This document shows positions 1 to 48,471 of a stretch of 48,471 nt of DNA, in pieces. The translations under genes and the position numbers were made by a program. Origin of the DNA: Draconibacterium orientale (GTDB lineage Bacteria > Bacteroidota > Bacteroidia > Bacteroidales > Prolixibacteraceae); contig DYSZ01000007.1 in NCBI GenBank assembly GCA_020726265.1, positions 1 to 48,471 of the forward strand, read 5' to 3'. Numbering within the stretch: the stretch's first letter is position 1; each line of letters opens with the position of its first letter. The notes beneath the pieces are model-generated. The model searched no databases, was not told the DNA's origin, and was given only the letters and a program-made list of their open reading frames with translations.

Positions 1-647
1 GCTTTGGTTTCGTCGGCCGAGATAAAATGGAGGTGAAAACCGGGGATATTCACGCCACCGACATATTCCGGGAACCAGAATCCCACCAGTGTTCCCTCCA
101 CATTTTTCCACTCAAAAACAGGTCGGTTCGCGATGGCTTCGCTGAGCGTTTTTTCGTAAGGCAATTCCTGTTTTTCGGCACTGCCGCATGTGATGCGCAA
201 AAAAGTCCCGGTAACTCTCAGCGCATAAATATAATTGGGCGACGAAAATTGTTTTTCGGCCAGCTTTTTCAGTTCCGCATAATCGGTAACCATGCCGGTT
301 TCAACCACAAAATCGGGTTGAAAAAACTTCACCACAGTAAACGGAACCAACGATTTATCGGTGGGCATTTTTACTTTTCCATAGGCAGGAAACTGGTAAA
401 CCTTGCCGTTGTTTACTATCATTTCGCCATCCAGTCCGTTGTAGGTTCCCAAACCCATGTCGCCTTTTGTTTTTACACCGGAAACGGTGAGCGTTCCGTC
501 GAAAATGCTGTTGGCCAGCGCGGTAAACAGCGAGTACTGGTAAACCCTGTCGGTGTTTTTTGTTTTTAAACCGGGCGCCGCCATTTTTTGGGTGCTGCAC
601 GAGGCAGCCAGCAATCCGGCGGCTGCAAACCATAAAATTCTATTCAT
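1..647 (-). CDS. Acetolactate decarboxylase, lipoprotein form (C-terminus beyond the window edge)
   Basis: The frame is open from the ATG at 647 to the left edge, giving 215 residues and no stop. The N-terminus is a lipoprotein signal with lipobox LAASC (Cys17). The body matches the acetolactate decarboxylase (BudA/AlsD) family: the stretch GDMGLGTYNGLDGE at about 62-75, the segment GGVNIPGFHLHF at about 197-208, and the metal-binding pair His205-x-His207. The third metal histidine of the family would fall just past the edge. The family converts 2-acetolactate to acetoin, which usually occurs in the cytosol, so the lipoprotein signal implies an exported version here. The start overlaps the end of the upstream sulfatase by 8 bp, so the two are probably co-transcribed. 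The family call is firm; the physiological role is unclear. Confidence 0.85.
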   Translation of the reverse strand, partial: MNRILWFAAAGLLAASCSTQKMAAPGLKTKNTDRVYQYSLFTALANSIFDGTLTVSGVKTKGDMGLGTYNGLDGEMIVNNGKVYQFPAYGKVKMPTDKSLVPFTVVKFFQPDFVVETGMVTDYAELKKLAEKQFSSPNYIYALRVTGTFLRITCGSAEKQELPYEKTLSEAIANRPVFEWKNVEGTLVGFWFPEYVGGVNIPGFHLHFISADETK

Positions 648-2229
648 TTTCAAGTTGTTTTAGCTGTTTTACTTCGCTTCCCCACCAGTTGTTTCCGGGG
701 TCGAAATACTCCGAAAAGAAACTCAGCCGCTGCTTTTCAAGTTTTGGCATCAGTTCGGTTTCCACTTTGCGCAAGTATTCCTTTTCCTTTAGCGCATTGT
801 ATTGCGGGTCGGGTGTCGGAAAACGGGCGCCCACTTCGTTTAAATATGCAAACAGCTTTTCGTGGAGTTCCTTTACTTTTGCGGGTTCACGCTTTGCCAG
901 GTCAGTGGTTTCGCTGATATCGTTTTTCAGGTTGTACAATTCGTCGTGCCTGTCTTCGTAATAATGAATGAGTTTCCAGTCGCCCAAACGAATAACCGAA
1001 GAAGGTTCGCCGCCCTGGTTTCCGTAATGCGGGTAGTGCCAGATCAGCGGCCTTTCAGCCATCGTCTCACCTTTCAGCAAAGGAACAAGACTTTGGCCGT
1101 CGGCGTGTTCCAGCGGTTTCAGCTGGATTCCGGCCAAATCGAGAATCGTGGGGTAAAAATCGGTTCCGGTAACCGGAGTTGTGCATTTTTGTCCGCCATT
1201 TATTCCCGGAACTTTGATAAAATATGGTTCGCGGATTCCACCTTCAAACTGGTAACCTTTTCCGGCTCGCAGGGGTAAATTTGAGGTCGATGAAGCGTCG
1301 CCGGCAGCCACACCGCCATTGTCGGAGGTAAAAATCACCACTGTATTTTCAGCTAATCCAAGCTTATCGAGCGCTTTCAGCACTTCGCCCACTGCATCGT
1401 CCATCGATTCAACCAGACCGGCATAAACCGGATGGTCCTGCACCTGACGTATGGGAAGAAAATGACCCATTTGAAAAGCAGTTGGGGCAATTCCCTGTTT
1501 CACGGCTTTGTTGCGGTATTTTGACCATTTTTCGTGTGTGGTTTCCAGCGGACCGTGCACAGCATAAAACGACAGAAGCGCAAAAAACGGCTTGTTTTTG
1601 TTGTCGTTTAAAAACTGAACTGTTTCGCGGGCCAGCCGCATTTCGAGGTTCTCACCGGCCGAACCGGCTGGCAGATTCGGGTTTTCCCACGGCGCAAAGT
1701 AACCGCCCTTCGGACTTCCCACATCCCAGCCGCCTATGTTGATGTCGAAACCGTGGTCTTCGGGCCACGAACCTTTTTCACCCAAATGCCATTTTCCTGC
1801 AAAAAAAGTGTGGTAACCGGCTGCTTTCATCGCTTCGGGCAAGGTGATGTATTCATGCGGAAGGTAGCGCACATATTCGGGAGGCAAAAGCTTGTTGAAC
1901 CGTCCGGCTTTTCGCCATTCCTCGCCGGTTGCAGCGCCAATCCAATCGGTGATGCCGTGGCGGGCGGTGAACTTACCTGTCATGATACTGGCTCGAGACG
2001 GACTGCAAACCGGGCAGGCAGCGTAGCCATCGGTAAAAATCATTCCCTCGTGTGCAATTCTGTCGATGGAGGGGGTTTCATAAAGCTTGCTTCCCGAAAT
2101 ACCCGTGTCGAAATACCCGTAATCGTCGGCCAGGATAAACAGAAAATTGAGTTTTTCGTTTTGATTTTTTTGGGGCTGGCCGGCAAGTGTGAAAGATATT
2201 AAAAGTAGCGGAATCAGAAGTGATTTCAT
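640..2229 (-). CDS. Secreted sulfatase (arylsulfatase family S1)
   Basis: Formylglycine-dependent sulfatase of about 529 residues from the ATG at 2229. The frame extends upstream to a TTG at 2250, but the ATG directly precedes a good signal peptide (KSLLIPLLLISFTLAG). The metal-binding Asp pair lies in FILADDYGY at 31-39. The modification motif CSPSR begins at Cys75, the residue converted to formylglycine, and is followed by SIMTGKFTARHG. The GKWHLGE motif is also present. Sulfatases of this group usually remove sulfate esters from polysaccharides in the periplasm or at the cell surface. It lies 160 bp downstream of a second sulfatase and overlaps the acetolactate decarboxylase. No SusCD pair is visible, so the sugar substrate cannot be assigned. 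Confidence 0.93.
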   Translation of the reverse strand: MKSLLIPLLLISFTLAGQPQKNQNEKLNFLFILADDYGYFDTGISGSKLYETPSIDRIAHEGMIFTDGYAACPVCSPSRASIMTGKFTARHGITDWIGAATGEEWRKAGRFNKLLPPEYVRYLPHEYITLPEAMKAAGYHTFFAGKWHLGEKGSWPEDHGFDINIGGWDVGSPKGGYFAPWENPNLPAGSAGENLEMRLARETVQFLNDNKNKPFFALLSFYAVHGPLETTHEKWSKYRNKAVKQGIAPTAFQMGHFLPIRQVQDHPVYAGLVESMDDAVGEVLKALDKLGLAENTVVIFTSDNGGVAAGDASSTSNLPLRAGKGYQFEGGIREPYFIKVPGINGGQKCTTPVTGTDFYPTILDLAGIQLKPLEHADGQSLVPLLKGETMAERPLIWHYPHYGNQGGEPSSVIRLGDWKLIHYYEDRHDELYNLKNDISETTDLAKREPAKVKELHEKLFAYLNEVGARFPTPDPQYNALKEKEYLRKVETELMPKLEKQRLSFFSEYFDPGNNWWGSEVKQLKQLENE

Positions 2230-2389
2230 GCAGGTTGTTTTTATAGTCAATCACTCAAAAATATCAATTTTTACCCTGAAATGAAAACCTATATTTCTCT
2301 GCTTAAAACAAGTTCCCCAGGATTTAAGCCAACATATAAAATGATAAGAAATATTTACAAAAATTTACTGGAATGGAAAGATTCTAAAA

Positions 2390-3829
2390 TTAGTTTTTCC
2401 GGCTTTCAAATGGAAAATTCGCGTTGTCAATCCGTGCCGAATTAATCAGTTCGACAAGCTCACTAACTATTTCAGGATTTTCAGCGGCTACATTGTTTTT
2501 TTCTCCAATATCTGCTGAAAGATTATGTAATCCGATTGTTGTTTTTTCGGTATTAAAAACATCATATTTTACTAATTTCCAATCACCTTTCCGTAACGCC
2601 TGCCTTCCGCCGTTTTCGTGAAATTCCCAATACAGGTATTCATGTTGTGGCTGTTCTTTTCCCAATAATGCCGACAAGTACGAAATGCCATCGGTGGTTT
2701 CAGGAACAGGCACTCCGGCTAATTCAGCTGTTGTGGGCAGAAAATCCCAGAATGCCGAAATATGGTCAGAAACAGAGCCCGCTACAATTTTGCCTTCCCA
2801 GAAAGCAATCATTGGGACACGGATACCTCCTTCATACAAATCGCGTTTATAGCCTTTCAACGAGCCGTTGCTATCAAAATAATCGGGGTCAGCACCTCCT
2901 TCTTGGTGCGGACCATTATCGGAACTGAAAATGACCAGTGTATTTTTTTCGAGCCCGAGTTCTTCGAGTTTTCCGAGAATATCGCCCACCTGTTTGTCGA
3001 GCAAGGTTACCATTGCGGCAAAAGCTGCATGGCTTTCGGGCTGGGTTCCGTACGTACCTTCGCGAAAACCAGCACTTCCGGGTTCGACTCCTTTAAATTC
3101 CTTTTCGGGTAGAAATTTTCCACGGAATTCGGCCAGATTTTTTTCGGGTAGTAAAAGTTCAGCGTGTGGAATTACGTTCGGATAAAACAGGAAAAACGGC
3201 TTGTCCTTGTTTTTTTCGATGAATTGCAGTGCCCGCTGGTGAATCAGGTGCGGGGCATATACCTCAAATTTGTCACCGCTGTTTTCCGGAATTTCGACTT
3301 TCAATCTGTTGTCCCACAAATGGCCGGGATAATAATTGTGGGCCATACGCTGACAATTGTAACCATAAAATTCATCGAAACCCTGCTGGTTGGGATCGCC
3401 TTCAGAGCCCGGATATCCTAACCCCCACTTTCCAAAAGCGCCGGTAATATATCCTGCCCGTTTCAGCAGTTCGGCCACAGTGATTTCGGTGTCTGCCATG
3501 GGAAACTGGCCTTCGGGTTGCCACTCCTGGTTTCCGCGAATGGCAGTATGTCCGGTGTGTTTACCTGTCATCACCGAACAACGCGAAGGCGCACAAACCG
3601 ATGTTCCCGAATAATGTTGGGTGAAACGCATTCCTCCGGCAGCCATTTTGTCGAGGTTTGGTGTTTGAAAATGCTTTTGCCCGTAGCAGCTTAAATCGCC
3701 GTAACCAAGGTCGTCGGCAAGAATAAAAATGATGTTGGGTTTTGCTAAACTTGTTGTTTTTGTAGGTTGATGATTACAGGCAAACAATACAAAAACGGCA
3801 AGCGTGACTGTTAAAAATTTTTTCATCAT
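2390..3829 (-). CDS. Sulfatase lipoprotein (arylsulfatase family S1)
   Basis: A 479-residue sulfatase with a lipoprotein-type N-terminus (lipobox ending at Cys18, VLFAC). Metal ligands are in FILADDLGYGD at 35-45. The CAPSR motif places the formylglycine Cys at 79, followed by CSVMTGKHTGHTAIRGN. It also has GKWGLGYPGSEGDP and SSDNGPH. Two adjacent ATG codons (3829 and 3826) could start translation. It differs clearly from the neighbouring sulfatase, so the two probably act on different sulfate esters. The organisation suggests it is first in a minus-strand group with the sulfatase at 640-2229. The maturation enzyme (FGE or anSME) is not in this window. Confidence 0.93.
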   Translation of the reverse strand: MMKKFLTVTLAVFVLFACNHQPTKTTSLAKPNIIFILADDLGYGDLSCYGQKHFQTPNLDKMAAGGMRFTQHYSGTSVCAPSRCSVMTGKHTGHTAIRGNQEWQPEGQFPMADTEITVAELLKRAGYITGAFGKWGLGYPGSEGDPNQQGFDEFYGYNCQRMAHNYYPGHLWDNRLKVEIPENSGDKFEVYAPHLIHQRALQFIEKNKDKPFFLFYPNVIPHAELLLPEKNLAEFRGKFLPEKEFKGVEPGSAGFREGTYGTQPESHAAFAAMVTLLDKQVGDILGKLEELGLEKNTLVIFSSDNGPHQEGGADPDYFDSNGSLKGYKRDLYEGGIRVPMIAFWEGKIVAGSVSDHISAFWDFLPTTAELAGVPVPETTDGISYLSALLGKEQPQHEYLYWEFHENGGRQALRKGDWKLVKYDVFNTEKTTIGLHNLSADIGEKNNVAAENPEIVSELVELINSARIDNANFPFESRKN

Positions 3830-3924
3830 CAGGTTTGTTTTTCAGGTAAAACCAAAGGTAAAAAAGAAAATCAGACAAGGTAATTTTGCCTGATTTTAAT
3901 ATTAAAATACGATGCAAGAAAAAA

Positions 3925-3975
3925 TTATAACCAGCCAAAACTACTTAAAAAAAGAGTCATTTGAGCTGGTTATAA
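3925..3975 (-). terminator. Rho-independent terminator after the HAD hydrolase gene
   Basis: Perfect 11-bp inverted repeat, TTATAACCAGC at 3925-3935 and GCTGGTTATAA at 3965-3975. On the minus strand it is followed by ATTTTTTC. It lies 31 bp beyond the stop of the 4006-4782 gene. Confidence 0.75.
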
Positions 3976-4005
3976 ATAATCAAAATTCCTGTATTAATCT
4001 GTTTT

Positions 4006-4782
4006 TCAGAATCTGATGAATTTCTCAAACAAGGTATTCAATCCCTCTATTCCTCCGATTTCTTCCAAATCTTCCACTACAAAATCGGCTCCGGCTTCTT
4101 CGAGTTCTTTGCGGTTGTTTTCGCGGGCAATGCCGAGTGTCAATCCGAATTTTCCTTTTTTCCCGGCCTGAACGCCCGAAACCGCATCTTCAACCACAAT
4201 TGCGTCAGCGTATTTTACCCCGAAAATATCGCATGCAGTGGTAAAAATATCGGGTTCGGGTTTGCCGTGCAGTCCAAGTTCAGATGAAACAACACCATCA
4301 ACCCGGGCATCAAAAATATCGAGCAGGTCAACCCTTTCAAGCACCGGTTTACAGTTTTTGCTCGACGACGCCACGCCCAGTTTTATCCCGGCCTTTTTCA
4401 ATTCGTGCAAAAGCGCCACTGTTGAAGAGTAAACCTTGACACCTTCTATCTCAAGTACTTCGTTAAAAGCAAAATTCTTCCGATTGCCAAGCCCGCAAAT
4501 GGTTTCGGTTCCGGAAGCATCGGAAGGGTCACCAAATGGAATATCTATTCCGCGAGAGTCAAGAAACGACTGCACGCCTTTGTAGCGGGGCTTTCCGTCT
4601 ACATACGGAAGATAGTCGCCTGCATGGGTAAATTCCACAAACGGTTCCCCGTGCTCTTTTTCCCTTTTCCGCAGGTATTCGTCGAACATCTTTTTCCAGG
4701 CGGCTGCGTGGGTAAGCGCGGTTTTGGTGATCACACCATCCATATCGAAAACCACGGCTTTAAATTTCAGATTTGTGCTCAT
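4006..4782 (-). CDS. Beta-phosphoglucomutase-like HAD hydrolase
   Basis: 258-residue HAD-superfamily protein. Motif I is VVFDMDGVIT with nucleophile Asp13 and general acid Asp15. The cap domain follows (AAAWKKMFDEYL onward). Motif II is GVASSSKN and motif III/IV is IVVEDAVSGVQAG. The layout, including the cap-domain stretch YVDGKPRYKGVQSFL, fits the beta-phosphoglucomutase group, which interconverts beta-glucose-1-phosphate and glucose-6-phosphate, often after phosphorolysis of maltose or trehalose. No sugar phosphorylase gene lies next to it, so the exact substrate is inferred only from the family. It stands alone, with its own terminator downstream. Confidence 0.85.
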   Translation of the reverse strand: MSTNLKFKAVVFDMDGVITKTALTHAAAWKKMFDEYLRKREKEHGEPFVEFTHAGDYLPYVDGKPRYKGVQSFLDSRGIDIPFGDPSDASGTETICGLGNRKNFAFNEVLEIEGVKVYSSTVALLHELKKAGIKLGVASSSKNCKPVLERVDLLDIFDARVDGVVSSELGLHGKPEPDIFTTACDIFGVKYADAIVVEDAVSGVQAGKKGKFGLTLGIARENNRKELEEAGADFVVEDLEEIGGIEGLNTLFEKFIRF

Positions 4783-4932
4783 AACTTCGAATTTTTGTAC
4801 AAATTAAAGAATTGATGCCATAAATTCACAGATTGAAAAAATTATTTAAAAATCGTCGGTTGAGTTACAGATTGTTCTTTTCGTTGCCAAAAACATTATT
4901 GAAAAACTCAGCGAATCAAAATCTGTTAACTT

Positions 4933-4947
4933 GCCTGCGGCAGGCAG
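4933..4947. repeat. Short GCCTGC/GCAGGC palindrome
   Basis: GCCTGC-G-GCAGGC plus a further AGG, in the 240-bp spacer between the HAD gene and trpS. Similar GC-rich palindromes are scattered between genes in many Bacteroidota, as far as I recall. The rest of the spacer holds only the trpS terminator. Confidence 0.4.
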
Positions 4948-4976
4948 GTCAGTGGCTTAAAAATCTTCACGAAAAA

Positions 4977-4996
4977 GGCCAGGCAACAGCCCGGCC
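4977..4996 (-). terminator. Terminator of trpS
   Basis: On the minus strand, GGCC-G-GGC-TGTT-GCC-T-GGCC forms a hairpin followed by TTTTTC. It begins 28 bp beyond the trpS stop codon. Confidence 0.7.
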
Positions 4997-5024
4997 AAAA
5001 TCATATGGGGTATGATGCTTTTTG

Positions 5025-6026
5025 TTAGAAAAGCCTTTTGAATCCGATAACGTCTTTTACTTCCTGCAACGTTCTGGAAGCTGATTCGCGTGCCTTCTCA
5101 GCACCCAGTTTTGCCACCTTGCCAAGATACGCCTCATTTTTCAGATTTTCGATAATCCTCTCGCGAATGGGTGCAGTGTAAGCAATTATATCTTCGGCCA
5201 ATTGTTTTTTCAGGTCGCCGTAACGAATTTCGCAATTGTTGTACAACGCATCGAAATGAGCCACAGTATTGGGTGTTGAAACAATTTTCAGCAAAGTGAA
5301 AATATTTTCCACCGGTTCTGATTTTGGCTGATTGGGTTCGGTGGGCCCTGAGTCGGTAACCGCCCGCATCACTTTTTTGCGAATATCTTTCGGGTCTTCG
5401 TACAGGTTAATCGCGTTACCTTCTGACTTGCCCATTTTACCACTGCCATCCAGCCCCGGCACTTTTAACATGTCTTTTCCATCGAAAGTGTAAGGTTTCG
5501 GAAGCGGAAAAACTTCGGTTTTGTACATGAAATTGAAACGCTGTGCAAATTTCCGCGCCATTTCGAGGTTTTGCTCCTGGTCCTTTCCAACCGGTACAAA
5601 ATTGGCTTTGTGTATCAGAATATCGGCAGCCATCAGCACCGGATAAGTAAGCAAACCGACATTTACATTGTCGGGTTGCTGACGGGCTTTATCTTTAAAC
5701 GAAGTAGTCCGTTCAAGCTCGCCTAAATAAGCATTCATATTCAGAAAAGCGTACAGTTCCGAAACTTCAGGAACATCGCTCTGGATAAAAATCGTTGCTT
5801 TTTCAGGGTCGATTCCACAGGCAAGGTACTCGGCCAGAACCTGTTTCACACCAGCCTGCAGATTTTCGGGGGTCGGATGGGTTGTGAGCGAATGAATATC
5901 GGCAATAAAAAAGAAGCAGTTGTAATCGTGCTGCATTTTTACAAAACTGCGCACCGCCCCGAAATAGTTGCCAAGGTGTAAAAACCCAGTGGGGCGAATT
6001 CCGCTTAAAACGGTTTGTTTGTTCAT
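5025..6026 (-). CDS. trpS: Tryptophanyl-tRNA synthetase
   Basis: 333 residues, the usual bacterial length. The class I signatures are present: HLGN (HIGH motif, 17-20) after GIRPTG, and KMGKS (KMSKS motif, 197-201) within DGSGKMGKSEGN. The body shows typical TrpS stretches such as HSLTTHPTPENL and TYPVLMAADILIHK. It charges tRNA-Trp in the cytosol. The gene is single, with its own terminator, and is transcribed away from the hicBA pair. It lies about 0.9 kb from trpB2, which carries a Trp-codon leader on the other strand. Confidence 0.97.
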   Translation of the reverse strand: MNKQTVLSGIRPTGFLHLGNYFGAVRSFVKMQHDYNCFFFIADIHSLTTHPTPENLQAGVKQVLAEYLACGIDPEKATIFIQSDVPEVSELYAFLNMNAYLGELERTTSFKDKARQQPDNVNVGLLTYPVLMAADILIHKANFVPVGKDQEQNLEMARKFAQRFNFMYKTEVFPLPKPYTFDGKDMLKVPGLDGSGKMGKSEGNAINLYEDPKDIRKKVMRAVTDSGPTEPNQPKSEPVENIFTLLKIVSTPNTVAHFDALYNNCEIRYGDLKKQLAEDIIAYTAPIRERIIENLKNEAYLGKVAKLGAEKARESASRTLQEVKDVIGFKRLF

Positions 6027-6231
6027 CTTAAATTTCTGTTTTTAAACACGCTGCAAAAATAGGCATTCAAGCGGAATGGCAAAACAGTTATTTTCATTTA
6101 GAGGCGATTAAAAAAATAGCGTGGCTAACCGGCTGATTATCTGACCCTCAATTTGTTTATTTTGAAGATCATTGACTTTTCACTTTTGCTACTTCTATTG
6201 TTTTTCGTAGATTTACCATAAATAATTAAAA

Positions 6232-6444
6232 ATGAAAGCAATCAAATATGTTGTTTATAAAGAAGGGAAATACTTTGTTTCACAATGCCTGAACGTTGAT
6301 GTTTCAAGCTTTGGGAAATCAATTCAGGAAGCTATTGACAACCTGAACGAAGCACTTGCATTATATTTCGAAGAGCTTGGTTCACAGGTTGAAATTCCTG
6401 TTATAAATGAAACACTTCTTGGCGAAATCTACATCAATGTCTAA
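6232..6444 (+). CDS. hicB: HicB-family antitoxin (short form)
   Basis: 70 residues with the partial-RNase-H-like fold typical of HicB: YVVYKEGKYFVSQCLNVDVSSFGKS, then IQEAIDNLNEALALYFEE. It ends right after this core, so it lacks the C-terminal helix-turn-helix or ribbon-helix-helix domain that lets many HicB proteins repress their own operon. The antitoxin gene comes first and its stop overlaps the start of the toxin by 8 bp (ATGTCTAA), which implies coupled translation. Confidence 0.85.
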   Translation: MKAIKYVVYKEGKYFVSQCLNVDVSSFGKSIQEAIDNLNEALALYFEELGSQVEIPVINETLLGEIYINV

Positions 6445-6643
6445 ATTACCATCCTCAAAACAAATTATAACAACATTGCTTAACAATGGATTCATGCACG
6501 TATCACAACGTGGAAGTCATGCTAAATATAAAAAAGGTAACAGGACTGTTATTGTGCCATCGCCTAAAAAAGAAATTCCAATAGGAACACTGAGATCCAT
6601 TATCAGACAATCTGGTTTGACGCAAGAAGATTTTAACAGGTAA
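6437..6643 (+). CDS. hicA: HicA-family mRNA interferase toxin
   Basis: 68 residues. I chose the ATG at 6437, overlapping the hicB stop, rather than an in-frame ATG at 6407, because the family fold begins with SKLPSSKQIITTLLNNGF. The double-stranded-RNA-binding-like fold and the catalytic His are visible in SQRGSHAKYKKGNRTVIVP, followed by KKEIPIGTLRSIIRQSGL. HicA toxins cleave mRNA when released from HicB. The antitoxin-first order differs from the usual toxin-first hicAB operon. Confidence 0.88.
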   Translation: MSKLPSSKQIITTLLNNGFMHVSQRGSHAKYKKGNRTVIVPSPKKEIPIGTLRSIIRQSGLTQEDFNR

Positions 6644-6670
6644 ATTATAAAAAACAGGTACTTAAACGGA

Positions 6671-6698
6671 TTGTCATAAAAAAATAGTATTAGTTTTA
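6671..6698 (+). promoter_or_regulatory. Possible promoter of the trpB2 leader transcript
   Basis: A TTGT at 6671 and TAGTTTTA at 6691-6698 resemble the Bacteroidota -33 TTTG and -7 TAnnTTTG elements with a spacing of 16 bp. Transcription would start near 6703, about 17 nt before the leader-peptide ATG. Both elements are one base off consensus, so this is tentative. Confidence 0.35.
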
Positions 6699-6719
6699 CG
6701 TGCTGAATTTTAGAGAGAT

Positions 6720-6809
6720 ATGTACAAAGAACCTTTATACGGAAAAGAATGGGCCTGGCGCAACGTAAAAATGGAAGCGCGAGAACTACATATTGTTTTG
6801 CGGTCGTGA
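6720..6809 (+). CDS. Putative Trp leader peptide (29 residues)
   Basis: A short reading frame starts with ATG at 6720 and stops with TGA at 6807-6809. It encodes 29 residues containing Trp-Ala-Trp at positions 11-13 (TGG at 6750 and 6756) within GKEWAWRN. It ends 7 bp before a terminator hairpin and 121 bp before trpB2. Two Trp codons in a 29-residue frame next to a tryptophan gene fits a ribosome-mediated attenuator. A 1:2-type stem can be drawn between GGCCT (6752-6756) plus CGCAA (6759-6763) and TTGCG (6798-6802) plus AGGCC (6809-6813). I could not draw a convincing antiterminator. The peptide is probably only a sensor. Confidence 0.6.
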   Translation: MYKEPLYGKEWAWRNVKMEARELHIVLRS

Positions 6810-6816
6810 GGCCGGG

Positions 6817-6854
6817 AAAAGGGATTTACTGCGTGTATGCGGGAAGTCCCTTTT
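6817..6854 (+). terminator. Candidate attenuator terminator before trpB2
   Basis: AAAAGGGATTT (6817-6827) pairs with AAGTCCCTTTT (6844-6854) over 11 bp with one G-T pair, followed by a T-run. It sits between the Trp-containing leader frame and trpB2 and reads on the plus strand, so it would stop transcription before trpB2 when tryptophan is plentiful. Confidence 0.65.
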
Positions 6855-6930
6855 TTATTTCAGATTTTGAGATAAGAGTAATGAGTATTGAGATTAAAAA
6901 ATATTAAACATTAACCAAAAATTACAAATC

Positions 6931-8307
6931 ATGACAAGAATAAAAAAGATTTTTCTCGACGAATCGGAGATGCCAAAACAGTGGTACAACATTGCACCCG
7001 ATCTGCCAACCCCGTTAAACCCGCCACTGGGCCCCGGCGGAGTACCCGTGACACCCGAAATGCTGGCTCCTGTTTTCCCGATGAACCTGATTGAACAGGA
7101 AGTAAGCCAGGAACGTTGGATAGACATTCCAACACCAATCAGTGATATTCTGAAACAGTGGCGTCCAAGTCCGCTGATTCGTGCTTACGAACTTGAAGCA
7201 GCGCTGGGAACACCGGCAAAAATCTATTACAAAAACGAAAGTGTTTCTCCTGCCGGAAGTCACAAACCCAATACTGCCGTTGCCCAGGCTTGGTACAACA
7301 AACAATTCGGTATCAAAAAGCTGACTACCGAAACCGGTGCCGGACAGTGGGGTTCAGCGCTTTCTTACGCCTGTGCTCAGTTGGGCGGTATCGAATGTAA
7401 AGTTTTTATGGTACGCGTAAGTTTCGACCAGAAACCTTTTCGCAAGATGATGATGGAAACTTGGGGAGGTACCTGTATTTCGAGTCCAAGCATGGAAACA
7501 AAAGCCGGCCGCGATATTCTTGCCGAATTTCCCGATACTCCGGGTAGCTTGGGAATTGCCATTTCGGAAGCTGTTGAAGCTGCCGTTACCGACCCAACAG
7601 GAGGAACACGTTACTCGCTGGGTTCGGTGCTCAACCACGTGATGCTGCACCAAACAATTATTGGGTTGGAAGCCAAAAAACAGCTTGCAAAAGTGGGCAT
7701 TAAAAACCCTGATATTGTAATTGGTTGCTGTGGTGGTGGCAGTAACTTCGCCGGTATTTCATTTCCGTTTATGTACGAAAAAATTCATGGTGCCGATATT
7801 CAGATCATTGGTGCCGAACCATTTAGCTGCCCCACTTTAACCAAAGCTCCGTTTATTTACGACCACGGCGATGTGGCACAAATGACACCGCTTTTGGCAA
7901 TGAACAGTCTGGGACACAACTTTGTCCCCGCTCCGATTCATGCCGGTGGATTGCGATACCACGGAATGGCGCCACTGGTAAGCGCCGCCCTGCGCGACGG
8001 TTTAATGGAAGCCCAGGCAATTCACCAAAGCGAATGTTTCGAGGCTGGTTTGTTATTTTCGAAAACCGAAGGAATTATTCCAGCACCGGAAACCACACAC
8101 GCCATTGCAGTTGCTATTCGCGAAGCCAAAAAAGCAAAGGAAGAAGGCAAGGAAAAAGTGATTCTTTTTAACTTCAGCGGACATGGTTTGATGGATTTGG
8201 TTGGATACAACAAATACCTGAACGGAGAATTAAATGACTACGAATATCCGGAAGAAGAAATTGCCAGGAATTTGAAGAAACTGGAAGGGTATCCGATGCC
8301 AAGATAA
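6931..8307 (+). CDS. trpB2: Tryptophan synthase beta chain, TrpB2 type
   Basis: 458 residues, longer than TrpB1 (about 400) and typical of TrpB2, with the extended N-terminus ([29 protein letters not shown]). The PLP lysine is Lys112 in AGSHKPNTA. The glycine-rich phosphate loop [10 protein letters not shown] is at about 268-277. TrpB2 enzymes make tryptophan from indole and serine in the cytosol, often independently of TrpA. No other trp biosynthesis gene is nearby. A leader peptide with a Trp-Ala-Trp run and a terminator hairpin precede it, so expression probably depends on the charging of tRNA-Trp. Confidence 0.95.
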
Positions 8308-8308
8308 A

Positions 8309-8340
8309 GCCCCCTCCCGGCCTCCCCCGAAGGGGAGGAG
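8309..8340. repeat. GC-rich intergenic palindrome (CTCCCC/GGGGAG)
   Basis: CTCCCCCGAAGGGGAG within a C-rich stretch right after the trpB2 stop. Very similar elements recur between genes in many Bacteroidota genomes, as I recall; only one copy is visible here. Confidence 0.45.
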
Positions 8341-8344
8341 TTAG

Positions 8345-8383
8345 AAAAACGTGCTGCAAATTTGGGTTTGCTGCACGTTTTTG
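8345..8383. terminator. Bidirectional terminator between trpB2 and the lipoate ligase gene
   Basis: AAAAACGTGC pairs with GCACGTTTTT, and inside it GCAAA pairs with TTTGC across a T-T mismatch. A-runs and T-runs flank the stem on both strands, so it can serve both convergent genes. Confidence 0.8.
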
Positions 8384-8421
8384 TTTTGTATTGAGTACTG
8401 TGGTTATTCGTTCACCTATTA

Positions 8422-9369
8422 TCAGAAAAAGGAATAAATTATTTGATTTTTTGCATCAGAAAAAACTTTCCTTATCTCATTAAAATCGTGCCTTTTTTGC
8501 AATAGACTTTTCTGAACTAATTCGAGTTGATTTGATGAAAAATACTCCCCGCAAACTTCCGCCTCCACAATCACCCCCTTTTCAACCACGAGCCAGATAG
8601 AAAGTTTTTTCCCTTCAATTTCAACCTCGTTTTTAAACGAATATTTTGGCGAATAACCAAAGTTCCACTCCCAGGGTTTAAACTTTTCTGCGGAAAGTTT
8701 TTCGATGGTTTGAATGTCGTTTTCGTTCAGATGATAAAAACTGTTTCCTGGATTTTCGAGCTGAAGAGCGAGCAAAAACTGAATGAATTCGCTGGTTGTC
8801 ATCGTTGTTTTCAGAAACTGCGAAATATTAGCCACCGGACTGCGGTTGGATTGCACGGCTTTTCCTTCGTACTTTCCGGGAATAGCTTTTATCGCTTGTC
8901 CAAGGTTTTTCAAATCAGAATCGAACAACAAAGTACCGTGGTGCAACACCCTGTTTTTGTAAACGTGCTCGGCATTTCCCGAGATTTTCAAACCTTCTAT
9001 CAGCAAATCGTTGCGGCCTGATGTGGTGGCTGTGATTCCCAGTTTTGCCAATGCTTCAACCACCGGTGAAGTGAACATTTTAAAACTGATTTCGGACGGA
9101 CTTTTTACATTTTTGATGAACGAAAAATTTACATTACCAGCATCATGAAAAACTGTTCCTCCGCCCGAAATGCGTCGGCAAACGGCAATGTTGTTTTCGT
9201 GTACAAACCGGTGGTTGATTTCGGCGGCTGCATTCTGGTGTTTGCCTACAACTACCGCGTTTTCGCTTTGCCAAAGCATAAAAATATTTTCCTCAAAATT
9301 CTTCATCAGATATTCTTCGGCAGCAAGGCAAAAATATGGGTCGATATTTTTAAGGTGGATGCAAAGCAT
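8422..9369 (-). CDS. lplA: Lipoate-protein ligase A
   Basis: 315 residues with the biotin/lipoate A/B ligase fold: VVVGKHQNAAAEIN at about 39-52, the signature RRISGGGTVFHD at 65-76, NVNFSFI, and the catalytic-lysine segment LLIEGLKISGNAEH. The C-terminal accessory domain includes WEWNFGYSPKYSF. It activates free lipoate and attaches it to the lipoyl domains of 2-oxoacid dehydrogenases and the glycine cleavage H protein. It stands alone, convergent with trpB2. The ATG at 9369 gives the normal family N-terminus. Confidence 0.93.
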   Translation of the reverse strand: MLCIHLKNIDPYFCLAAEEYLMKNFEENIFMLWQSENAVVVGKHQNAAAEINHRFVHENNIAVCRRISGGGTVFHDAGNVNFSFIKNVKSPSEISFKMFTSPVVEALAKLGITATTSGRNDLLIEGLKISGNAEHVYKNRVLHHGTLLFDSDLKNLGQAIKAIPGKYEGKAVQSNRSPVANISQFLKTTMTTSEFIQFLLALQLENPGNSFYHLNENDIQTIEKLSAEKFKPWEWNFGYSPKYSFKNEVEIEGKKLSIWLVVEKGVIVEAEVCGEYFSSNQLELVQKSLLQKRHDFNEIRKVFSDAKNQIIYSFF

Positions 9370-9485
9370 GATTCAATCAGCAAAATGTGAGTTACAAATT
9401 GCGATTTACAAATTGTAAATTACAAAATGCAAAATTGTTTCCTAAAAAAACGGGGAGCAGCAAATGCCGGATTAAAACAAAAAAT

Positions 9486-9564
9486 CTGAAATCGTTTCAT
9501 GACCGCTAACTGGTCGTAATTCACAAAAAATACATTTAACGAATTACTGCTGAAACGATTTCAG
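9486..9564 (-). terminator. Large multi-stem terminator-like element
   Basis: A perfect 14-bp outer inverted repeat, CTGAAATCGTTTCA (9486-9499) and TGAAACGATTTCAG (9551-9564), encloses two further helices: GACC/GGTC with a 7-nt loop, and GTAATTC/GAATTAC. Together they form a three-way junction. On the minus strand the stem is followed by ATTTTTTG. It starts 22 bp after the stop of the 9587-10150 gene, so a terminator is the simplest role. Confidence 0.55.
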
Positions 9565-9586
9565 TTTAACTAATTACAACCGTTTC

Positions 9587-10150
9587 TTAAAGCGGATTTG
9601 CTTTAATAATTACAGGTACTTTAATTTTAATCACATGATTTACATCGAAGCTGGCATTTCCGCTTACATCAAATTTGTAGGATGCTTTCATGTTTTGCTT
9701 TAAAGTGTTTAACAAACTATTAATCCATGCTACATCAGTAATCGAAATCACTCCGTTGTTTGCTGTAACGGGTGTGGCAAGATTAAAAGCAGTGGTTCCG
9801 GCTGTCGGGGAAATTCCATATTTGAACAAACAGGCATTAATTGAACCTCCTGCCGGCACACCGTTTATCTGAATTGAGGCAACTCCGTCGGCAATAATAT
9901 CGTCGATGTTATTGATATAGTCTGATAAATCTTCGTTCTCTGTCAGCGAAAAAGTGGCAGTACCGGCATACAGAAACGCATTAATTCCAGCATCGGCCGA
10001 CTTGGTGGCACTTGAAGTACCTGTTGTGACAATTGGAATTTCAACTTCCAAATCGGTTTCAATTTCAACTGTTGTTGCATCCTTTATTTTGTCGCACGAT
10101 GCAAAAAACAGAAAAAACATTCCAAGTGTAAGCAAATAGTAGTGTTTCAT
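9587..10150 (-). CDS. Small lipoprotein of unknown function
   Basis: 187 residues. It has a lipoprotein signal with lipobox FFASC (Cys19). After a linker rich in Thr, Glu and Val, the rest alternates polar and hydrophobic residues (ATFSLTENEDLSDYINNIDDI, VIKIKVPVIIKANPL), which suggests a beta-sandwich. I do not recognise a named family. It is a single gene with the multi-stem element downstream and an AT-rich upstream region without clear promoter elements. Confidence 0.75.
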   Translation of the reverse strand: MKHYYLLTLGMFFLFFASCDKIKDATTVEIETDLEVEIPIVTTGTSSATKSADAGINAFLYAGTATFSLTENEDLSDYINNIDDIIADGVASIQINGVPAGGSINACLFKYGISPTAGTTAFNLATPVTANNGVISITDVAWINSLLNTLKQNMKASYKFDVSGNASFDVNHVIKIKVPVIIKANPL

Positions 10151-10416
10151 TTTTTAACTTTAGTTTTTAATCATGTTCTTTCAAGACTTCTATGCCAAAT
10201 TACGAAATTAAGTCCTGATTGTACTTATTTATTCTTAACTTTTTTCATCGCTTAGTAATTAGTTTAATTTTGAATTCTGAAAACCAATAAAAATTAAACC
10301 AATTTTGATTCACCATTAGATACATTATCGTTTCATTTATTTTTAAAAATCTAATTTGATTTTTTTGTATCGGCAATGTTTCAGCTTTTGGGCAAAACAG
10401 GTCAATTGCGGCCAAA

Positions 10417-10746
10417 TTAGTTTAACTCCGCAGGCTGATCCTTGCATTTGTCTTTACCTTTGTAGGCTACATGCCCCTTTTTAGCAGATATTTGAGCTAT
10501 GTGAACGCACCTCTCCTTGTTATCCATGTTTTCTTTTCTTTGTTTTTATGCCGCTTCGATGAGCTTATCAAACCCGCCTGAATGACATAGTCGGGCAGGC
10601 TCTTCCCAGCCGGCTTTGTAAAAATGATGTTCATATAATTTCAATTCGATTTGATGTCCGCTTCTCGTATTTTTGGCAGGAACTGATATAAACCAGTCAA
10701 TAAATGTCTGGTGCTCCTGTTTTTTGAATTGGTTTTTCTGTCGCCA
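10417..10746 (-). other. Degenerate region with two short orphan reading frames
   Basis: The stretch 10151-10735 holds no intact gene that I recognise. On the minus strand, one frame without an ATG is open from 10746 to a TAA at 10546-10548 (66 codons, with KLYEHHFYKAGWEEPARL). A second runs from the ATG at 10527 to a TAA at 10417 (36 residues, rich in Lys, three Cys). They lie directly downstream of the decayed regulator. They may be remnants of another gene or chance frames. Confidence 0.3.
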
Positions 10747-11254
10747 TTATATTCATTTCCCCAAATCTGTCTGTCGTCTTTAACCCTTACCAGTTTTAAA
10801 GTAAACTTTTACTACTCTCCATCTAACCACAAACTACCTTAAAGCAAATAAGCTACTCCCAATTCCTGTTCGATGGTTTTTATTGATCTGTCCGTATTTC
10901 TGTACTGTTCAACCGAAGTTTCTGAAATAACACTTAAATCATAAATTTTGAGAAATTACTTTGAATGATACTCATCATTCCATCAGCCTGGAACTGTTTT
11001 TCAGGTTCTGTACCCAAATACTCAAAAGGAAGAACGGCAATCGATTTTACTGCTTTCGAATTTGGAAAATGGTAGAGAAGAAAAAAAGTCAACGAAATAA
11101 CTAAAATCAGGATGGCAACCAGGCCAATCAGGATTTTTGTTTGATTGGATTTTTTCGGTACGATTTCAACCTGTTGTTCTTCGGGGCCAAATTTCTCGTT
11201 TGCCAGGTTGGCTTCAACAAGAATGGTAAGTTTTTGTATGAACTCTTTGTCCAT
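10735..11254 (-). pseudogene. Decayed AraC-type/TPR regulator remnant
   Basis: The intact part starts at the ATG at 11254: DKEFIQKLTILVEANLANEKFG resembles the N-terminus of Bacteroidota AraC-type regulators. It then jumps straight to a membrane helix (ILIGLVAILILVISLTFFLLY) and a KSIAVLPFEYLGTEPEKQF domain, as if the helix-turn-helix segment were deleted. After a frameshift near 10940 the same family continues as ISETSVEQYRNTDRSIKTIE, GVAYLL, and KFTLKLVRVKDDRQIWGNEY. This is interrupted by in-frame stops at 10839-10841 and 10809-10814. The order matches the adenylate-cyclase/TolB-N-like domain that precedes TPRs in such proteins. The TPR part is gone. Confidence 0.75.
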
Positions 11255-11403
11255 GTGCAAAAAAGTTCAGGTTGATTTGATGCTTTAACTTTTAAATTTA
11301 CAATATTATTAACTCATTTACAACAGGTTGATATATCAAACCAATTGTTTCAATCAGACTGTTTTTTTACATTTTCCAAAACATGACCGGCTGTAAAAAA
11401 CCT

Positions 11404-11435
11404 ATCCCCGGAAGGTTTTAAACCTTACCGGGGAT
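11404..11435 (-). terminator. Terminator of the T9SS protein gene
   Basis: ATCCCCGG (11404-11411) and CCGGGGAT (11428-11435) flank an inner AAGGTTT/AAACCTT stem. On the minus strand the hairpin is followed by AGGTTTTTTA. It lies 26 bp past the stop at 11462. Confidence 0.75.
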
Positions 11436-11461
11436 TCTGATCTATTTGGAGGAGGAATATC

Positions 11462-13162
11462 TTATTGAAACACGTAAAACTTAGAGGTAAATTTCTGTTC
11501 ACCCGATTGCGCTTTTATCAGGTAAAGTCCGTTTTTTAAACGACTTACGTCAATTTGCTTTTCTGGGTTAACCATTTGCATTACAAGGGTGCCTGTTGTC
11601 GAATATATTTCCAGCTTTTCAATGGTTTCTTCGGTTTGCAGGTTGAGAAATCCTTTTACAGGGTTCGGATAAAATTTTAATTCTGATTTTGACATTGAAA
11701 TTTCGGGGTTAGCTGAGGTTATCGCGTTGCACAGGTCGATTGAAAACATCGATGTTTTTGCTATCCCAAGATTGTCTTTCAATGTATCGGCGGCAGTAAA
11801 ATAAATCTTGCCCTCGTAGTAAAACAATCCTTTTGGCATTGACTGAACACCTGCTTTTGGCATCACATCCAGCTTTTCGAGGTTTCCGGGAGTGCCGTCA
11901 GAAATGTACATTTCGTAGTCGTTGCCCGTTTGTGCCATAGCCCCAATCCCCGGGATGGCAATTTTGCCACCGCAAACAGCTGCTTCGTTGAGTTTTAATC
12001 CGTAATCAGCAAGCACCGATGGAGTCCCAATGTGGTCTTTTACCATGTACAAATCGGTGGGGGTGGCTACCCAAAGTTCTTTTCCGGCTGCTTTGGTGGT
12101 AATTTCGAGGTAAATTTTATCTGATGCCACCTGTTTTATCCCGGCATAAGTATAATTTTTTTCGCCGGAAACAGCAACCGATTTCACCAATCTGCCGCCG
12201 GTTTCGTCAACTACCCACAGGTGAGCACCGAAGTTTCCCGAACAGGTAGTAGTATTACAATTGGTTACGTCGTAATCACCATTAGCAAAGAAGTAATGTT
12301 TTCCGTTGATTTCCCCCAGATACCATGGTTGAACAGCCTGAAAATAACCAACATACCAAAGGGGTTCGAACGATCTGGCTGCAGTATTGTATTTCGAAAG
12401 CAACATTCGTTTGGTTTGAAAACTGGAGCCGTTCATAGACACCCTGACATCTTCAAGTGTAAAAGCCGCCAACGTTTTTCCAAGAACAACAAACGGATTC
12501 TGTGGTGTCCAGTAATTCAATTTATCGGTTACTTGGGTTAACGAACCGTCAGCCGCATTTACCTGGTAAGCAGAATTTGTTGTTCCCGTCGAATAATTCA
12601 CAAATAAATTTTCACTATCAGAAACCACCGACCACATTTTTAAATCTTCGGTTCCCTTGTTAAACAATATTTTGACTGAAAAATCATCGGGATTGATTTC
12701 AATCAACCCTTTAAAGGCATTCCAGCCTGTATCGTAAGTAATGTAAGCTTTCCCCTTGTGAAAGGTAAAATCGTTAATATGAGTACCGCCAGATCCTTTG
12801 TAGGTGTAAACCAGCTTGGTTTTGGAGGCAGTACCATCGGTGAGGTAGAAAAACACGCTGTCGCCTTCAAAATATGAAATCATGGTCCAGTCGCCGCTGG
12901 TTTCCGAAATTGCCTGGTCGTATTTAAACGATTTTCGTAAACCGGTTAACTTCGTAAATGTGCCATCTGTATTTCCCTTAACCAATTCAGAAGAAGGATA
13001 TTTATCAAGAATTTGAAGAACTCCGGAATTGGTTGCGAAAGTTTTTTTCGGTACTGGCGGAGAATCCAAATATCCCCATGATTTTATTCTTGTAACTGTT
13101 TGCGCTTTCACTGTAAAAATACATGCTGAAATGATTAATAGCAGAAGTACACCTTTTCTCAT
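11462..13162 (-). CDS. T9SS-secreted protein, propeller-like, unknown function
   Basis: About 566 residues from the ATG at 13162, where a signal peptide (RKGVLLLLIISACIFTVKAQ) begins. The frame is open further upstream to 13291, but that extension is hydrophilic and overlaps the response regulator. The middle has repeated beta-rich segments with phrases such as INDFTFHKGKAYITYD, GKIAIPGIGAMAQTG and GKIYFTAADTL, suggesting a propeller. The last about 70 residues (FYPNPVKGFLNLQTEE ... NGLYLIKAQ) are a type A T9SS sorting domain. It is probably exported across the outer membrane and surface-attached or released. It starts 77 bp after the response regulator and may share its transcript. Confidence 0.85.
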   Translation of the reverse strand: MRKGVLLLLIISACIFTVKAQTVTRIKSWGYLDSPPVPKKTFATNSGVLQILDKYPSSELVKGNTDGTFTKLTGLRKSFKYDQAISETSGDWTMISYFEGDSVFFYLTDGTASKTKLVYTYKGSGGTHINDFTFHKGKAYITYDTGWNAFKGLIEINPDDFSVKILFNKGTEDLKMWSVVSDSENLFVNYSTGTTNSAYQVNAADGSLTQVTDKLNYWTPQNPFVVLGKTLAAFTLEDVRVSMNGSSFQTKRMLLSKYNTAARSFEPLWYVGYFQAVQPWYLGEINGKHYFFANGDYDVTNCNTTTCSGNFGAHLWVVDETGGRLVKSVAVSGEKNYTYAGIKQVASDKIYLEITTKAAGKELWVATPTDLYMVKDHIGTPSVLADYGLKLNEAAVCGGKIAIPGIGAMAQTGNDYEMYISDGTPGNLEKLDVMPKAGVQSMPKGLFYYEGKIYFTAADTLKDNLGIAKTSMFSIDLCNAITSANPEISMSKSELKFYPNPVKGFLNLQTEETIEKLEIYSTTGTLVMQMVNPEKQIDVSRLKNGLYLIKAQSGEQKFTSKFYVFQ

Positions 13163-13239
13163 AATTTCAAATTTTTTTAGCAAAATTACGTGGAAGGCAC
13201 AATGACTGAAATACGAAATTCTTCGTATTTTGAACGAAT

Positions 13240-13887
13240 CTAAATTAAATTGTTGTCCTTCGCCTTTCTGATGGCTTCCAACTTGTTGCAAACCTGTAGT
13301 TTGGCATAAATATTTTCGATGTGTTTCCGCACGGTTCCAGTTGAAATAATGAGATTGGTCGCAATCTGTTTATATTTTAACCCTGTGCTTAACTGTTCCA
13401 AAACTTCGGTTTCGCGGGTGGTAAGTTTTATTTCATCATTTTCCGCAGTCTTCCTGAAATCAACTGGTTCGCGAAACATCCGCAGTGTTTTCAGGGCGAT
13501 GGATGGTGTCATAGATGCACCGCCATTCATGGTTTCGGTTATTGCACGGTACAATTCTTCGGGGTTGGTTTCTTTTAGTAAATATCCGTCGGCCCCGGCT
13601 TTTATCGCCATGAAAATGTTTTCGTCGTTGTCGAAAACCGTGAGCATTATTATTTTAATGTGCGGAAACCTTTGTTTTACCTGGAATGTGGCTTCAATTC
13701 CATTCATTTTAGGCATTTCAATATCCATCAGAATAAGGTCGGTTCGCGGGTTTTTCTCTAACCTGTCGAGCAAATCTTCGCCATTAACCGCTTTGAATTT
13801 CAGCTCGATTTCGGTGTAAAACGATAGTTTTTCTTCAATTGTCTGTTGCATAATCCGGCTGTCATCAACCAAAACCACTCTTATCAT
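13240..13887 (-). CDS. Two-component response regulator, NarL/LuxR type
   Basis: 215 residues. Receiver domain 1-125 with the acidic pair DD8-9, phospho-acceptor Asp55 in LILMDIEMPKMNG, and the conserved Lys in GYLLKE. The C-terminal LuxR-type helix-turn-helix (about 150-210) reads LTTRETEVLEQLSTGLKYKQIA followed by GTVRKHIENIYAKL. The start overlaps the end of the histidine kinase gene by 4 bp (ATGA), so the two are translationally coupled and almost certainly a cognate pair. Its targets are not evident; the T9SS protein gene directly downstream is a possible candidate. Confidence 0.95.
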   Translation of the reverse strand: MIRVVLVDDSRIMQQTIEEKLSFYTEIELKFKAVNGEDLLDRLEKNPRTDLILMDIEMPKMNGIEATFQVKQRFPHIKIIMLTVFDNDENIFMAIKAGADGYLLKETNPEELYRAITETMNGGASMTPSIALKTLRMFREPVDFRKTAENDEIKLTTRETEVLEQLSTGLKYKQIATNLIISTGTVRKHIENIYAKLQVCNKLEAIRKAKDNNLI

Positions 13888-15809
13888 TTCCCGGTTTTCT
13901 TGTCAGTTATTTGCTCTTTTTTAATCAACAGACTGATTTTTGTCCCTTTTGTTTCTTCAGTTTCGAGACTGAATTTTGCCCCGATATCTTCCATGCGTTT
14001 TGCCATGTTGTACAGGCCATTTCCGTTTTTCACTTCGTCACTGTCAAAACCTCTCCCGTCATCAAAAACCGAAATTTCAATATTTTCATTTCGAACATTT
14101 TTTATGCTGATGGAAATATTGCCGGCACCGGAATGTTTTATGGCGTTGTTTACAGCTTCCTGAATGGTGCGGTAAATGTTGATTCCTACGGTGGCAGTCA
14201 GTTCGATTTCCTTTAAAGTTTCATCAATCTCGAAACTTGTTTTGAGTTCGTTTCCGGTTTTACGGGCTTTTTCGAGAAAATTGAAAATACGCGACCGCAA
14301 ATCGTCGAATTTGATCTTTCCGGCATTCATCGCCCAGATGGTATCGCGGAGTTCGACAATGGTTTCGGTGGCAAAATCGCCAATCTTATTTAATTGGCTG
14401 AGCAAAGCCTGGTTTTCAGTCCGGTGTCTGAACTTCAGGTTGTTTACCGACGAAATGATAAAAGTGAGTTGCGACCCGATATTATCATGCAAATCACGCG
14501 AAATGGAAAGCCGTTGTTCCTGTAGTTTGTTTTGTGTTTCAATCCGGCTAATCTCTTCTTTTAACTGAAACTCCTGTTTTTGCTGTGCCAGTTTCAGTTT
14601 TTGCTGACGAAAAATGAGGTACGAAAAAGTAAGAGCAGAAAATGCGAGCAAAGCAGTAAACAACAACCAAGTTGTCTTTTGCTTTTCCTTGTTTTCAGCC
14701 TCCAGAATTTTTGCTCTACTTTCAGCCAACTCCTTTTCCTTCTTTTCAGCCTGGTATTTCGTTTCGAGTTCGGCCAGCATTTTGGCTTTCGAATCATCGA
14801 AAATCTTTTCTTTTATTTTGTAGTACTCTTCCTGAAAAAGCAAAGCCTGCACGGAGTTTCCGCGTTTTTTGTTAAAAAGATACTGATAATAATTGTAATC
14901 ACGCAATTTTTCGGTGCTGTTGCTTTTTGTAACATAAAAATGCGCTGAGTCGAAAGCTGTTTCTGCTTGTCTGAATTCACCAAGTTCGTAACAAACAGCG
15001 GCCAGGTTGGTATAGTTGGTTGCATTTTCGTAATAAAACGGATTGTCGTTTGCACCGCGTAGTTTGCACCGCGCAATTACAATTGCCTTTTCAATCCAGC
15101 TTTTTGCCTGTGCAAATTTCTTTTGTTTCAGCAGCGTGTTCCCGATATTGTTGTAGGTAAAACCGATGGACAGCGTGTCGATTTGGTCTTTATAATCGAA
15201 AACTTTAAAGTGATAAAACAGCGCGCTGTCGGGTTTATCCCAGTCGTCGAAACTGATGGCAATGGTATTCAGCGCCAGCGCAATATTGTATCCGTTGTTA
15301 TTGGACAGATTGCTGAGTTTTGAAAACGCCAGTTTGCCATATTTTACGCCATTTTCGTAGTCCTCAAAGTCGTGGTAATTCAGCGAAATATTCTGGTAGA
15401 GGTATCCCATCCAGGCATCGTCTTTCTGGAGTTCTGCAAGTTTTAGCCCTTCAAAAAGCACTGAAATTGCTTTTTCGTACAAACCCTGTTTCTGGTAACT
15501 TTTTGACAGGTTGTTGTACACAAAAATCAGTTTTGCGGAGTCGTTCAATATTTTGAATTTTTCCTCAGCAATCAATCCATAAAAAACGGCGCTGTCGGGT
15601 GAGCCAAAATCGGTGGCACGAATACTTTTAAACAAGAAGAATTCGGCTTCATCGGCTTCGGATTTTATCAATTTCTGAGCTTCCTGGAAATAGTAATTGG
15701 CTGAATCGCCCGAATGATATGCCTTGCGTAAAACCTGACCCAGGCTTTGGGAATGGGCTTCTATAAAAGCAACAATTGAAAAAGTAAATAGCAGGATGCC
15801 AAATTTCAT
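13884..15809 (-). CDS. TPR-containing sensor histidine kinase
   Basis: About 641 residues from the ATG at 15809, which begins a signal peptide (KFGILLFTFSIVAFIEAHSQ). An upstream TTG at 15821 is less likely. The sensor part (about 30-340) consists of tetratricopeptide repeats, e.g. IFVYNNLSKSYQKQGLYEKA and GFTYNNIGNTLLKQKKFAQA. A coiled coil rich in Lys and Glu follows (340-380), then one membrane helix (TTWLLFTALLAFSALTFSYLIF) and a second coiled coil. The HisKA_3 phosphorylation site is RDLHDNIGSQL with His441. The HATPase domain has NAIKHSGAGN, DDGRGFD and GNGLYNMAKRM. The TPR domain would face the periplasm. Confidence 0.94.
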   Translation of the reverse strand: MKFGILLFTFSIVAFIEAHSQSLGQVLRKAYHSGDSANYYFQEAQKLIKSEADEAEFFLFKSIRATDFGSPDSAVFYGLIAEEKFKILNDSAKLIFVYNNLSKSYQKQGLYEKAISVLFEGLKLAELQKDDAWMGYLYQNISLNYHDFEDYENGVKYGKLAFSKLSNLSNNNGYNIALALNTIAISFDDWDKPDSALFYHFKVFDYKDQIDTLSIGFTYNNIGNTLLKQKKFAQAKSWIEKAIVIARCKLRGANDNPFYYENATNYTNLAAVCYELGEFRQAETAFDSAHFYVTKSNSTEKLRDYNYYQYLFNKKRGNSVQALLFQEEYYKIKEKIFDDSKAKMLAELETKYQAEKKEKELAESRAKILEAENKEKQKTTWLLFTALLAFSALTFSYLIFRQQKLKLAQQKQEFQLKEEISRIETQNKLQEQRLSISRDLHDNIGSQLTFIISSVNNLKFRHRTENQALLSQLNKIGDFATETIVELRDTIWAMNAGKIKFDDLRSRIFNFLEKARKTGNELKTSFEIDETLKEIELTATVGINIYRTIQEAVNNAIKHSGAGNISISIKNVRNENIEISVFDDGRGFDSDEVKNGNGLYNMAKRMEDIGAKFSLETEETKGTKISLLIKKEQITDKKTGK

Positions 15810-15854
15810 TTCAAAAAGCAAAATTTATTGTCAGGTTTATCGCAGCATGCCGGA

Positions 15855-16142
15855 CTACTTATTCTGATTGGATTGTGTTTTTGAGGATTTTATCAATAAA
15901 TCGCATAGTATAAAAACCTCTTTATTTAACTTTCCAAAATTGCCCTGGCAACTGTTTTTAAAATCGTTTGCCAAATGCATTTTCACAGATAAATCCAACT
16001 GTTTACCAGTCATTTCAACAACACTGTTGTGTAAAAGTTCAATATTATGGCTGTGTTCTTTTTTAATTTTGCGTATTTCCCGGCTTGTCAAAATCAAACC
16101 AGCCAAAATCAAAATAAGCATGATAAAAAGTAGAATAAGCAT
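15855..16142 (-). CDS. Small single-span membrane protein, unknown
   Basis: 95 residues from the ATG at 16142. One N-terminal membrane helix (LILLFIMLILILAGLILTS) is followed by a basic, helical cytoplasmic segment (REIRKIKKEHSHNIELLHNS). It matches no family I know. It ends 45 bp before the histidine kinase start on the same strand, so it could be the first gene of that operon and touch the kinase at the membrane. Its codon use looks like that of its neighbours. Confidence 0.6.
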   Translation of the reverse strand: MLILLFIMLILILAGLILTSREIRKIKKEHSHNIELLHNSVVEMTGKQLDLSVKMHLANDFKNSCQGNFGKLNKEVFILCDLLIKSSKTQSNQNK

Positions 16143-16327
16143 CAAAATAAGATTTGCTGTAGCCGATACTGTTTAACCTTCAAAAATTGTTTTTGCTCTG
16201 AACCCGTGCAATACGAAAAACATCGGATTTTAACTGAATTAACCAATTGAATCAGATTTATGTGAAAAAAACCGGTTATACATGGATTGATTATATTTAC
16301 ACCACTTAAATCAATAAAAACTGACAA

Positions 16328-17764
16328 ATGAAAAGCCTGATATTTAGTGCAATAATCCTTTTACAGACTTTGTTGCTGACCACTGATTTAGTTGCAAATA
16401 AGAATAAGCAAACCACTCTTTCGTCATCCAATTTTAAAAATGTCGTGTTTTATCTCACCAAACCCGATAAATCGCTGTTGTTTCAGAAACAGGAAACAGG
16501 TATTTCTGTAGCCACCGATAACAGTTTGCCAACTATAGAAATAATGCCCGAAAAAACCTTTCAGGAAATGGATGGTTTTGGGTTCACGCTTACCGGTGGC
16601 AGCGCTTTTCATATCCATAACATGTCGGCAACCACACGCCACAACCTTTTAACTGAACTGTTTGCTTTCGACAAAGAAAATATCGGGATCAGTTACCTGA
16701 GAATCAGTTTGGGAGCATCGGATTTGGATGCGGAAGTATTTTCGTACAACGATTTGCCCGAAGGAGAAACCGATTTGAAAATGGAGCGGTTCTCGCTTGC
16801 GCCCGATAAAAAGTTTTTAATCCCTGTTTTAAAGGAAATTCTGGCCATTAATCCTGAAATAAAAATACTGGCTTCACCGTGGTCGCCTCCACCGTGGATG
16901 AAAACAAACAATTCGTCGAAAGGAGGTAGTCTGAACCCTGAATATTACAATGCCTACGCAAAATATTTTGTGAAATATGTTCAGGAAATGCAAACAGAGG
17001 GAATAACAATCGATGCAATTACAGTTCAAAACGAACCACTGCACCCGGGAAACAATCCGAGTTTGCTGATGCCCGCTACAGAACAGGCCGATTTTATAAA
17101 ACGCAGTCTTGGCCCGGCTTTTAAAGCTGCCGGGGTAAAAACAAAAATCATTATTTACGACCACAATGCCGACGAACCCGAATATCCGATCACCGTTTTA
17201 AGCGACCCGGAAGCAAAAAAATACACCGATGGTTCGGCGTTTCATTTGTACGGTGGAGTGATTGAAAATGTAAGCAAAGTGCACGAAGCACACCCGGATA
17301 AAAACCTCTATTTTACTGAACAGTGGATTGGCGCTCCGGGAAATTTTGGAGGCGATTTGCAATGGCACGTAAAAAACCTCATCATTGGGGCATCACGCAA
17401 CTGGTGCAAAACAGTGTTGGAGTGGAACCTCGCTGCCGACCCAAAACAAAAACCACATACTCCGGGCGGTTGTACGCAATGTTTGGGTGCAGTAACCATC
17501 GACGGTGATTTGGTTACCCGCAACCCGGCGTATTATATTGTTGCACACGCATCAAAATTTGCCAGGCCGGGTTCGGTCAGGGTAGAAACAAACATCCCGA
17601 CAGGGCTGCCAAATGTGGCTTTTAAAGCACCCGATGGGACCTTCGTTATTGTTGTGCTGAATGACTCAGATTCAGCCAAAAATTTTAATATAAAACTTGG
17701 AGGAAAAAATTTTAAAGGTTCTTTGGAAAAAGGTTCGGTAATAACCTGTATTTTAGACAAGTAA
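16328..17764 (+). CDS. Glycoside hydrolase family 30 (glucosylceramidase-like)
   Basis: 478 residues with a signal peptide (KSLIFSAIILLQTLLL). The (beta/alpha)8 barrel carries the GH30 acid/base Glu236 in TVQNEPLHPG and the nucleophile Glu331 in LYFTEQWIG. Other family stretches are MDGFGFTLTGGSA, LASPWSPPPWMKTN and FHLYGG. The C-terminal beta-sandwich (about 400-478) includes FVIVVLNDSDSAKNFNI. GH30 enzymes remove glucose or related sugars with retention of configuration from beta-glucans or glycosphingolipids. The gene is single, convergent with the PiT gene. The subfamily cannot be fixed without alignment. Confidence 0.93.
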   Translation: MKSLIFSAIILLQTLLLTTDLVANKNKQTTLSSSNFKNVVFYLTKPDKSLLFQKQETGISVATDNSLPTIEIMPEKTFQEMDGFGFTLTGGSAFHIHNMSATTRHNLLTELFAFDKENIGISYLRISLGASDLDAEVFSYNDLPEGETDLKMERFSLAPDKKFLIPVLKEILAINPEIKILASPWSPPPWMKTNNSSKGGSLNPEYYNAYAKYFVKYVQEMQTEGITIDAITVQNEPLHPGNNPSLLMPATEQADFIKRSLGPAFKAAGVKTKIIIYDHNADEPEYPITVLSDPEAKKYTDGSAFHLYGGVIENVSKVHEAHPDKNLYFTEQWIGAPGNFGGDLQWHVKNLIIGASRNWCKTVLEWNLAADPKQKPHTPGGCTQCLGAVTIDGDLVTRNPAYYIVAHASKFARPGSVRVETNIPTGLPNVAFKAPDGTFVIVVLNDSDSAKNFNIKLGGKNFKGSLEKGSVITCILDK

Positions 17765-17896
17765 AAGGCGGTTGCAAAATATTTAGCCAAGTTGTTTGCT
17801 GGCAAATTAGAATATTAATAATCGTATTTGAGAGATTTAAAAGCTGCTAAAATTTCAGCACCAAAAAGTGTTAAAAATTGTACCACTGACTAATTA

Positions 17897-18958
17897 TTAA
17901 ATTCCTAATGCACGAATTGCAAGATACACAAGCCCTGCAATAAGCATACTCACCGGAATGGTAATAATCCATGCTACCAACAAATTGGTGGCAACACCCC
18001 AGCGAACCGCTGAAAGTCGTTTGGTCATTCCAACTCCCATAATTGAGCCGGCAATAGTATGTGTGGTACTTACAGGAATTCCTAATCCTTGTGAAACACC
18101 GAAAAGTGTGATTGCTCCGGCAGTTTCGGCGGCAACACCTTCAACCGGAGTCACTTTTGTGATTTTTGTACCCATGGTTTTTACAATTCGCCAGCCACCC
18201 ATCATGGTTCCAATAGAAATAGCCGCATAACACGAAATCGGAATCCAGGATGGAACATGCAGATGCACCTTGCCGGCAGCGTCAACAGTTTGCTGAACAT
18301 TTGCCCAGGCCGGAATTGCGGCACCTTCGAGGTGTATTTGTGCCACATACACCAGCATCGCAGCGCTGATAATACCCACAACTTTTTGCGAATCGCTGCC
18401 ACCATGGCCAAGGCTGAATGCCCCTGAGGAAACGAGCTGTAAACGTTTAAACCATTTATCGGCAGAATGAGGGTTTGCCCGCCTGAAAGTCCATAAAATA
18501 ATTACAGTTATTAAATATGAAATCACCATCCCGATTACCGGAGCGAGAAAAATGAACCCAACTGTTTTAAAAATAACAGCCTGGTTAATTACTGTAAATG
18601 TTCCGGTGTGAGCAACTGCTGCACCTGCAAAACCTCCGATAAGCGTGTGTGATGATGAGGACGGAATTCCGTAGTACCAGGTCAGCAGATTCCAGATAAT
18701 AGCGGCAATAATACCAGCCAGAATAACCTGCAGGCTTATTACGCTTCCATCAACTGTTTTAGCAACTGTATTAGCCACTTTCAGGTCGAAAATCCAATAA
18801 GCCAGAAAATTGAAAAATGCAGCCCAGATGACGGCGGGAAGTGGCGCCAAAACCTTTGTTGAAACGACTGTTGCAATTGAATTCGCTGCATCGTGAAATC
18901 CGTTAATCAGATCGAAAACAAAGGCCAGTACAATTATTATTATTAATAATGTTAACAT
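17897..18958 (-). CDS. pitA: Low-affinity inorganic phosphate transporter (PiT family)
   Basis: 353 residues, about ten membrane helices. Both PiT signature repeats are present: FDLINGFHDAANSIATVVST near the N-terminus and GVSQGLGIPVSTTHTIAGSIMG near the C-terminus. GIPSSSSHTLIGGFAGAAVA is the inner copy. It moves metal-phosphate complexes with protons across the inner membrane. The DUF47 gene lies 40 bp upstream on the same strand, a well-known pairing in which the DUF47 protein is thought to regulate the transporter. An 11-bp-phased repeat upstream of the pair suggests PhoB control. Confidence 0.95.
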   Translation of the reverse strand: MLTLLIIIIVLAFVFDLINGFHDAANSIATVVSTKVLAPLPAVIWAAFFNFLAYWIFDLKVANTVAKTVDGSVISLQVILAGIIAAIIWNLLTWYYGIPSSSSHTLIGGFAGAAVAHTGTFTVINQAVIFKTVGFIFLAPVIGMVISYLITVIILWTFRRANPHSADKWFKRLQLVSSGAFSLGHGGSDSQKVVGIISAAMLVYVAQIHLEGAAIPAWANVQQTVDAAGKVHLHVPSWIPISCYAAISIGTMMGGWRIVKTMGTKITKVTPVEGVAAETAGAITLFGVSQGLGIPVSTTHTIAGSIMGVGMTKRLSAVRWGVATNLLVAWIITIPVSMLIAGLVYLAIRALGI

Positions 18959-18998
18959 AAACTGATTTTAGGTGAATTGAAATAAATGGCACAAGGAG

Positions 18999-19646
18999 TT
19001 ATGCGTATTTCACCAGAATGGTTTTCACGACATCCGAAACATCTTCCATTTTGTTGGCAATCTTTTCGAAATTCAGCAATATCTCTTTCTGTTTAATCAG
19101 TTCGATGGGGTCTTTTTCATTCTCAAACAAACTTGAAATAGCCATTTGATAATGCTCATCAACCCGGCTTTCCATTTTACCAATTTCTTTGCACGCTTTT
19201 AAAACTTTCTGCGAATGTTTTGTATCGTCGAGTCCGCCAACTGCAATTTTAATCTGATGACAACCTTTCTGAATTTCAGCCACCATTTGTTTCATAAACG
19301 TACTGATAATCTGGCAACGATAGATATCGATTTTACTCGAAACACCATAAATCAGGTCAACCACATCATCGATTGTTGAAGTCAGTTCATGAATGTCTTC
19401 GCGATCGAACGGAGTGATAAACGATTTGTTCAGAATATCAAAAATCTGGTTGGTAAATTCGTCCCCTTTCTTTTCGATGGCTTTAATAGTCAGCCCAATG
19501 GCTCTTCTGTCATCCATGGTTTCTGCATTAATCAGTTTTTCCAAAGCAGCCGATGCTTCAATTGTATTTTCGGCAGCCTGGTTAAACATGGCGTAAAATT
19601 TTTTCTCTTTCGGAATAAAATACTTAAGTAAACCTGAAATGTCCAT
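18999..19646 (-). CDS. DUF47 (PhoU-like) phosphate transport accessory protein
   Basis: 215 residues, all helical, with the DUF47 pattern: FYAMFNQAAENTIEASAALEKLI, EKKGDEFTNQIFDILNKSFITPFDREDIHELTSTIDDVVDLI split across two helices, and a C-terminal FEKIANKMEDVSDVVKTILVKYA. The acidic metal-binding motifs ExxxD/DxxxD of PhoU-like folds are visible in the second half. It probably sits under the inner membrane and modulates the PiT transporter encoded 40 bp downstream. Confidence 0.93.
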   Translation of the reverse strand: MDISGLLKYFIPKEKKFYAMFNQAAENTIEASAALEKLINAETMDDRRAIGLTIKAIEKKGDEFTNQIFDILNKSFITPFDREDIHELTSTIDDVVDLIYGVSSKIDIYRCQIISTFMKQMVAEIQKGCHQIKIAVGGLDDTKHSQKVLKACKEIGKMESRVDEHYQMAISSLFENEKDPIELIKQKEILLNFEKIANKMEDVSDVVKTILVKYA

Positions 19647-19774
19647 ATTATTTAATTTTATGCTTTTTCAAATGCAGTCGGTACGAATGAATAATTATTC
19701 AATAATTAATCCGGCGGCAAAATTGCAAATTTATTTGAATCAAATGAAGAATTCTTAATAAAGTTTCAAGTGTG

Positions 19775-19802
19775 TTAATCAGGGCTTAACGTACTATTAT
19801 TC
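19775..19802 (-). promoter_or_regulatory. PHO-box-like 11-bp-phased repeats before the DUF47-PiT operon
   Basis: Plus-strand hexamers TTAATC (19775), TTAACG (19786) and TTATTC (19797) are exactly 11 bp apart, about 130-155 bp upstream of the DUF47 start. In gene orientation they carry the same TTAA core as the other boxes in this island. It is weaker than the boxes at 20298 and 40576. Confidence 0.45.
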
Positions 19803-19821
19803 AATAAGTATCATACAAAAA

Positions 19822-19847
19822 TAGCCGCATCAGAAACTGTGCGGCTA
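19822..19847 (-). terminator. Terminator of the 19888-20238 gene
   Basis: TAGCCGCA (19822-19829) and TGCGGCTA (19840-19847) form an 8-bp stem. On the minus strand it is followed by TTTTTG, 40 bp after the stop. Confidence 0.75.
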
Positions 19848-19887
19848 AAATATGATTATTAATCTGCTATTGACAAATATAAATGTC

Positions 19888-20238
19888 TTATTTCGAGTTT
19901 TCCATTTTAATTTTTAACTCTGTTTCTTTGGCATTCAGAGTCAATGTTTGCGATGCAGTTTTGTACGAAATATAGTTCGTAACCACTTTGTATTCGCCTC
20001 GTTTGAGGCTGTTAAACGAAAAATTACCATCGAAATCGGTATAAGTTTTAAAATCTGTTCCTTCAATTTTAACTTCAACACCAGTCAGCGATTCTCCTGA
20101 ATTTGCATCGGCAATTGAGCCAGCTAAATTAACTGTAGCTGCATTATCAACTGTTGCCGGAACTTTTGCTTCATTTTCCTTTGCACTAACAGCGATGGTG
20201 AGAACCAGTGCCAACATGCTAAAAATTATCTTTTTCAT
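19888..20238 (-). CDS. Stand-alone carboxypeptidase-regulatory-like domain protein
   Basis: 116 residues from the ATG at 20238, with a signal peptide (KKIIFSMLALVLTIAVSA). The rest is one carboxypeptidase-D-regulatory-like beta-sandwich: AGSIADANSGESLTGVEVKI, TYTDFDGNFSFNSLKRGEY and VVTNYISYKTASQTLTL. This is the same domain found at the N-termini of both TonB-dependent receptors in the window, but here it is alone. A three-copy, 11-bp-phased PHO-like box lies 60-87 bp upstream. It may be a small periplasmic or secreted protein of the phosphate response; the function is unknown. Confidence 0.85.
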   Translation of the reverse strand: MKKIIFSMLALVLTIAVSAKENEAKVPATVDNAATVNLAGSIADANSGESLTGVEVKIEGTDFKTYTDFDGNFSFNSLKRGEYKVVTNYISYKTASQTLTLNAKETELKIKMENSK

Positions 20239-20267
20239 TGCTTTAATTTTTCTTCCATTATGCAACG

Positions 20268-20275
20268 TAAAAGTA
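20268..20275 (-). promoter_or_regulatory. Possible -7 promoter element (TACTTTTA)
   Basis: In gene orientation TACTTTTA matches TAnnTTTG except for the last base. It lies 30 bp upstream of the start at 20238 and 22 bp downstream of the nearest repeat of the phased box. Confidence 0.35.
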
Positions 20276-20297
20276 TAGCTGTGCTGTTAAGCCTGAA

Positions 20298-20325
20298 TTA
20301 CAGAAATATTACAGTTTTGTTACAT
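20298..20325 (-). promoter_or_regulatory. PHO-box-like triple direct repeat (strong)
   Basis: Plus-strand TTACAG (20298), TTACAG (20309) and TTACAT (20320) are spaced exactly 11 bp. In gene orientation they read TGTAACAAAAC, TGTAATATTTC, TGTAATT, close in sequence and identical in spacing to the 7+4 bp repeats of enterobacterial PhoB boxes. The last copy touches the stop codon of the upstream gene. Confidence 0.7.
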
Positions 20326-20799
20326 TTATTGTCCATCGACATATTTGCGTTCGCTGATGAGATTTCCGCTTTCGTCGTACTTTTTCCAGGTTCCGCTTTT
20401 TTCGCCATTGTTGTACTCAAGTTCATATAATAAAACTCCGCTGTCATTCCATATTTTCCACTGGCCATGTTTTTGCCCTTCTTTGTAGCCAGCCACCGAC
20501 ACTTTGATTTTAGCAGCGTTGTACATTTCCCAGGTTCCGTCCATCAGGTTGTTTTTGTAGGCACGGATTTCGTTTAACTCACCGGTTTCGAAGTAAATTT
20601 TTACACTACCTTCTTTTTTCCCTTCCACAATATTGGCAGTCATTTTAACTTGTCCATTATCGAAACGGGTTGTGTATTCGCCAGAGTAAAGCTTGCCGTT
20701 TTTGTAATACAACCCTTCTTTTTCTGTTATCTCCTGCGCATTTGACGCATTGAATAACAGAAGCAGCAGTGCAGTTATTAAACTTAATTTCTTCATCAT
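20326..20799 (-). CDS. Secreted MORN-repeat protein (YwqK-like)
   Basis: 157 residues with a signal peptide (MKKLSLITALLLLLFNASNAQ). It contains about five to six short beta-hairpin repeats of the MORN/YwqK type, e.g. LYYKNGKLYSGEYTTRFDNG, VKIYFETGELNEIRAYKN, WKIWNDSGVLLYELEYNNG and WKKYDESGNLISERKYVDG. Databases often label such proteins antitoxin components, but no toxin partner is present and export argues against that. A weak 11-bp-phased repeat upstream hints at the phosphate regulon. The role is unknown. Confidence 0.85.
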   Translation of the reverse strand: MMKKLSLITALLLLLFNASNAQEITEKEGLYYKNGKLYSGEYTTRFDNGQVKMTANIVEGKKEGSVKIYFETGELNEIRAYKNNLMDGTWEMYNAAKIKVSVAGYKEGQKHGQWKIWNDSGVLLYELEYNNGEKSGTWKKYDESGNLISERKYVDGQ

Positions 20800-20835
20800 C
20801 TTTTTTTGTTTAAAAATACTTCATTTCCCCTATCA

Positions 20836-20863
20836 TACAACAATAGTTACAGTTTAATTATAA
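20836..20863 (-). promoter_or_regulatory. PHO-box-like phased repeats before the MORN gene
   Basis: Plus-strand TACAAC (20836), TTACAG (20847) and TTATAA (20858) at 11-bp spacing, 37-64 bp upstream of the start. The middle copy is good and the outer two are degenerate. Confidence 0.45.
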
Positions 20864-20920
20864 ACGCGATTGTCTGATGATCTTCAAAAATTTTAGTGTG
20901 CTGGTGTTTAAGTTGTTGTG

Positions 20921-20952
20921 AAAAGACCCCGGGCTTTCGTCCGGGGCCTTTT
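20921..20952 (-). terminator. Terminator of the 21024-23957 gene
   Basis: AAAAG and CCCCGG pair with CCGGGG and CTTTT across single unpaired bases, with loop GCTTTCGT. A/T runs flank both sides. It starts 72 bp past the stop. Confidence 0.75.
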
Positions 20953-21023
20953 ACTTTTTTTTGATAAACGTATTCGTTATCAAACACTGCATATTTTTTA
21001 CTGAATAACCTGCAACGATGCGG

Positions 21024-23957
21024 TTACTGAGCAATCATTTTTAAAGTTTTCACCTGGTTGCCAACCATTACTTTTCCAAAGTACATTCCTTTTGGTAATT
21101 CACCGGCTTCGAAACGGAAGCGGTGAGTTCCCTTGTACAGTTCACCATTGTAAATTTCACTTACAACAGCACCGGCAAGGTTAAATACAACCACATTTAC
21201 TGTTGCATCTTCTGTCAGTTTAATTTCGATGTTCGCAGAACCATTGAACGGATTCGGGTAACTTGTTGCGCTGAAATTGTTAACTTCAGTTTTTACATCG
21301 ATTGCAGGTGTGGTAAACCAGTACGAAGCATTAAATACGGGCGATCCTGCCATTGGCTGAAAATTTGGTTCAGTAGCACTGAAGGGGTTGGTAATTTTTG
21401 CATCACTTCCGGCAGTCAAAACTTTGTTCTTTTTGGTTGTTTCGAGGAACCATATTTCGAGTTGAGCCGCAGTAAAAGTAGTACCGTCGGTTTTGAATTT
21501 GTCGCCGAAAACATCGCCCATGAAAGTGTTTTTCACAGTAAAATCGTTGTTTATTGCAGCATTTTGTGTACCTGTTGATTCGAATCTGAGACCGCGTCCC
21601 CATCCGAGGTAAAGCGAGTTGTACACCGAAATGCGGCTGTTGCGGCGGATGCGCATGGTAGCACCATCTTTGTGGTTCTGCGGAAGGGCATTGTAAGTTG
21701 CCAGATCTTTTGCAGCACCAAAACCACTCATATTACTGAAAATAGCTGTTGTTTTAGGAGAAGCATCGCTGCCGTCTTTGTCGTTATCCGATTCAAAACC
21801 GTTAGCAGTGTCTGTATCCACAATGGTTGGGTCGCGAAGAATAACAACAAATTGAATCATTCCGCTGTATCCGTTATCCGTATCAAAATCGTCGTCTTCT
21901 GTTTTGTACGAAATCAGGTGTTTTGCATTTACTGCGCCACCGAAGAATTCATATCCGTCATCGCCTGAATAAGAAACCTGCACGTGGTCGATTGTAGTTC
22001 CACTTCCCACAGAGTTCAGCGTAAGTCCGTTAACTTCGCTGCCAGTAGCCACTTCGTAGCCAGCGAACTCAATGCGAACGTAAGCGAGAACTCCTGAATT
22101 GTCGGTGTTGTCGGCGCCACCGTATGGCGAACCGATTCCACCTTCGGCAGTACCCGAACCACCGGCAAGGTTGTTGATTCCGTTACCATTGATTACGAGT
22201 CCGGCCCAGTCGCTGTTTGCGCGGAACCCGGCACCCTGCGAAGAAGTGAAGACGATAGGATTTGCACTTGTACCAATGGCCATAATTTTACCACCTTTTT
22301 CAACCGAAAGTACACTTCTGTTTGTACCACGGATGATTGTTCCGGCATCGATAGTAAGCGTTGCACCAGCATCGACATAAACCCATCCGTTGAGTGTAAT
22401 CACACCACTCCAGGTTTCGTTGGCTGTGATGTGTAAACCTTCAGAACGTGAAAACTGACCGTTACCTTTTGTAACTGTTGGTTCAGGATAATTGGCATTT
22501 ACTGGGTCCCACTGGGTCCATCCGGCAGTCCAGTCGTTGATTCCGTCAAATGCGCCTACATAGCTTACCTTTTCGAAGAAACTGTTGTTGATTGAAGCGG
22601 GTTCACTTTCTTTATACCAGTACGAAGCATTAAATACGGGCGATCCTGCCATTGGCTGAAAATTTGGTTCAGTAGCACTGAAGGGGTTGGTAATTTTTGC
22701 ATCACTTCCGGCAGTCAAAACTTTGTTCTTTTTGGTTGTTTCGAGGAACCATATTTCGAGTTGAGCCGCAGTAAAAGTAGTACCGTCGGTTTTGAATTTG
22801 TCGCCGAAAACATCGCCCATGAAAGTGTTTTTCACAGTAAAATCGTTGTTTATTGCAGCATTTTGTGTACCTGTTGATTCGAATCTGAGACCGCGTCCCC
22901 ATCCGAGGTAAAGCGAGTTGTACACCGAAATGCGGCTGTTGCGGCGGATGCGCATGGTAGCACCATCTTTGTGGTTCTGCGGAAGGGCATTGTAAGTTGC
23001 CAGATCTTTTGCAGCACCAAAACCACTCATATTACTGAAAATAGCTGTTGTTTTAGGAGAAGCATCGCTGCCGTCTTTGTCGTTATCCGATTCAAAACCG
23101 TTAGCAGTGTCTGTATCCACAATGGTTGGGTCGCGAAGAATAACAACAAATTGAATCATTCCGCTGTATCCGTTATCCGTATCAAAATCGTCGTCTTCTG
23201 TTTTGTACGAAATCAGGTGTTTTGCATTTACTGCGCCACCGAAGAATTCATATCCGTCATCGCCTGAATAAGAAACCTGCACGTGGTCGATTGTAGTTCC
23301 ACTTCCCACAGAGTTCAGCGTAAGTCCGTTAACTTCGCTGCCAGTAGCCACTTCGTAGCCAGCGAACTCAATGCGAACGTAAGCGAGAACTCCTGAATTG
23401 TCGGTGTTGTCGGCGCCACCGTATGGCGAACCGATTCCACCTTCGGCAGTACCCGAACCACCGGCAAGGTTGTTGATTCCGTTACCATTGATTACGAGTC
23501 CGGCCCAGTCGCTGTTTGCGCGGAACCCGGCACCCTGCGAAGAAGTGAAGACGATAGGATTTGCACTTGTACCAATGGCCATAATTTTACCACCTTTTTC
23601 AACCGAAAGTACACTTCTGTTTGTACCACGGATGATTGTTCCGGCATCGATAGTAAGCGTTGCACCAGCATCGACATAAACCCATCCGTTGAGTGTAATC
23701 ACACCACTCCAGGTTTCGTTGGCTGTGATGTGTAAACCTTCAGAACGTGAAAACTGACCGTTACCTTTTGTAACTGTTGGTTCAGGATAATTGGCATTTA
23801 CTGGGTCCCACTGGGTCCATCCGGCAGTCCAGTCGTTGATTCCGTCAAATGCGCCTACATAGCTTACCTTTTGAAAGAAGCTGTTGTCAATCGATTGACT
23901 CATTGCACCTGCTGCCATTAAGGTCAGCACAAAAATGAAGAGTAAAGATTTTTTCAT
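21024..23957 (-). CDS. T9SS-secreted protein with two near-identical beta-helix-like units
   Basis: 977 residues: signal peptide (1-20), unit 1 (about 22-454), unit 2 (about 455-887) and a type A T9SS sorting domain (about 898-977, starting SYPNPFNGSANIEI). Each 433-residue unit opens with SFFQKVSYVGAFDG or SFFEKVSYVGAFDG and contains beta-helix-like phrases (GATLTIDAGTIIRGTNRS, GGKIMAIGTSANPIVFTS, DWAGLVINGNGINN). The same domain family occurs in the lipoprotein at 31079. It lies 53 bp downstream of a TonB receptor gene on the same strand and is probably co-transcribed, so I infer a surface or released partner of that receptor in phosphate scavenging. No catalytic motif is recognised. Confidence 0.9.
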   Translation of the reverse strand: MKKSLLFIFVLTLMAAGAMSQSIDNSFFQKVSYVGAFDGINDWTAGWTQWDPVNANYPEPTVTKGNGQFSRSEGLHITANETWSGVITLNGWVYVDAGATLTIDAGTIIRGTNRSVLSVEKGGKIMAIGTSANPIVFTSSQGAGFRANSDWAGLVINGNGINNLAGGSGTAEGGIGSPYGGADNTDNSGVLAYVRIEFAGYEVATGSEVNGLTLNSVGSGTTIDHVQVSYSGDDGYEFFGGAVNAKHLISYKTEDDDFDTDNGYSGMIQFVVILRDPTIVDTDTANGFESDNDKDGSDASPKTTAIFSNMSGFGAAKDLATYNALPQNHKDGATMRIRRNSRISVYNSLYLGWGRGLRFESTGTQNAAINNDFTVKNTFMGDVFGDKFKTDGTTFTAAQLEIWFLETTKKNKVLTAGSDAKITNPFSATEPNFQPMAGSPVFNASYWYKESEPASINNSFFEKVSYVGAFDGINDWTAGWTQWDPVNANYPEPTVTKGNGQFSRSEGLHITANETWSGVITLNGWVYVDAGATLTIDAGTIIRGTNRSVLSVEKGGKIMAIGTSANPIVFTSSQGAGFRANSDWAGLVINGNGINNLAGGSGTAEGGIGSPYGGADNTDNSGVLAYVRIEFAGYEVATGSEVNGLTLNSVGSGTTIDHVQVSYSGDDGYEFFGGAVNAKHLISYKTEDDDFDTDNGYSGMIQFVVILRDPTIVDTDTANGFESDNDKDGSDASPKTTAIFSNMSGFGAAKDLATYNALPQNHKDGATMRIRRNSRISVYNSLYLGWGRGLRFESTGTQNAAINNDFTVKNTFMGDVFGDKFKTDGTTFTAAQLEIWFLETTKKNKVLTAGSDAKITNPFSATEPNFQPMAGSPVFNASYWFTTPAIDVKTEVNNFSATSYPNPFNGSANIEIKLTEDATVNVVVFNLAGAVVSEIYNGELYKGTHRFRFEAGELPKGMYFGKVMVGNQVKTLKMIAQ
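21317..22573. repeat. Long direct repeat, copy 1 (1257 bp)
   Basis: Matches 22616-23872 at a constant offset of 1299 bp. I found no mismatch in the lines I compared by eye. It encodes most of the second unit of the T9SS protein. The 1299-bp period is 433 codons, so the frame is kept. Confidence 0.95.
22616..23872. repeat. Long direct repeat, copy 2 (1257 bp)
   Basis: Partner of 21317-22573, encoding most of the first unit. The copies are separated by 42 bp of unique linker (22574-22615) coding for the stretch around YKESEPASINNSFFE. Identity stops sharply at both ends. Confidence 0.95.
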
Positions 23958-24010
23958 ACTTATTGTTTTTAAATTGATTTAAAAAATCTGTTTAACGTTG
24001 TTATGGTGTT

Positions 24011-26878
24011 TTATAAAATCCAAGTGATGCTTGCCGAGAACTGCCGGTTAGGGACATATTTTCGTGTATATACTTCGATGTCTTCGTTTACCCCGTGATA
24101 TTGAGCAAACTTCACAGGTTGATTCAGAATGTCATTTACACCGGCTTTCAGAATAAAGTGTTCGCCAAACCGCTTCTGAATAGTAAGGTCGATTGCGTTG
24201 CGTGGCAATTCCCAGGTGTGAGGGTTTGTGGGTGTTCCAACATAAGCAATGCGTTTGCCCACAATGTTGTAGTTCAGGTTTACATCCCAGCCTTTTTCGG
24301 CATTGTTGTAAAATAAACCGAGATTTACAATGAATGGCGATTGGCCAGACATTACGCGAACCGTGTCGCGAGTATATTCCTGTAGCGAGGTGTTGATTTC
24401 GCTTTTAATCAGTGAAGTGTTAAAAACAACTGTGAAATCTTTAAAGAAACGACCAAAACTTCCCGCATCGGCAAGCATATCAAAACGTTTGCGGATATCG
24501 ATTTCAACGCCGGCGCTGTATGCTTCTTCCGTGTTTTCAGGAAAATAATCGTAGGTTGTTCCCGAGGGTTTCAGAAATGTTTCAATCGGATTGGTGAAAT
24601 CTTTGTAAAATCCGGCCAATGTGATCATTTCACCCGGGCGTGGATAAAATTCGTAACGAATATCAAAATTCTGGATGTAAGCGGCTTTCAAATTGGGGTT
24701 ACCGTAAACGATGGCAAAAAGCTCAAAATCCTGGTAGTCGAAAGGCGCCATTTCCCTGAATTCGGGGCGGTTGGTAGTTTTACCGTATGACAACCGCAAA
24801 AGGTTTTTTTCGTTGATATTATACGAAAGGTTTGCCGATAAAAAGAAATCGGTGGTATCGCGAACAATTGCCTGGCTTTCGGCGCCTTCAACTATCTCAT
24901 AAAAATTGTCGATTTCGCGGTTCCAGTGCTCAATGCGAACACCGCCATAAAGATTAATTTTTGGTGTGAACGGAATATTCAGACCAACATAACCAGCCTG
25001 CAGGTTGTCAATAGCATCATAACTGTCTTTGGCGCGGGTGTTATCGCGGTACGAAAGCCCATGTTGTGTGTAAGGAGTTGTTCTGTCGAAATAAAAATTT
25101 TCTTCGCTGAAAATATCGGCTGCCGGTTGAAAAAAGATGTCAGGTGGATTCTTGGTGGCTACCACACCAATCAATCTTGAATCAAGCTCGCGGATTTTCT
25201 TTTCGTAAAAACCACCGGCTTTTACCTTCCAGTCGGTTGTTGAACCAAAAAGTTTAAAATTGTGCGAAAAATCGAGTTTGCCATCAAGAATATCCTCTTT
25301 CATGTCAATCCACAGTCTTCCGCCAAGATACGGGTTGGCCACATTCTGTATTCTCAGATAATATTCGTTGTTGTGTATGCTTTCATCGTCAAGAACCTGA
25401 ACATAGGTAAGCCTGCGGTTATCGGGCTGATTCTTTTTGGTAAGTCCGTATCCCACCAACCAGGCCAGCGTTGTACGCCCCTGATTAAAATTCTGCTCGC
25501 CCGCCAACTGGCTTGAATAAACCGTGCGGCTGTCGTAACGCAAATCGGTCATTCGCAAAGTTTCAACGTTGTAGTAGTTTACACCGTCGCGCAACGATGT
25601 GGTTTTTGTTCCAATCTGGTTAAAGAAATTTCGGAATTCGAGTTTCTGGTTTTTACCATAAATAAAGTTCCAGTTAAAAATCACACCCAATTTATTGTCC
25701 GACTTAGCCTGCTGATCGGTGAAATCGAAGTTGTAAACCATTTCACCAATTGTTTCATCGTAACCCGAGTATTCAGCCCTGTGATTTTCGGTGAAAGTGT
25801 TTGTTGTGCTGTAATTAACCGAAGTAATGTTTCCGATTGAAATTTTTCCGAGTACAAAACGATGCAGAAAAGTAGTTGAAAGGTTCTGATCGAGAAAAGG
25901 CGATTTTGTTGAATATTCCCAGTTGTTTGGAAAGAGCAGCGAGATGCGGTTGATTTCGTCGGTTTTTTGCAGGTATTCGGTGGCATTGGGCCACACATAT
26001 AAATTGGCAAAGTCTTTTGCACCGGGCACTCCGTTGGGAATTGCACGCGAGCCGTTGTCGAACCCCAGCCAGTCGGTTTTACCTCCGGGGTGGGTTAATA
26101 CCTTGTCATTAAAAGTTGAATTCTGAATATATTTATTACCGTAAGTGATGCTGAACGAATTCTGGTCGGCCACGTTTTTTGTTTTCACTTCGATGGCTGC
26201 GCCGGCAAAATCGGCAGGTAATTCGGGTGCGGGACTTTTATAAATCAGGATATTTTCAATCATCCCGCTGGGAATGGCATCAAACGAAAAAGCGCGTTTG
26301 TCGGCTTCGAAACTGGGTGCTGTGGCGTTGTTCAACATCACCGAGTTGTAGCGCTCAACCAAACCGCGAACGATCACAAACCTGCCGTCGGTAATCGTAA
26401 TTCCCGGCACGCGACGCATTACTTCGGCAGCATCTTTATCCTGCGATTTCCCGATTTGTTGTGCGCTGATACCGCTCATAATCAGATTGGATGATTTTAA
26501 CGACGAGAGCAGCGACATTTCGGTGTCCTCGCGTTTTTTTGCAACTACTTTCACCTCGCCCACATCAATTGTAGCGGGTTTAAGTTTAACATTTAGCAAG
26601 GTTTCCTGATCAGCCTTAATTTCAACTTTGTTGATTTGGGTCTGGTACGAAATAAAGGAAATTACAATGTTATAATTCCCCGGAGCGATGTTGGGAAGTG
26701 TGTAGTTTCCATCGAAATCTGTGATGGTGCCGGTGGTGGTTCCCTGTATTAAAATGGTGGTTCCCACCAACGTCTCGCCGGTTTTTGCATCGATAATCGT
26801 TCCCTTTAAAATGCCTTTTTGGGCAAAGGTGTAAAATGATAAAAACAGCAGGATTGTGCTATAAAGAATTCTTTTCAT
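24011..26878 (-). CDS. TonB-dependent outer membrane receptor
   Basis: 955 residues. Signal peptide (1-19), carboxypeptidase-regulatory-like domain (about 22-108, GILKGTIIDAKTGETLVGTT), plug domain (about 130-240, MSGISAQQIGKSQDKDAAEV, RVPGITITDGRFVIVRGL) and a 22-strand-type barrel ending in ASITWIL with the terminal aromatic pattern. There is no SusD partner, so this is not a SusC-type glycan importer. The gene downstream encodes the T9SS double-unit protein, and three 11-bp-phased repeats lie 73-103 bp upstream. I infer an importer for a phosphorus-containing compound under PhoB control; the ligand is unknown. Confidence 0.93.
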   Translation of the reverse strand: MKRILYSTILLFLSFYTFAQKGILKGTIIDAKTGETLVGTTILIQGTTTGTITDFDGNYTLPNIAPGNYNIVISFISYQTQINKVEIKADQETLLNVKLKPATIDVGEVKVVAKKREDTEMSLLSSLKSSNLIMSGISAQQIGKSQDKDAAEVMRRVPGITITDGRFVIVRGLVERYNSVMLNNATAPSFEADKRAFSFDAIPSGMIENILIYKSPAPELPADFAGAAIEVKTKNVADQNSFSITYGNKYIQNSTFNDKVLTHPGGKTDWLGFDNGSRAIPNGVPGAKDFANLYVWPNATEYLQKTDEINRISLLFPNNWEYSTKSPFLDQNLSTTFLHRFVLGKISIGNITSVNYSTTNTFTENHRAEYSGYDETIGEMVYNFDFTDQQAKSDNKLGVIFNWNFIYGKNQKLEFRNFFNQIGTKTTSLRDGVNYYNVETLRMTDLRYDSRTVYSSQLAGEQNFNQGRTTLAWLVGYGLTKKNQPDNRRLTYVQVLDDESIHNNEYYLRIQNVANPYLGGRLWIDMKEDILDGKLDFSHNFKLFGSTTDWKVKAGGFYEKKIRELDSRLIGVVATKNPPDIFFQPAADIFSEENFYFDRTTPYTQHGLSYRDNTRAKDSYDAIDNLQAGYVGLNIPFTPKINLYGGVRIEHWNREIDNFYEIVEGAESQAIVRDTTDFFLSANLSYNINEKNLLRLSYGKTTNRPEFREMAPFDYQDFELFAIVYGNPNLKAAYIQNFDIRYEFYPRPGEMITLAGFYKDFTNPIETFLKPSGTTYDYFPENTEEAYSAGVEIDIRKRFDMLADAGSFGRFFKDFTVVFNTSLIKSEINTSLQEYTRDTVRVMSGQSPFIVNLGLFYNNAEKGWDVNLNYNIVGKRIAYVGTPTNPHTWELPRNAIDLTIQKRFGEHFILKAGVNDILNQPVKFAQYHGVNEDIEVYTRKYVPNRQFSASITWIL

Positions 26879-26952
26879 GTAAAGTAAAACATTTGCAGTG
26901 TTTAATAAAAAAATTTTTGGGGTAAAGAAACAGGCAGTTTATTGCAGCACGA

Positions 26953-26980
26953 TTAACAATAGTTTAAGGAGATGTTACAT
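26953..26980 (-). promoter_or_regulatory. PHO-box-like phased repeats before the TonB receptor
   Basis: Plus-strand TTAACA (26953), TTAAGG (26964) and TTACAT (26975) at exact 11-bp spacing, 75-102 bp upstream of the start at 26878. Two more TAATAA copies continue the phase less convincingly. Confidence 0.55.
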
Positions 26981-26999
26981 TTAATTAATAAAAATGTAA

Positions 27000-27303
27000 T
27001 AACTCCCGGAAGTGTTGATGTTGCTGATTTTCAGAATAAAATGTTTTTTATTGGAATTAGTATTTTAACTGGATGGTAATGTTGGGTTAACAAAGATGAG
27101 AGGGGTTCATAGGATTGGCTTATCAGGGAAATTATACGCATCAGTGTTTATGCTCCGGTTGAGCACGGTCGCAAGCTGAATCATCCAACCCCGACAGAGT
27201 TGTTGTTTTCATCACAACCTTTTCTACAATAATCGAATGACTATTTCATTCTCAAAAATAACAGAGGATTGAATGTGGCGACTGAATTCATCTCCAACGT
27301 TTT
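27000..27303. other. Gene-free spacer between the TonB receptor and phoR
   Basis: The spacer 26879-27383 holds the phased repeats at 26953 and the two palindromes at 27304 and 27352. In this middle part I see no coding potential on either strand. Confidence 0.5.
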
Positions 27304-27321
27304 CCAACGCCACGGCGTTGG
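27304..27321. repeat. 18-bp palindrome CCAACGCC-AC-GGCGTTGG
   Basis: Nearly perfect inverted repeat. It shares its outer CCAAC...GTTGG with a second 18-bp palindrome 30 bp further on. The paired arrangement looks like a REP/BIME-type element. Confidence 0.5.
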
Positions 27322-27351
27322 TTTGTTGTAATCCGCCATAAGTACAAAACC

Positions 27352-27369
27352 CCAACCCCATGGGGTTGG
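27352..27369. repeat. 18-bp perfect palindrome CCAACCCCATGGGGTTGG
   Basis: Perfect palindrome 15 bp beyond the phoR stop. On the minus strand it is followed by GGTTTTG, so it may also end phoR transcription. It pairs with the element at 27304. Confidence 0.5.
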
Positions 27370-27383
27370 AGCTTACCAAAGGG

Positions 27384-29144
27384 TTAGCTTTTTGCCAGCG
27401 TAAACAAAAACTCAACGCCGCCGGTCTCGCAGTTGCGCACCGAAATATCGCCTTTGTGCAGTTGAACCGCATTTTTTACAATGGCCAGTCCCAGCCCGGT
27501 GCCTCCCGCCTCGCGGGTACGGCCGTGGTCAACACGGTAAAACCGCTCGAAAATGCGAGAAATGTGTTCTTCCGGAATACCTGAACCAGTATCGGAATAA
27601 GAAAAATAGTAGTATTTATCGTCTTCGTGATAAACTTTTATCTGTATCGAAATTCCTTTTCCACCATAATTAATCGAGTTTTCAATCATATTCTGGAAAA
27701 CAGAGAAAAGCAGCGATTCGTTACCATTTACAATTGTATTTTCAGGAATTTCGGTTGTAAATGCAATGTTTTTTTCATCAATGCGGTTGGCAAAATTCTG
27801 GTGAACTTCTTCGATGAGGGTTTTCAAATCAGTTGTTTTAAACCTGAAAAGTTCTCCCGCGTCTTCTATGTTTGTCAACAACGAAACATCGTTTATCAGG
27901 TGGGTGAGGCGCTGCGACTGCAGGTATGCTTTTTCAATAAAGTAGCGTTGTTTTTCAGCCGAAACAGGCCTGTTTTCAAGTATGGTTTCAAGATATCCTT
28001 TTATTGACGCCAATGGGGTTTTCAACTCATGAGCGATGTTCGAAGTCAGTTGCTGTTTCATCAGCCGGCGCTTTTCGAGCCGGGTGATATCGGTAATCAC
28101 GACTTCGAAACTGCGGTCGGGGAAAATAATGCTCTGTACTTTAAGAAATTTTTCGCCTTTTGAAATAGTAAACTCCCACTGATGCAGTTTTTCAGCAGCA
28201 GTGTTGGTTATTGAATGGTTTTCGAGGAACCTGTTCAGTTCGGCAAGCTCCTCCATTTCGAAAATGTATTCGGGCACTGTAACTTTTCTGTCAGAAATAG
28301 AATTGAGGTACTGAATAAAATAGCGGTTCGAAAGAGTTTTTTGTTTTCCGGACGAAAAGAAAGCGATGCCTTCGTTTAGCGCATTCAGATGGCTGAGGAG
28401 TTTTTCGCGTTCATTGGCCAGCTCGTTTTTTGTATTATTCAGGTCGCTGTAAATGGCAATAATTTGCGAGCCAATTGTTCCAAGTTCGTTTCCGGGAAAG
28501 GAGGTAATCGGGTCAATCTGTTCTTTTTTTCCTGCTTTTACTGCAAAATCGCGAAGTTTTGTAATGGCATCGGCCATGCGCGAAGTGATGAAAAAAAGAA
28601 TTATCCCGATTACGGTAAAAGCAGCCACAATAAAAGTAATGTAAAATCTTTCGGTTTTCAGGAAATTTTGAACCTGAACATCGTAAACAACCGCTGTACG
28701 TACAAAAAAATGGCTGTATTTTCTTGCGTAATAATAGTAGTTCTCTTGAGTGGTGTCGGAATGGCGGATATTCGCGCCTGAATTATGGTTAAGTGCCTTG
28801 TTAATTTCTGGCCGGTGCAGGTGGTTTTCCATGGTTTGGTAGTTTTTCACCGAGCTGTCGAAAATAACATCGCCGTTGAGTGCAATAACAGTAATACGAA
28901 TGTGTGGTTGTGGTAGAATATCTTTTAGTTCGGTAATACGCGACAACTCATTTTTACCTGTGAGATCGTTTTTTTCGATAAACCTGGCTGTGATTTCGGT
29001 AAAGTTATCGAGCGTATTTTCCAACTGCCGGGTACGGAATTTTTTCTCGCGCTCGTACTGAAATGCCAGTACCGAAGCGGTAAAAAGGAAGAAAACCACA
29101 ATGTAATAGAGAAAAATTTTTCCCCTGAAGGAATTCGAATTCAC
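27384..29144 (-). CDS. phoR: PhoR-like sensor histidine kinase
   Basis: 586 residues starting with GTG at 29144. Membrane helix 1 (about 11-28), a periplasmic sensor domain (30-165), membrane helix 2 (about 168-187, ITFIVAAFTVIGIILFFITS), a linker, a PAS-like domain (about 250-350), HisKA with His372 in SNIAHELKTPLASIKGYLE, and a HATPase domain with NMIENSINYGGKG, DTGSGIPEEHISRIFERFY and GTGLGLAIVKNAV. It follows the response regulator gene by 15 bp. This is the usual PhoR architecture, and the genes around it are phosphate-related, so I infer that it senses phosphate limitation, although no Pst/PhoU genes are in the window. Confidence 0.88.
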   Translation of the reverse strand: MNSNSFRGKIFLYYIVVFFLFTASVLAFQYEREKKFRTRQLENTLDNFTEITARFIEKNDLTGKNELSRITELKDILPQPHIRITVIALNGDVIFDSSVKNYQTMENHLHRPEINKALNHNSGANIRHSDTTQENYYYYARKYSHFFVRTAVVYDVQVQNFLKTERFYITFIVAAFTVIGIILFFITSRMADAITKLRDFAVKAGKKEQIDPITSFPGNELGTIGSQIIAIYSDLNNTKNELANEREKLLSHLNALNEGIAFFSSGKQKTLSNRYFIQYLNSISDRKVTVPEYIFEMEELAELNRFLENHSITNTAAEKLHQWEFTISKGEKFLKVQSIIFPDRSFEVVITDITRLEKRRLMKQQLTSNIAHELKTPLASIKGYLETILENRPVSAEKQRYFIEKAYLQSQRLTHLINDVSLLTNIEDAGELFRFKTTDLKTLIEEVHQNFANRIDEKNIAFTTEIPENTIVNGNESLLFSVFQNMIENSINYGGKGISIQIKVYHEDDKYYYFSYSDTGSGIPEEHISRIFERFYRVDHGRTREAGGTGLGLAIVKNAVQLHKGDISVRNCETGGVEFLFTLAKS

Positions 29145-29159
29145 ACGGATATTTTTGAA

Positions 29160-29846
29160 CTATTCAATATTTACAAAGCTGTAACCGTACCCCGATTTGC
29201 CCTTGATGTTGTCGCTGTAGGGGCTAATTTTACGGCGCAGGCGGGCAATATTCACATCCACATTCCGGTCGGTAACAATCACATCATAATTCCAGATGCT
29301 TTTGAGAATTTCCTCGCGACTGATGTATTTTCCCATGTTTTTCACGAGCAGCACAAGAATTTCGTATTCTTTGCGGGTGAGGTTAATTGGTATTCCTTCA
29401 ATCAGCGTTTCCTTTTTATCGGGGTTGATTTTCAGGTCGCGGTAAACAAGCTGGTTATTTTCTTTTTCAGGTTTGGTGCCTCTTTTCAATATCGCTTTTA
29501 TGCGGGCAATGATTTCTTTTATAGAAAAGGGTTTCGAGATGTAATCGTCAGCACCCACGTTAAACCCGGTGAGAATATCGTTTTCCTCGGTTTTGGCGGT
29601 AAGAAAAATAATCGGAATTTCAAGTTTTTTTTCTTTCCGTATCACATTGGCAACCTTAAAACCTGAGATTCCGCCCATCATTACGTCGAGCAGAATGAGG
29701 TCGAATTTTTCAAGTGGTTTTTTCAGCGCATCTTCGCCCGAGTGGGCAATTTCAATCTCGAACCCTTCGCTTTCGAGATTAAACTCAAGAATCTCGCAAA
29801 GGTCTTTTTCGTCGTCAACAATCAGTATTTTTTTACTCGTGTCCAT
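29160..29846 (-). CDS. phoB: PhoB-like response regulator (OmpR family)
   Basis: 228 residues. Receiver domain with DD11-12, phospho-acceptor Asp54 in LILLDVMMGG and the Lys of YISKPFS. Note Gly in place of the usual Pro after DxMM. The winged-helix DNA-binding domain (about 130-228) has LTRKEYEILVLLVKNMGKYISREEIL and VDVNIARLRRKI. Such domains bind tandem direct repeats of about 11-bp period, which is what stands upstream of many genes here. A weak phased pair (29857, 29868) precedes the gene and would fit autoregulation. Confidence 0.88.
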   Translation of the reverse strand: MDTSKKILIVDDEKDLCEILEFNLESEGFEIEIAHSGEDALKKPLEKFDLILLDVMMGGISGFKVANVIRKEKKLEIPIIFLTAKTEENDILTGFNVGADDYISKPFSIKEIIARIKAILKRGTKPEKENNQLVYRDLKINPDKKETLIEGIPINLTRKEYEILVLLVKNMGKYISREEILKSIWNYDVIVTDRNVDVNIARLRRKISPYSDNIKGKSGYGYSFVNIE

Positions 29847-29856
29847 ATTGTATAGG

Positions 29857-29873
29857 TTAGCAGAAATTTAACT
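29857..29873 (-). promoter_or_regulatory. Weak PHO-box-like pair before phoB
   Basis: Plus-strand TTAGCA (29857) and TTAACT (29868), 11 bp apart and only 11-27 bp upstream of the phoB ATG. They fit the pattern less well than the other boxes and could be chance. Confidence 0.25.
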
Positions 29874-29970
29874 TTAGATGAACATTCATTTCATATTTCA
29901 TCATCATATTCCGGTTTTTATTAAAGTTCCGGAGAAAAAACTGTTTTGCAATCGGTTTTCTCCAATATGT

Positions 29971-29988
29971 TGTTACAAAAATGTATAA
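29971..29988 (+). promoter_or_regulatory. PHO-box-like repeat before the porin operon
   Basis: In gene orientation TGTTACA-AAAA-TGTATAA has the 7+4+7 layout of a PhoB box. It lies 53 bp upstream of the -7 element. A second phased set in the other orientation, TTACAA (30003) and TCACTA (30014), is closer to the promoter. Confidence 0.55.
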
Positions 29989-30040
29989 GTAAGGCAAACG
30001 CGTTACAATTTGGTCACTAAATTATTAAATATTATTAATT

Positions 30041-30048
30041 TATATTTG
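30041..30048 (+). promoter_or_regulatory. -7 promoter element TATATTTG of the porin gene
   Basis: Exact match to the Bacteroidota TAnnTTTG -7 element, 25 bp upstream of the start codon. There is no TTTG at the normal -33 distance, as expected for an activator-dependent promoter. Confidence 0.55.
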
Positions 30049-30072
30049 CCGCCAAAAAATTAAATCAAATAA

Positions 30073-31068
30073 ATGAAACTGTTTCAATTGCTCATTCCGG
30101 TTTTGCTGATACCGGATTTAGTTTTTGCTCAGGAAAATGAATTTGTTCCTTCAGGCAAACCATTTGCCACCATTTTTGCCAATTTTCATCAGGGCATAAC
30201 AGGCTCAGCAAAAGACGAAGCCGCATTCGAATTGGTTCGCGGATATTTAGGTTACGAATACAATTTCAGCCCCGAGTTTTATGCCAAAATCAATGTAGAT
30301 GTGGGTAGCCCCAACGACCTTTCACCCTATTCAAAAGCACGTCGCTACGCATATTTTAAAAATGCCTATTTGCGTTACATGCAAAAAAGCCTCACCATCG
30401 ATTTTGGGTTGATTGACATGCGGCAGTTTAAATTGCAGGAAGCCATTTGGGAGCGCCGGTACCTGATGAAAACCCTTGCCGACGAGTATCAGCTGGGTCA
30501 GTCGGCCGATCTTGGTGTAAATGTGAATTACAAATTTACCAACTGGCTCGATGCCGATTTTACCGTTTCTAATGGCGAAGGCTACAGCAGTATTCAGATG
30601 GACGATGTGTTTAAATATGGAATTGGCCCCACGATTACACTGCCAAAGAATTTCACCTCGCGGGTTTTTTACGAATTCACAAAAAAGGAAATTACTGAAT
30701 CGACACTCACCCTGTTTACATCATACGACTACAAAAAAATATGGAATGTTGCCGGCGAAATGGTTTTGCGCTACAACGACAAGTGGAAGGAAAATCAAAA
30801 TATTTTTGGGTGGTCGGTTTATGCAAAGTACAACCTTACCAAAAAGTACCAGCTTTTTGCCCGTTACGACCGTGTAACTTCCAATATTCTCGAAGGCGAA
30901 ATTAACCCGTGGAACCTGGCAAAAGACGGAACCGCGCTGGTTACAGGAATTCAGTTTCAACCTGTAAGCAAAATAAAAATGGCGCTTAATTACCACGATT
31001 GGTACCCACTGGCTGCCAATATGGAGGGCGGTGGATTTATTTATTTCGATGTTGAAGTAAAACTGTAA
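30073..31068 (+). CDS. OprO/OprP-like outer membrane porin
   Basis: 331 residues with a signal peptide (KLFQLLIPVLLIPDLVFAQ). The rest is alternating beta-strands typical of a porin (ATIFANFHQGITGSAKDE, FYAKINVDVGSPND, LTIDFGLIDMRQFKLQ, YQLFARYDRVTSN) and ends in YFDVEVKL, a barrel-type C-terminus. It resembles the phosphate-selective porin O/P family; the family label is moderate in certainty. It is the first gene of a two-gene operon, 10 bp before a beta-helix lipoprotein, and has a PHO-like box and a clear -7 element. It likely aids entry of phosphate or polyphosphate through the outer membrane. Confidence 0.82.
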   Translation: MKLFQLLIPVLLIPDLVFAQENEFVPSGKPFATIFANFHQGITGSAKDEAAFELVRGYLGYEYNFSPEFYAKINVDVGSPNDLSPYSKARRYAYFKNAYLRYMQKSLTIDFGLIDMRQFKLQEAIWERRYLMKTLADEYQLGQSADLGVNVNYKFTNWLDADFTVSNGEGYSSIQMDDVFKYGIGPTITLPKNFTSRVFYEFTKKEITESTLTLFTSYDYKKIWNVAGEMVLRYNDKWKENQNIFGWSVYAKYNLTKKYQLFARYDRVTSNILEGEINPWNLAKDGTALVTGIQFQPVSKIKMALNYHDWYPLAANMEGGGFIYFDVEVKL

Positions 31069-31078
31069 CCTGCACGCC

Positions 31079-32389
31079 ATGAAAAGAAATTTCATATTGA
31101 TTTTAATCGTTTTTACCATACTGGCCGGATGCCGGAAAAGCGATTACGAACTCGAAATCAGCGGCAATAATATTGTTGACGATGGCGCCGGAACCGGAAC
31201 GGTTACCTGGACAAAAGACAAAGAGTACGTGATAGAAGGTTTTGTTTTTGTAAACGATGGGCAAACACTTACCATTGAACCCGGAACTGTGGTTCGCTTT
31301 GCAGTCGGCGAAGGCGAAAATGCCAGTGCGCTGATTGTGTCGCGGGGCGGAAAAATTAAAGCCGAAGGAACTGCTGAAGAACCCATCATTTTTACAGCCG
31401 AATCGGACGACCTGATTCTTTCGGTTAAAAAGGAAAAAAGAGGTTTGTGGGGAGGGCTCATTATTTTGGGCAATGCCCCGATTAACGTGAAAGGTGGTGA
31501 AACGACAATTGAAGGTATTCCTTTCTCGGAGCCACGCGGAGTTTTTGGAGGACCCGACGAAAACGACGATTCGGGCGTTCTGAAATATGTTTCAATCCGC
31601 CACGGTGGAACAAACATTGGCGACGGAAACGAAATTAACGGCCTTACTTTGGGAGGCGTTGGCAGCAAAACCATTATCGATTATGTTGAAATTATTTCGA
31701 ATGAAGACGATGGCGTTGAGATTTTTGGCGGCACGGTAAACATGAAACACATGGTGGTTTCAGGTTGTGGCGACGATGCTTTCGATTATGATTTGGGCTG
31801 GACCGGTAAAGGTCAGTTCTGGCTGGCTGTTCAGAATGAAAACCTTGGCGACCAGATTATTGAAGCTGGCGGTGGAACCGACCCTGTAATTGGTACGCCA
31901 AACTCGCTTCCCAACCTGTACAACCTTACGCTTGTAGGCAATGGAAACAATGGCGATGGCGGATGCGTGGAATTTTTTAATTACGCAGGTGGAAACATTG
32001 CCAACTCGGTTATTGTAAATGATAATCACGGTATTTTACTCGAAGTTACCGATGCCCAGCACGATAGTTATGCGCAGTGGCTTCAGGGAAAACTAGCTGT
32101 AAAGAATAATATTTTTTACGATGTGGCGGCTTCAACACAGGCAACAGTTTTCACACTTACCGGTTTTTATACAGTTGAACAGCAAACTTTGTGGGCCAAC
32201 AGTTTTGTTACTTCGAAAAATGAATTCACCAACCCGAACATGGATTGGGAAAACGGAGATTATTTGCCAAATCCGAAATTACAGGGAAACATGGCTGAAT
32301 ACCCAGATTCATGGTTTCAGACAGTCAATTTTAAAGGCGCTTTTGGCGAAAGCAACTGGATTGAAGGGTGGACTTTGCTTACAGAATAA
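31079..32389 (+). CDS. Beta-helix-like surface lipoprotein
   Basis: 436 residues. Lipoprotein signal with lipobox LAGC (Cys18). It has the same domain as each unit of the T9SS protein at 21024: GQTLTIEPGTVVRF, GGKIKAEGTAEEPIIFTAE, LWGGLIILGNAPIN, SGVLKYVSIRHGG, NGLTLGGVGSKTIIDYVEI, EDDGVEIFGGTVNMKHM. Its last residues (WFQTVNFKGAFGESNWIEGW) resemble the start of those units, so the module order is circularly shifted. It is 10 bp downstream of the porin and should be membrane-anchored and act with it. It abuts the convergent gene at 32390 with no spacer. Function unknown. Confidence 0.87.
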   Translation: MKRNFILILIVFTILAGCRKSDYELEISGNNIVDDGAGTGTVTWTKDKEYVIEGFVFVNDGQTLTIEPGTVVRFAVGEGENASALIVSRGGKIKAEGTAEEPIIFTAESDDLILSVKKEKRGLWGGLIILGNAPINVKGGETTIEGIPFSEPRGVFGGPDENDDSGVLKYVSIRHGGTNIGDGNEINGLTLGGVGSKTIIDYVEIISNEDDGVEIFGGTVNMKHMVVSGCGDDAFDYDLGWTGKGQFWLAVQNENLGDQIIEAGGGTDPVIGTPNSLPNLYNLTLVGNGNNGDGGCVEFFNYAGGNIANSVIVNDNHGILLEVTDAQHDSYAQWLQGKLAVKNNIFYDVAASTQATVFTLTGFYTVEQQTLWANSFVTSKNEFTNPNMDWENGDYLPNPKLQGNMAEYPDSWFQTVNFKGAFGESNWIEGWTLLTE

Positions 32390-32800
32390 TCAATATACCG
32401 GAAAAAACTCACTCATTCTTGATTTTACATTTTGCACACTGGCCAACATTTGCCGGGCATTCTGGTTAAAATATTGCTGGGCTTCGGTGTTGTTGTAAAA
32501 TTTGCCAAATTTTCTGAGTGGTTTTACACGCTGTTCAAGTGTATCGGCTAATTCCATAAACTCTTCAATACCAACTTCCTGGGTTTCCAGCGTATGAATT
32601 ACATCGGTTTCATAGTCGTAAGTATAATCGGCATGTAACGCCAAAACCCATTCCTGTGTTGTATCATCCTCGTTTTCACTGCTGAACCGGGTGTAACAAA
32701 CAAGCATCCGGCCATCGGGCATTCCGTAGAAACTTACGGGTAAAAATGTCTGGAAACAGGTATTATTCGATTTGTAGATTAAACGCGATTTTGTTGACAT
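32390..32800 (-). CDS. Small protein of unknown function (paralogue of 40739-41119)
   Basis: 136 residues with no signal peptide, so probably cytosolic. The N-terminal half shares a clear pattern with the protein at 40739: LIYKSN-x-T-x-F then LPVSFYGMPDG, an acidic segment with YTYDYETD, and a helical C-terminal half containing EAQQYFNQNA. The gene has a textbook Shine-Dalgarno (AGGAGG, 5 bp before the ATG), unusual for this phylum. Four 11-bp-phased repeats lie 64-102 bp upstream. Both paralogues lie in the phosphate island. I know of no described family. Confidence 0.75.
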   Translation of the reverse strand: MSTKSRLIYKSNNTCFQTFLPVSFYGMPDGRMLVCYTRFSSENEDDTTQEWVLALHADYTYDYETDVIHTLETQEVGIEEFMELADTLEQRVKPLRKFGKFYNNTEAQQYFNQNARQMLASVQNVKSRMSEFFPVY

Positions 32801-32863
32801 GGTGCCTCCTTTTTAATTTGGGTAAATTACACCGAATGATTTCAAAAAACAGTGAAAATCAGA

Positions 32864-32902
32864 TTAATCTTTGGTTAACAGTGGTTTAAAAAAATGTTAC
32901 GA
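32864..32902 (-). promoter_or_regulatory. Four-copy PHO-box-like repeat array
   Basis: Plus-strand TTAATC (32864), TTAACA (32875), TTAAAA (32886) and TTACGA (32897), each exactly 11 bp apart, upstream of the small-protein gene that starts at 32800. Confidence 0.6.
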
Positions 32903-33557
32903 AAAGGGGAGAAGTAACGTTGTTATTGTGGTCATTGTTGTCGTCATGTTTATCATTCTATAGTATTGTTGCCGGGTTGCTGAAGTTCAAGGCACTTGGA
33001 TTTAAAGTTCATCACATTAACTGTTTTTTCTTTGGAGTCACAGCCCAATCGGGGTTTTCTTGTGTTAAACCCCGGCACTTCAGGAAGATGGTTTGAATTG
33101 CTCCGGCATTTATGCCGGGGTTGGGTAAGTTCGCAACAATCAGTAGGAAGTCTCGATAGCTATTGGGAGAAATAGAGCGCTGGCATTCGATTGTTGAAGT
33201 TTTCTATTTCAGTTTTTCTCCCGATGCTTCGGGACGACTGACAGAAATTAAAGGTAGGCTGCAAACCCCGGACTAAAGTACCGAGGCAATAAATACCGCT
33301 GTTAGAATCGGTTGTCATTTATTCTCTTTTTGGTTTAATACCCCGACCCTTGGTCGGTTCCGCATTCGCCATGTGCGTTAGCTTTTTTGATTCCTCGTGG
33401 GCTTGCCCCGAGGGAGTTCATCATCGAGTGGGCTGCAAAAAAATACAACAACCAAATGCTGATTCAATCGGTAATGATTAGCACGTACGGGCAGCCGGGC
33501 GTTTCATTTCTTTCGGAAGCAAAGGTTATTCAACGGAGAACCCGGGAGTGATTGTTA
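32903..33557. other. Gene-free spacer with hairpins and an orphan open frame
   Basis: This spacer holds an inverted repeat AACCCCGGCA/TGCCGGGGTT (33068-33077, 33113-33122) enclosing a smaller CCGGCAT hairpin, and a CCGACC/GGTCGG hairpin near 33345. A plus-strand frame is open up to the TGA near 33551 and reads EFIIEWAAKKYNNQMLIQSV in its middle. It has no good start or recognised family and may be a gene remnant. Confidence 0.35.
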
Positions 33558-34661
33558 TTATTCCAAGTTCAACACTTTCACAATTTCTGCCCACGAAATG
33601 TATTTGAAATTCTGGCTTTGCTTTTTCTTTCCATCATAGTTAAATCCATCCTGAACAACCAGCATTCCTTCCGGAAAGCCGGGCAATGCACCGGTTGTTA
33701 TGTCTAATCCGTCGGTTTCTTCAACACCATCATAAGCGCCATTTGTAATTCTGAAACTGCCCAGGTATTTGTTTTCATCTTGTCTTTCGAAAATAGCGTA
33801 CGAAAAATTTCCCTGCGACGAAGCTACAAGGTATCCGTTCACACTGTCGGTGGGGTATATTGCAAGTCCTTCAATATCATATTTAATATTCAGGTTTTCT
33901 ACTGAACTTTTTGGAATTAATTTTCCCTGGGTTGAACCATCGGGTTCGGCTTCAAATTTCCAGATTCCGGCCACTTCTTCGCCAATATATACAGTTCCGG
34001 TTTCATCATCGGCAACCATGCCTTCGGTTTGAGTGCTAAGTTTCAACGAGCGAACCAGTTTTGCATCGATTTTATTGTCGGCTGCCAAAAGTTCATATTG
34101 TTCCACTTCGCCCGATTTACCATTTACAAAAACATAAAATAGTCCGGTTTTTTTACTTTGATGCATACACAATCCATACACTTCGTCGGTCATGGCTGAC
34201 TTGATAATGCGGCTGTGAATTGAATCGAGTGTTCCATTTTTACCGATTCTGAAAAGCGAAACCGACTGCATTGTGCGGTTACTGGCAGCAAGAATATCGA
34301 TGGTGTCGCCATTCAGAGGGAAACTGTATCGCAGGTCGCAGTTGTTCATATCGCCGGTGGCGTAATAGTTGAGTTGTTTTCCGGTTAAATCGTAAGTTGC
34401 AAGCCCGCCTTTTTTATCGGTTCCAATTATAAATGATTTTTCAGGCTGAGTTTTATGTATCCAAATAGCAGGGTCGTCGGCCGAATCGTCGTTTTTACCG
34501 CGCGGTGTTGCTTCGGTTTCCACCGATGCAGTAACCAGGTTTTGAATGTGTTCGCCTGCTTTGCGTGAGCCTTCGCCTGGCCTGTCGCACGAGTTTATAA
34601 AAAGTGCCACACACGGAATGGCAATCATTAGTAAGTTTTTGTAAATAAAATGTGTTCTCAT
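33558..34661 (-). CDS. Beta-propeller phytase, lipoprotein
   Basis: 367 residues. Lipoprotein signal with lipobox INSC (Cys25). Family hallmarks: DDSADDPAIWIH, GTDKKGGLATYDLTGK, TEGMVADDETGTVYIGEE, YDIEGLAIYPTDS and EETDGLDIT. These acidic loops bind the calcium ions that hold substrate in the six-bladed propeller. The enzyme releases phosphate from calcium-phytate and related phosphoesters at the cell surface. It is last in a tight operon (beta-helix protein, phosphatase, phytase; gaps of 16 and 26 bp) behind a TonB receptor, a grouping known for beta-propeller phytases in Gram-negatives. Confidence 0.92.
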   Translation of the reverse strand: MRTHFIYKNLLMIAIPCVALFINSCDRPGEGSRKAGEHIQNLVTASVETEATPRGKNDDSADDPAIWIHKTQPEKSFIIGTDKKGGLATYDLTGKQLNYYATGDMNNCDLRYSFPLNGDTIDILAASNRTMQSVSLFRIGKNGTLDSIHSRIIKSAMTDEVYGLCMHQSKKTGLFYVFVNGKSGEVEQYELLAADNKIDAKLVRSLKLSTQTEGMVADDETGTVYIGEEVAGIWKFEAEPDGSTQGKLIPKSSVENLNIKYDIEGLAIYPTDSVNGYLVASSQGNFSYAIFERQDENKYLGSFRITNGAYDGVEETDGLDITTGALPGFPEGMLVVQDGFNYDGKKKQSQNFKYISWAEIVKVLNLE

Positions 34662-34687
34662 TCAATAAGTGTTGTACTCAGCATGAT

Positions 34688-36049
34688 TTAATTTTCCGGG
34701 AATTTTGTTTTGTATTTCTCCAGTTCTTCAGGTGAGTACCCATTTTTTGCGCTTTCAGGAATTTGGGTACGCTGTTTTATTTTGTCTACTTCGCCACCTT
34801 CCTTAAACTTATTTTTACCACTACCGTTTTTGCTGATTGTAAAATGGTCGTATAAATCGCCGGAAACCGTAAACGACTTGTATTCCAGTTGATTTGATTC
34901 AATTGAAATGTGCTGGTAAAGTTGTGTCATCGATGCCATTCGGTCGCTCCAGAAACTTGTGTTTAACCCGTACATTTTTGGTCCCGAAACCGAAACCACA
35001 TAAAGTGGTGAATTTTTGCCTTTTAACATCACATTTTTGGTGTTAAACCCGCGGCAGTAGGTATGGTCGTGACCGGCAAGCACCAAATCGACATTGTATT
35101 TTTCGAGTAGCGGTTGAACCGCATTTCGGTAACGTTCGTTGTTTCTGCCCTGCGAACACGAATAAATGGGGTAGTGGGTAAAAACCACAGTCCAGCGGTT
35201 GGGATTTGAGGCGAGTGTTTTTTCCAGCCAGCTGAGTACGAGGGTGCTGTCTTCAGTGTAATATCCAAGCGAGGGCGAATCGAGTGATACAAACCGCACT
35301 CCCTGGTAATCGAAAAAGTAGTTGCGGTTTTTGTATTTCTCTGCCGGTGTATTTTCAGGCATTTGGTAAATCTGGTTCCAGTGTTTCGAGAAAGTGCGTG
35401 GTTGCCCCTCGTTACTGTCGAATTCGTGGTTACCGGGTGTAACAACACTGGGCATCATCCCGAAAATCCAGCCGCCGGCATAAAATAACTCTCTCCAGTA
35501 TTCCTCATTGCTTTTGCTCACAATATCGCCGGCAAAAAGCATAAAATCAGCCTCCGGAAAATGCGAATACGCCTGTCGCAGGTTGCGTGAACCCAGTGAT
35601 TTGATGTCGTTCTGCACATCGCCATGATAGATAAACGTAAATGGGTTGGCAGTGGCCGACGAAGTTTCGAACTGAAACCATTCGCTCCAGTTTTTGCCAT
35701 CGCCAACGCGGTATGCATATTTTGTTTCGGGCTGAAGGTTTTCAAAGATTACCTTGTGCCCCATCGAAACCTGGCTGCCTTCTTCCCATGGCGAATTTGT
35801 TCCGGTAACTTTCATTACTTTCTCTTCAAATTTGGGCGAAGGATCAAGAACAGCAATTTCGCCAACGCTTTCTGTAATTTCATAGGCAGTTCTCCACGAA
35901 ACGGCACGTGATGTTGCAGGGTTGCCCGAAATAGAAAGCATTACCCTGTCAGGGAATAGGGTGGGTGTAAAATTTGCATATTGCAAATTCTGGGCAAATA
36001 AACCCGAAAACACACTTAATAAAAAAGTAACTAAAAGTAAAAATTTCAT
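34688..36049 (-). CDS. Purple-acid-phosphatase-like metallophosphoesterase
   Basis: 453 residues with a signal peptide (KFLLLVTFLLSVFSGLFAQ). An N-terminal fibronectin-III-like purple acid phosphatase domain (about 30-130; VMLSISGNPATSRAVSWRT) is followed by a calcineurin-like catalytic domain with metal ligands in YHGDVQND (141-148), FAGDIVSKS, TPGNHEFDS, THYPIYS and AGHDHTYC. It hydrolyses phosphomonoesters or diesters in the periplasm or outside the cell. It lies between a beta-helix protein and the phytase in one operon, fitting organic-phosphate scavenging. Confidence 0.92.
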   Translation of the reverse strand: MKFLLLVTFLLSVFSGLFAQNLQYANFTPTLFPDRVMLSISGNPATSRAVSWRTAYEITESVGEIAVLDPSPKFEEKVMKVTGTNSPWEEGSQVSMGHKVIFENLQPETKYAYRVGDGKNWSEWFQFETSSATANPFTFIYHGDVQNDIKSLGSRNLRQAYSHFPEADFMLFAGDIVSKSNEEYWRELFYAGGWIFGMMPSVVTPGNHEFDSNEGQPRTFSKHWNQIYQMPENTPAEKYKNRNYFFDYQGVRFVSLDSPSLGYYTEDSTLVLSWLEKTLASNPNRWTVVFTHYPIYSCSQGRNNERYRNAVQPLLEKYNVDLVLAGHDHTYCRGFNTKNVMLKGKNSPLYVVSVSGPKMYGLNTSFWSDRMASMTQLYQHISIESNQLEYKSFTVSGDLYDHFTISKNGSGKNKFKEGGEVDKIKQRTQIPESAKNGYSPEELEKYKTKFPEN

Positions 36050-36065
36050 AAGATAATTGTTTTAT

Positions 36066-37271
36066 TTATTTGAATTCAACCGCACCTAAATCAGGCTTCT
36101 TTCCATTAAATAAGCTGCCTGAAATTTTCAGAACACGTTTGTCGTTAACGATTAAATATTTTTCTCCGGCATCAATGCATGGGCTTCCGGCTAATGGCAT
36201 AAATGAAGCTACGTTTAATTTAGGTTCAACATCTAAAAGATTAGACGGAAGGATAACATGGCCGCTACATTCGAGCAAATTGTTATTTCCGTTCTGGGAA
36301 AATAAATTATTAACAACAACCGATTTTCCTCCAAAACGCTTGAACCCACCTAATTTATTGTTCAAAACCACGTTATTCATTGCATAAATAGTGTTTCCTC
36401 CTGTGGCTCCCAACTGATTTTCTGAGAGGGTATTGTTGTAGAAATATATCAACTCGTCAAGGGTCGAAGCACCATTGGTGTTTTCTTTTGTATTTGTTCC
36501 TTCCATACAGCCAAGCCCAACTTTGCATCCTTTAATAATGTTGTGGTGAATATAAAATTCCTTCCCTGTAAAAATGTCGTACGAAATAAGCTGGATACCC
36601 GCATTTTTACTTCCGGTAATAATGTTGTTCCGGATATCGTATTTAATATTTTGGTCGGGATAGTCATACAATCGTATCTCAATTCCATCATCGTTGCTGT
36701 TGGAAATTTTATTGTATTCAATAGTAATATCACTGCCTTTGTGCTCACCACCTTTTCTGATATCAAGGTCAATACCATCGTCTTTATCGTTTTCAATCGT
36801 ATTATAACCGGCATAACCGCCACCTGATGCCTCGAAACTGATGGCGTCTTTGTTATCCACAAAGTAATTGTTTGTAATGGTAACAATTGCATTAATATCA
36901 AGCGGATGGTCGCCGTTAATGATTTTGATTCCGCTGATTTCTACTCCATTTACTTTGATACTGAAAAGATTTTTATTCCCAGCATCAATTATCGTTTTCT
37001 CAATTTTTGATTTATCACCGTCCAGTTTCCATTCCGAAGCAATCACAATATTTTTGTCAATCGTGATTTCACTTTCAAAATAAACTCCGGGTGCAATTAC
37101 AATATAATCGTCATTTTTTGCATTTGTTACAGCTTGGGCAATTGATGAAAAGTCAGCCGGGACCCGAATGATTTTACCTTTCCCTTTTTTTTGCGAATAA
37201 CTACTGGCAAAGCAAATTTGATTGTGGGTTATTGAAAATAATAACAACACAAACGTTAAAATAAACTTCAT
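36066..37271 (-). CDS. Secreted parallel beta-helix protein
   Basis: 401 residues with a signal peptide (KFILTFVLLLFSITHNQICFA). It has right-handed beta-helix repeats of the NosD/pectate-lyase type: FSSIAQAVTNAKNDDYIVIAPGV at the start, then runs of ISGIKIINGDHP, ITNNYFVDNKDAISFEASGG, IEYNKISNSNDDGIEI and IRNNIITGSKNAGIQLIS. It ends PDLGAVEFK, typical of choice-of-anchor/beta-helix exoproteins. No catalytic residues are evident. It is first in the operon with the phosphatase and phytase, and may bind or present a polymeric substrate. Confidence 0.85.
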   Translation of the reverse strand: MKFILTFVLLLFSITHNQICFASSYSQKKGKGKIIRVPADFSSIAQAVTNAKNDDYIVIAPGVYFESEITIDKNIVIASEWKLDGDKSKIEKTIIDAGNKNLFSIKVNGVEISGIKIINGDHPLDINAIVTITNNYFVDNKDAISFEASGGGYAGYNTIENDKDDGIDLDIRKGGEHKGSDITIEYNKISNSNDDGIEIRLYDYPDQNIKYDIRNNIITGSKNAGIQLISYDIFTGKEFYIHHNIIKGCKVGLGCMEGTNTKENTNGASTLDELIYFYNNTLSENQLGATGGNTIYAMNNVVLNNKLGGFKRFGGKSVVVNNLFSQNGNNNLLECSGHVILPSNLLDVEPKLNVASFMPLAGSPCIDAGEKYLIVNDKRVLKISGSLFNGKKPDLGAVEFK

Positions 37272-37308
37272 ATAATTTTGATTTTAATGACAGGATGATA
37301 TTAAGGAT

Positions 37309-37361
37309 AAAATGAAAATCAACCATTTCTTCTTAATGAAGAGACAGTTGATTTTCATTTT
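37309..37361 (-). terminator. Hairpin terminator between TonB receptor and phosphatase operon
   Basis: Perfect 15-bp inverted repeat AAAATGAAAATCAAC (37309-37323) and GTTGATTTTCATTTT (37347-37361), 18 bp beyond the receptor stop. The T-run is part of the stem. Partial read-through would link the receptor with the downstream operon, which shows no phased box of its own. Confidence 0.65.
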
Positions 37362-37379
37362 CAAGATATTTAATTCGAT

Positions 37380-40300
37380 TTAAAAGATGTTGAATTTCAA
37401 ACCTGCCTGAATCCTGGTTCCATTCTCAAGAGAAGAATAAGTATATTCTGGTTTCCACTGATACGTGCGTTGTACTTCGTTCAACAAGTTGTTCGCCGAT
37501 GCGAAAAGTACAAGTTTCTTAGTAATAAAGATGTCGATGTTGGCATCGAGATACGAAACCTTGTCGTAATAAACATCATACTGTTCGGTTTGTCCGTTGC
37601 TGGTTAAAAAGTCTGAAGTGTAGTTGTATGACAAACGGGCGCTAAAACGTTTATTGTCGTATGCCAGTGATGCATTGAGAATGTCTTCGGCCGTGCCTGA
37701 AAGTTCGTATTCACTATCTTTATTGTCGACCCAGTTGTGTGTATAGTTTGCATAAACACTGAAATTACGCAAAAATCCCGGAAGGAAATCGAGTTTCTTC
37801 TGGAATGCTAGTTCCACTCCAAAAAGGTTGGCATCTCCTCCGTTACCTGGCATAAAACTCTCGAAATCTTTTCCTTTTGCTTTGTTATACCGTTTAATGT
37901 AATCGGCTTTTTGAGCAGCAGTGTTATCTGTGCGGGCATTAATTTCTTCGGGTGTTGGTAAATACTGCGAAACTTCCTCCCACGGTAACTCATCAATTAG
38001 CTTAACTTCAAAATCGCTGATATTTTTCATAAAAATACCGGCAGAAAGTAAGCCTGTTGAACCGAGGTAATATTCACCTAAAAGGTCGAAATTGTTTGAT
38101 AACGTTGGTTTTATTTCGGGGTTTCCAAAAAAGATTTCCATGTCTTTGATATCGCATTTTATGTAAGGCACAATATCGCGGTAATTTGGACGGCTGATAG
38201 TTTTAGTGTAAGCCAAACGAAATACACTATTTGAAGTAGGCATGTATTTCAGGTGAACACCCGGAAGCAGCGAAACATAATCCTGATTGGCGCTCACTTC
38301 ATCGAAAGTTTCAGCACGTTCAAAATATTCGTAACCATGATAATTTACTTTGGTTTGCTCAAGCCTCAAGCCGGCCAGCAAGCTCAATTTATCGCCAAAT
38401 TTCTGTGTTGACATTACATATCCGCTGTAAATATCCTCCGAAGCGGTATAGCTATCGGCAATTTCAGTATTATAAAGGGTCACAATCTTCCATTTATCGG
38501 TTGGCCCATCGAAACTGGTGTTTTGTTGCCCAACCCAATCGGCTGTTACGGATTGGCCAACCGTGTAATGTGAGTTATTAAAAGCAGAACTTACATCTTC
38601 CATATTTTCAGCGAATTCGCCCCACATCCACTTCCAGTTATAAACTCCGGGAGATTCAGGATCGTTGTCGAGAGGTTTCCATTTTACCCGGCCAAGCGTT
38701 TTACGGCTTTTATCCATGGTGCGGGCTTTGGCGCCAAATTTCAGTTTATTTTCATATTTACCCTGAATTACTGGAAGTTCAAAATCGGCCTGGTACAGGA
38801 ACTGAACAACATCCGAAAATCTTTCGCGGCCTTTAAAACCATCCAGTTCCCAGGTGTCAACCCTGTTTTTGTCGATGTCGGCTGATGTCCTGCCTGCAAT
38901 TTGCTGTGAAACATTATCAATTCCAAAGCCTTTGTCGAGCCCAAGGTAACGTGGATCGGTAAAATCCATCACCACTGTTTTCTCATTGTAACTTTGCAAT
39001 TCGAAATCGCGTGAATCAGGTTCGTCTTCAGTTGTTTTGATGTATGCAAATTTCCAGTTTGCTTTTAAAATACCCAGGATGTGTTCGCCTTCCATAGCGC
39101 CATTATAAATTCTTTTGTGAACCAAATCGCCACCTTTTTCGTTGGCACCGGCATATACATGGCGCTCCAATTCAGGATGAAATGTGGGATTCATTGGATC
39201 ATAATTAACATACATGGTTCCTGAATTGTCGTCAATACCATCGTTATTTTCATCAAGAACCATGTAAGGTCTTCCGGTTAAGTCGTTAACGCCGTCGCCG
39301 TTGGCATCAATTTTCGAATCGATTTCATCTTCAAAGGCTTCAGCATCATCAAAAACCTGTTCAAAACTTTTAATGTCGTTGAATTCATCAGCCATTAACC
39401 AGTTTCCTTTGTAGTCTCCGCCAATATCGTCGATACGCAGGGTGTAGGTTTCACGCCAGTCTTTGTAATCATTAAAGATTCCTGTAAAGGCTATTGAATG
39501 TTTTTCATTGAATTTCCAATCGAGCCCAAGTGTGTAGCTCTGTCGCAGGCGTTCCATCAGGGTTTGTTCAATATTCAGATATTTTGGGACGAAATATTCG
39601 GTATCTCCCACCATCGTTGGTTCCCAAGAGGAGTTGTGTTTATTTGAGCCCAGTTTCTGGTCGTATATTGAAGCAGAACCTATTACGCCAAATTTATCGT
39701 TGAAATAACGATCTCCAAAAATTATATTTCCATTAACTTGAGGGTCGTTGGTTAAAAAGTTATACCCGCCAGCGGCAGAAACTGACAGACGTTTTGAGTA
39801 GGGTGCTTTTCGTGTGACAAGATTTACCGCACCGCCAATGGCATCTCCATCCATATCGGGAGTAATTGCCTTACTAACTTCAATCGCCTGAACCATGTCT
39901 GCCGGGATTGCATCGACACCAACTGCACGGTTATCGCCAGTTCCGGGCATGGCTGTGCCGTTTATTGAAATTGTGCTTTTTGAAGGATCCGTACCGCGAA
40001 TACTAATTAATTTAGCTTCGCCCTGGTCGTACTGAACATGAATACCGGGAACGCGTTTTAACGCATCGCCAATATTCGGGTCGGGGAAACTACCCACCTG
40101 ATCCGACGAAATTACATTCATAATACTCGGTGCATTTAACTGCTGGTTTAGGGCTTTTAAAACTCCGCCAGCGCTACCTCTCACCACAACTTCTCCAATA
40201 ATTTCATTATCAGTTAACTGAAAATCAAGCGTTTGTGACTTATCATCTTTAATGGTAATCTTTTTCTCAATGGGTTTAAACCCAACATACGAAACTACCA

Positions 40301-40535
40301 CAACATAATCACCGGGATTTAATCCAAGCAGACGGTAAACACCGTTATTATCGGTTACAGTTCCTTTGTTCAGCGATTTTATAATTACTGCTGCACCCGG
40401 AAGAGGCAGATTCTCCGAATCAACAATATGACCGGAAATTGAACCTTTCCCTGCATCACCTACATTATCGTCGGCTACTACAAATTGATTAATTACAGTC
40501 AGGAGGAAGAAGAAAAGTAAAATGAATTTTCTCAT
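37380..40535 (-). CDS. TonB-dependent receptor with calcium-loop insert
   Basis: 1051 residues. Signal peptide (1-21), carboxypeptidase-regulatory-like domain (about 30-108), plug (about 130-245, with NIGDALKRVPGIHVQYDQG and SIRGTDPSKSTISING) and a barrel ending in QAGLKFNIF. A likely extracellular loop at about 395-445 carries two EF-hand-like acidic motifs, DANGDGVND (410-418) and DENNDGIDD (428-436). There is no SusD partner. A strong PHO-like box and a -7 element precede it, and a phosphatase and a calcium-dependent phytase follow, so I infer import of an organic phosphate or its calcium complex. Confidence 0.93.
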   Translation of the reverse strand: MRKFILLFFFLLTVINQFVVADDNVGDAGKGSISGHIVDSENLPLPGAAVIIKSLNKGTVTDNNGVYRLLGLNPGDYVVVVSYVGFKPIEKKITIKDDKSQTLDFQLTDNEIIGEVVVRGSAGGVLKALNQQLNAPSIMNVISSDQVGSFPDPNIGDALKRVPGIHVQYDQGEAKLISIRGTDPSKSTISINGTAMPGTGDNRAVGVDAIPADMVQAIEVSKAITPDMDGDAIGGAVNLVTRKAPYSKRLSVSAAGGYNFLTNDPQVNGNIIFGDRYFNDKFGVIGSASIYDQKLGSNKHNSSWEPTMVGDTEYFVPKYLNIEQTLMERLRQSYTLGLDWKFNEKHSIAFTGIFNDYKDWRETYTLRIDDIGGDYKGNWLMADEFNDIKSFEQVFDDAEAFEDEIDSKIDANGDGVNDLTGRPYMVLDENNDGIDDNSGTMYVNYDPMNPTFHPELERHVYAGANEKGGDLVHKRIYNGAMEGEHILGILKANWKFAYIKTTEDEPDSRDFELQSYNEKTVVMDFTDPRYLGLDKGFGIDNVSQQIAGRTSADIDKNRVDTWELDGFKGRERFSDVVQFLYQADFELPVIQGKYENKLKFGAKARTMDKSRKTLGRVKWKPLDNDPESPGVYNWKWMWGEFAENMEDVSSAFNNSHYTVGQSVTADWVGQQNTSFDGPTDKWKIVTLYNTEIADSYTASEDIYSGYVMSTQKFGDKLSLLAGLRLEQTKVNYHGYEYFERAETFDEVSANQDYVSLLPGVHLKYMPTSNSVFRLAYTKTISRPNYRDIVPYIKCDIKDMEIFFGNPEIKPTLSNNFDLLGEYYLGSTGLLSAGIFMKNISDFEVKLIDELPWEEVSQYLPTPEEINARTDNTAAQKADYIKRYNKAKGKDFESFMPGNGGDANLFGVELAFQKKLDFLPGFLRNFSVYANYTHNWVDNKDSEYELSGTAEDILNASLAYDNKRFSARLSYNYTSDFLTSNGQTEQYDVYYDKVSYLDANIDIFITKKLVLFASANNLLNEVQRTYQWKPEYTYSSLENGTRIQAGLKFNIF

Positions 40536-40557
40536 AAGACTAATTTTTTATTTGGGG

Positions 40558-40565
40558 CAAACGTA
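40558..40565 (-). promoter_or_regulatory. -7 promoter element TACGTTTG of the TonB receptor
   Basis: Exact TAnnTTTG in gene orientation. It lies 10 bp downstream of the phased box at 40576-40592, the same box-to-promoter distance as in enterobacterial Pho promoters. Confidence 0.6.
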
Positions 40566-40575
40566 TAGATGTGTC

Positions 40576-40592
40576 ATTACAGTTCGATTACA
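40576..40592 (-). promoter_or_regulatory. PHO-box-like direct repeat (strong)
   Basis: Plus-strand ATTACA at 40576 and again at 40587, 11 bp apart. In gene orientation this reads TGTAATC-GAAC-TGTAATG, just ahead of the -7 element. Confidence 0.7.
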
Positions 40593-40738
40593 AAATCTTT
40601 AGTGATATATTAAAAGAATACTTTATAAGCACCTGAAAGTGTGTTGTTTATAAACATTCTTAATTGAATGAAAGAATAAATAATGCTTGGGTGCTTTCTT
40701 TTAATTCAATTACATTTTAGTTGGCAGCTACCATTTGT

Positions 40739-41119
40739 TTATGCAAATACTATCTCTTTCCTGCTTCCGGCCATCCTGTTTATATGTACCTGAGCTTCAG
40801 CGTAACTATCGATATTGCGCAGCGATTTGGTAATTTTTATGCGGGTTTCGGGCCTGTCAACCATTTCCCTGAAATCGCCGAGGCAAATTTCGATACTGCT
40901 GTACCTGTAAATCTGGCCGGTTTCAAAATCATAGCTAAAATCTTCAAGTTCAGCAAAAACAAATTCAAGCCCTGTATTATGAAAGTTGATTTCGTAAAAA
41001 CGGGCATAAACAAGCGATATACTTCCATCGGGCATTCCGTAAAAATAAACGGGGAGTGCTGTGTGAAAATAGGTCATGTTCGACTTATAAATTAAAACGG
41101 GTTTTGTGTTCATATTCAT
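40739..41119 (-). CDS. Small protein of unknown function (paralogue of 32390-32800)
   Basis: 126 residues, no signal peptide. It shares LIYKSN-x-T-x-F, LPVYFYGMPDG, a following YARF segment (YTRF in the paralogue), YDFETG and a C-terminal EAQVHINRMA pattern with the protein at 32390. It is third in an operon behind the metallophosphoesterase and the glycosyltransferase, only 11 bp after the latter. Two ATG codons (41119, 41113) are possible starts. Its position suggests a cytosolic role tied to membrane remodelling or phosphate status. No known family recognised. Confidence 0.75.
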   Translation of the reverse strand: MNMNTKPVLIYKSNMTYFHTALPVYFYGMPDGSISLVYARFYEINFHNTGLEFVFAELEDFSYDFETGQIYRYSSIEICLGDFREMVDRPETRIKITKSLRNIDSYAEAQVHINRMAGSRKEIVFA

Positions 41120-41130
41120 TCAATTAAAGG

Positions 41131-42117
41131 TTAAATGGTGTTACGCATAATTATTTTTTCGATGATTTCGTTGGTTCTGTCGGGGAAATCAATTTTTAGC
41201 GGCTGTATGTTTTCGAGCCAGAGCCTGATTTTAGCTACATCTTCAGAGAGGTCGTTTAAAACCTGAACTCCCATTTCGCGCAGAAAAGCTGCATTGCATT
41301 GCTGTTCGTACTGGTTTTTCATCGGAATCACACAGAGTTTTTTCCCCATGTGAAGGGCTTCAGCCGGGGTTTCGAAACCGGCATTGCAAAGAATCCCGCT
41401 GCAACTGATAAACGACTCTTGAAATTTTTCGATTGAAACGGGTTGAAAATGAATGTTTTGTTTGCTGTATGATTTTTTGCTGTGTTTCGAAAAGACTTCC
41501 CACTGTACCTGTGGAAATGCGCCTAAAACCCTTTCAATCTCTTCGTTACTGTACGATGGCAAATAAACCGAGTAGTGGTTGTTTGTGGAGTGGTTCGCGT
41601 TTCGGATTGCAGTTCGGATTACCGGGCTGAAGTTAAAACTGTCGAGCTGATTAAAATGAAACCCATATTTTAGCGAAACCGGCGCATAATTGCGGAGAAT
41701 AAATTTACCGAGTGCATCATGTTTTTCAGGTTTTGGAGTGGCGTTGTGCAAAACCGCATTCTGATGGCTGAGCCCGATGCACTTTTTGCCTTTAATTTTA
41801 CAGGCCCAGGCCGAAACAGGTTCAAAATCGCTGATAACCAGGTCGTATTTTTGCACCGGCAATTTTATCAAATCAACAAGAAACCTGGGTAACCTTGACC
41901 TTGAAATTGTTTTTTTTAAATCAACACCGCCGGTTGTACCAAAAATAAAACTCACGCCATAAAACCTGTATTTTACTTCGAACGGGAGTTGGATATCACC
42001 CTGAATTCCACTGACGAGCACGTCAGTTTCTGCCATTTTCTGCAGAACAGGAACAATTTCTGTTGCCCTCGCCAAGTGCCCGTTGCCGGTTCCCTGAATT
42101 GCGTATAATACTTTCAT
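41131..42117 (-). CDS. GT28/MurG-like glycosyltransferase
   Basis: 328 residues. GT-B fold with the N-terminal acceptor-side motif GTGNGHLARA (9-18) and the C-terminal donor-binding segment LCNAGFETPAEALHMGKKLCVIPM with YEQQCNA. This pattern is shared by MurG, plant MGDG synthases and other UDP-sugar lipid glycosyltransferases. It begins 3 bp after the stop of the metallophosphoesterase gene, so the two are made together. With a PHO-like box ahead of the operon, the best inference is glycosylation of diacylglycerol to make a phosphorus-free glycolipid. The sugar and acceptor are not shown by the sequence. Confidence 0.82.
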   Translation of the reverse strand: MKVLYAIQGTGNGHLARATEIVPVLQKMAETDVLVSGIQGDIQLPFEVKYRFYGVSFIFGTTGGVDLKKTISRSRLPRFLVDLIKLPVQKYDLVISDFEPVSAWACKIKGKKCIGLSHQNAVLHNATPKPEKHDALGKFILRNYAPVSLKYGFHFNQLDSFNFSPVIRTAIRNANHSTNNHYSVYLPSYSNEEIERVLGAFPQVQWEVFSKHSKKSYSKQNIHFQPVSIEKFQESFISCSGILCNAGFETPAEALHMGKKLCVIPMKNQYEQQCNAAFLREMGVQVLNDLSEDVAKIRLWLENIQPLKIDFPDRTNEIIEKIIMRNTI

Positions 42118-42120
42118 TTT

Positions 42121-42957
42121 TTACAATATGTTGGTAAAAACAAGTTCTTTAATCAACGATTGGTACAACTGTCGCCCTTCGGGAATATCAGGTTCGTCAT
42201 TGGGAAATTCGTCGTCGTTTTCGGTGTGGTAAAAAAGTTTCCATTCTTTTGAATCGTATTCGACTGCGGTAAAATTTTCAACCCAGTCGCCGCAATTCAG
42301 GTATTTAATGGGTTTGCCATTTATAATCAGCTCTTTTTCTTTTGGGATGTGGGTGTGCCCGCAAATCACTGATTGATAGCCCTGCGTTTCGGCTACCTCG
42401 CCAATTTTCTTCTCAAAAATCGAAGGTTCGGGTTTTTCGCGGAGCCAACGCTTTTTAATACTCCGGTAAAAGATGATTTCGTTTTTGCCAAAAAGCCGTA
42501 AAACCGGCTGAAGTGCGTTGTTCAACCACGAAAGCAATCCGTACGAAGCCGCCCCGATTTTAGCCAGCCATTTTGTTTCGTGGATCACAAGGTCGAAAAT
42601 ATCGCCATGAAAGATCCAGGTTTTCTGTCCGTCGAGGTCTAAAACCAGTTGGTTAACAATGCGCAGGTTTCCGATTTGTATTTTTTCAAACTTCCGTAAA
42701 AACTCGTCGTGATTACCGGTAATGTAATAAACCTGGATCCCTTTTTCCATCATTTTTATCAGTTGCCTGATTACTTTCAGGTGGGCTTTTGGGAAAAAAT
42801 TTCGTGAAAAACGCCACGAGTCGATGATGTCGCCGTTTAAGACAAGGATTTTAGGTTGTATCGATTTCAGGTATTTTAAAACCTTTTTGGGGTGACAGGC
42901 ATGTGTGGCAAGATGAATATCGGATATTACAGCCACTTCCGGTTCTCTTATCTTCAT
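42121..42957 (-). CDS. PlcP/LpxH-like metallophosphoesterase
   Basis: 278 residues from the ATG at 42957 (an upstream TTG at 42981 would add eight). Calcineurin-like fold with ligands in ISDIHL (11-16), NGDIID (41-46), GNHDE (81-85), FHGDIFD and CGHTHIPKE. It also has the stretch YLNCGDWVENFTAVEYD, typical of the group annotated UDP-2,3-diacylglucosamine hydrolase-like, to which the phospholipase PlcP of alphaproteobacteria belongs. PlcP degrades phospholipids to diacylglycerol when phosphate is scarce. The next gene is a glycosyltransferase, mirroring the plcP-agt pair. A true LpxH role in lipid A synthesis cannot be excluded, but the PHO-like box upstream argues against it. Confidence 0.82.
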   Translation of the reverse strand: MKIREPEVAVISDIHLATHACHPKKVLKYLKSIQPKILVLNGDIIDSWRFSRNFFPKAHLKVIRQLIKMMEKGIQVYYITGNHDEFLRKFEKIQIGNLRIVNQLVLDLDGQKTWIFHGDIFDLVIHETKWLAKIGAASYGLLSWLNNALQPVLRLFGKNEIIFYRSIKKRWLREKPEPSIFEKKIGEVAETQGYQSVICGHTHIPKEKELIINGKPIKYLNCGDWVENFTAVEYDSKEWKLFYHTENDDEFPNDEPDIPEGRQLYQSLIKELVFTNIL

Positions 42958-43007
42958 AGTTAATTCACTATTGCGCTGCAAATTAGGCTGATTGTTATTA
43001 ATCTACA

Positions 43008-43024
43008 GTTACAGTTCAGTTACG
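43008..43024 (-). promoter_or_regulatory. PHO-box-like direct repeat before the PlcP-like operon
   Basis: Plus-strand GTTACA (43008) and GTTACG (43019), exactly 11 bp apart. In gene orientation this is CGTAACTGAAC then TGTAACTGTAG. A TAATTTG, one base short of a -7 element, lies 22 bp further toward the gene. Confidence 0.65.
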
Positions 43025-43081
43025 ATAAAAATAAAGTTAAAGGCAGCGAAGATTCAGATTTTACAGTTTTATGTTTTATTT

Positions 43082-43100
43082 TTAACCGGTTTTTAACCGG
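43082..43100. promoter_or_regulatory. Tandem AACCGGTT-type operator in the divergent promoter
   Basis: TTAACCGG occurs at 43082 and 43093, 11 bp apart, and each copy overlaps the palindrome AACCGGTT. It sits between the divergent PlcP-like and DUF2062 genes. It may extend the phased PHO array or be a separate operator. A hairpin ATCCCGA-TTTA-TCGGGAT follows at 43143-43160. Confidence 0.4.
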
Positions 43101-43240
43101 TTGAACAGTAGTGTTTTGTAGTTTTGCGGCGCAATGAAACGAATCCCGATTTATCGGGATAAGTTACATCGGGTGAGAAAATTGATAAAATAGACGAAGC
43201 ATAACCGCCAACTAATCAGCAACTTTAATATTTTGTCCAA

Positions 43241-43771
43241 ATGAAAAGACAACCATTCAGATTCGATTCGATAAATACAATCCTGAACAGGCGCAAGGTG
43301 CGAATATTAAGGTTCTTAAATGCCCAACCCGGTAATCCGAAACACAAAGCACTTTCGATTACAACCGGTATTTATCTCGGGTTTTTTCCTGTAATCGGGG
43401 TCACTACAGTTTTAAGCTTGATAGTATCTTTTGTTTTCAGGATGAATCATTTTTTGGTACAAGGATTAAATCTGTTGCTCGCACCAGTGCATCTTGCAGT
43501 AATTCTTCCTGTGCTGAAAGCAGGGCGGTGGCTGTTTTTTGGCGATGGCCACGTAATCAGCGCAATTTCGTTTCAACATGGATTCAGCCTTGAAGCGTTT
43601 CAACCTCTTTTTGAAAGTTTTGCAGGCGGAATTATCCTTTGGGCAATTGTTGCAACCGTAACAAGCCCAGGCGTATATTTTCTGATATTAAAAATCGTTG
43701 AAAAACAAATAAAGGAAACAGTTTCAACCCACCAGGATAAACTGTATCAGAAAAATAGAAACGGGCTGTAA
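43241..43771 (+). CDS. DUF2062 membrane protein
   Basis: 176 residues. Basic N-terminus (about 1-45, NRRKVRILRFLNAQPGNPKHKA) then the DUF2062 core GIYLGFFPVIGVTTVLSLIVSF and further membrane helices (GLNLLLAPVHLAVILPVL, FAGGIILWAIVATVTSPGVYF). In Bacteroidota this domain is often fused to, or next to, glycosyltransferases. It is divergent from the PlcP-like/glycosyltransferase operon and shares its promoter region, so a link to glycolipid handling is plausible. Function unproven. Confidence 0.83.
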   Translation: MKRQPFRFDSINTILNRRKVRILRFLNAQPGNPKHKALSITTGIYLGFFPVIGVTTVLSLIVSFVFRMNHFLVQGLNLLLAPVHLAVILPVLKAGRWLFFGDGHVISAISFQHGFSLEAFQPLFESFAGGIILWAIVATVTSPGVYFLILKIVEKQIKETVSTHQDKLYQKNRNGL

Positions 43772-43790
43772 ACACCTGTTTTACAGCCCG
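43762..43790. terminator. Terminator between DUF2062 and peroxiredoxin genes
   Basis: CGGGCTGTAAA (43762-43772) pairs with TTTACAGCCCG (43780-43790). It includes the DUF2062 stop codon and can serve both convergent genes. Confidence 0.7.
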
Positions 43791-43817
43791 CTGTTCAAAA
43801 TAAGTTAAAAAAACCTG

Positions 43818-44528
43818 CTATTTTTTCAGAATTTTGTCAAGCACAGTTTCTTTCGAAATCTTTTTGGTACAGAAGAACCAGTCTTTACATTCCAACCCTT
43901 CTTCTTTCCCGTCCATGCGGTCTTTTGCAGTTCCGCACGAACCGGCAGGCGAAATAATCACATCATCACCCGGACGCCAGTCGGCAGGTGTGGCAATCTT
44001 AAACTCGTCGGCAGTTTGCAGCGCAAGTACCACGCGGTACAACTCGTCGAAATTACGACCAAGGCTGAGCGGATAATAAATAATAGTGCGGATAACGCCG
44101 GCAGGGTCAATTACAAACACTGCGCGTACAGCTTTTGTGTTGCTTTCGCCGGGCATCATCATCCCGTATTTTTTGGCTACTTCCATGGTAATGTCTTCGA
44201 TGAGCGGGAATGTAACTTCCACATCTTTCATACCTTTGTACTCAATTTTTTCCTTGATGGTGCGTAGCCAGGCAATGTGGCTGTACAATCCGTCAACAGA
44301 GAGGCCCACGAGTTTGCAGTTGGCTTCGTTAAACTGTTTTTCGAGGGTTGCAAAAGTCATAAACTCCGAGGTACAAACCGGTGTAAAGTCGGCCGGGTGG
44401 CTGAAAAGAATTACCCAGCTACCTTTGTAATCGACCGGGAAATTGATGTCGCCCTGTGTTGTTACTGCCTTAAAATCAGGCGCTTTGTCGCCAATGCGTG
44501 GCATGGCATAAACTTGATTTTCTTCCAT
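43818..44528 (-). CDS. Peroxiredoxin, Prx6 type
   Basis: 236 residues. Peroxidatic Cys52 in HPADFTPVCTSEF, the Prx6-specific GLSVDGLYSHIAWL and a long C-terminal extension beginning near LALQTADEFKIATPADWRPGD. Three more cysteines follow (GSCGT, LECK, FFCT), as in archaeal-type Prx6 enzymes, and may resolve the active-site sulfenic acid. It reduces hydrogen and organic peroxides in the cytosol. A PerR/Fur-type gene lies 78 bp upstream on the same strand, so induction by peroxide is likely. Confidence 0.94.
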   Translation of the reverse strand: MEENQVYAMPRIGDKAPDFKAVTTQGDINFPVDYKGSWVILFSHPADFTPVCTSEFMTFATLEKQFNEANCKLVGLSVDGLYSHIAWLRTIKEKIEYKGMKDVEVTFPLIEDITMEVAKKYGMMMPGESNTKAVRAVFVIDPAGVIRTIIYYPLSLGRNFDELYRVVLALQTADEFKIATPADWRPGDDVIISPAGSCGTAKDRMDGKEEGLECKDWFFCTKKISKETVLDKILKK

Positions 44529-44606
44529 TTTTATAAAATTTAAATATTAATGTAATTATTCTGTTGGCCATTCTGCGGCCATGTTTTTACTTCGTTCATT
44601 TGATTT

Positions 44607-45026
44607 TTAGCATTTATTAAAAGTCCCTTTTATCTGCAACACAAATTCTTCAATCTTGAAACCAGAAATATTTTTTGATTCAAAGTATTTTTTCAGCAGT
44701 TCATCAAGTTCAGCATCATGGTAATCTTCAATTAAATCGCAGTTCGAACAATACAAATGATGGTGACTTTCAAGAATCCCATCGTACCGCATAAAATTGC
44801 GGTCGGTAGTTACTTTTTTTATCAGCCCGTTTTCCACCAGTGTTTCAAGAACTTTGTAAACTGTTCCGATGGCAACATTCGGATGTGTTTTTCTGATGAA
44901 TTCGATGATGTTTTCGGCTGTGGGATGATTATTCAACTCATACACGGCTTCAAGAATCGCCATTCTTTGAGGCGTGATTTTCATTCCCTTTTCAGCTAAT
45001 TTCTGTTTCAACAATTTGTTGTCCAT
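44607..45026 (-). CDS. perR: Fur/PerR-family repressor
   Basis: 139 residues. Winged-helix domain (GMKITPQRMAILEAVYELNNHPTAE split at the helix, GTVYKVLETLVENGLI) and dimer domain with the metal site around YDGILESHHHLYCSNC (Cys93, Cys96). The protein ends FNKC, with Cys139 as the last residue, so the second CxxC of the usual structural zinc site is incomplete. Position upstream of a peroxiredoxin suggests the peroxide-sensing PerR branch rather than Fur. Confidence 0.87.
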   Translation of the reverse strand: MDNKLLKQKLAEKGMKITPQRMAILEAVYELNNHPTAENIIEFIRKTHPNVAIGTVYKVLETLVENGLIKKVTTDRNFMRYDGILESHHHLYCSNCDLIEDYHDAELDELLKKYFESKNISGFKIEEFVLQIKGTFNKC

Positions 45027-45045
45027 GTCCCTTAAAAAATACTTA

Positions 45046-45058
45046 AATAAGAATTATT
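45046..45058 (-). promoter_or_regulatory. Possible PerR/Fur box
   Basis: AATAA-GAA-TTATT inverted repeat 20-32 bp upstream of the perR start, similar to the AT-rich Fur-family boxes. It would allow autoregulation. Short and AT-rich, so it could be chance. Confidence 0.3.
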
Positions 45059-45059
45059 C

Positions 45060-45437
45060 TCCGTTAAGAACAAAAGTTGCGTGAAAAGGTTTACGGGAAA
45101 TTCAAAATTGGGTTAATTTTTTTATGTTGTTTGGTAAACTTTGATGAGATTTCTCTCTCGAATGCCTGGGATTAGGATGACAGGGCTTTTTTATGCCTTA
45201 TTCGTTGTCATTTTGAGGTATCACCCAAGAATAATATTTTGGAACGATGAAGCAATCTTTAATCGCTAATTATCATTACAAAAGAAAAATCTGTCATTGG
45301 TAGCGAAATGAAATGAAGCCCCGTCTGAACAAACGGGCAGGGAAAGAATCTCATCCTAAATAATATTTTTACCGGATAGTAAACTTTTTTTTAATGTTTC
45401 AATAATTTCTAAGAACTGCTTGTTATGAGGCATAAAA
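45060..45437. other. Gene-free spacer upstream of perR
   Basis: I see no coding frame. Phrases such as GAGATTTCTCTCTCG and AGGATGACAGGG look like the decayed dispersed intergenic sequence seen in many Bacteroidota; this is from memory and not verifiable here. Confidence 0.4.
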
Positions 45438-45439
45438 AA

Positions 45440-45475
45440 ACGGGACTTACCAGGTTTTAACCTGATCAGTCCCGT
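45440..45475 (-). terminator. Terminator of the DUF2147 gene
   Basis: ACGGGACT and AGTCCCGT form the outer stem around an inner CAGGTT/AACCTG hairpin. On the minus strand it is followed by TTTTTTTAT, 25 bp past the stop at 45500. Confidence 0.8.
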
Positions 45476-45499
45476 CAATATTTTTAACTTACAAATTAA

Positions 45500-45943
45500 T
45501 TACAAAGTTGTGCGGTACCACTCCGAACTTTTTCCCATCCAGCGCATTCCCATCACAAAACCTTTGAGTTTCAGCAGGTCGTTACTTTCAAGCCAGGCAT
45601 AACAGTCGTAGGTTTTGCCGCCTTTCGGGTCGTAAATTTTACCATCTTCCCATTCTTTATCACCGGCATTGTGCACAAAGCCACTCAAAATCTGTAATCC
45701 GATGAGCGAACGGGTTTGCAATTTTGCGTCCGGGTTTTTGTCGTCAACCGGTGGCTTGCCGTTCACATATTTTTCAGGAATCATGTACACGATTGTGCCA
45801 ATGTACTTTCCGTTTACTTTTTCGACCTTAATCTTTGTGGTTTTTTCGTCGTTCCACCAAATACCCACAATTTTATCGGCTTCCTGTGCAATGCCTGCCA
45901 TGGTGTATAACCCAAGAAATAAAATGAGAATAAGTTTTTTCAT
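45500..45943 (-). CDS. DUF2147 secreted protein
   Basis: 147 residues from the ATG at 45943 (the frame runs to a TTG at 45952). Signal peptide KKLILILFLGLYTMAGIAQ, then the lipocalin-like DUF2147 fold: IVGIWWNDEKTTKIKVEK, YIGTIVYMIPEKYVNGKPP, SLIGLQILSGFVHNAGDKEW, GKIYDPKGGKTYDCYAWLES and LKLKGFVMGMRWMGKSSEWYR. The family is periplasmic and widespread; its function is unknown. It stands alone, divergent from the penicillin acylase gene. Confidence 0.9.
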   Translation of the reverse strand: MKKLILILFLGLYTMAGIAQEADKIVGIWWNDEKTTKIKVEKVNGKYIGTIVYMIPEKYVNGKPPVDDKNPDAKLQTRSLIGLQILSGFVHNAGDKEWEDGKIYDPKGGKTYDCYAWLESNDLLKLKGFVMGMRWMGKSSEWYRTTL

Positions 45944-46029
45944 ACATTTCAAATTTAAATTTAGCGGAATAAATATAATATTTTAAACTTGAATCAGTAC
46001 CTTGCTGTTCTTTTTTAAATTACATCACA

Positions 46030-48417
46030 ATGAAGATTTTAAAACGCATTCTGATTGGGCTTGTAATATTGATAGTTTTAACCGTACTGGCAGGTTTATT
46101 CTTTCTGAAAAACCTGCAAAAATCGGCCATCCCCGATTATAATAAAGATGTGAAACTGGGCGGGTTAACCACCGAAGTAACCATAAGGCGCGATTCGTTT
46201 GGTATTCCGCACATCGAAGCGCAAAACGAAAACGACCTGTATGTTGCCGTTGGTTTTGCCATGGCGCAGGATCGCCTCTGGCAAATGGATTTGTTGCGCA
46301 GGGTTACGCAGGGACGACTTTCTGAAATTCTGGGCAAAGAACAGGTAAATACCGATTTGCTTTTGCGTTCGCTCCGGTTTGAAGAAAAATCGGAGAAAAT
46401 TTTAGCCGAAACATCATCCGAAATCAAAACAGCACTCGAAGCTTTCTCGGCGGGTGTTAATCAATATATGGCTTATCATCCGCTGCCACCCGAATTTAAA
46501 ATTCTTGGTTATCACCCTGACCCGTGGCAACCTGTTCATTCGGTAAACCTGATTGGTTACATGGCGTGGGACCTCTCGTCGGGTTGGGGAATGGAGCTGC
46601 TTTTGGAGCAATTGAAAACAAAAGTTTCTGCCCAACAACTTGTTGAACTTATACCCGACCTGGCCAACGCAAAAACTGCTGTTTATGCTGATTTTCGCAA
46701 ACCTGCATTTCCGGTTGGAGAAACACTTTTGTCGGCAGGTGAAACCCTTGATGTATTGGGTGCGCAGGTTTTTTATGGCAGCAACAACTGGGCAGTTTCG
46801 GGAGCCAAAAGCACCAACGGAAAACCCATCGTGGCCAACGATATGCACCTCGGGTTAAACGCACCCGGAATCTGGTACCAGATGCATCAGCGTGTGGAGG
46901 GTAAACTGAATGTAACCGGACTTGTTTTGCCCGGTCAGCCTTTTGTGATTGCAGGTCACAACGATTCTATTGCCTGGGGAATGACCAACGTGACGGTTGA
47001 CGACCTCGATTTTTATGCTGAAAAACTGAACGACGATTCAACAAAATACCTTCTCGATGGCGAATGGAAAAATTTGCTGGTGAAAACCGAAAAGATAAAA
47101 ACGAAAGAAGGGGAGGAGGTTGAAAAAATGCTCCGGTTTACGCACCGCGGCCCCATCGTAAACGACTTTAAAAAGGAGGCGGCAACACCGGTTTCCATTC
47201 ACTGGTTAGGCAACGAAATGAGCAACGAAATCCGTTCGGTATTTTTGCTGAACAGGGCAAAAAACTGGAGCGATTTCAGGGATGCTGTTTCAACATTTAA
47301 AGCGGTAAGCCAGAATATTGTGTATGCCGATGCTGCCGGAAACATCGGGCTGCAATGCAGCGCCGGCGTTCCCATCCGGGCTGGCAACGGTATTCAGGTT
47401 TACCCCGGCGACAGCAGTAAATACGACTGGCAGGGAATGGTTCCGTTTGAAGAATTGCCGTTTGAGTTTAACCCGCCCCGGGGTTATGTTTCATCGGCCA
47501 ACAACAAAACAGTACCCGACGATTATCCATATTACATCAGTTATTGGTTCGCAACCACCGACCGCATCGACCGCATCCGCGAAATGCTTGAAGCAAAACC
47601 ACAATTGGGAGCTGAGGATTTTGCTGCCATTCATGGCGATGTAAAATCTAAAAAGGCCGAAAAATTTACACCGGTTTTTGTTGCAGCAATAAAAACTGAA
47701 CAAGGGTTGAATGATACTGAAAAAGCTGTTCTTGCAAAAATGGAAAGCTGGAATTTCGAACTTACCCGCGAAAGCCAGGCTGCTTCGGTTTTTGAAATTC
47801 TTTACCGGAAAACTGCTGAAAACCTTGTAAAAGATGACCTCTCGCCTGAACTTTTTACTGCTGTAAAAGGCCAGCGGATGTTGCTTGAAAGCCTGATGCA
47901 GTACATTCTTACAAACAAAACTTCGGAGTGGATTGATGATAAAACGACTACCGAAACCGAGACTTTTGAAAATATTGTGGGTCGTTCGTTTAAAGAAACA
48001 ATTGCGGATTTAACCGCCGAATTAGGCAGCGACTCTGAGCAATGGAGCTGGGGGAAAATGCACACTTTTACCATTGGCCATCCGCTGGGCGTAGTAAAAA
48101 TGCTCGACAAAGCTTTTCACCTGAACCGCGGTCCGTTTGAAACAAAAGGAAGTTTTCATACTGTCGGGCCATATTCGTACTCGTACAACAATCTGTACAA
48201 AGTGAATCATGGCGCGTCGCACCGGCATATATTCACCACGGCCAACTGGGACGAATCAAAAACAGTGATTCCAACCGGAACCAGCGGCATTCCGGCCAGC
48301 CCGTTTTATCTCGACCAAACCGAAATGTACCTAAACAACCGATACCACGCCGACCCGTTCAGCAAAGCAGCAGTTGAAAAAGCAGCTAAATTCAGAATGA
48401 AGGTTGTGCCGAAATAG
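46030..48417 (+). CDS. Penicillin acylase family N-terminal-nucleophile hydrolase
   Basis: 795 residues. An N-terminal hydrophobic segment (ILIGLVILIVLTVLAGLFFL) acts as a signal or membrane anchor. The alpha chain has TIRRDSFGIPHIEAQNENDLY and GFAMAQDRLWQMDLLRRVTQGRL. The catalytic Ser251, freed by self-cleavage after Gly250, is in FYGSNNWAVSG. The beta chain shows VANDMHLGLNAPGIWYQM and VTVDDLDFYAEKL. Members hydrolyse amide bonds of penicillins, acyl-homoserine lactones or other N-acyl compounds in the periplasm; the substrate cannot be told from sequence. It begins 87 bp from the divergent DUF2147 start. Confidence 0.95.
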   Translation: MKILKRILIGLVILIVLTVLAGLFFLKNLQKSAIPDYNKDVKLGGLTTEVTIRRDSFGIPHIEAQNENDLYVAVGFAMAQDRLWQMDLLRRVTQGRLSEILGKEQVNTDLLLRSLRFEEKSEKILAETSSEIKTALEAFSAGVNQYMAYHPLPPEFKILGYHPDPWQPVHSVNLIGYMAWDLSSGWGMELLLEQLKTKVSAQQLVELIPDLANAKTAVYADFRKPAFPVGETLLSAGETLDVLGAQVFYGSNNWAVSGAKSTNGKPIVANDMHLGLNAPGIWYQMHQRVEGKLNVTGLVLPGQPFVIAGHNDSIAWGMTNVTVDDLDFYAEKLNDDSTKYLLDGEWKNLLVKTEKIKTKEGEEVEKMLRFTHRGPIVNDFKKEAATPVSIHWLGNEMSNEIRSVFLLNRAKNWSDFRDAVSTFKAVSQNIVYADAAGNIGLQCSAGVPIRAGNGIQVYPGDSSKYDWQGMVPFEELPFEFNPPRGYVSSANNKTVPDDYPYYISYWFATTDRIDRIREMLEAKPQLGAEDFAAIHGDVKSKKAEKFTPVFVAAIKTEQGLNDTEKAVLAKMESWNFELTRESQAASVFEILYRKTAENLVKDDLSPELFTAVKGQRMLLESLMQYILTNKTSEWIDDKTTTETETFENIVGRSFKETIADLTAELGSDSEQWSWGKMHTFTIGHPLGVVKMLDKAFHLNRGPFETKGSFHTVGPYSYSYNNLYKVNHGASHRHIFTTANWDESKTVIPTGTSGIPASPFYLDQTEMYLNNRYHADPFSKAAVEKAAKFRMKVVPK

Positions 48418-48471
48418 GGAGAAAGAAGAAAGAAGAAGCCAAGAACATGCCGAAGAACTGGACGCAAACTC

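Follow-up and report, generated by a model that had tools for sequence, protein, structure and literature searches.

Does the window studied here, a stretch of 48,471 nucleotides from Draconibacterium orientale, encode an operon by which membrane phospholipids would be exchanged for glycolipids when phosphate is scarce? The original prediction described a metallophosphoesterase, a glycosyltransferase and a small protein separated by 3 and 11 bp, and the minus-strand open reading frames agree with this order and spacing. The first gene (42121..42957) encodes a PlcP-like metallophosphoesterase (MPE), which counts 278 residues from the ATG or 286 from an upstream TTG at 42981, and which does contain the NCGDWVEN signature. 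It is followed by a gene (41131..42117) for a GT-B glycosyltransferase (GT) of 328 residues and by one (40739..41119) for a small protein of 126 residues. On the other side, a DUF2062 gene (PF09835, 41.3 bits) lies divergently on the plus strand (43241..43771), and a relative of it is also found beside MPE in two other loci, L015 and L155. Judging from the sequences, the first two genes quite probably form a phosphate-starvation module for the replacement of membrane phospholipid by glycolipid.

MPE matched the Pfam Metallophos profile (52.8 bits) and belongs to the same metallophosphoesterase superfamily as LpxH, with which it has conserved residues in common. It was 35.8% identical to the protein found in the PlcP-Agt arrangement of P. 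aeruginosa and 31.1% identical to a PlcP-like protein of S. meliloti, compared with 22.8% for the LpxH-like gene of its own genome and 21-23% for three LpxH-type proteins. In a tree, MPE fell on the PlcP side and the three LpxH rows split off with a support of 99/96, the tree having long branches, a midpoint root and PlcP references (picked by gene neighbourhood, not by locus tag) that came out as one group with a support of only 82/0. An alignment of 18 rows showed 18 invariant columns, including D13, H15, D43, N82, H117, H201 and H203 of MPE, which we take to be the metal ligands. In addition to these, MPE has the PlcP motif N-x-GDWVE(S/N), and N[CS]GDW[VIL]E[NSH] was present in 79 of the 80 MPE relatives that were fetched (the 80th was read short), a count that is biased because NCGDWVEN was one of the six peptides used for the scan. 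The GHTHIP of MPE is replaced by GHIHH or GHIHT in the three Proteobacterial rows. Identities, tree and conserved residues thus bear out the assignment of MPE as PlcP-like rather than LpxH.

The original prediction named MPE being the only LpxH of the genome as a finding that would count against it; this objection falls away because a separate, more LpxH-like gene is present at C323. Could MPE be a second LpxH, with GT decorating lipid A or a precursor of LPS? It does match an LpxH model weakly (NF003743, 65.4 bits for a cut-off of 134), and nine of its ten PDB sequence matches at E ≤ 1 were LpxH-type hydrolases. With TIGR01854 (55.9 bits for a cut-off of 190.35) it likewise stayed below the equivalog cut-off. 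The C323 paralogue scored higher with both models (NF003743, 111 bits; TIGR01854, 98 bits) and grouped with the Parabacteroides and Klebsiella LpxH in the tree. Because this paralogue also misses both cut-offs, the models alone are not decisive for MPE, and two PlcP-type references were similarly weak matches. We rejected an LpxH function for MPE on the basis of the tree and of the second gene, though the models formally call neither protein an LpxH; with the phosphate-regulon setting of the operon also speaking against it, a second LpxH is highly improbable.

By its gene content, this setting is indeed a phosphate regulon, as had been predicted. Downstream of the operon, and like it on the minus strand, lie genes for a TonB-dependent receptor of 1051 residues (37380..40535; PF00593, 76.3 bits), a beta-helix protein (36066..37271; PF13229, 40.5 bits), a purple acid phosphatase-like enzyme (34688..36049; PF16656 and PF00149) and a phytase (33558..34661; PF02333, 348.1 bits). 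The same strand encodes PhoB (29160..29846) and PhoR (27384..29144) of the Bacteroidota type, both above the cut-offs of their models (NF053854, 315.8 bits for 270; NF053855, 669.2 bits for 500), a PhoU-like DUF47 protein (18999..19646; PF01865, 77.6 bits) and a phosphate transporter of the PHO4 family (17897..18958; PF01384, 283.1 bits). In none of 12 relatives was the NF053854 cut-off passed, and the two PhoB-like genes scanned with TIGR02154 reached 216 and 216 bits for a cut-off of 296; the PhoB-like genes of relatives are therefore called by position and sub-threshold scores.

A PHO-like box had been predicted before the operon, and an array is present upstream of MPE (42997..43024, minus strand), with three half-sites (CGTAAC, TGTAAC and ATTAAT) at 11-bp spacing. 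Exact matches to TGTAAYNNNNCTGTAAY occur three times in the 3.86-Mb genome, all of them in the window: one upstream of the TonB-receptor gene (40576..40592) and two, overlapping, upstream of the open reading frame 19888-20265 (20297..20324), all on the minus strand. The site above MPE has one mismatch to this pattern, as has one upstream of the open reading frame 20326-20799 (20846..20862, minus strand); most single-mismatch matches elsewhere are what chance would give (29 in all, versus 16 for a reversed control pattern). When all 80 loci were scored for CTGTCAT/CTGTAAC-type sites, 8 reached 12 of 14, versus about 3 expected from shuffles. Because this excess was weak, a looser half-site was derived from 14 loci (the twelve from L004 to L015, together with L018 and L030), and the remaining 66 served to test it. 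Half-sites with an 11-bp period were strongly enriched upstream of the held-out MPE relatives (z 7.3; 45 non-redundant loci) and not upstream of control genes (z 0.3; 226 control upstreams).

The association of MPE with GT extends well beyond this genome. Strong matches to both were found in 56 of 247 genomes of the phylum, with GT directly downstream in 54; the two were adjacent in 65 of 69 cases in a family sample of 140 genomes and at 55 of the 80 fetched loci. This adjacency is far beyond chance, and the pair is a real module. A strong MPE occurred without a strong GT in 15 of 71 genomes. Conversely, a related GT is present in 54 genomes of a green-sulfur-type family in which MPE gave no match at E ≤ 1e-40, so PlcP is no obligatory companion of the GT family. 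The PhoB-like region was fetched for five Flavobacteriaceae-like genomes; all five have a different GT from the same superfamily close to PhoB/PhoR, and in one, L136, this other GT directly follows MPE.

The original prediction called GT MurG/MGDG-synthase-like, a description that suits its MurG-like fold and not its profile. GT matched PF13528 with 117.6 bits (gathering score 25) and TIGR00661 with 154.9 bits, under the curated cut-off of 195.9, these near full-length matches covering residues 1-303 and 2-305 of 328. By these profile matches, it is a relative of the MJ1255/VC2487 glycosyltransferases and no strict member of the NCBI subfamily TIGR00661. The only other match in a Pfam scan at E ≤ 0.01 was a sub-threshold one to GT28_C (PF04101, 20.1 bits for a cut-off of 22); GT4 domains were absent. 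The GT-B fold and the weak GT28_C similarity are shared with MurG and the plant-type MGDG synthases (GT28), in which PF06925 and PF04101 are expected above cut-off; PF06925 gave no match at E ≤ 0.001 in the whole genome. The predicted structure of GT (pLDDT 94.2) matched MurG with a Z of 21.0 (286 aligned residues, rmsd 4.0), a value that GT1 and epimerase chains equalled, and no MGDG synthase chain was among the 50 fold-match entries listed. A PDB sequence search with GT yielded one match, a ribosome-binding factor (E 0.044), which we took as chance. The breadth of the fold matches, which at Z values of about 20-22 comprise UDP-GlcNAc 2-epimerases, antibiotic and plant glycosyltransferases and MurG, would also suit a phosphate-regulated operon in which the acceptor for GT is a different lipid or a polymer (polyprenol, a surface glycan) and MPE only recycles headgroup phosphate. 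This is very unlikely, given how tightly GT is paired with a PlcP-like gene across the phylum and that, in one genome, a different GT of the superfamily takes the partner's place.

The arrangement resembles the PlcP-Agt systems (P. aeruginosa PA3219-PA3218, and those of S. meliloti, SAR11 and Phaeobacter) in having the gene for a PlcP-type MPE immediately before that of a GT-B glycosyltransferase, a Pho box upstream and a phosphate-starvation setting, as far as these are described in the relevant parts of PMC8528852 and PMC4796936. It differs in its half-sites, T[GT]TAA[CT] here and CTGTCAT in the PlcP-Agt Pho box, and in the glycosyltransferase. The Agt1-type protein of P. aeruginosa contains GT4 domains (PF13439, PF13692 and PF00534), whereas the window GT belongs to PF13528, and blastp between the two gave no match at E ≤ 10. 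This supports the prediction that GT is of a family other than Agt.

For the two genes we propose the following. At low phosphate, PhoR and PhoB, whose genes lie some 12 kb from the operon within the window, would switch it on, presumably as a single transcript, through binding of PhoB to the 11-bp-period array at 42997-43024. In the cytoplasm, MPE would act as a phospholipase C on phospholipids (phosphatidylethanolamine most likely), giving diacylglycerol and a phospho-headgroup, and GT would serve as a glycosyl-diacylglycerol synthase, using a nucleotide sugar to glycosylate diacylglycerol and so form a phosphate-free glycolipid. Bacteroidota are often sphingolipid producers, and MPE might instead free ceramide from ceramide phosphoethanolamine for glycosylation by GT. 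The sequences do not fix a glycerolipid over a ceramide acceptor, and the literature searched by family identifiers gave no function for the MJ1255/VC2487 family. We nevertheless consider this variant unlikely, MPE being nearest to PlcP, whose demonstrated role is the supply of diacylglycerol from glycerophospholipids (PMC8528852, in the part dealing with PlcP).

The exchange of phospholipid for glycolipid, our preferred reading, is not a new idea for Bacteroidota, because in F. johnsoniae low phosphate induces a PlcP (Fjoh_4577) and a pf04101 glycosyltransferase (Fjoh_0541), both listed under 'Lipid remodelling' (PMC8115612, Table 1). These enzymes come from the same phylum and, for GT, from the same wider superfamily, but the two F. 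johnsoniae genes lie apart, PlcP being listed as an orphan, while the pair is adjacent here; the PhoBR operon of that species, as given in the same portion of PMC8115612, contains a porin, a TonB receptor and lipoproteins. To judge from L137, where the gene order corresponds, Fjoh_0541 is probably a more distant type of GT than that of the window. PlcP is also known in Flavobacteria, and plcP was induced by P starvation in the strains covered by the pertinent sections of PMC4796936, types 3 and 5 of which may already include the window GT. In Dokdonia MED134, a flavobacterium with plcP, aminolipids are the distinctive lipids and the passages of PMC4796936 on this strain name no glycolipid, which is a point against the glycolipid reading. 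The principle is thus already known; the proposed sugar-adding enzyme belongs to a family outside Agt, one without a function in the literature searched.

As for the third gene, it is a genuine open reading frame, conserved with 94% identity in L015, but it does not constantly accompany the pair. The 126-residue protein had no Pfam match at E ≤ 0.01, and no convincing PDB fold was found (the highest Z was 4.5, and Foldseek gave nothing at E ≤ 0.001). Its family occupies 70 places in 40 of the 140 family genomes, only 13 of them at most 10 kb from an MPE or GT. A second paralogue (136 residues, 40% identical) lies in the window itself (32390..32800, minus strand), and the third copy of the genome (L152) had no relatives of the window's phosphate genes nearby. 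When the neighbours at 20 further places were compared by blastp with the window proteins only, such relatives were found at four (L153, L154, L155 and L160), the other 16 showing at most a relative of a TonB receptor or sulfatase. L004 is the same DNA as L154, and L015 the same as the G290 locus, so these were not counted as independent islands. As a member of a lineage-specific paralogous family found mostly away from the pair, the small protein was rejected as a core part; it may be an optional, lineage-specific passenger or accessory.

A wider and much more tentative reading of the same sequence comparisons is that PF13528/MJ1255-type glycosyltransferases are unrecognised, widespread glycoglycerolipid synthases, which in Bacteroidota would team up with PlcP at phosphate starvation, controlled by a T[GT]TAA[CT] Pho box with an 11-bp period, and whose green sulfur member could be MgdA. 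MgdA is the MGDG synthase of green sulfur bacteria (C. tepidum), according to the parts of PMC5897459 and PMC11719660 that treat it. In the green-sulfur-type family with a related GT (54 sampled genomes), the FMO protein was encoded in all four genomes tested, a PF06925 match was absent from three of three, and a single PF04101 match was present in three of three. Should the lipid exchange proposed for the operon be real, Bacteroidota, a large and abundant phylum, would save phosphorus by a lipid swap that uses a sugar-transferring enzyme outside Agt, and surveys of phosphate stress would need a marker gene of its own for this GT. A function would then be at hand for glycosyltransferases that had none in the literature searched, as would a Pho-box consensus that can be tested in Bacteroidota and, for the galactolipids of green sulfur bacteria, a candidate class of enzymes.

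The operon consists of three minus-strand ORFs with the predicted short gaps, encoding a PlcP-like metallophosphoesterase (MPE; 42121-42957, 278 aa), a glycosyltransferase (GT; 41131-42117, 328 aa) and a small protein (40739-41119, 126 aa). The gaps are 3 bp between MPE and GT and 11 bp between GT and small protein. The genome measures 3.86 Mb and is 99.6% complete, the window being its contig C104. Elsewhere in the window, 21024-23957 (-) encodes a 977-aa secreted-type protein with a type IX sorting tail, which from its translation is a tandem of two near-identical halves.

The MPE contains a metallophosphoesterase domain (Pfam, 52.8 bits) and scores far under the cut-off of both LpxH equivalog models. 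In blastp comparisons its identity is 35.8% with a protein of P. aeruginosa and 31.1% with one of S. meliloti, against 22.8, 21.4 and 23.1% with LpxH-type proteins of its own genome, Parabacteroides and Klebsiella, respectively. The S. meliloti gene (L114) adjoins acyl-homoserine-lactone synthase and LuxR genes, surroundings that are presumably those of the PlcP gene SMc00171. In P. aeruginosa (L116), the gene overlaps the next GT gene by 4 bp, a cyclase-domain gene following; by this arrangement we took the two to be the PA3219-PA3218 pair of PMC8528852. In a 90-row tree, midpoint-rooted and carrying a long-branch warning, three LpxH rows split off at 99/96 with the window MPE on the PlcP side, the PlcP references forming a single group at only 82/0. 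Eighteen columns were invariant across 18 aligned rows, including D13, H15, D43, N82, H117, H201 and H203. The original prediction would not hold for an MPE that was the sole LpxH; this is not the case, because a second LpxH-like gene is present on contig C323 (111 on NF003743, cut-off 134).

The GT matched PF13528 at 117.6 bits (cut-off 25), with GT28_C under threshold (20.1, cut-off 22), and is a relative of the MJ1255/VC2487 subfamily, under that subfamily's cut-off (154.9 of 195.9). As anticipated, this is not the family of Agt, the GT4-type partner of PlcP: the P. aeruginosa Agt1-type GT and a Sphingomonas GT are both GT4 by Pfam, and neither gave a blastp match to the window GT at E ≤ 10. 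A search of the genome for PF06925 gave no match. The closest solved folds to the AlphaFold model (pLDDT 94.2) were B. subtilis YojK (Z 22.1), P. aeruginosa MurG (Z 21.0) and UDP-GlcNAc 2-epimerases (about 21). Since these GT-B matches are broad, 'MurG-like' is a fold label only, and the description 'MurG/MGDG-synthase-like' was right for the fold but not for the family. In Parabacteroides distasonis (L115:4971-6892), a PlcP-like gene precedes a PF13528 GT (75.5 bits) that is just 24% identical to the window GT; this strain also has an LpxH-type gene.

MPE and GT together make up a module. Named genomes scanned with six peptides, among them NCGDWVEN, gave 281 MPE relatives, the closest mostly from Prolixibacteraceae. 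Among the best 80, which were kept, 55 have the GT downstream on the same strand, at -35 to 344 bp in 54 and at 652 bp in one, where the MPE frame reads short; three of the 25 loci without a downstream GT have <1.5 kb of locus left. Across 247 genomes of the phylum, the MPE was matched in 97 (E ≤ 1e-40) and the GT in 115 (E ≤ 1e-30). When only strong rows were retained (MPE at least 374 bits, 71 genomes; GT at least 410 bits, 59 genomes), which dropped 26 genomes with a weaker MPE and 56 with a weaker GT, both were present in 56 genomes and the GT directly followed the MPE in 54 (gaps of 6-178 bp between profile ends). The strong GT is sited away from the MPE in G084 and G154, and G122 has an extra copy elsewhere; 15 genomes had a strong MPE alone and three a strong GT alone. 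The 140 genomes of the family comprise 80 with the MPE, 72 with the GT and 69 with both.

Co-occurrence of the three genes, proposed as a check on the operon, held for MPE and GT, which are adjacent in 65 of these 69 genomes, but not for the small protein: its profile was found at 70 places in 40/140 family genomes (up to three copies per genome), and only 13/70 have an MPE or GT no more than 10 kb away. The genome itself has three copies, two of them in the window, where the paralogue at 32390-32800 (-) is 40% identical to the operon copy; the third is at G000:C258:28961-29293. Relatives of the window's phosphate genes were found in 4 of 20 further small-protein neighbourhoods. A model built from 5 rows (pLDDT 84.5) had no convincing match in the PDB. 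These proteins are a lineage-specific family without recognised fold, and we regard the operon member as an accessory or passenger. When window 40601-43900 was compared with L015:4901-8600, its nearest relative, DNA identity was 0.65-0.80 over the MPE, 0.86-0.95 over GT and small protein and 0.53-0.60 over most flanking stretches; the rise toward GT and small protein suggests recombination within the operon.

Family f6, Flavobacteriaceae-like by gene content, offers a case of an exchanged partner. In the PhoB-like neighbourhoods of five of its genomes (L136-L140), a different GT (21-41 bits on the window-GT profile) lay near PhoR/PhoB-like genes in 5/5; two of these scanned with Pfam scored 36.5 and 48.1 on PF04101, and 29.7 and 31.2 on PF13528. 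It sits 12 bp after the MPE in L136. The gene order of L137 (GT, Porin_O_P, PhoR, PhoB, TonB-receptor-like gene) matches Fjoh_0541-0545 of Flavobacterium johnsoniae in Table 1 of PMC8115612. Under 'Lipid remodelling', that table lists Fjoh_4577 (PlcP) with a transcript fold change of 8.59 and Fjoh_0541 (GT, pf04101) with one of 5.42. The usual pair is present in a sixth region, L141, with a response-regulator gene nearby.

GT relatives (222-244 bits) also occur in 54 sampled genomes of a green-sulfur-type family, in which no PlcP-like match was found at E ≤ 1e-40. The one scanned was above the TIGR00661 cut-off (205.7). The FMO protein, which we take to be a marker of green sulfur bacteria, is encoded in 4/4 genomes tested; PF06925 was absent from 3/3 and PF04101 matched once in each of 3/3. 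This PF13528/MJ1255-type GT (L126, L127) is a candidate galactolipid synthase and, as a lead, possibly MgdA.

The phosphate setting of the window includes genes for PhoR and PhoB, each above the cut-off of its Bacteroidota equivalog model, and for a phytase (348 bits), a phosphate transporter of the PHO4 family, a DUF47 protein and an enzyme resembling purple acid phosphatase. In four more genomes (L153, L154, L155 and L160, L154 being the same DNA as L004), several of these genes have relatives close to the MPE. The pattern TGTAAYNNNNCTGTAAY occurs exactly three times in the genome as a whole; each of these sites is in the window, and two of them overlap. It has 26 one-mismatch matches, two in the window; one of these, 51-67 bp before the MPE start, bears out the predicted PHO-like box. 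The total of 29 compares with 16 for the reversed control pattern, and single-mismatch matches outside the window are therefore mostly chance.

A promoter array is conserved upstream of MPE relatives. With the half-site T[GT]TAA[CT] and an 11-bp repeat, derived from 14 loci, the highest-scoring triple in the 120 bp upstream averaged 13.14 at the other 66 loci versus 12.08 in dinucleotide shuffles (z 8.9; 7.3 for 45 non-redundant loci). Periods of 8, 9, 10, 12, 13 and 14 gave z -2.8 to 1.4. Among 226 control upstreams of other genes, taken from 64 of the same loci, z was 0.3 for period 11 and -0.5 to 2.0 for periods 9, 10, 12 and 13. Scores of at least 14 were reached by 25/66 MPE upstreams versus 20/226 controls; the effect is seen as an average over the group, and only 3/66 of the MPE upstreams contain a triple of full strength (at least 16 of 18). 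An earlier score nearer the classical Pho box gave a weak excess only. PhoB may bind this array, as its period equals that of the Pho box in PMC8528852 (CTGTCATNNNNCTGTCAT, 11 bp).

Already in print are the occurrence of PlcP in Flavobacteria, its position next to various GTs and the Pho boxes upstream of it (PMC4796936), and low-phosphate induction of PlcP and a GT in F. johnsoniae (PMC8115612). The function of the window GT's family, the phylum-wide MPE-GT pairing and a Bacteroidota Pho-box consensus were not found in the portions of the open-licence PMC literature consulted. Counting against glycolipids as the product, Dokdonia MED134, which has a flavobacterial plcP, is described in the accessible part of PMC4796936 as having aminolipids, with no glycolipid named there. 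Of the rival explanations, the one in best agreement with the sequences has the same chemistry acting on sphingolipids. Most likely, the operon works by a PhoB-activated lipid exchange: PhoB would activate its transcription, the MPE would turn phospholipid into diacylglycerol, and the GT would then attach a sugar, an order modelled on that of PlcP and Agt (PMC8528852).
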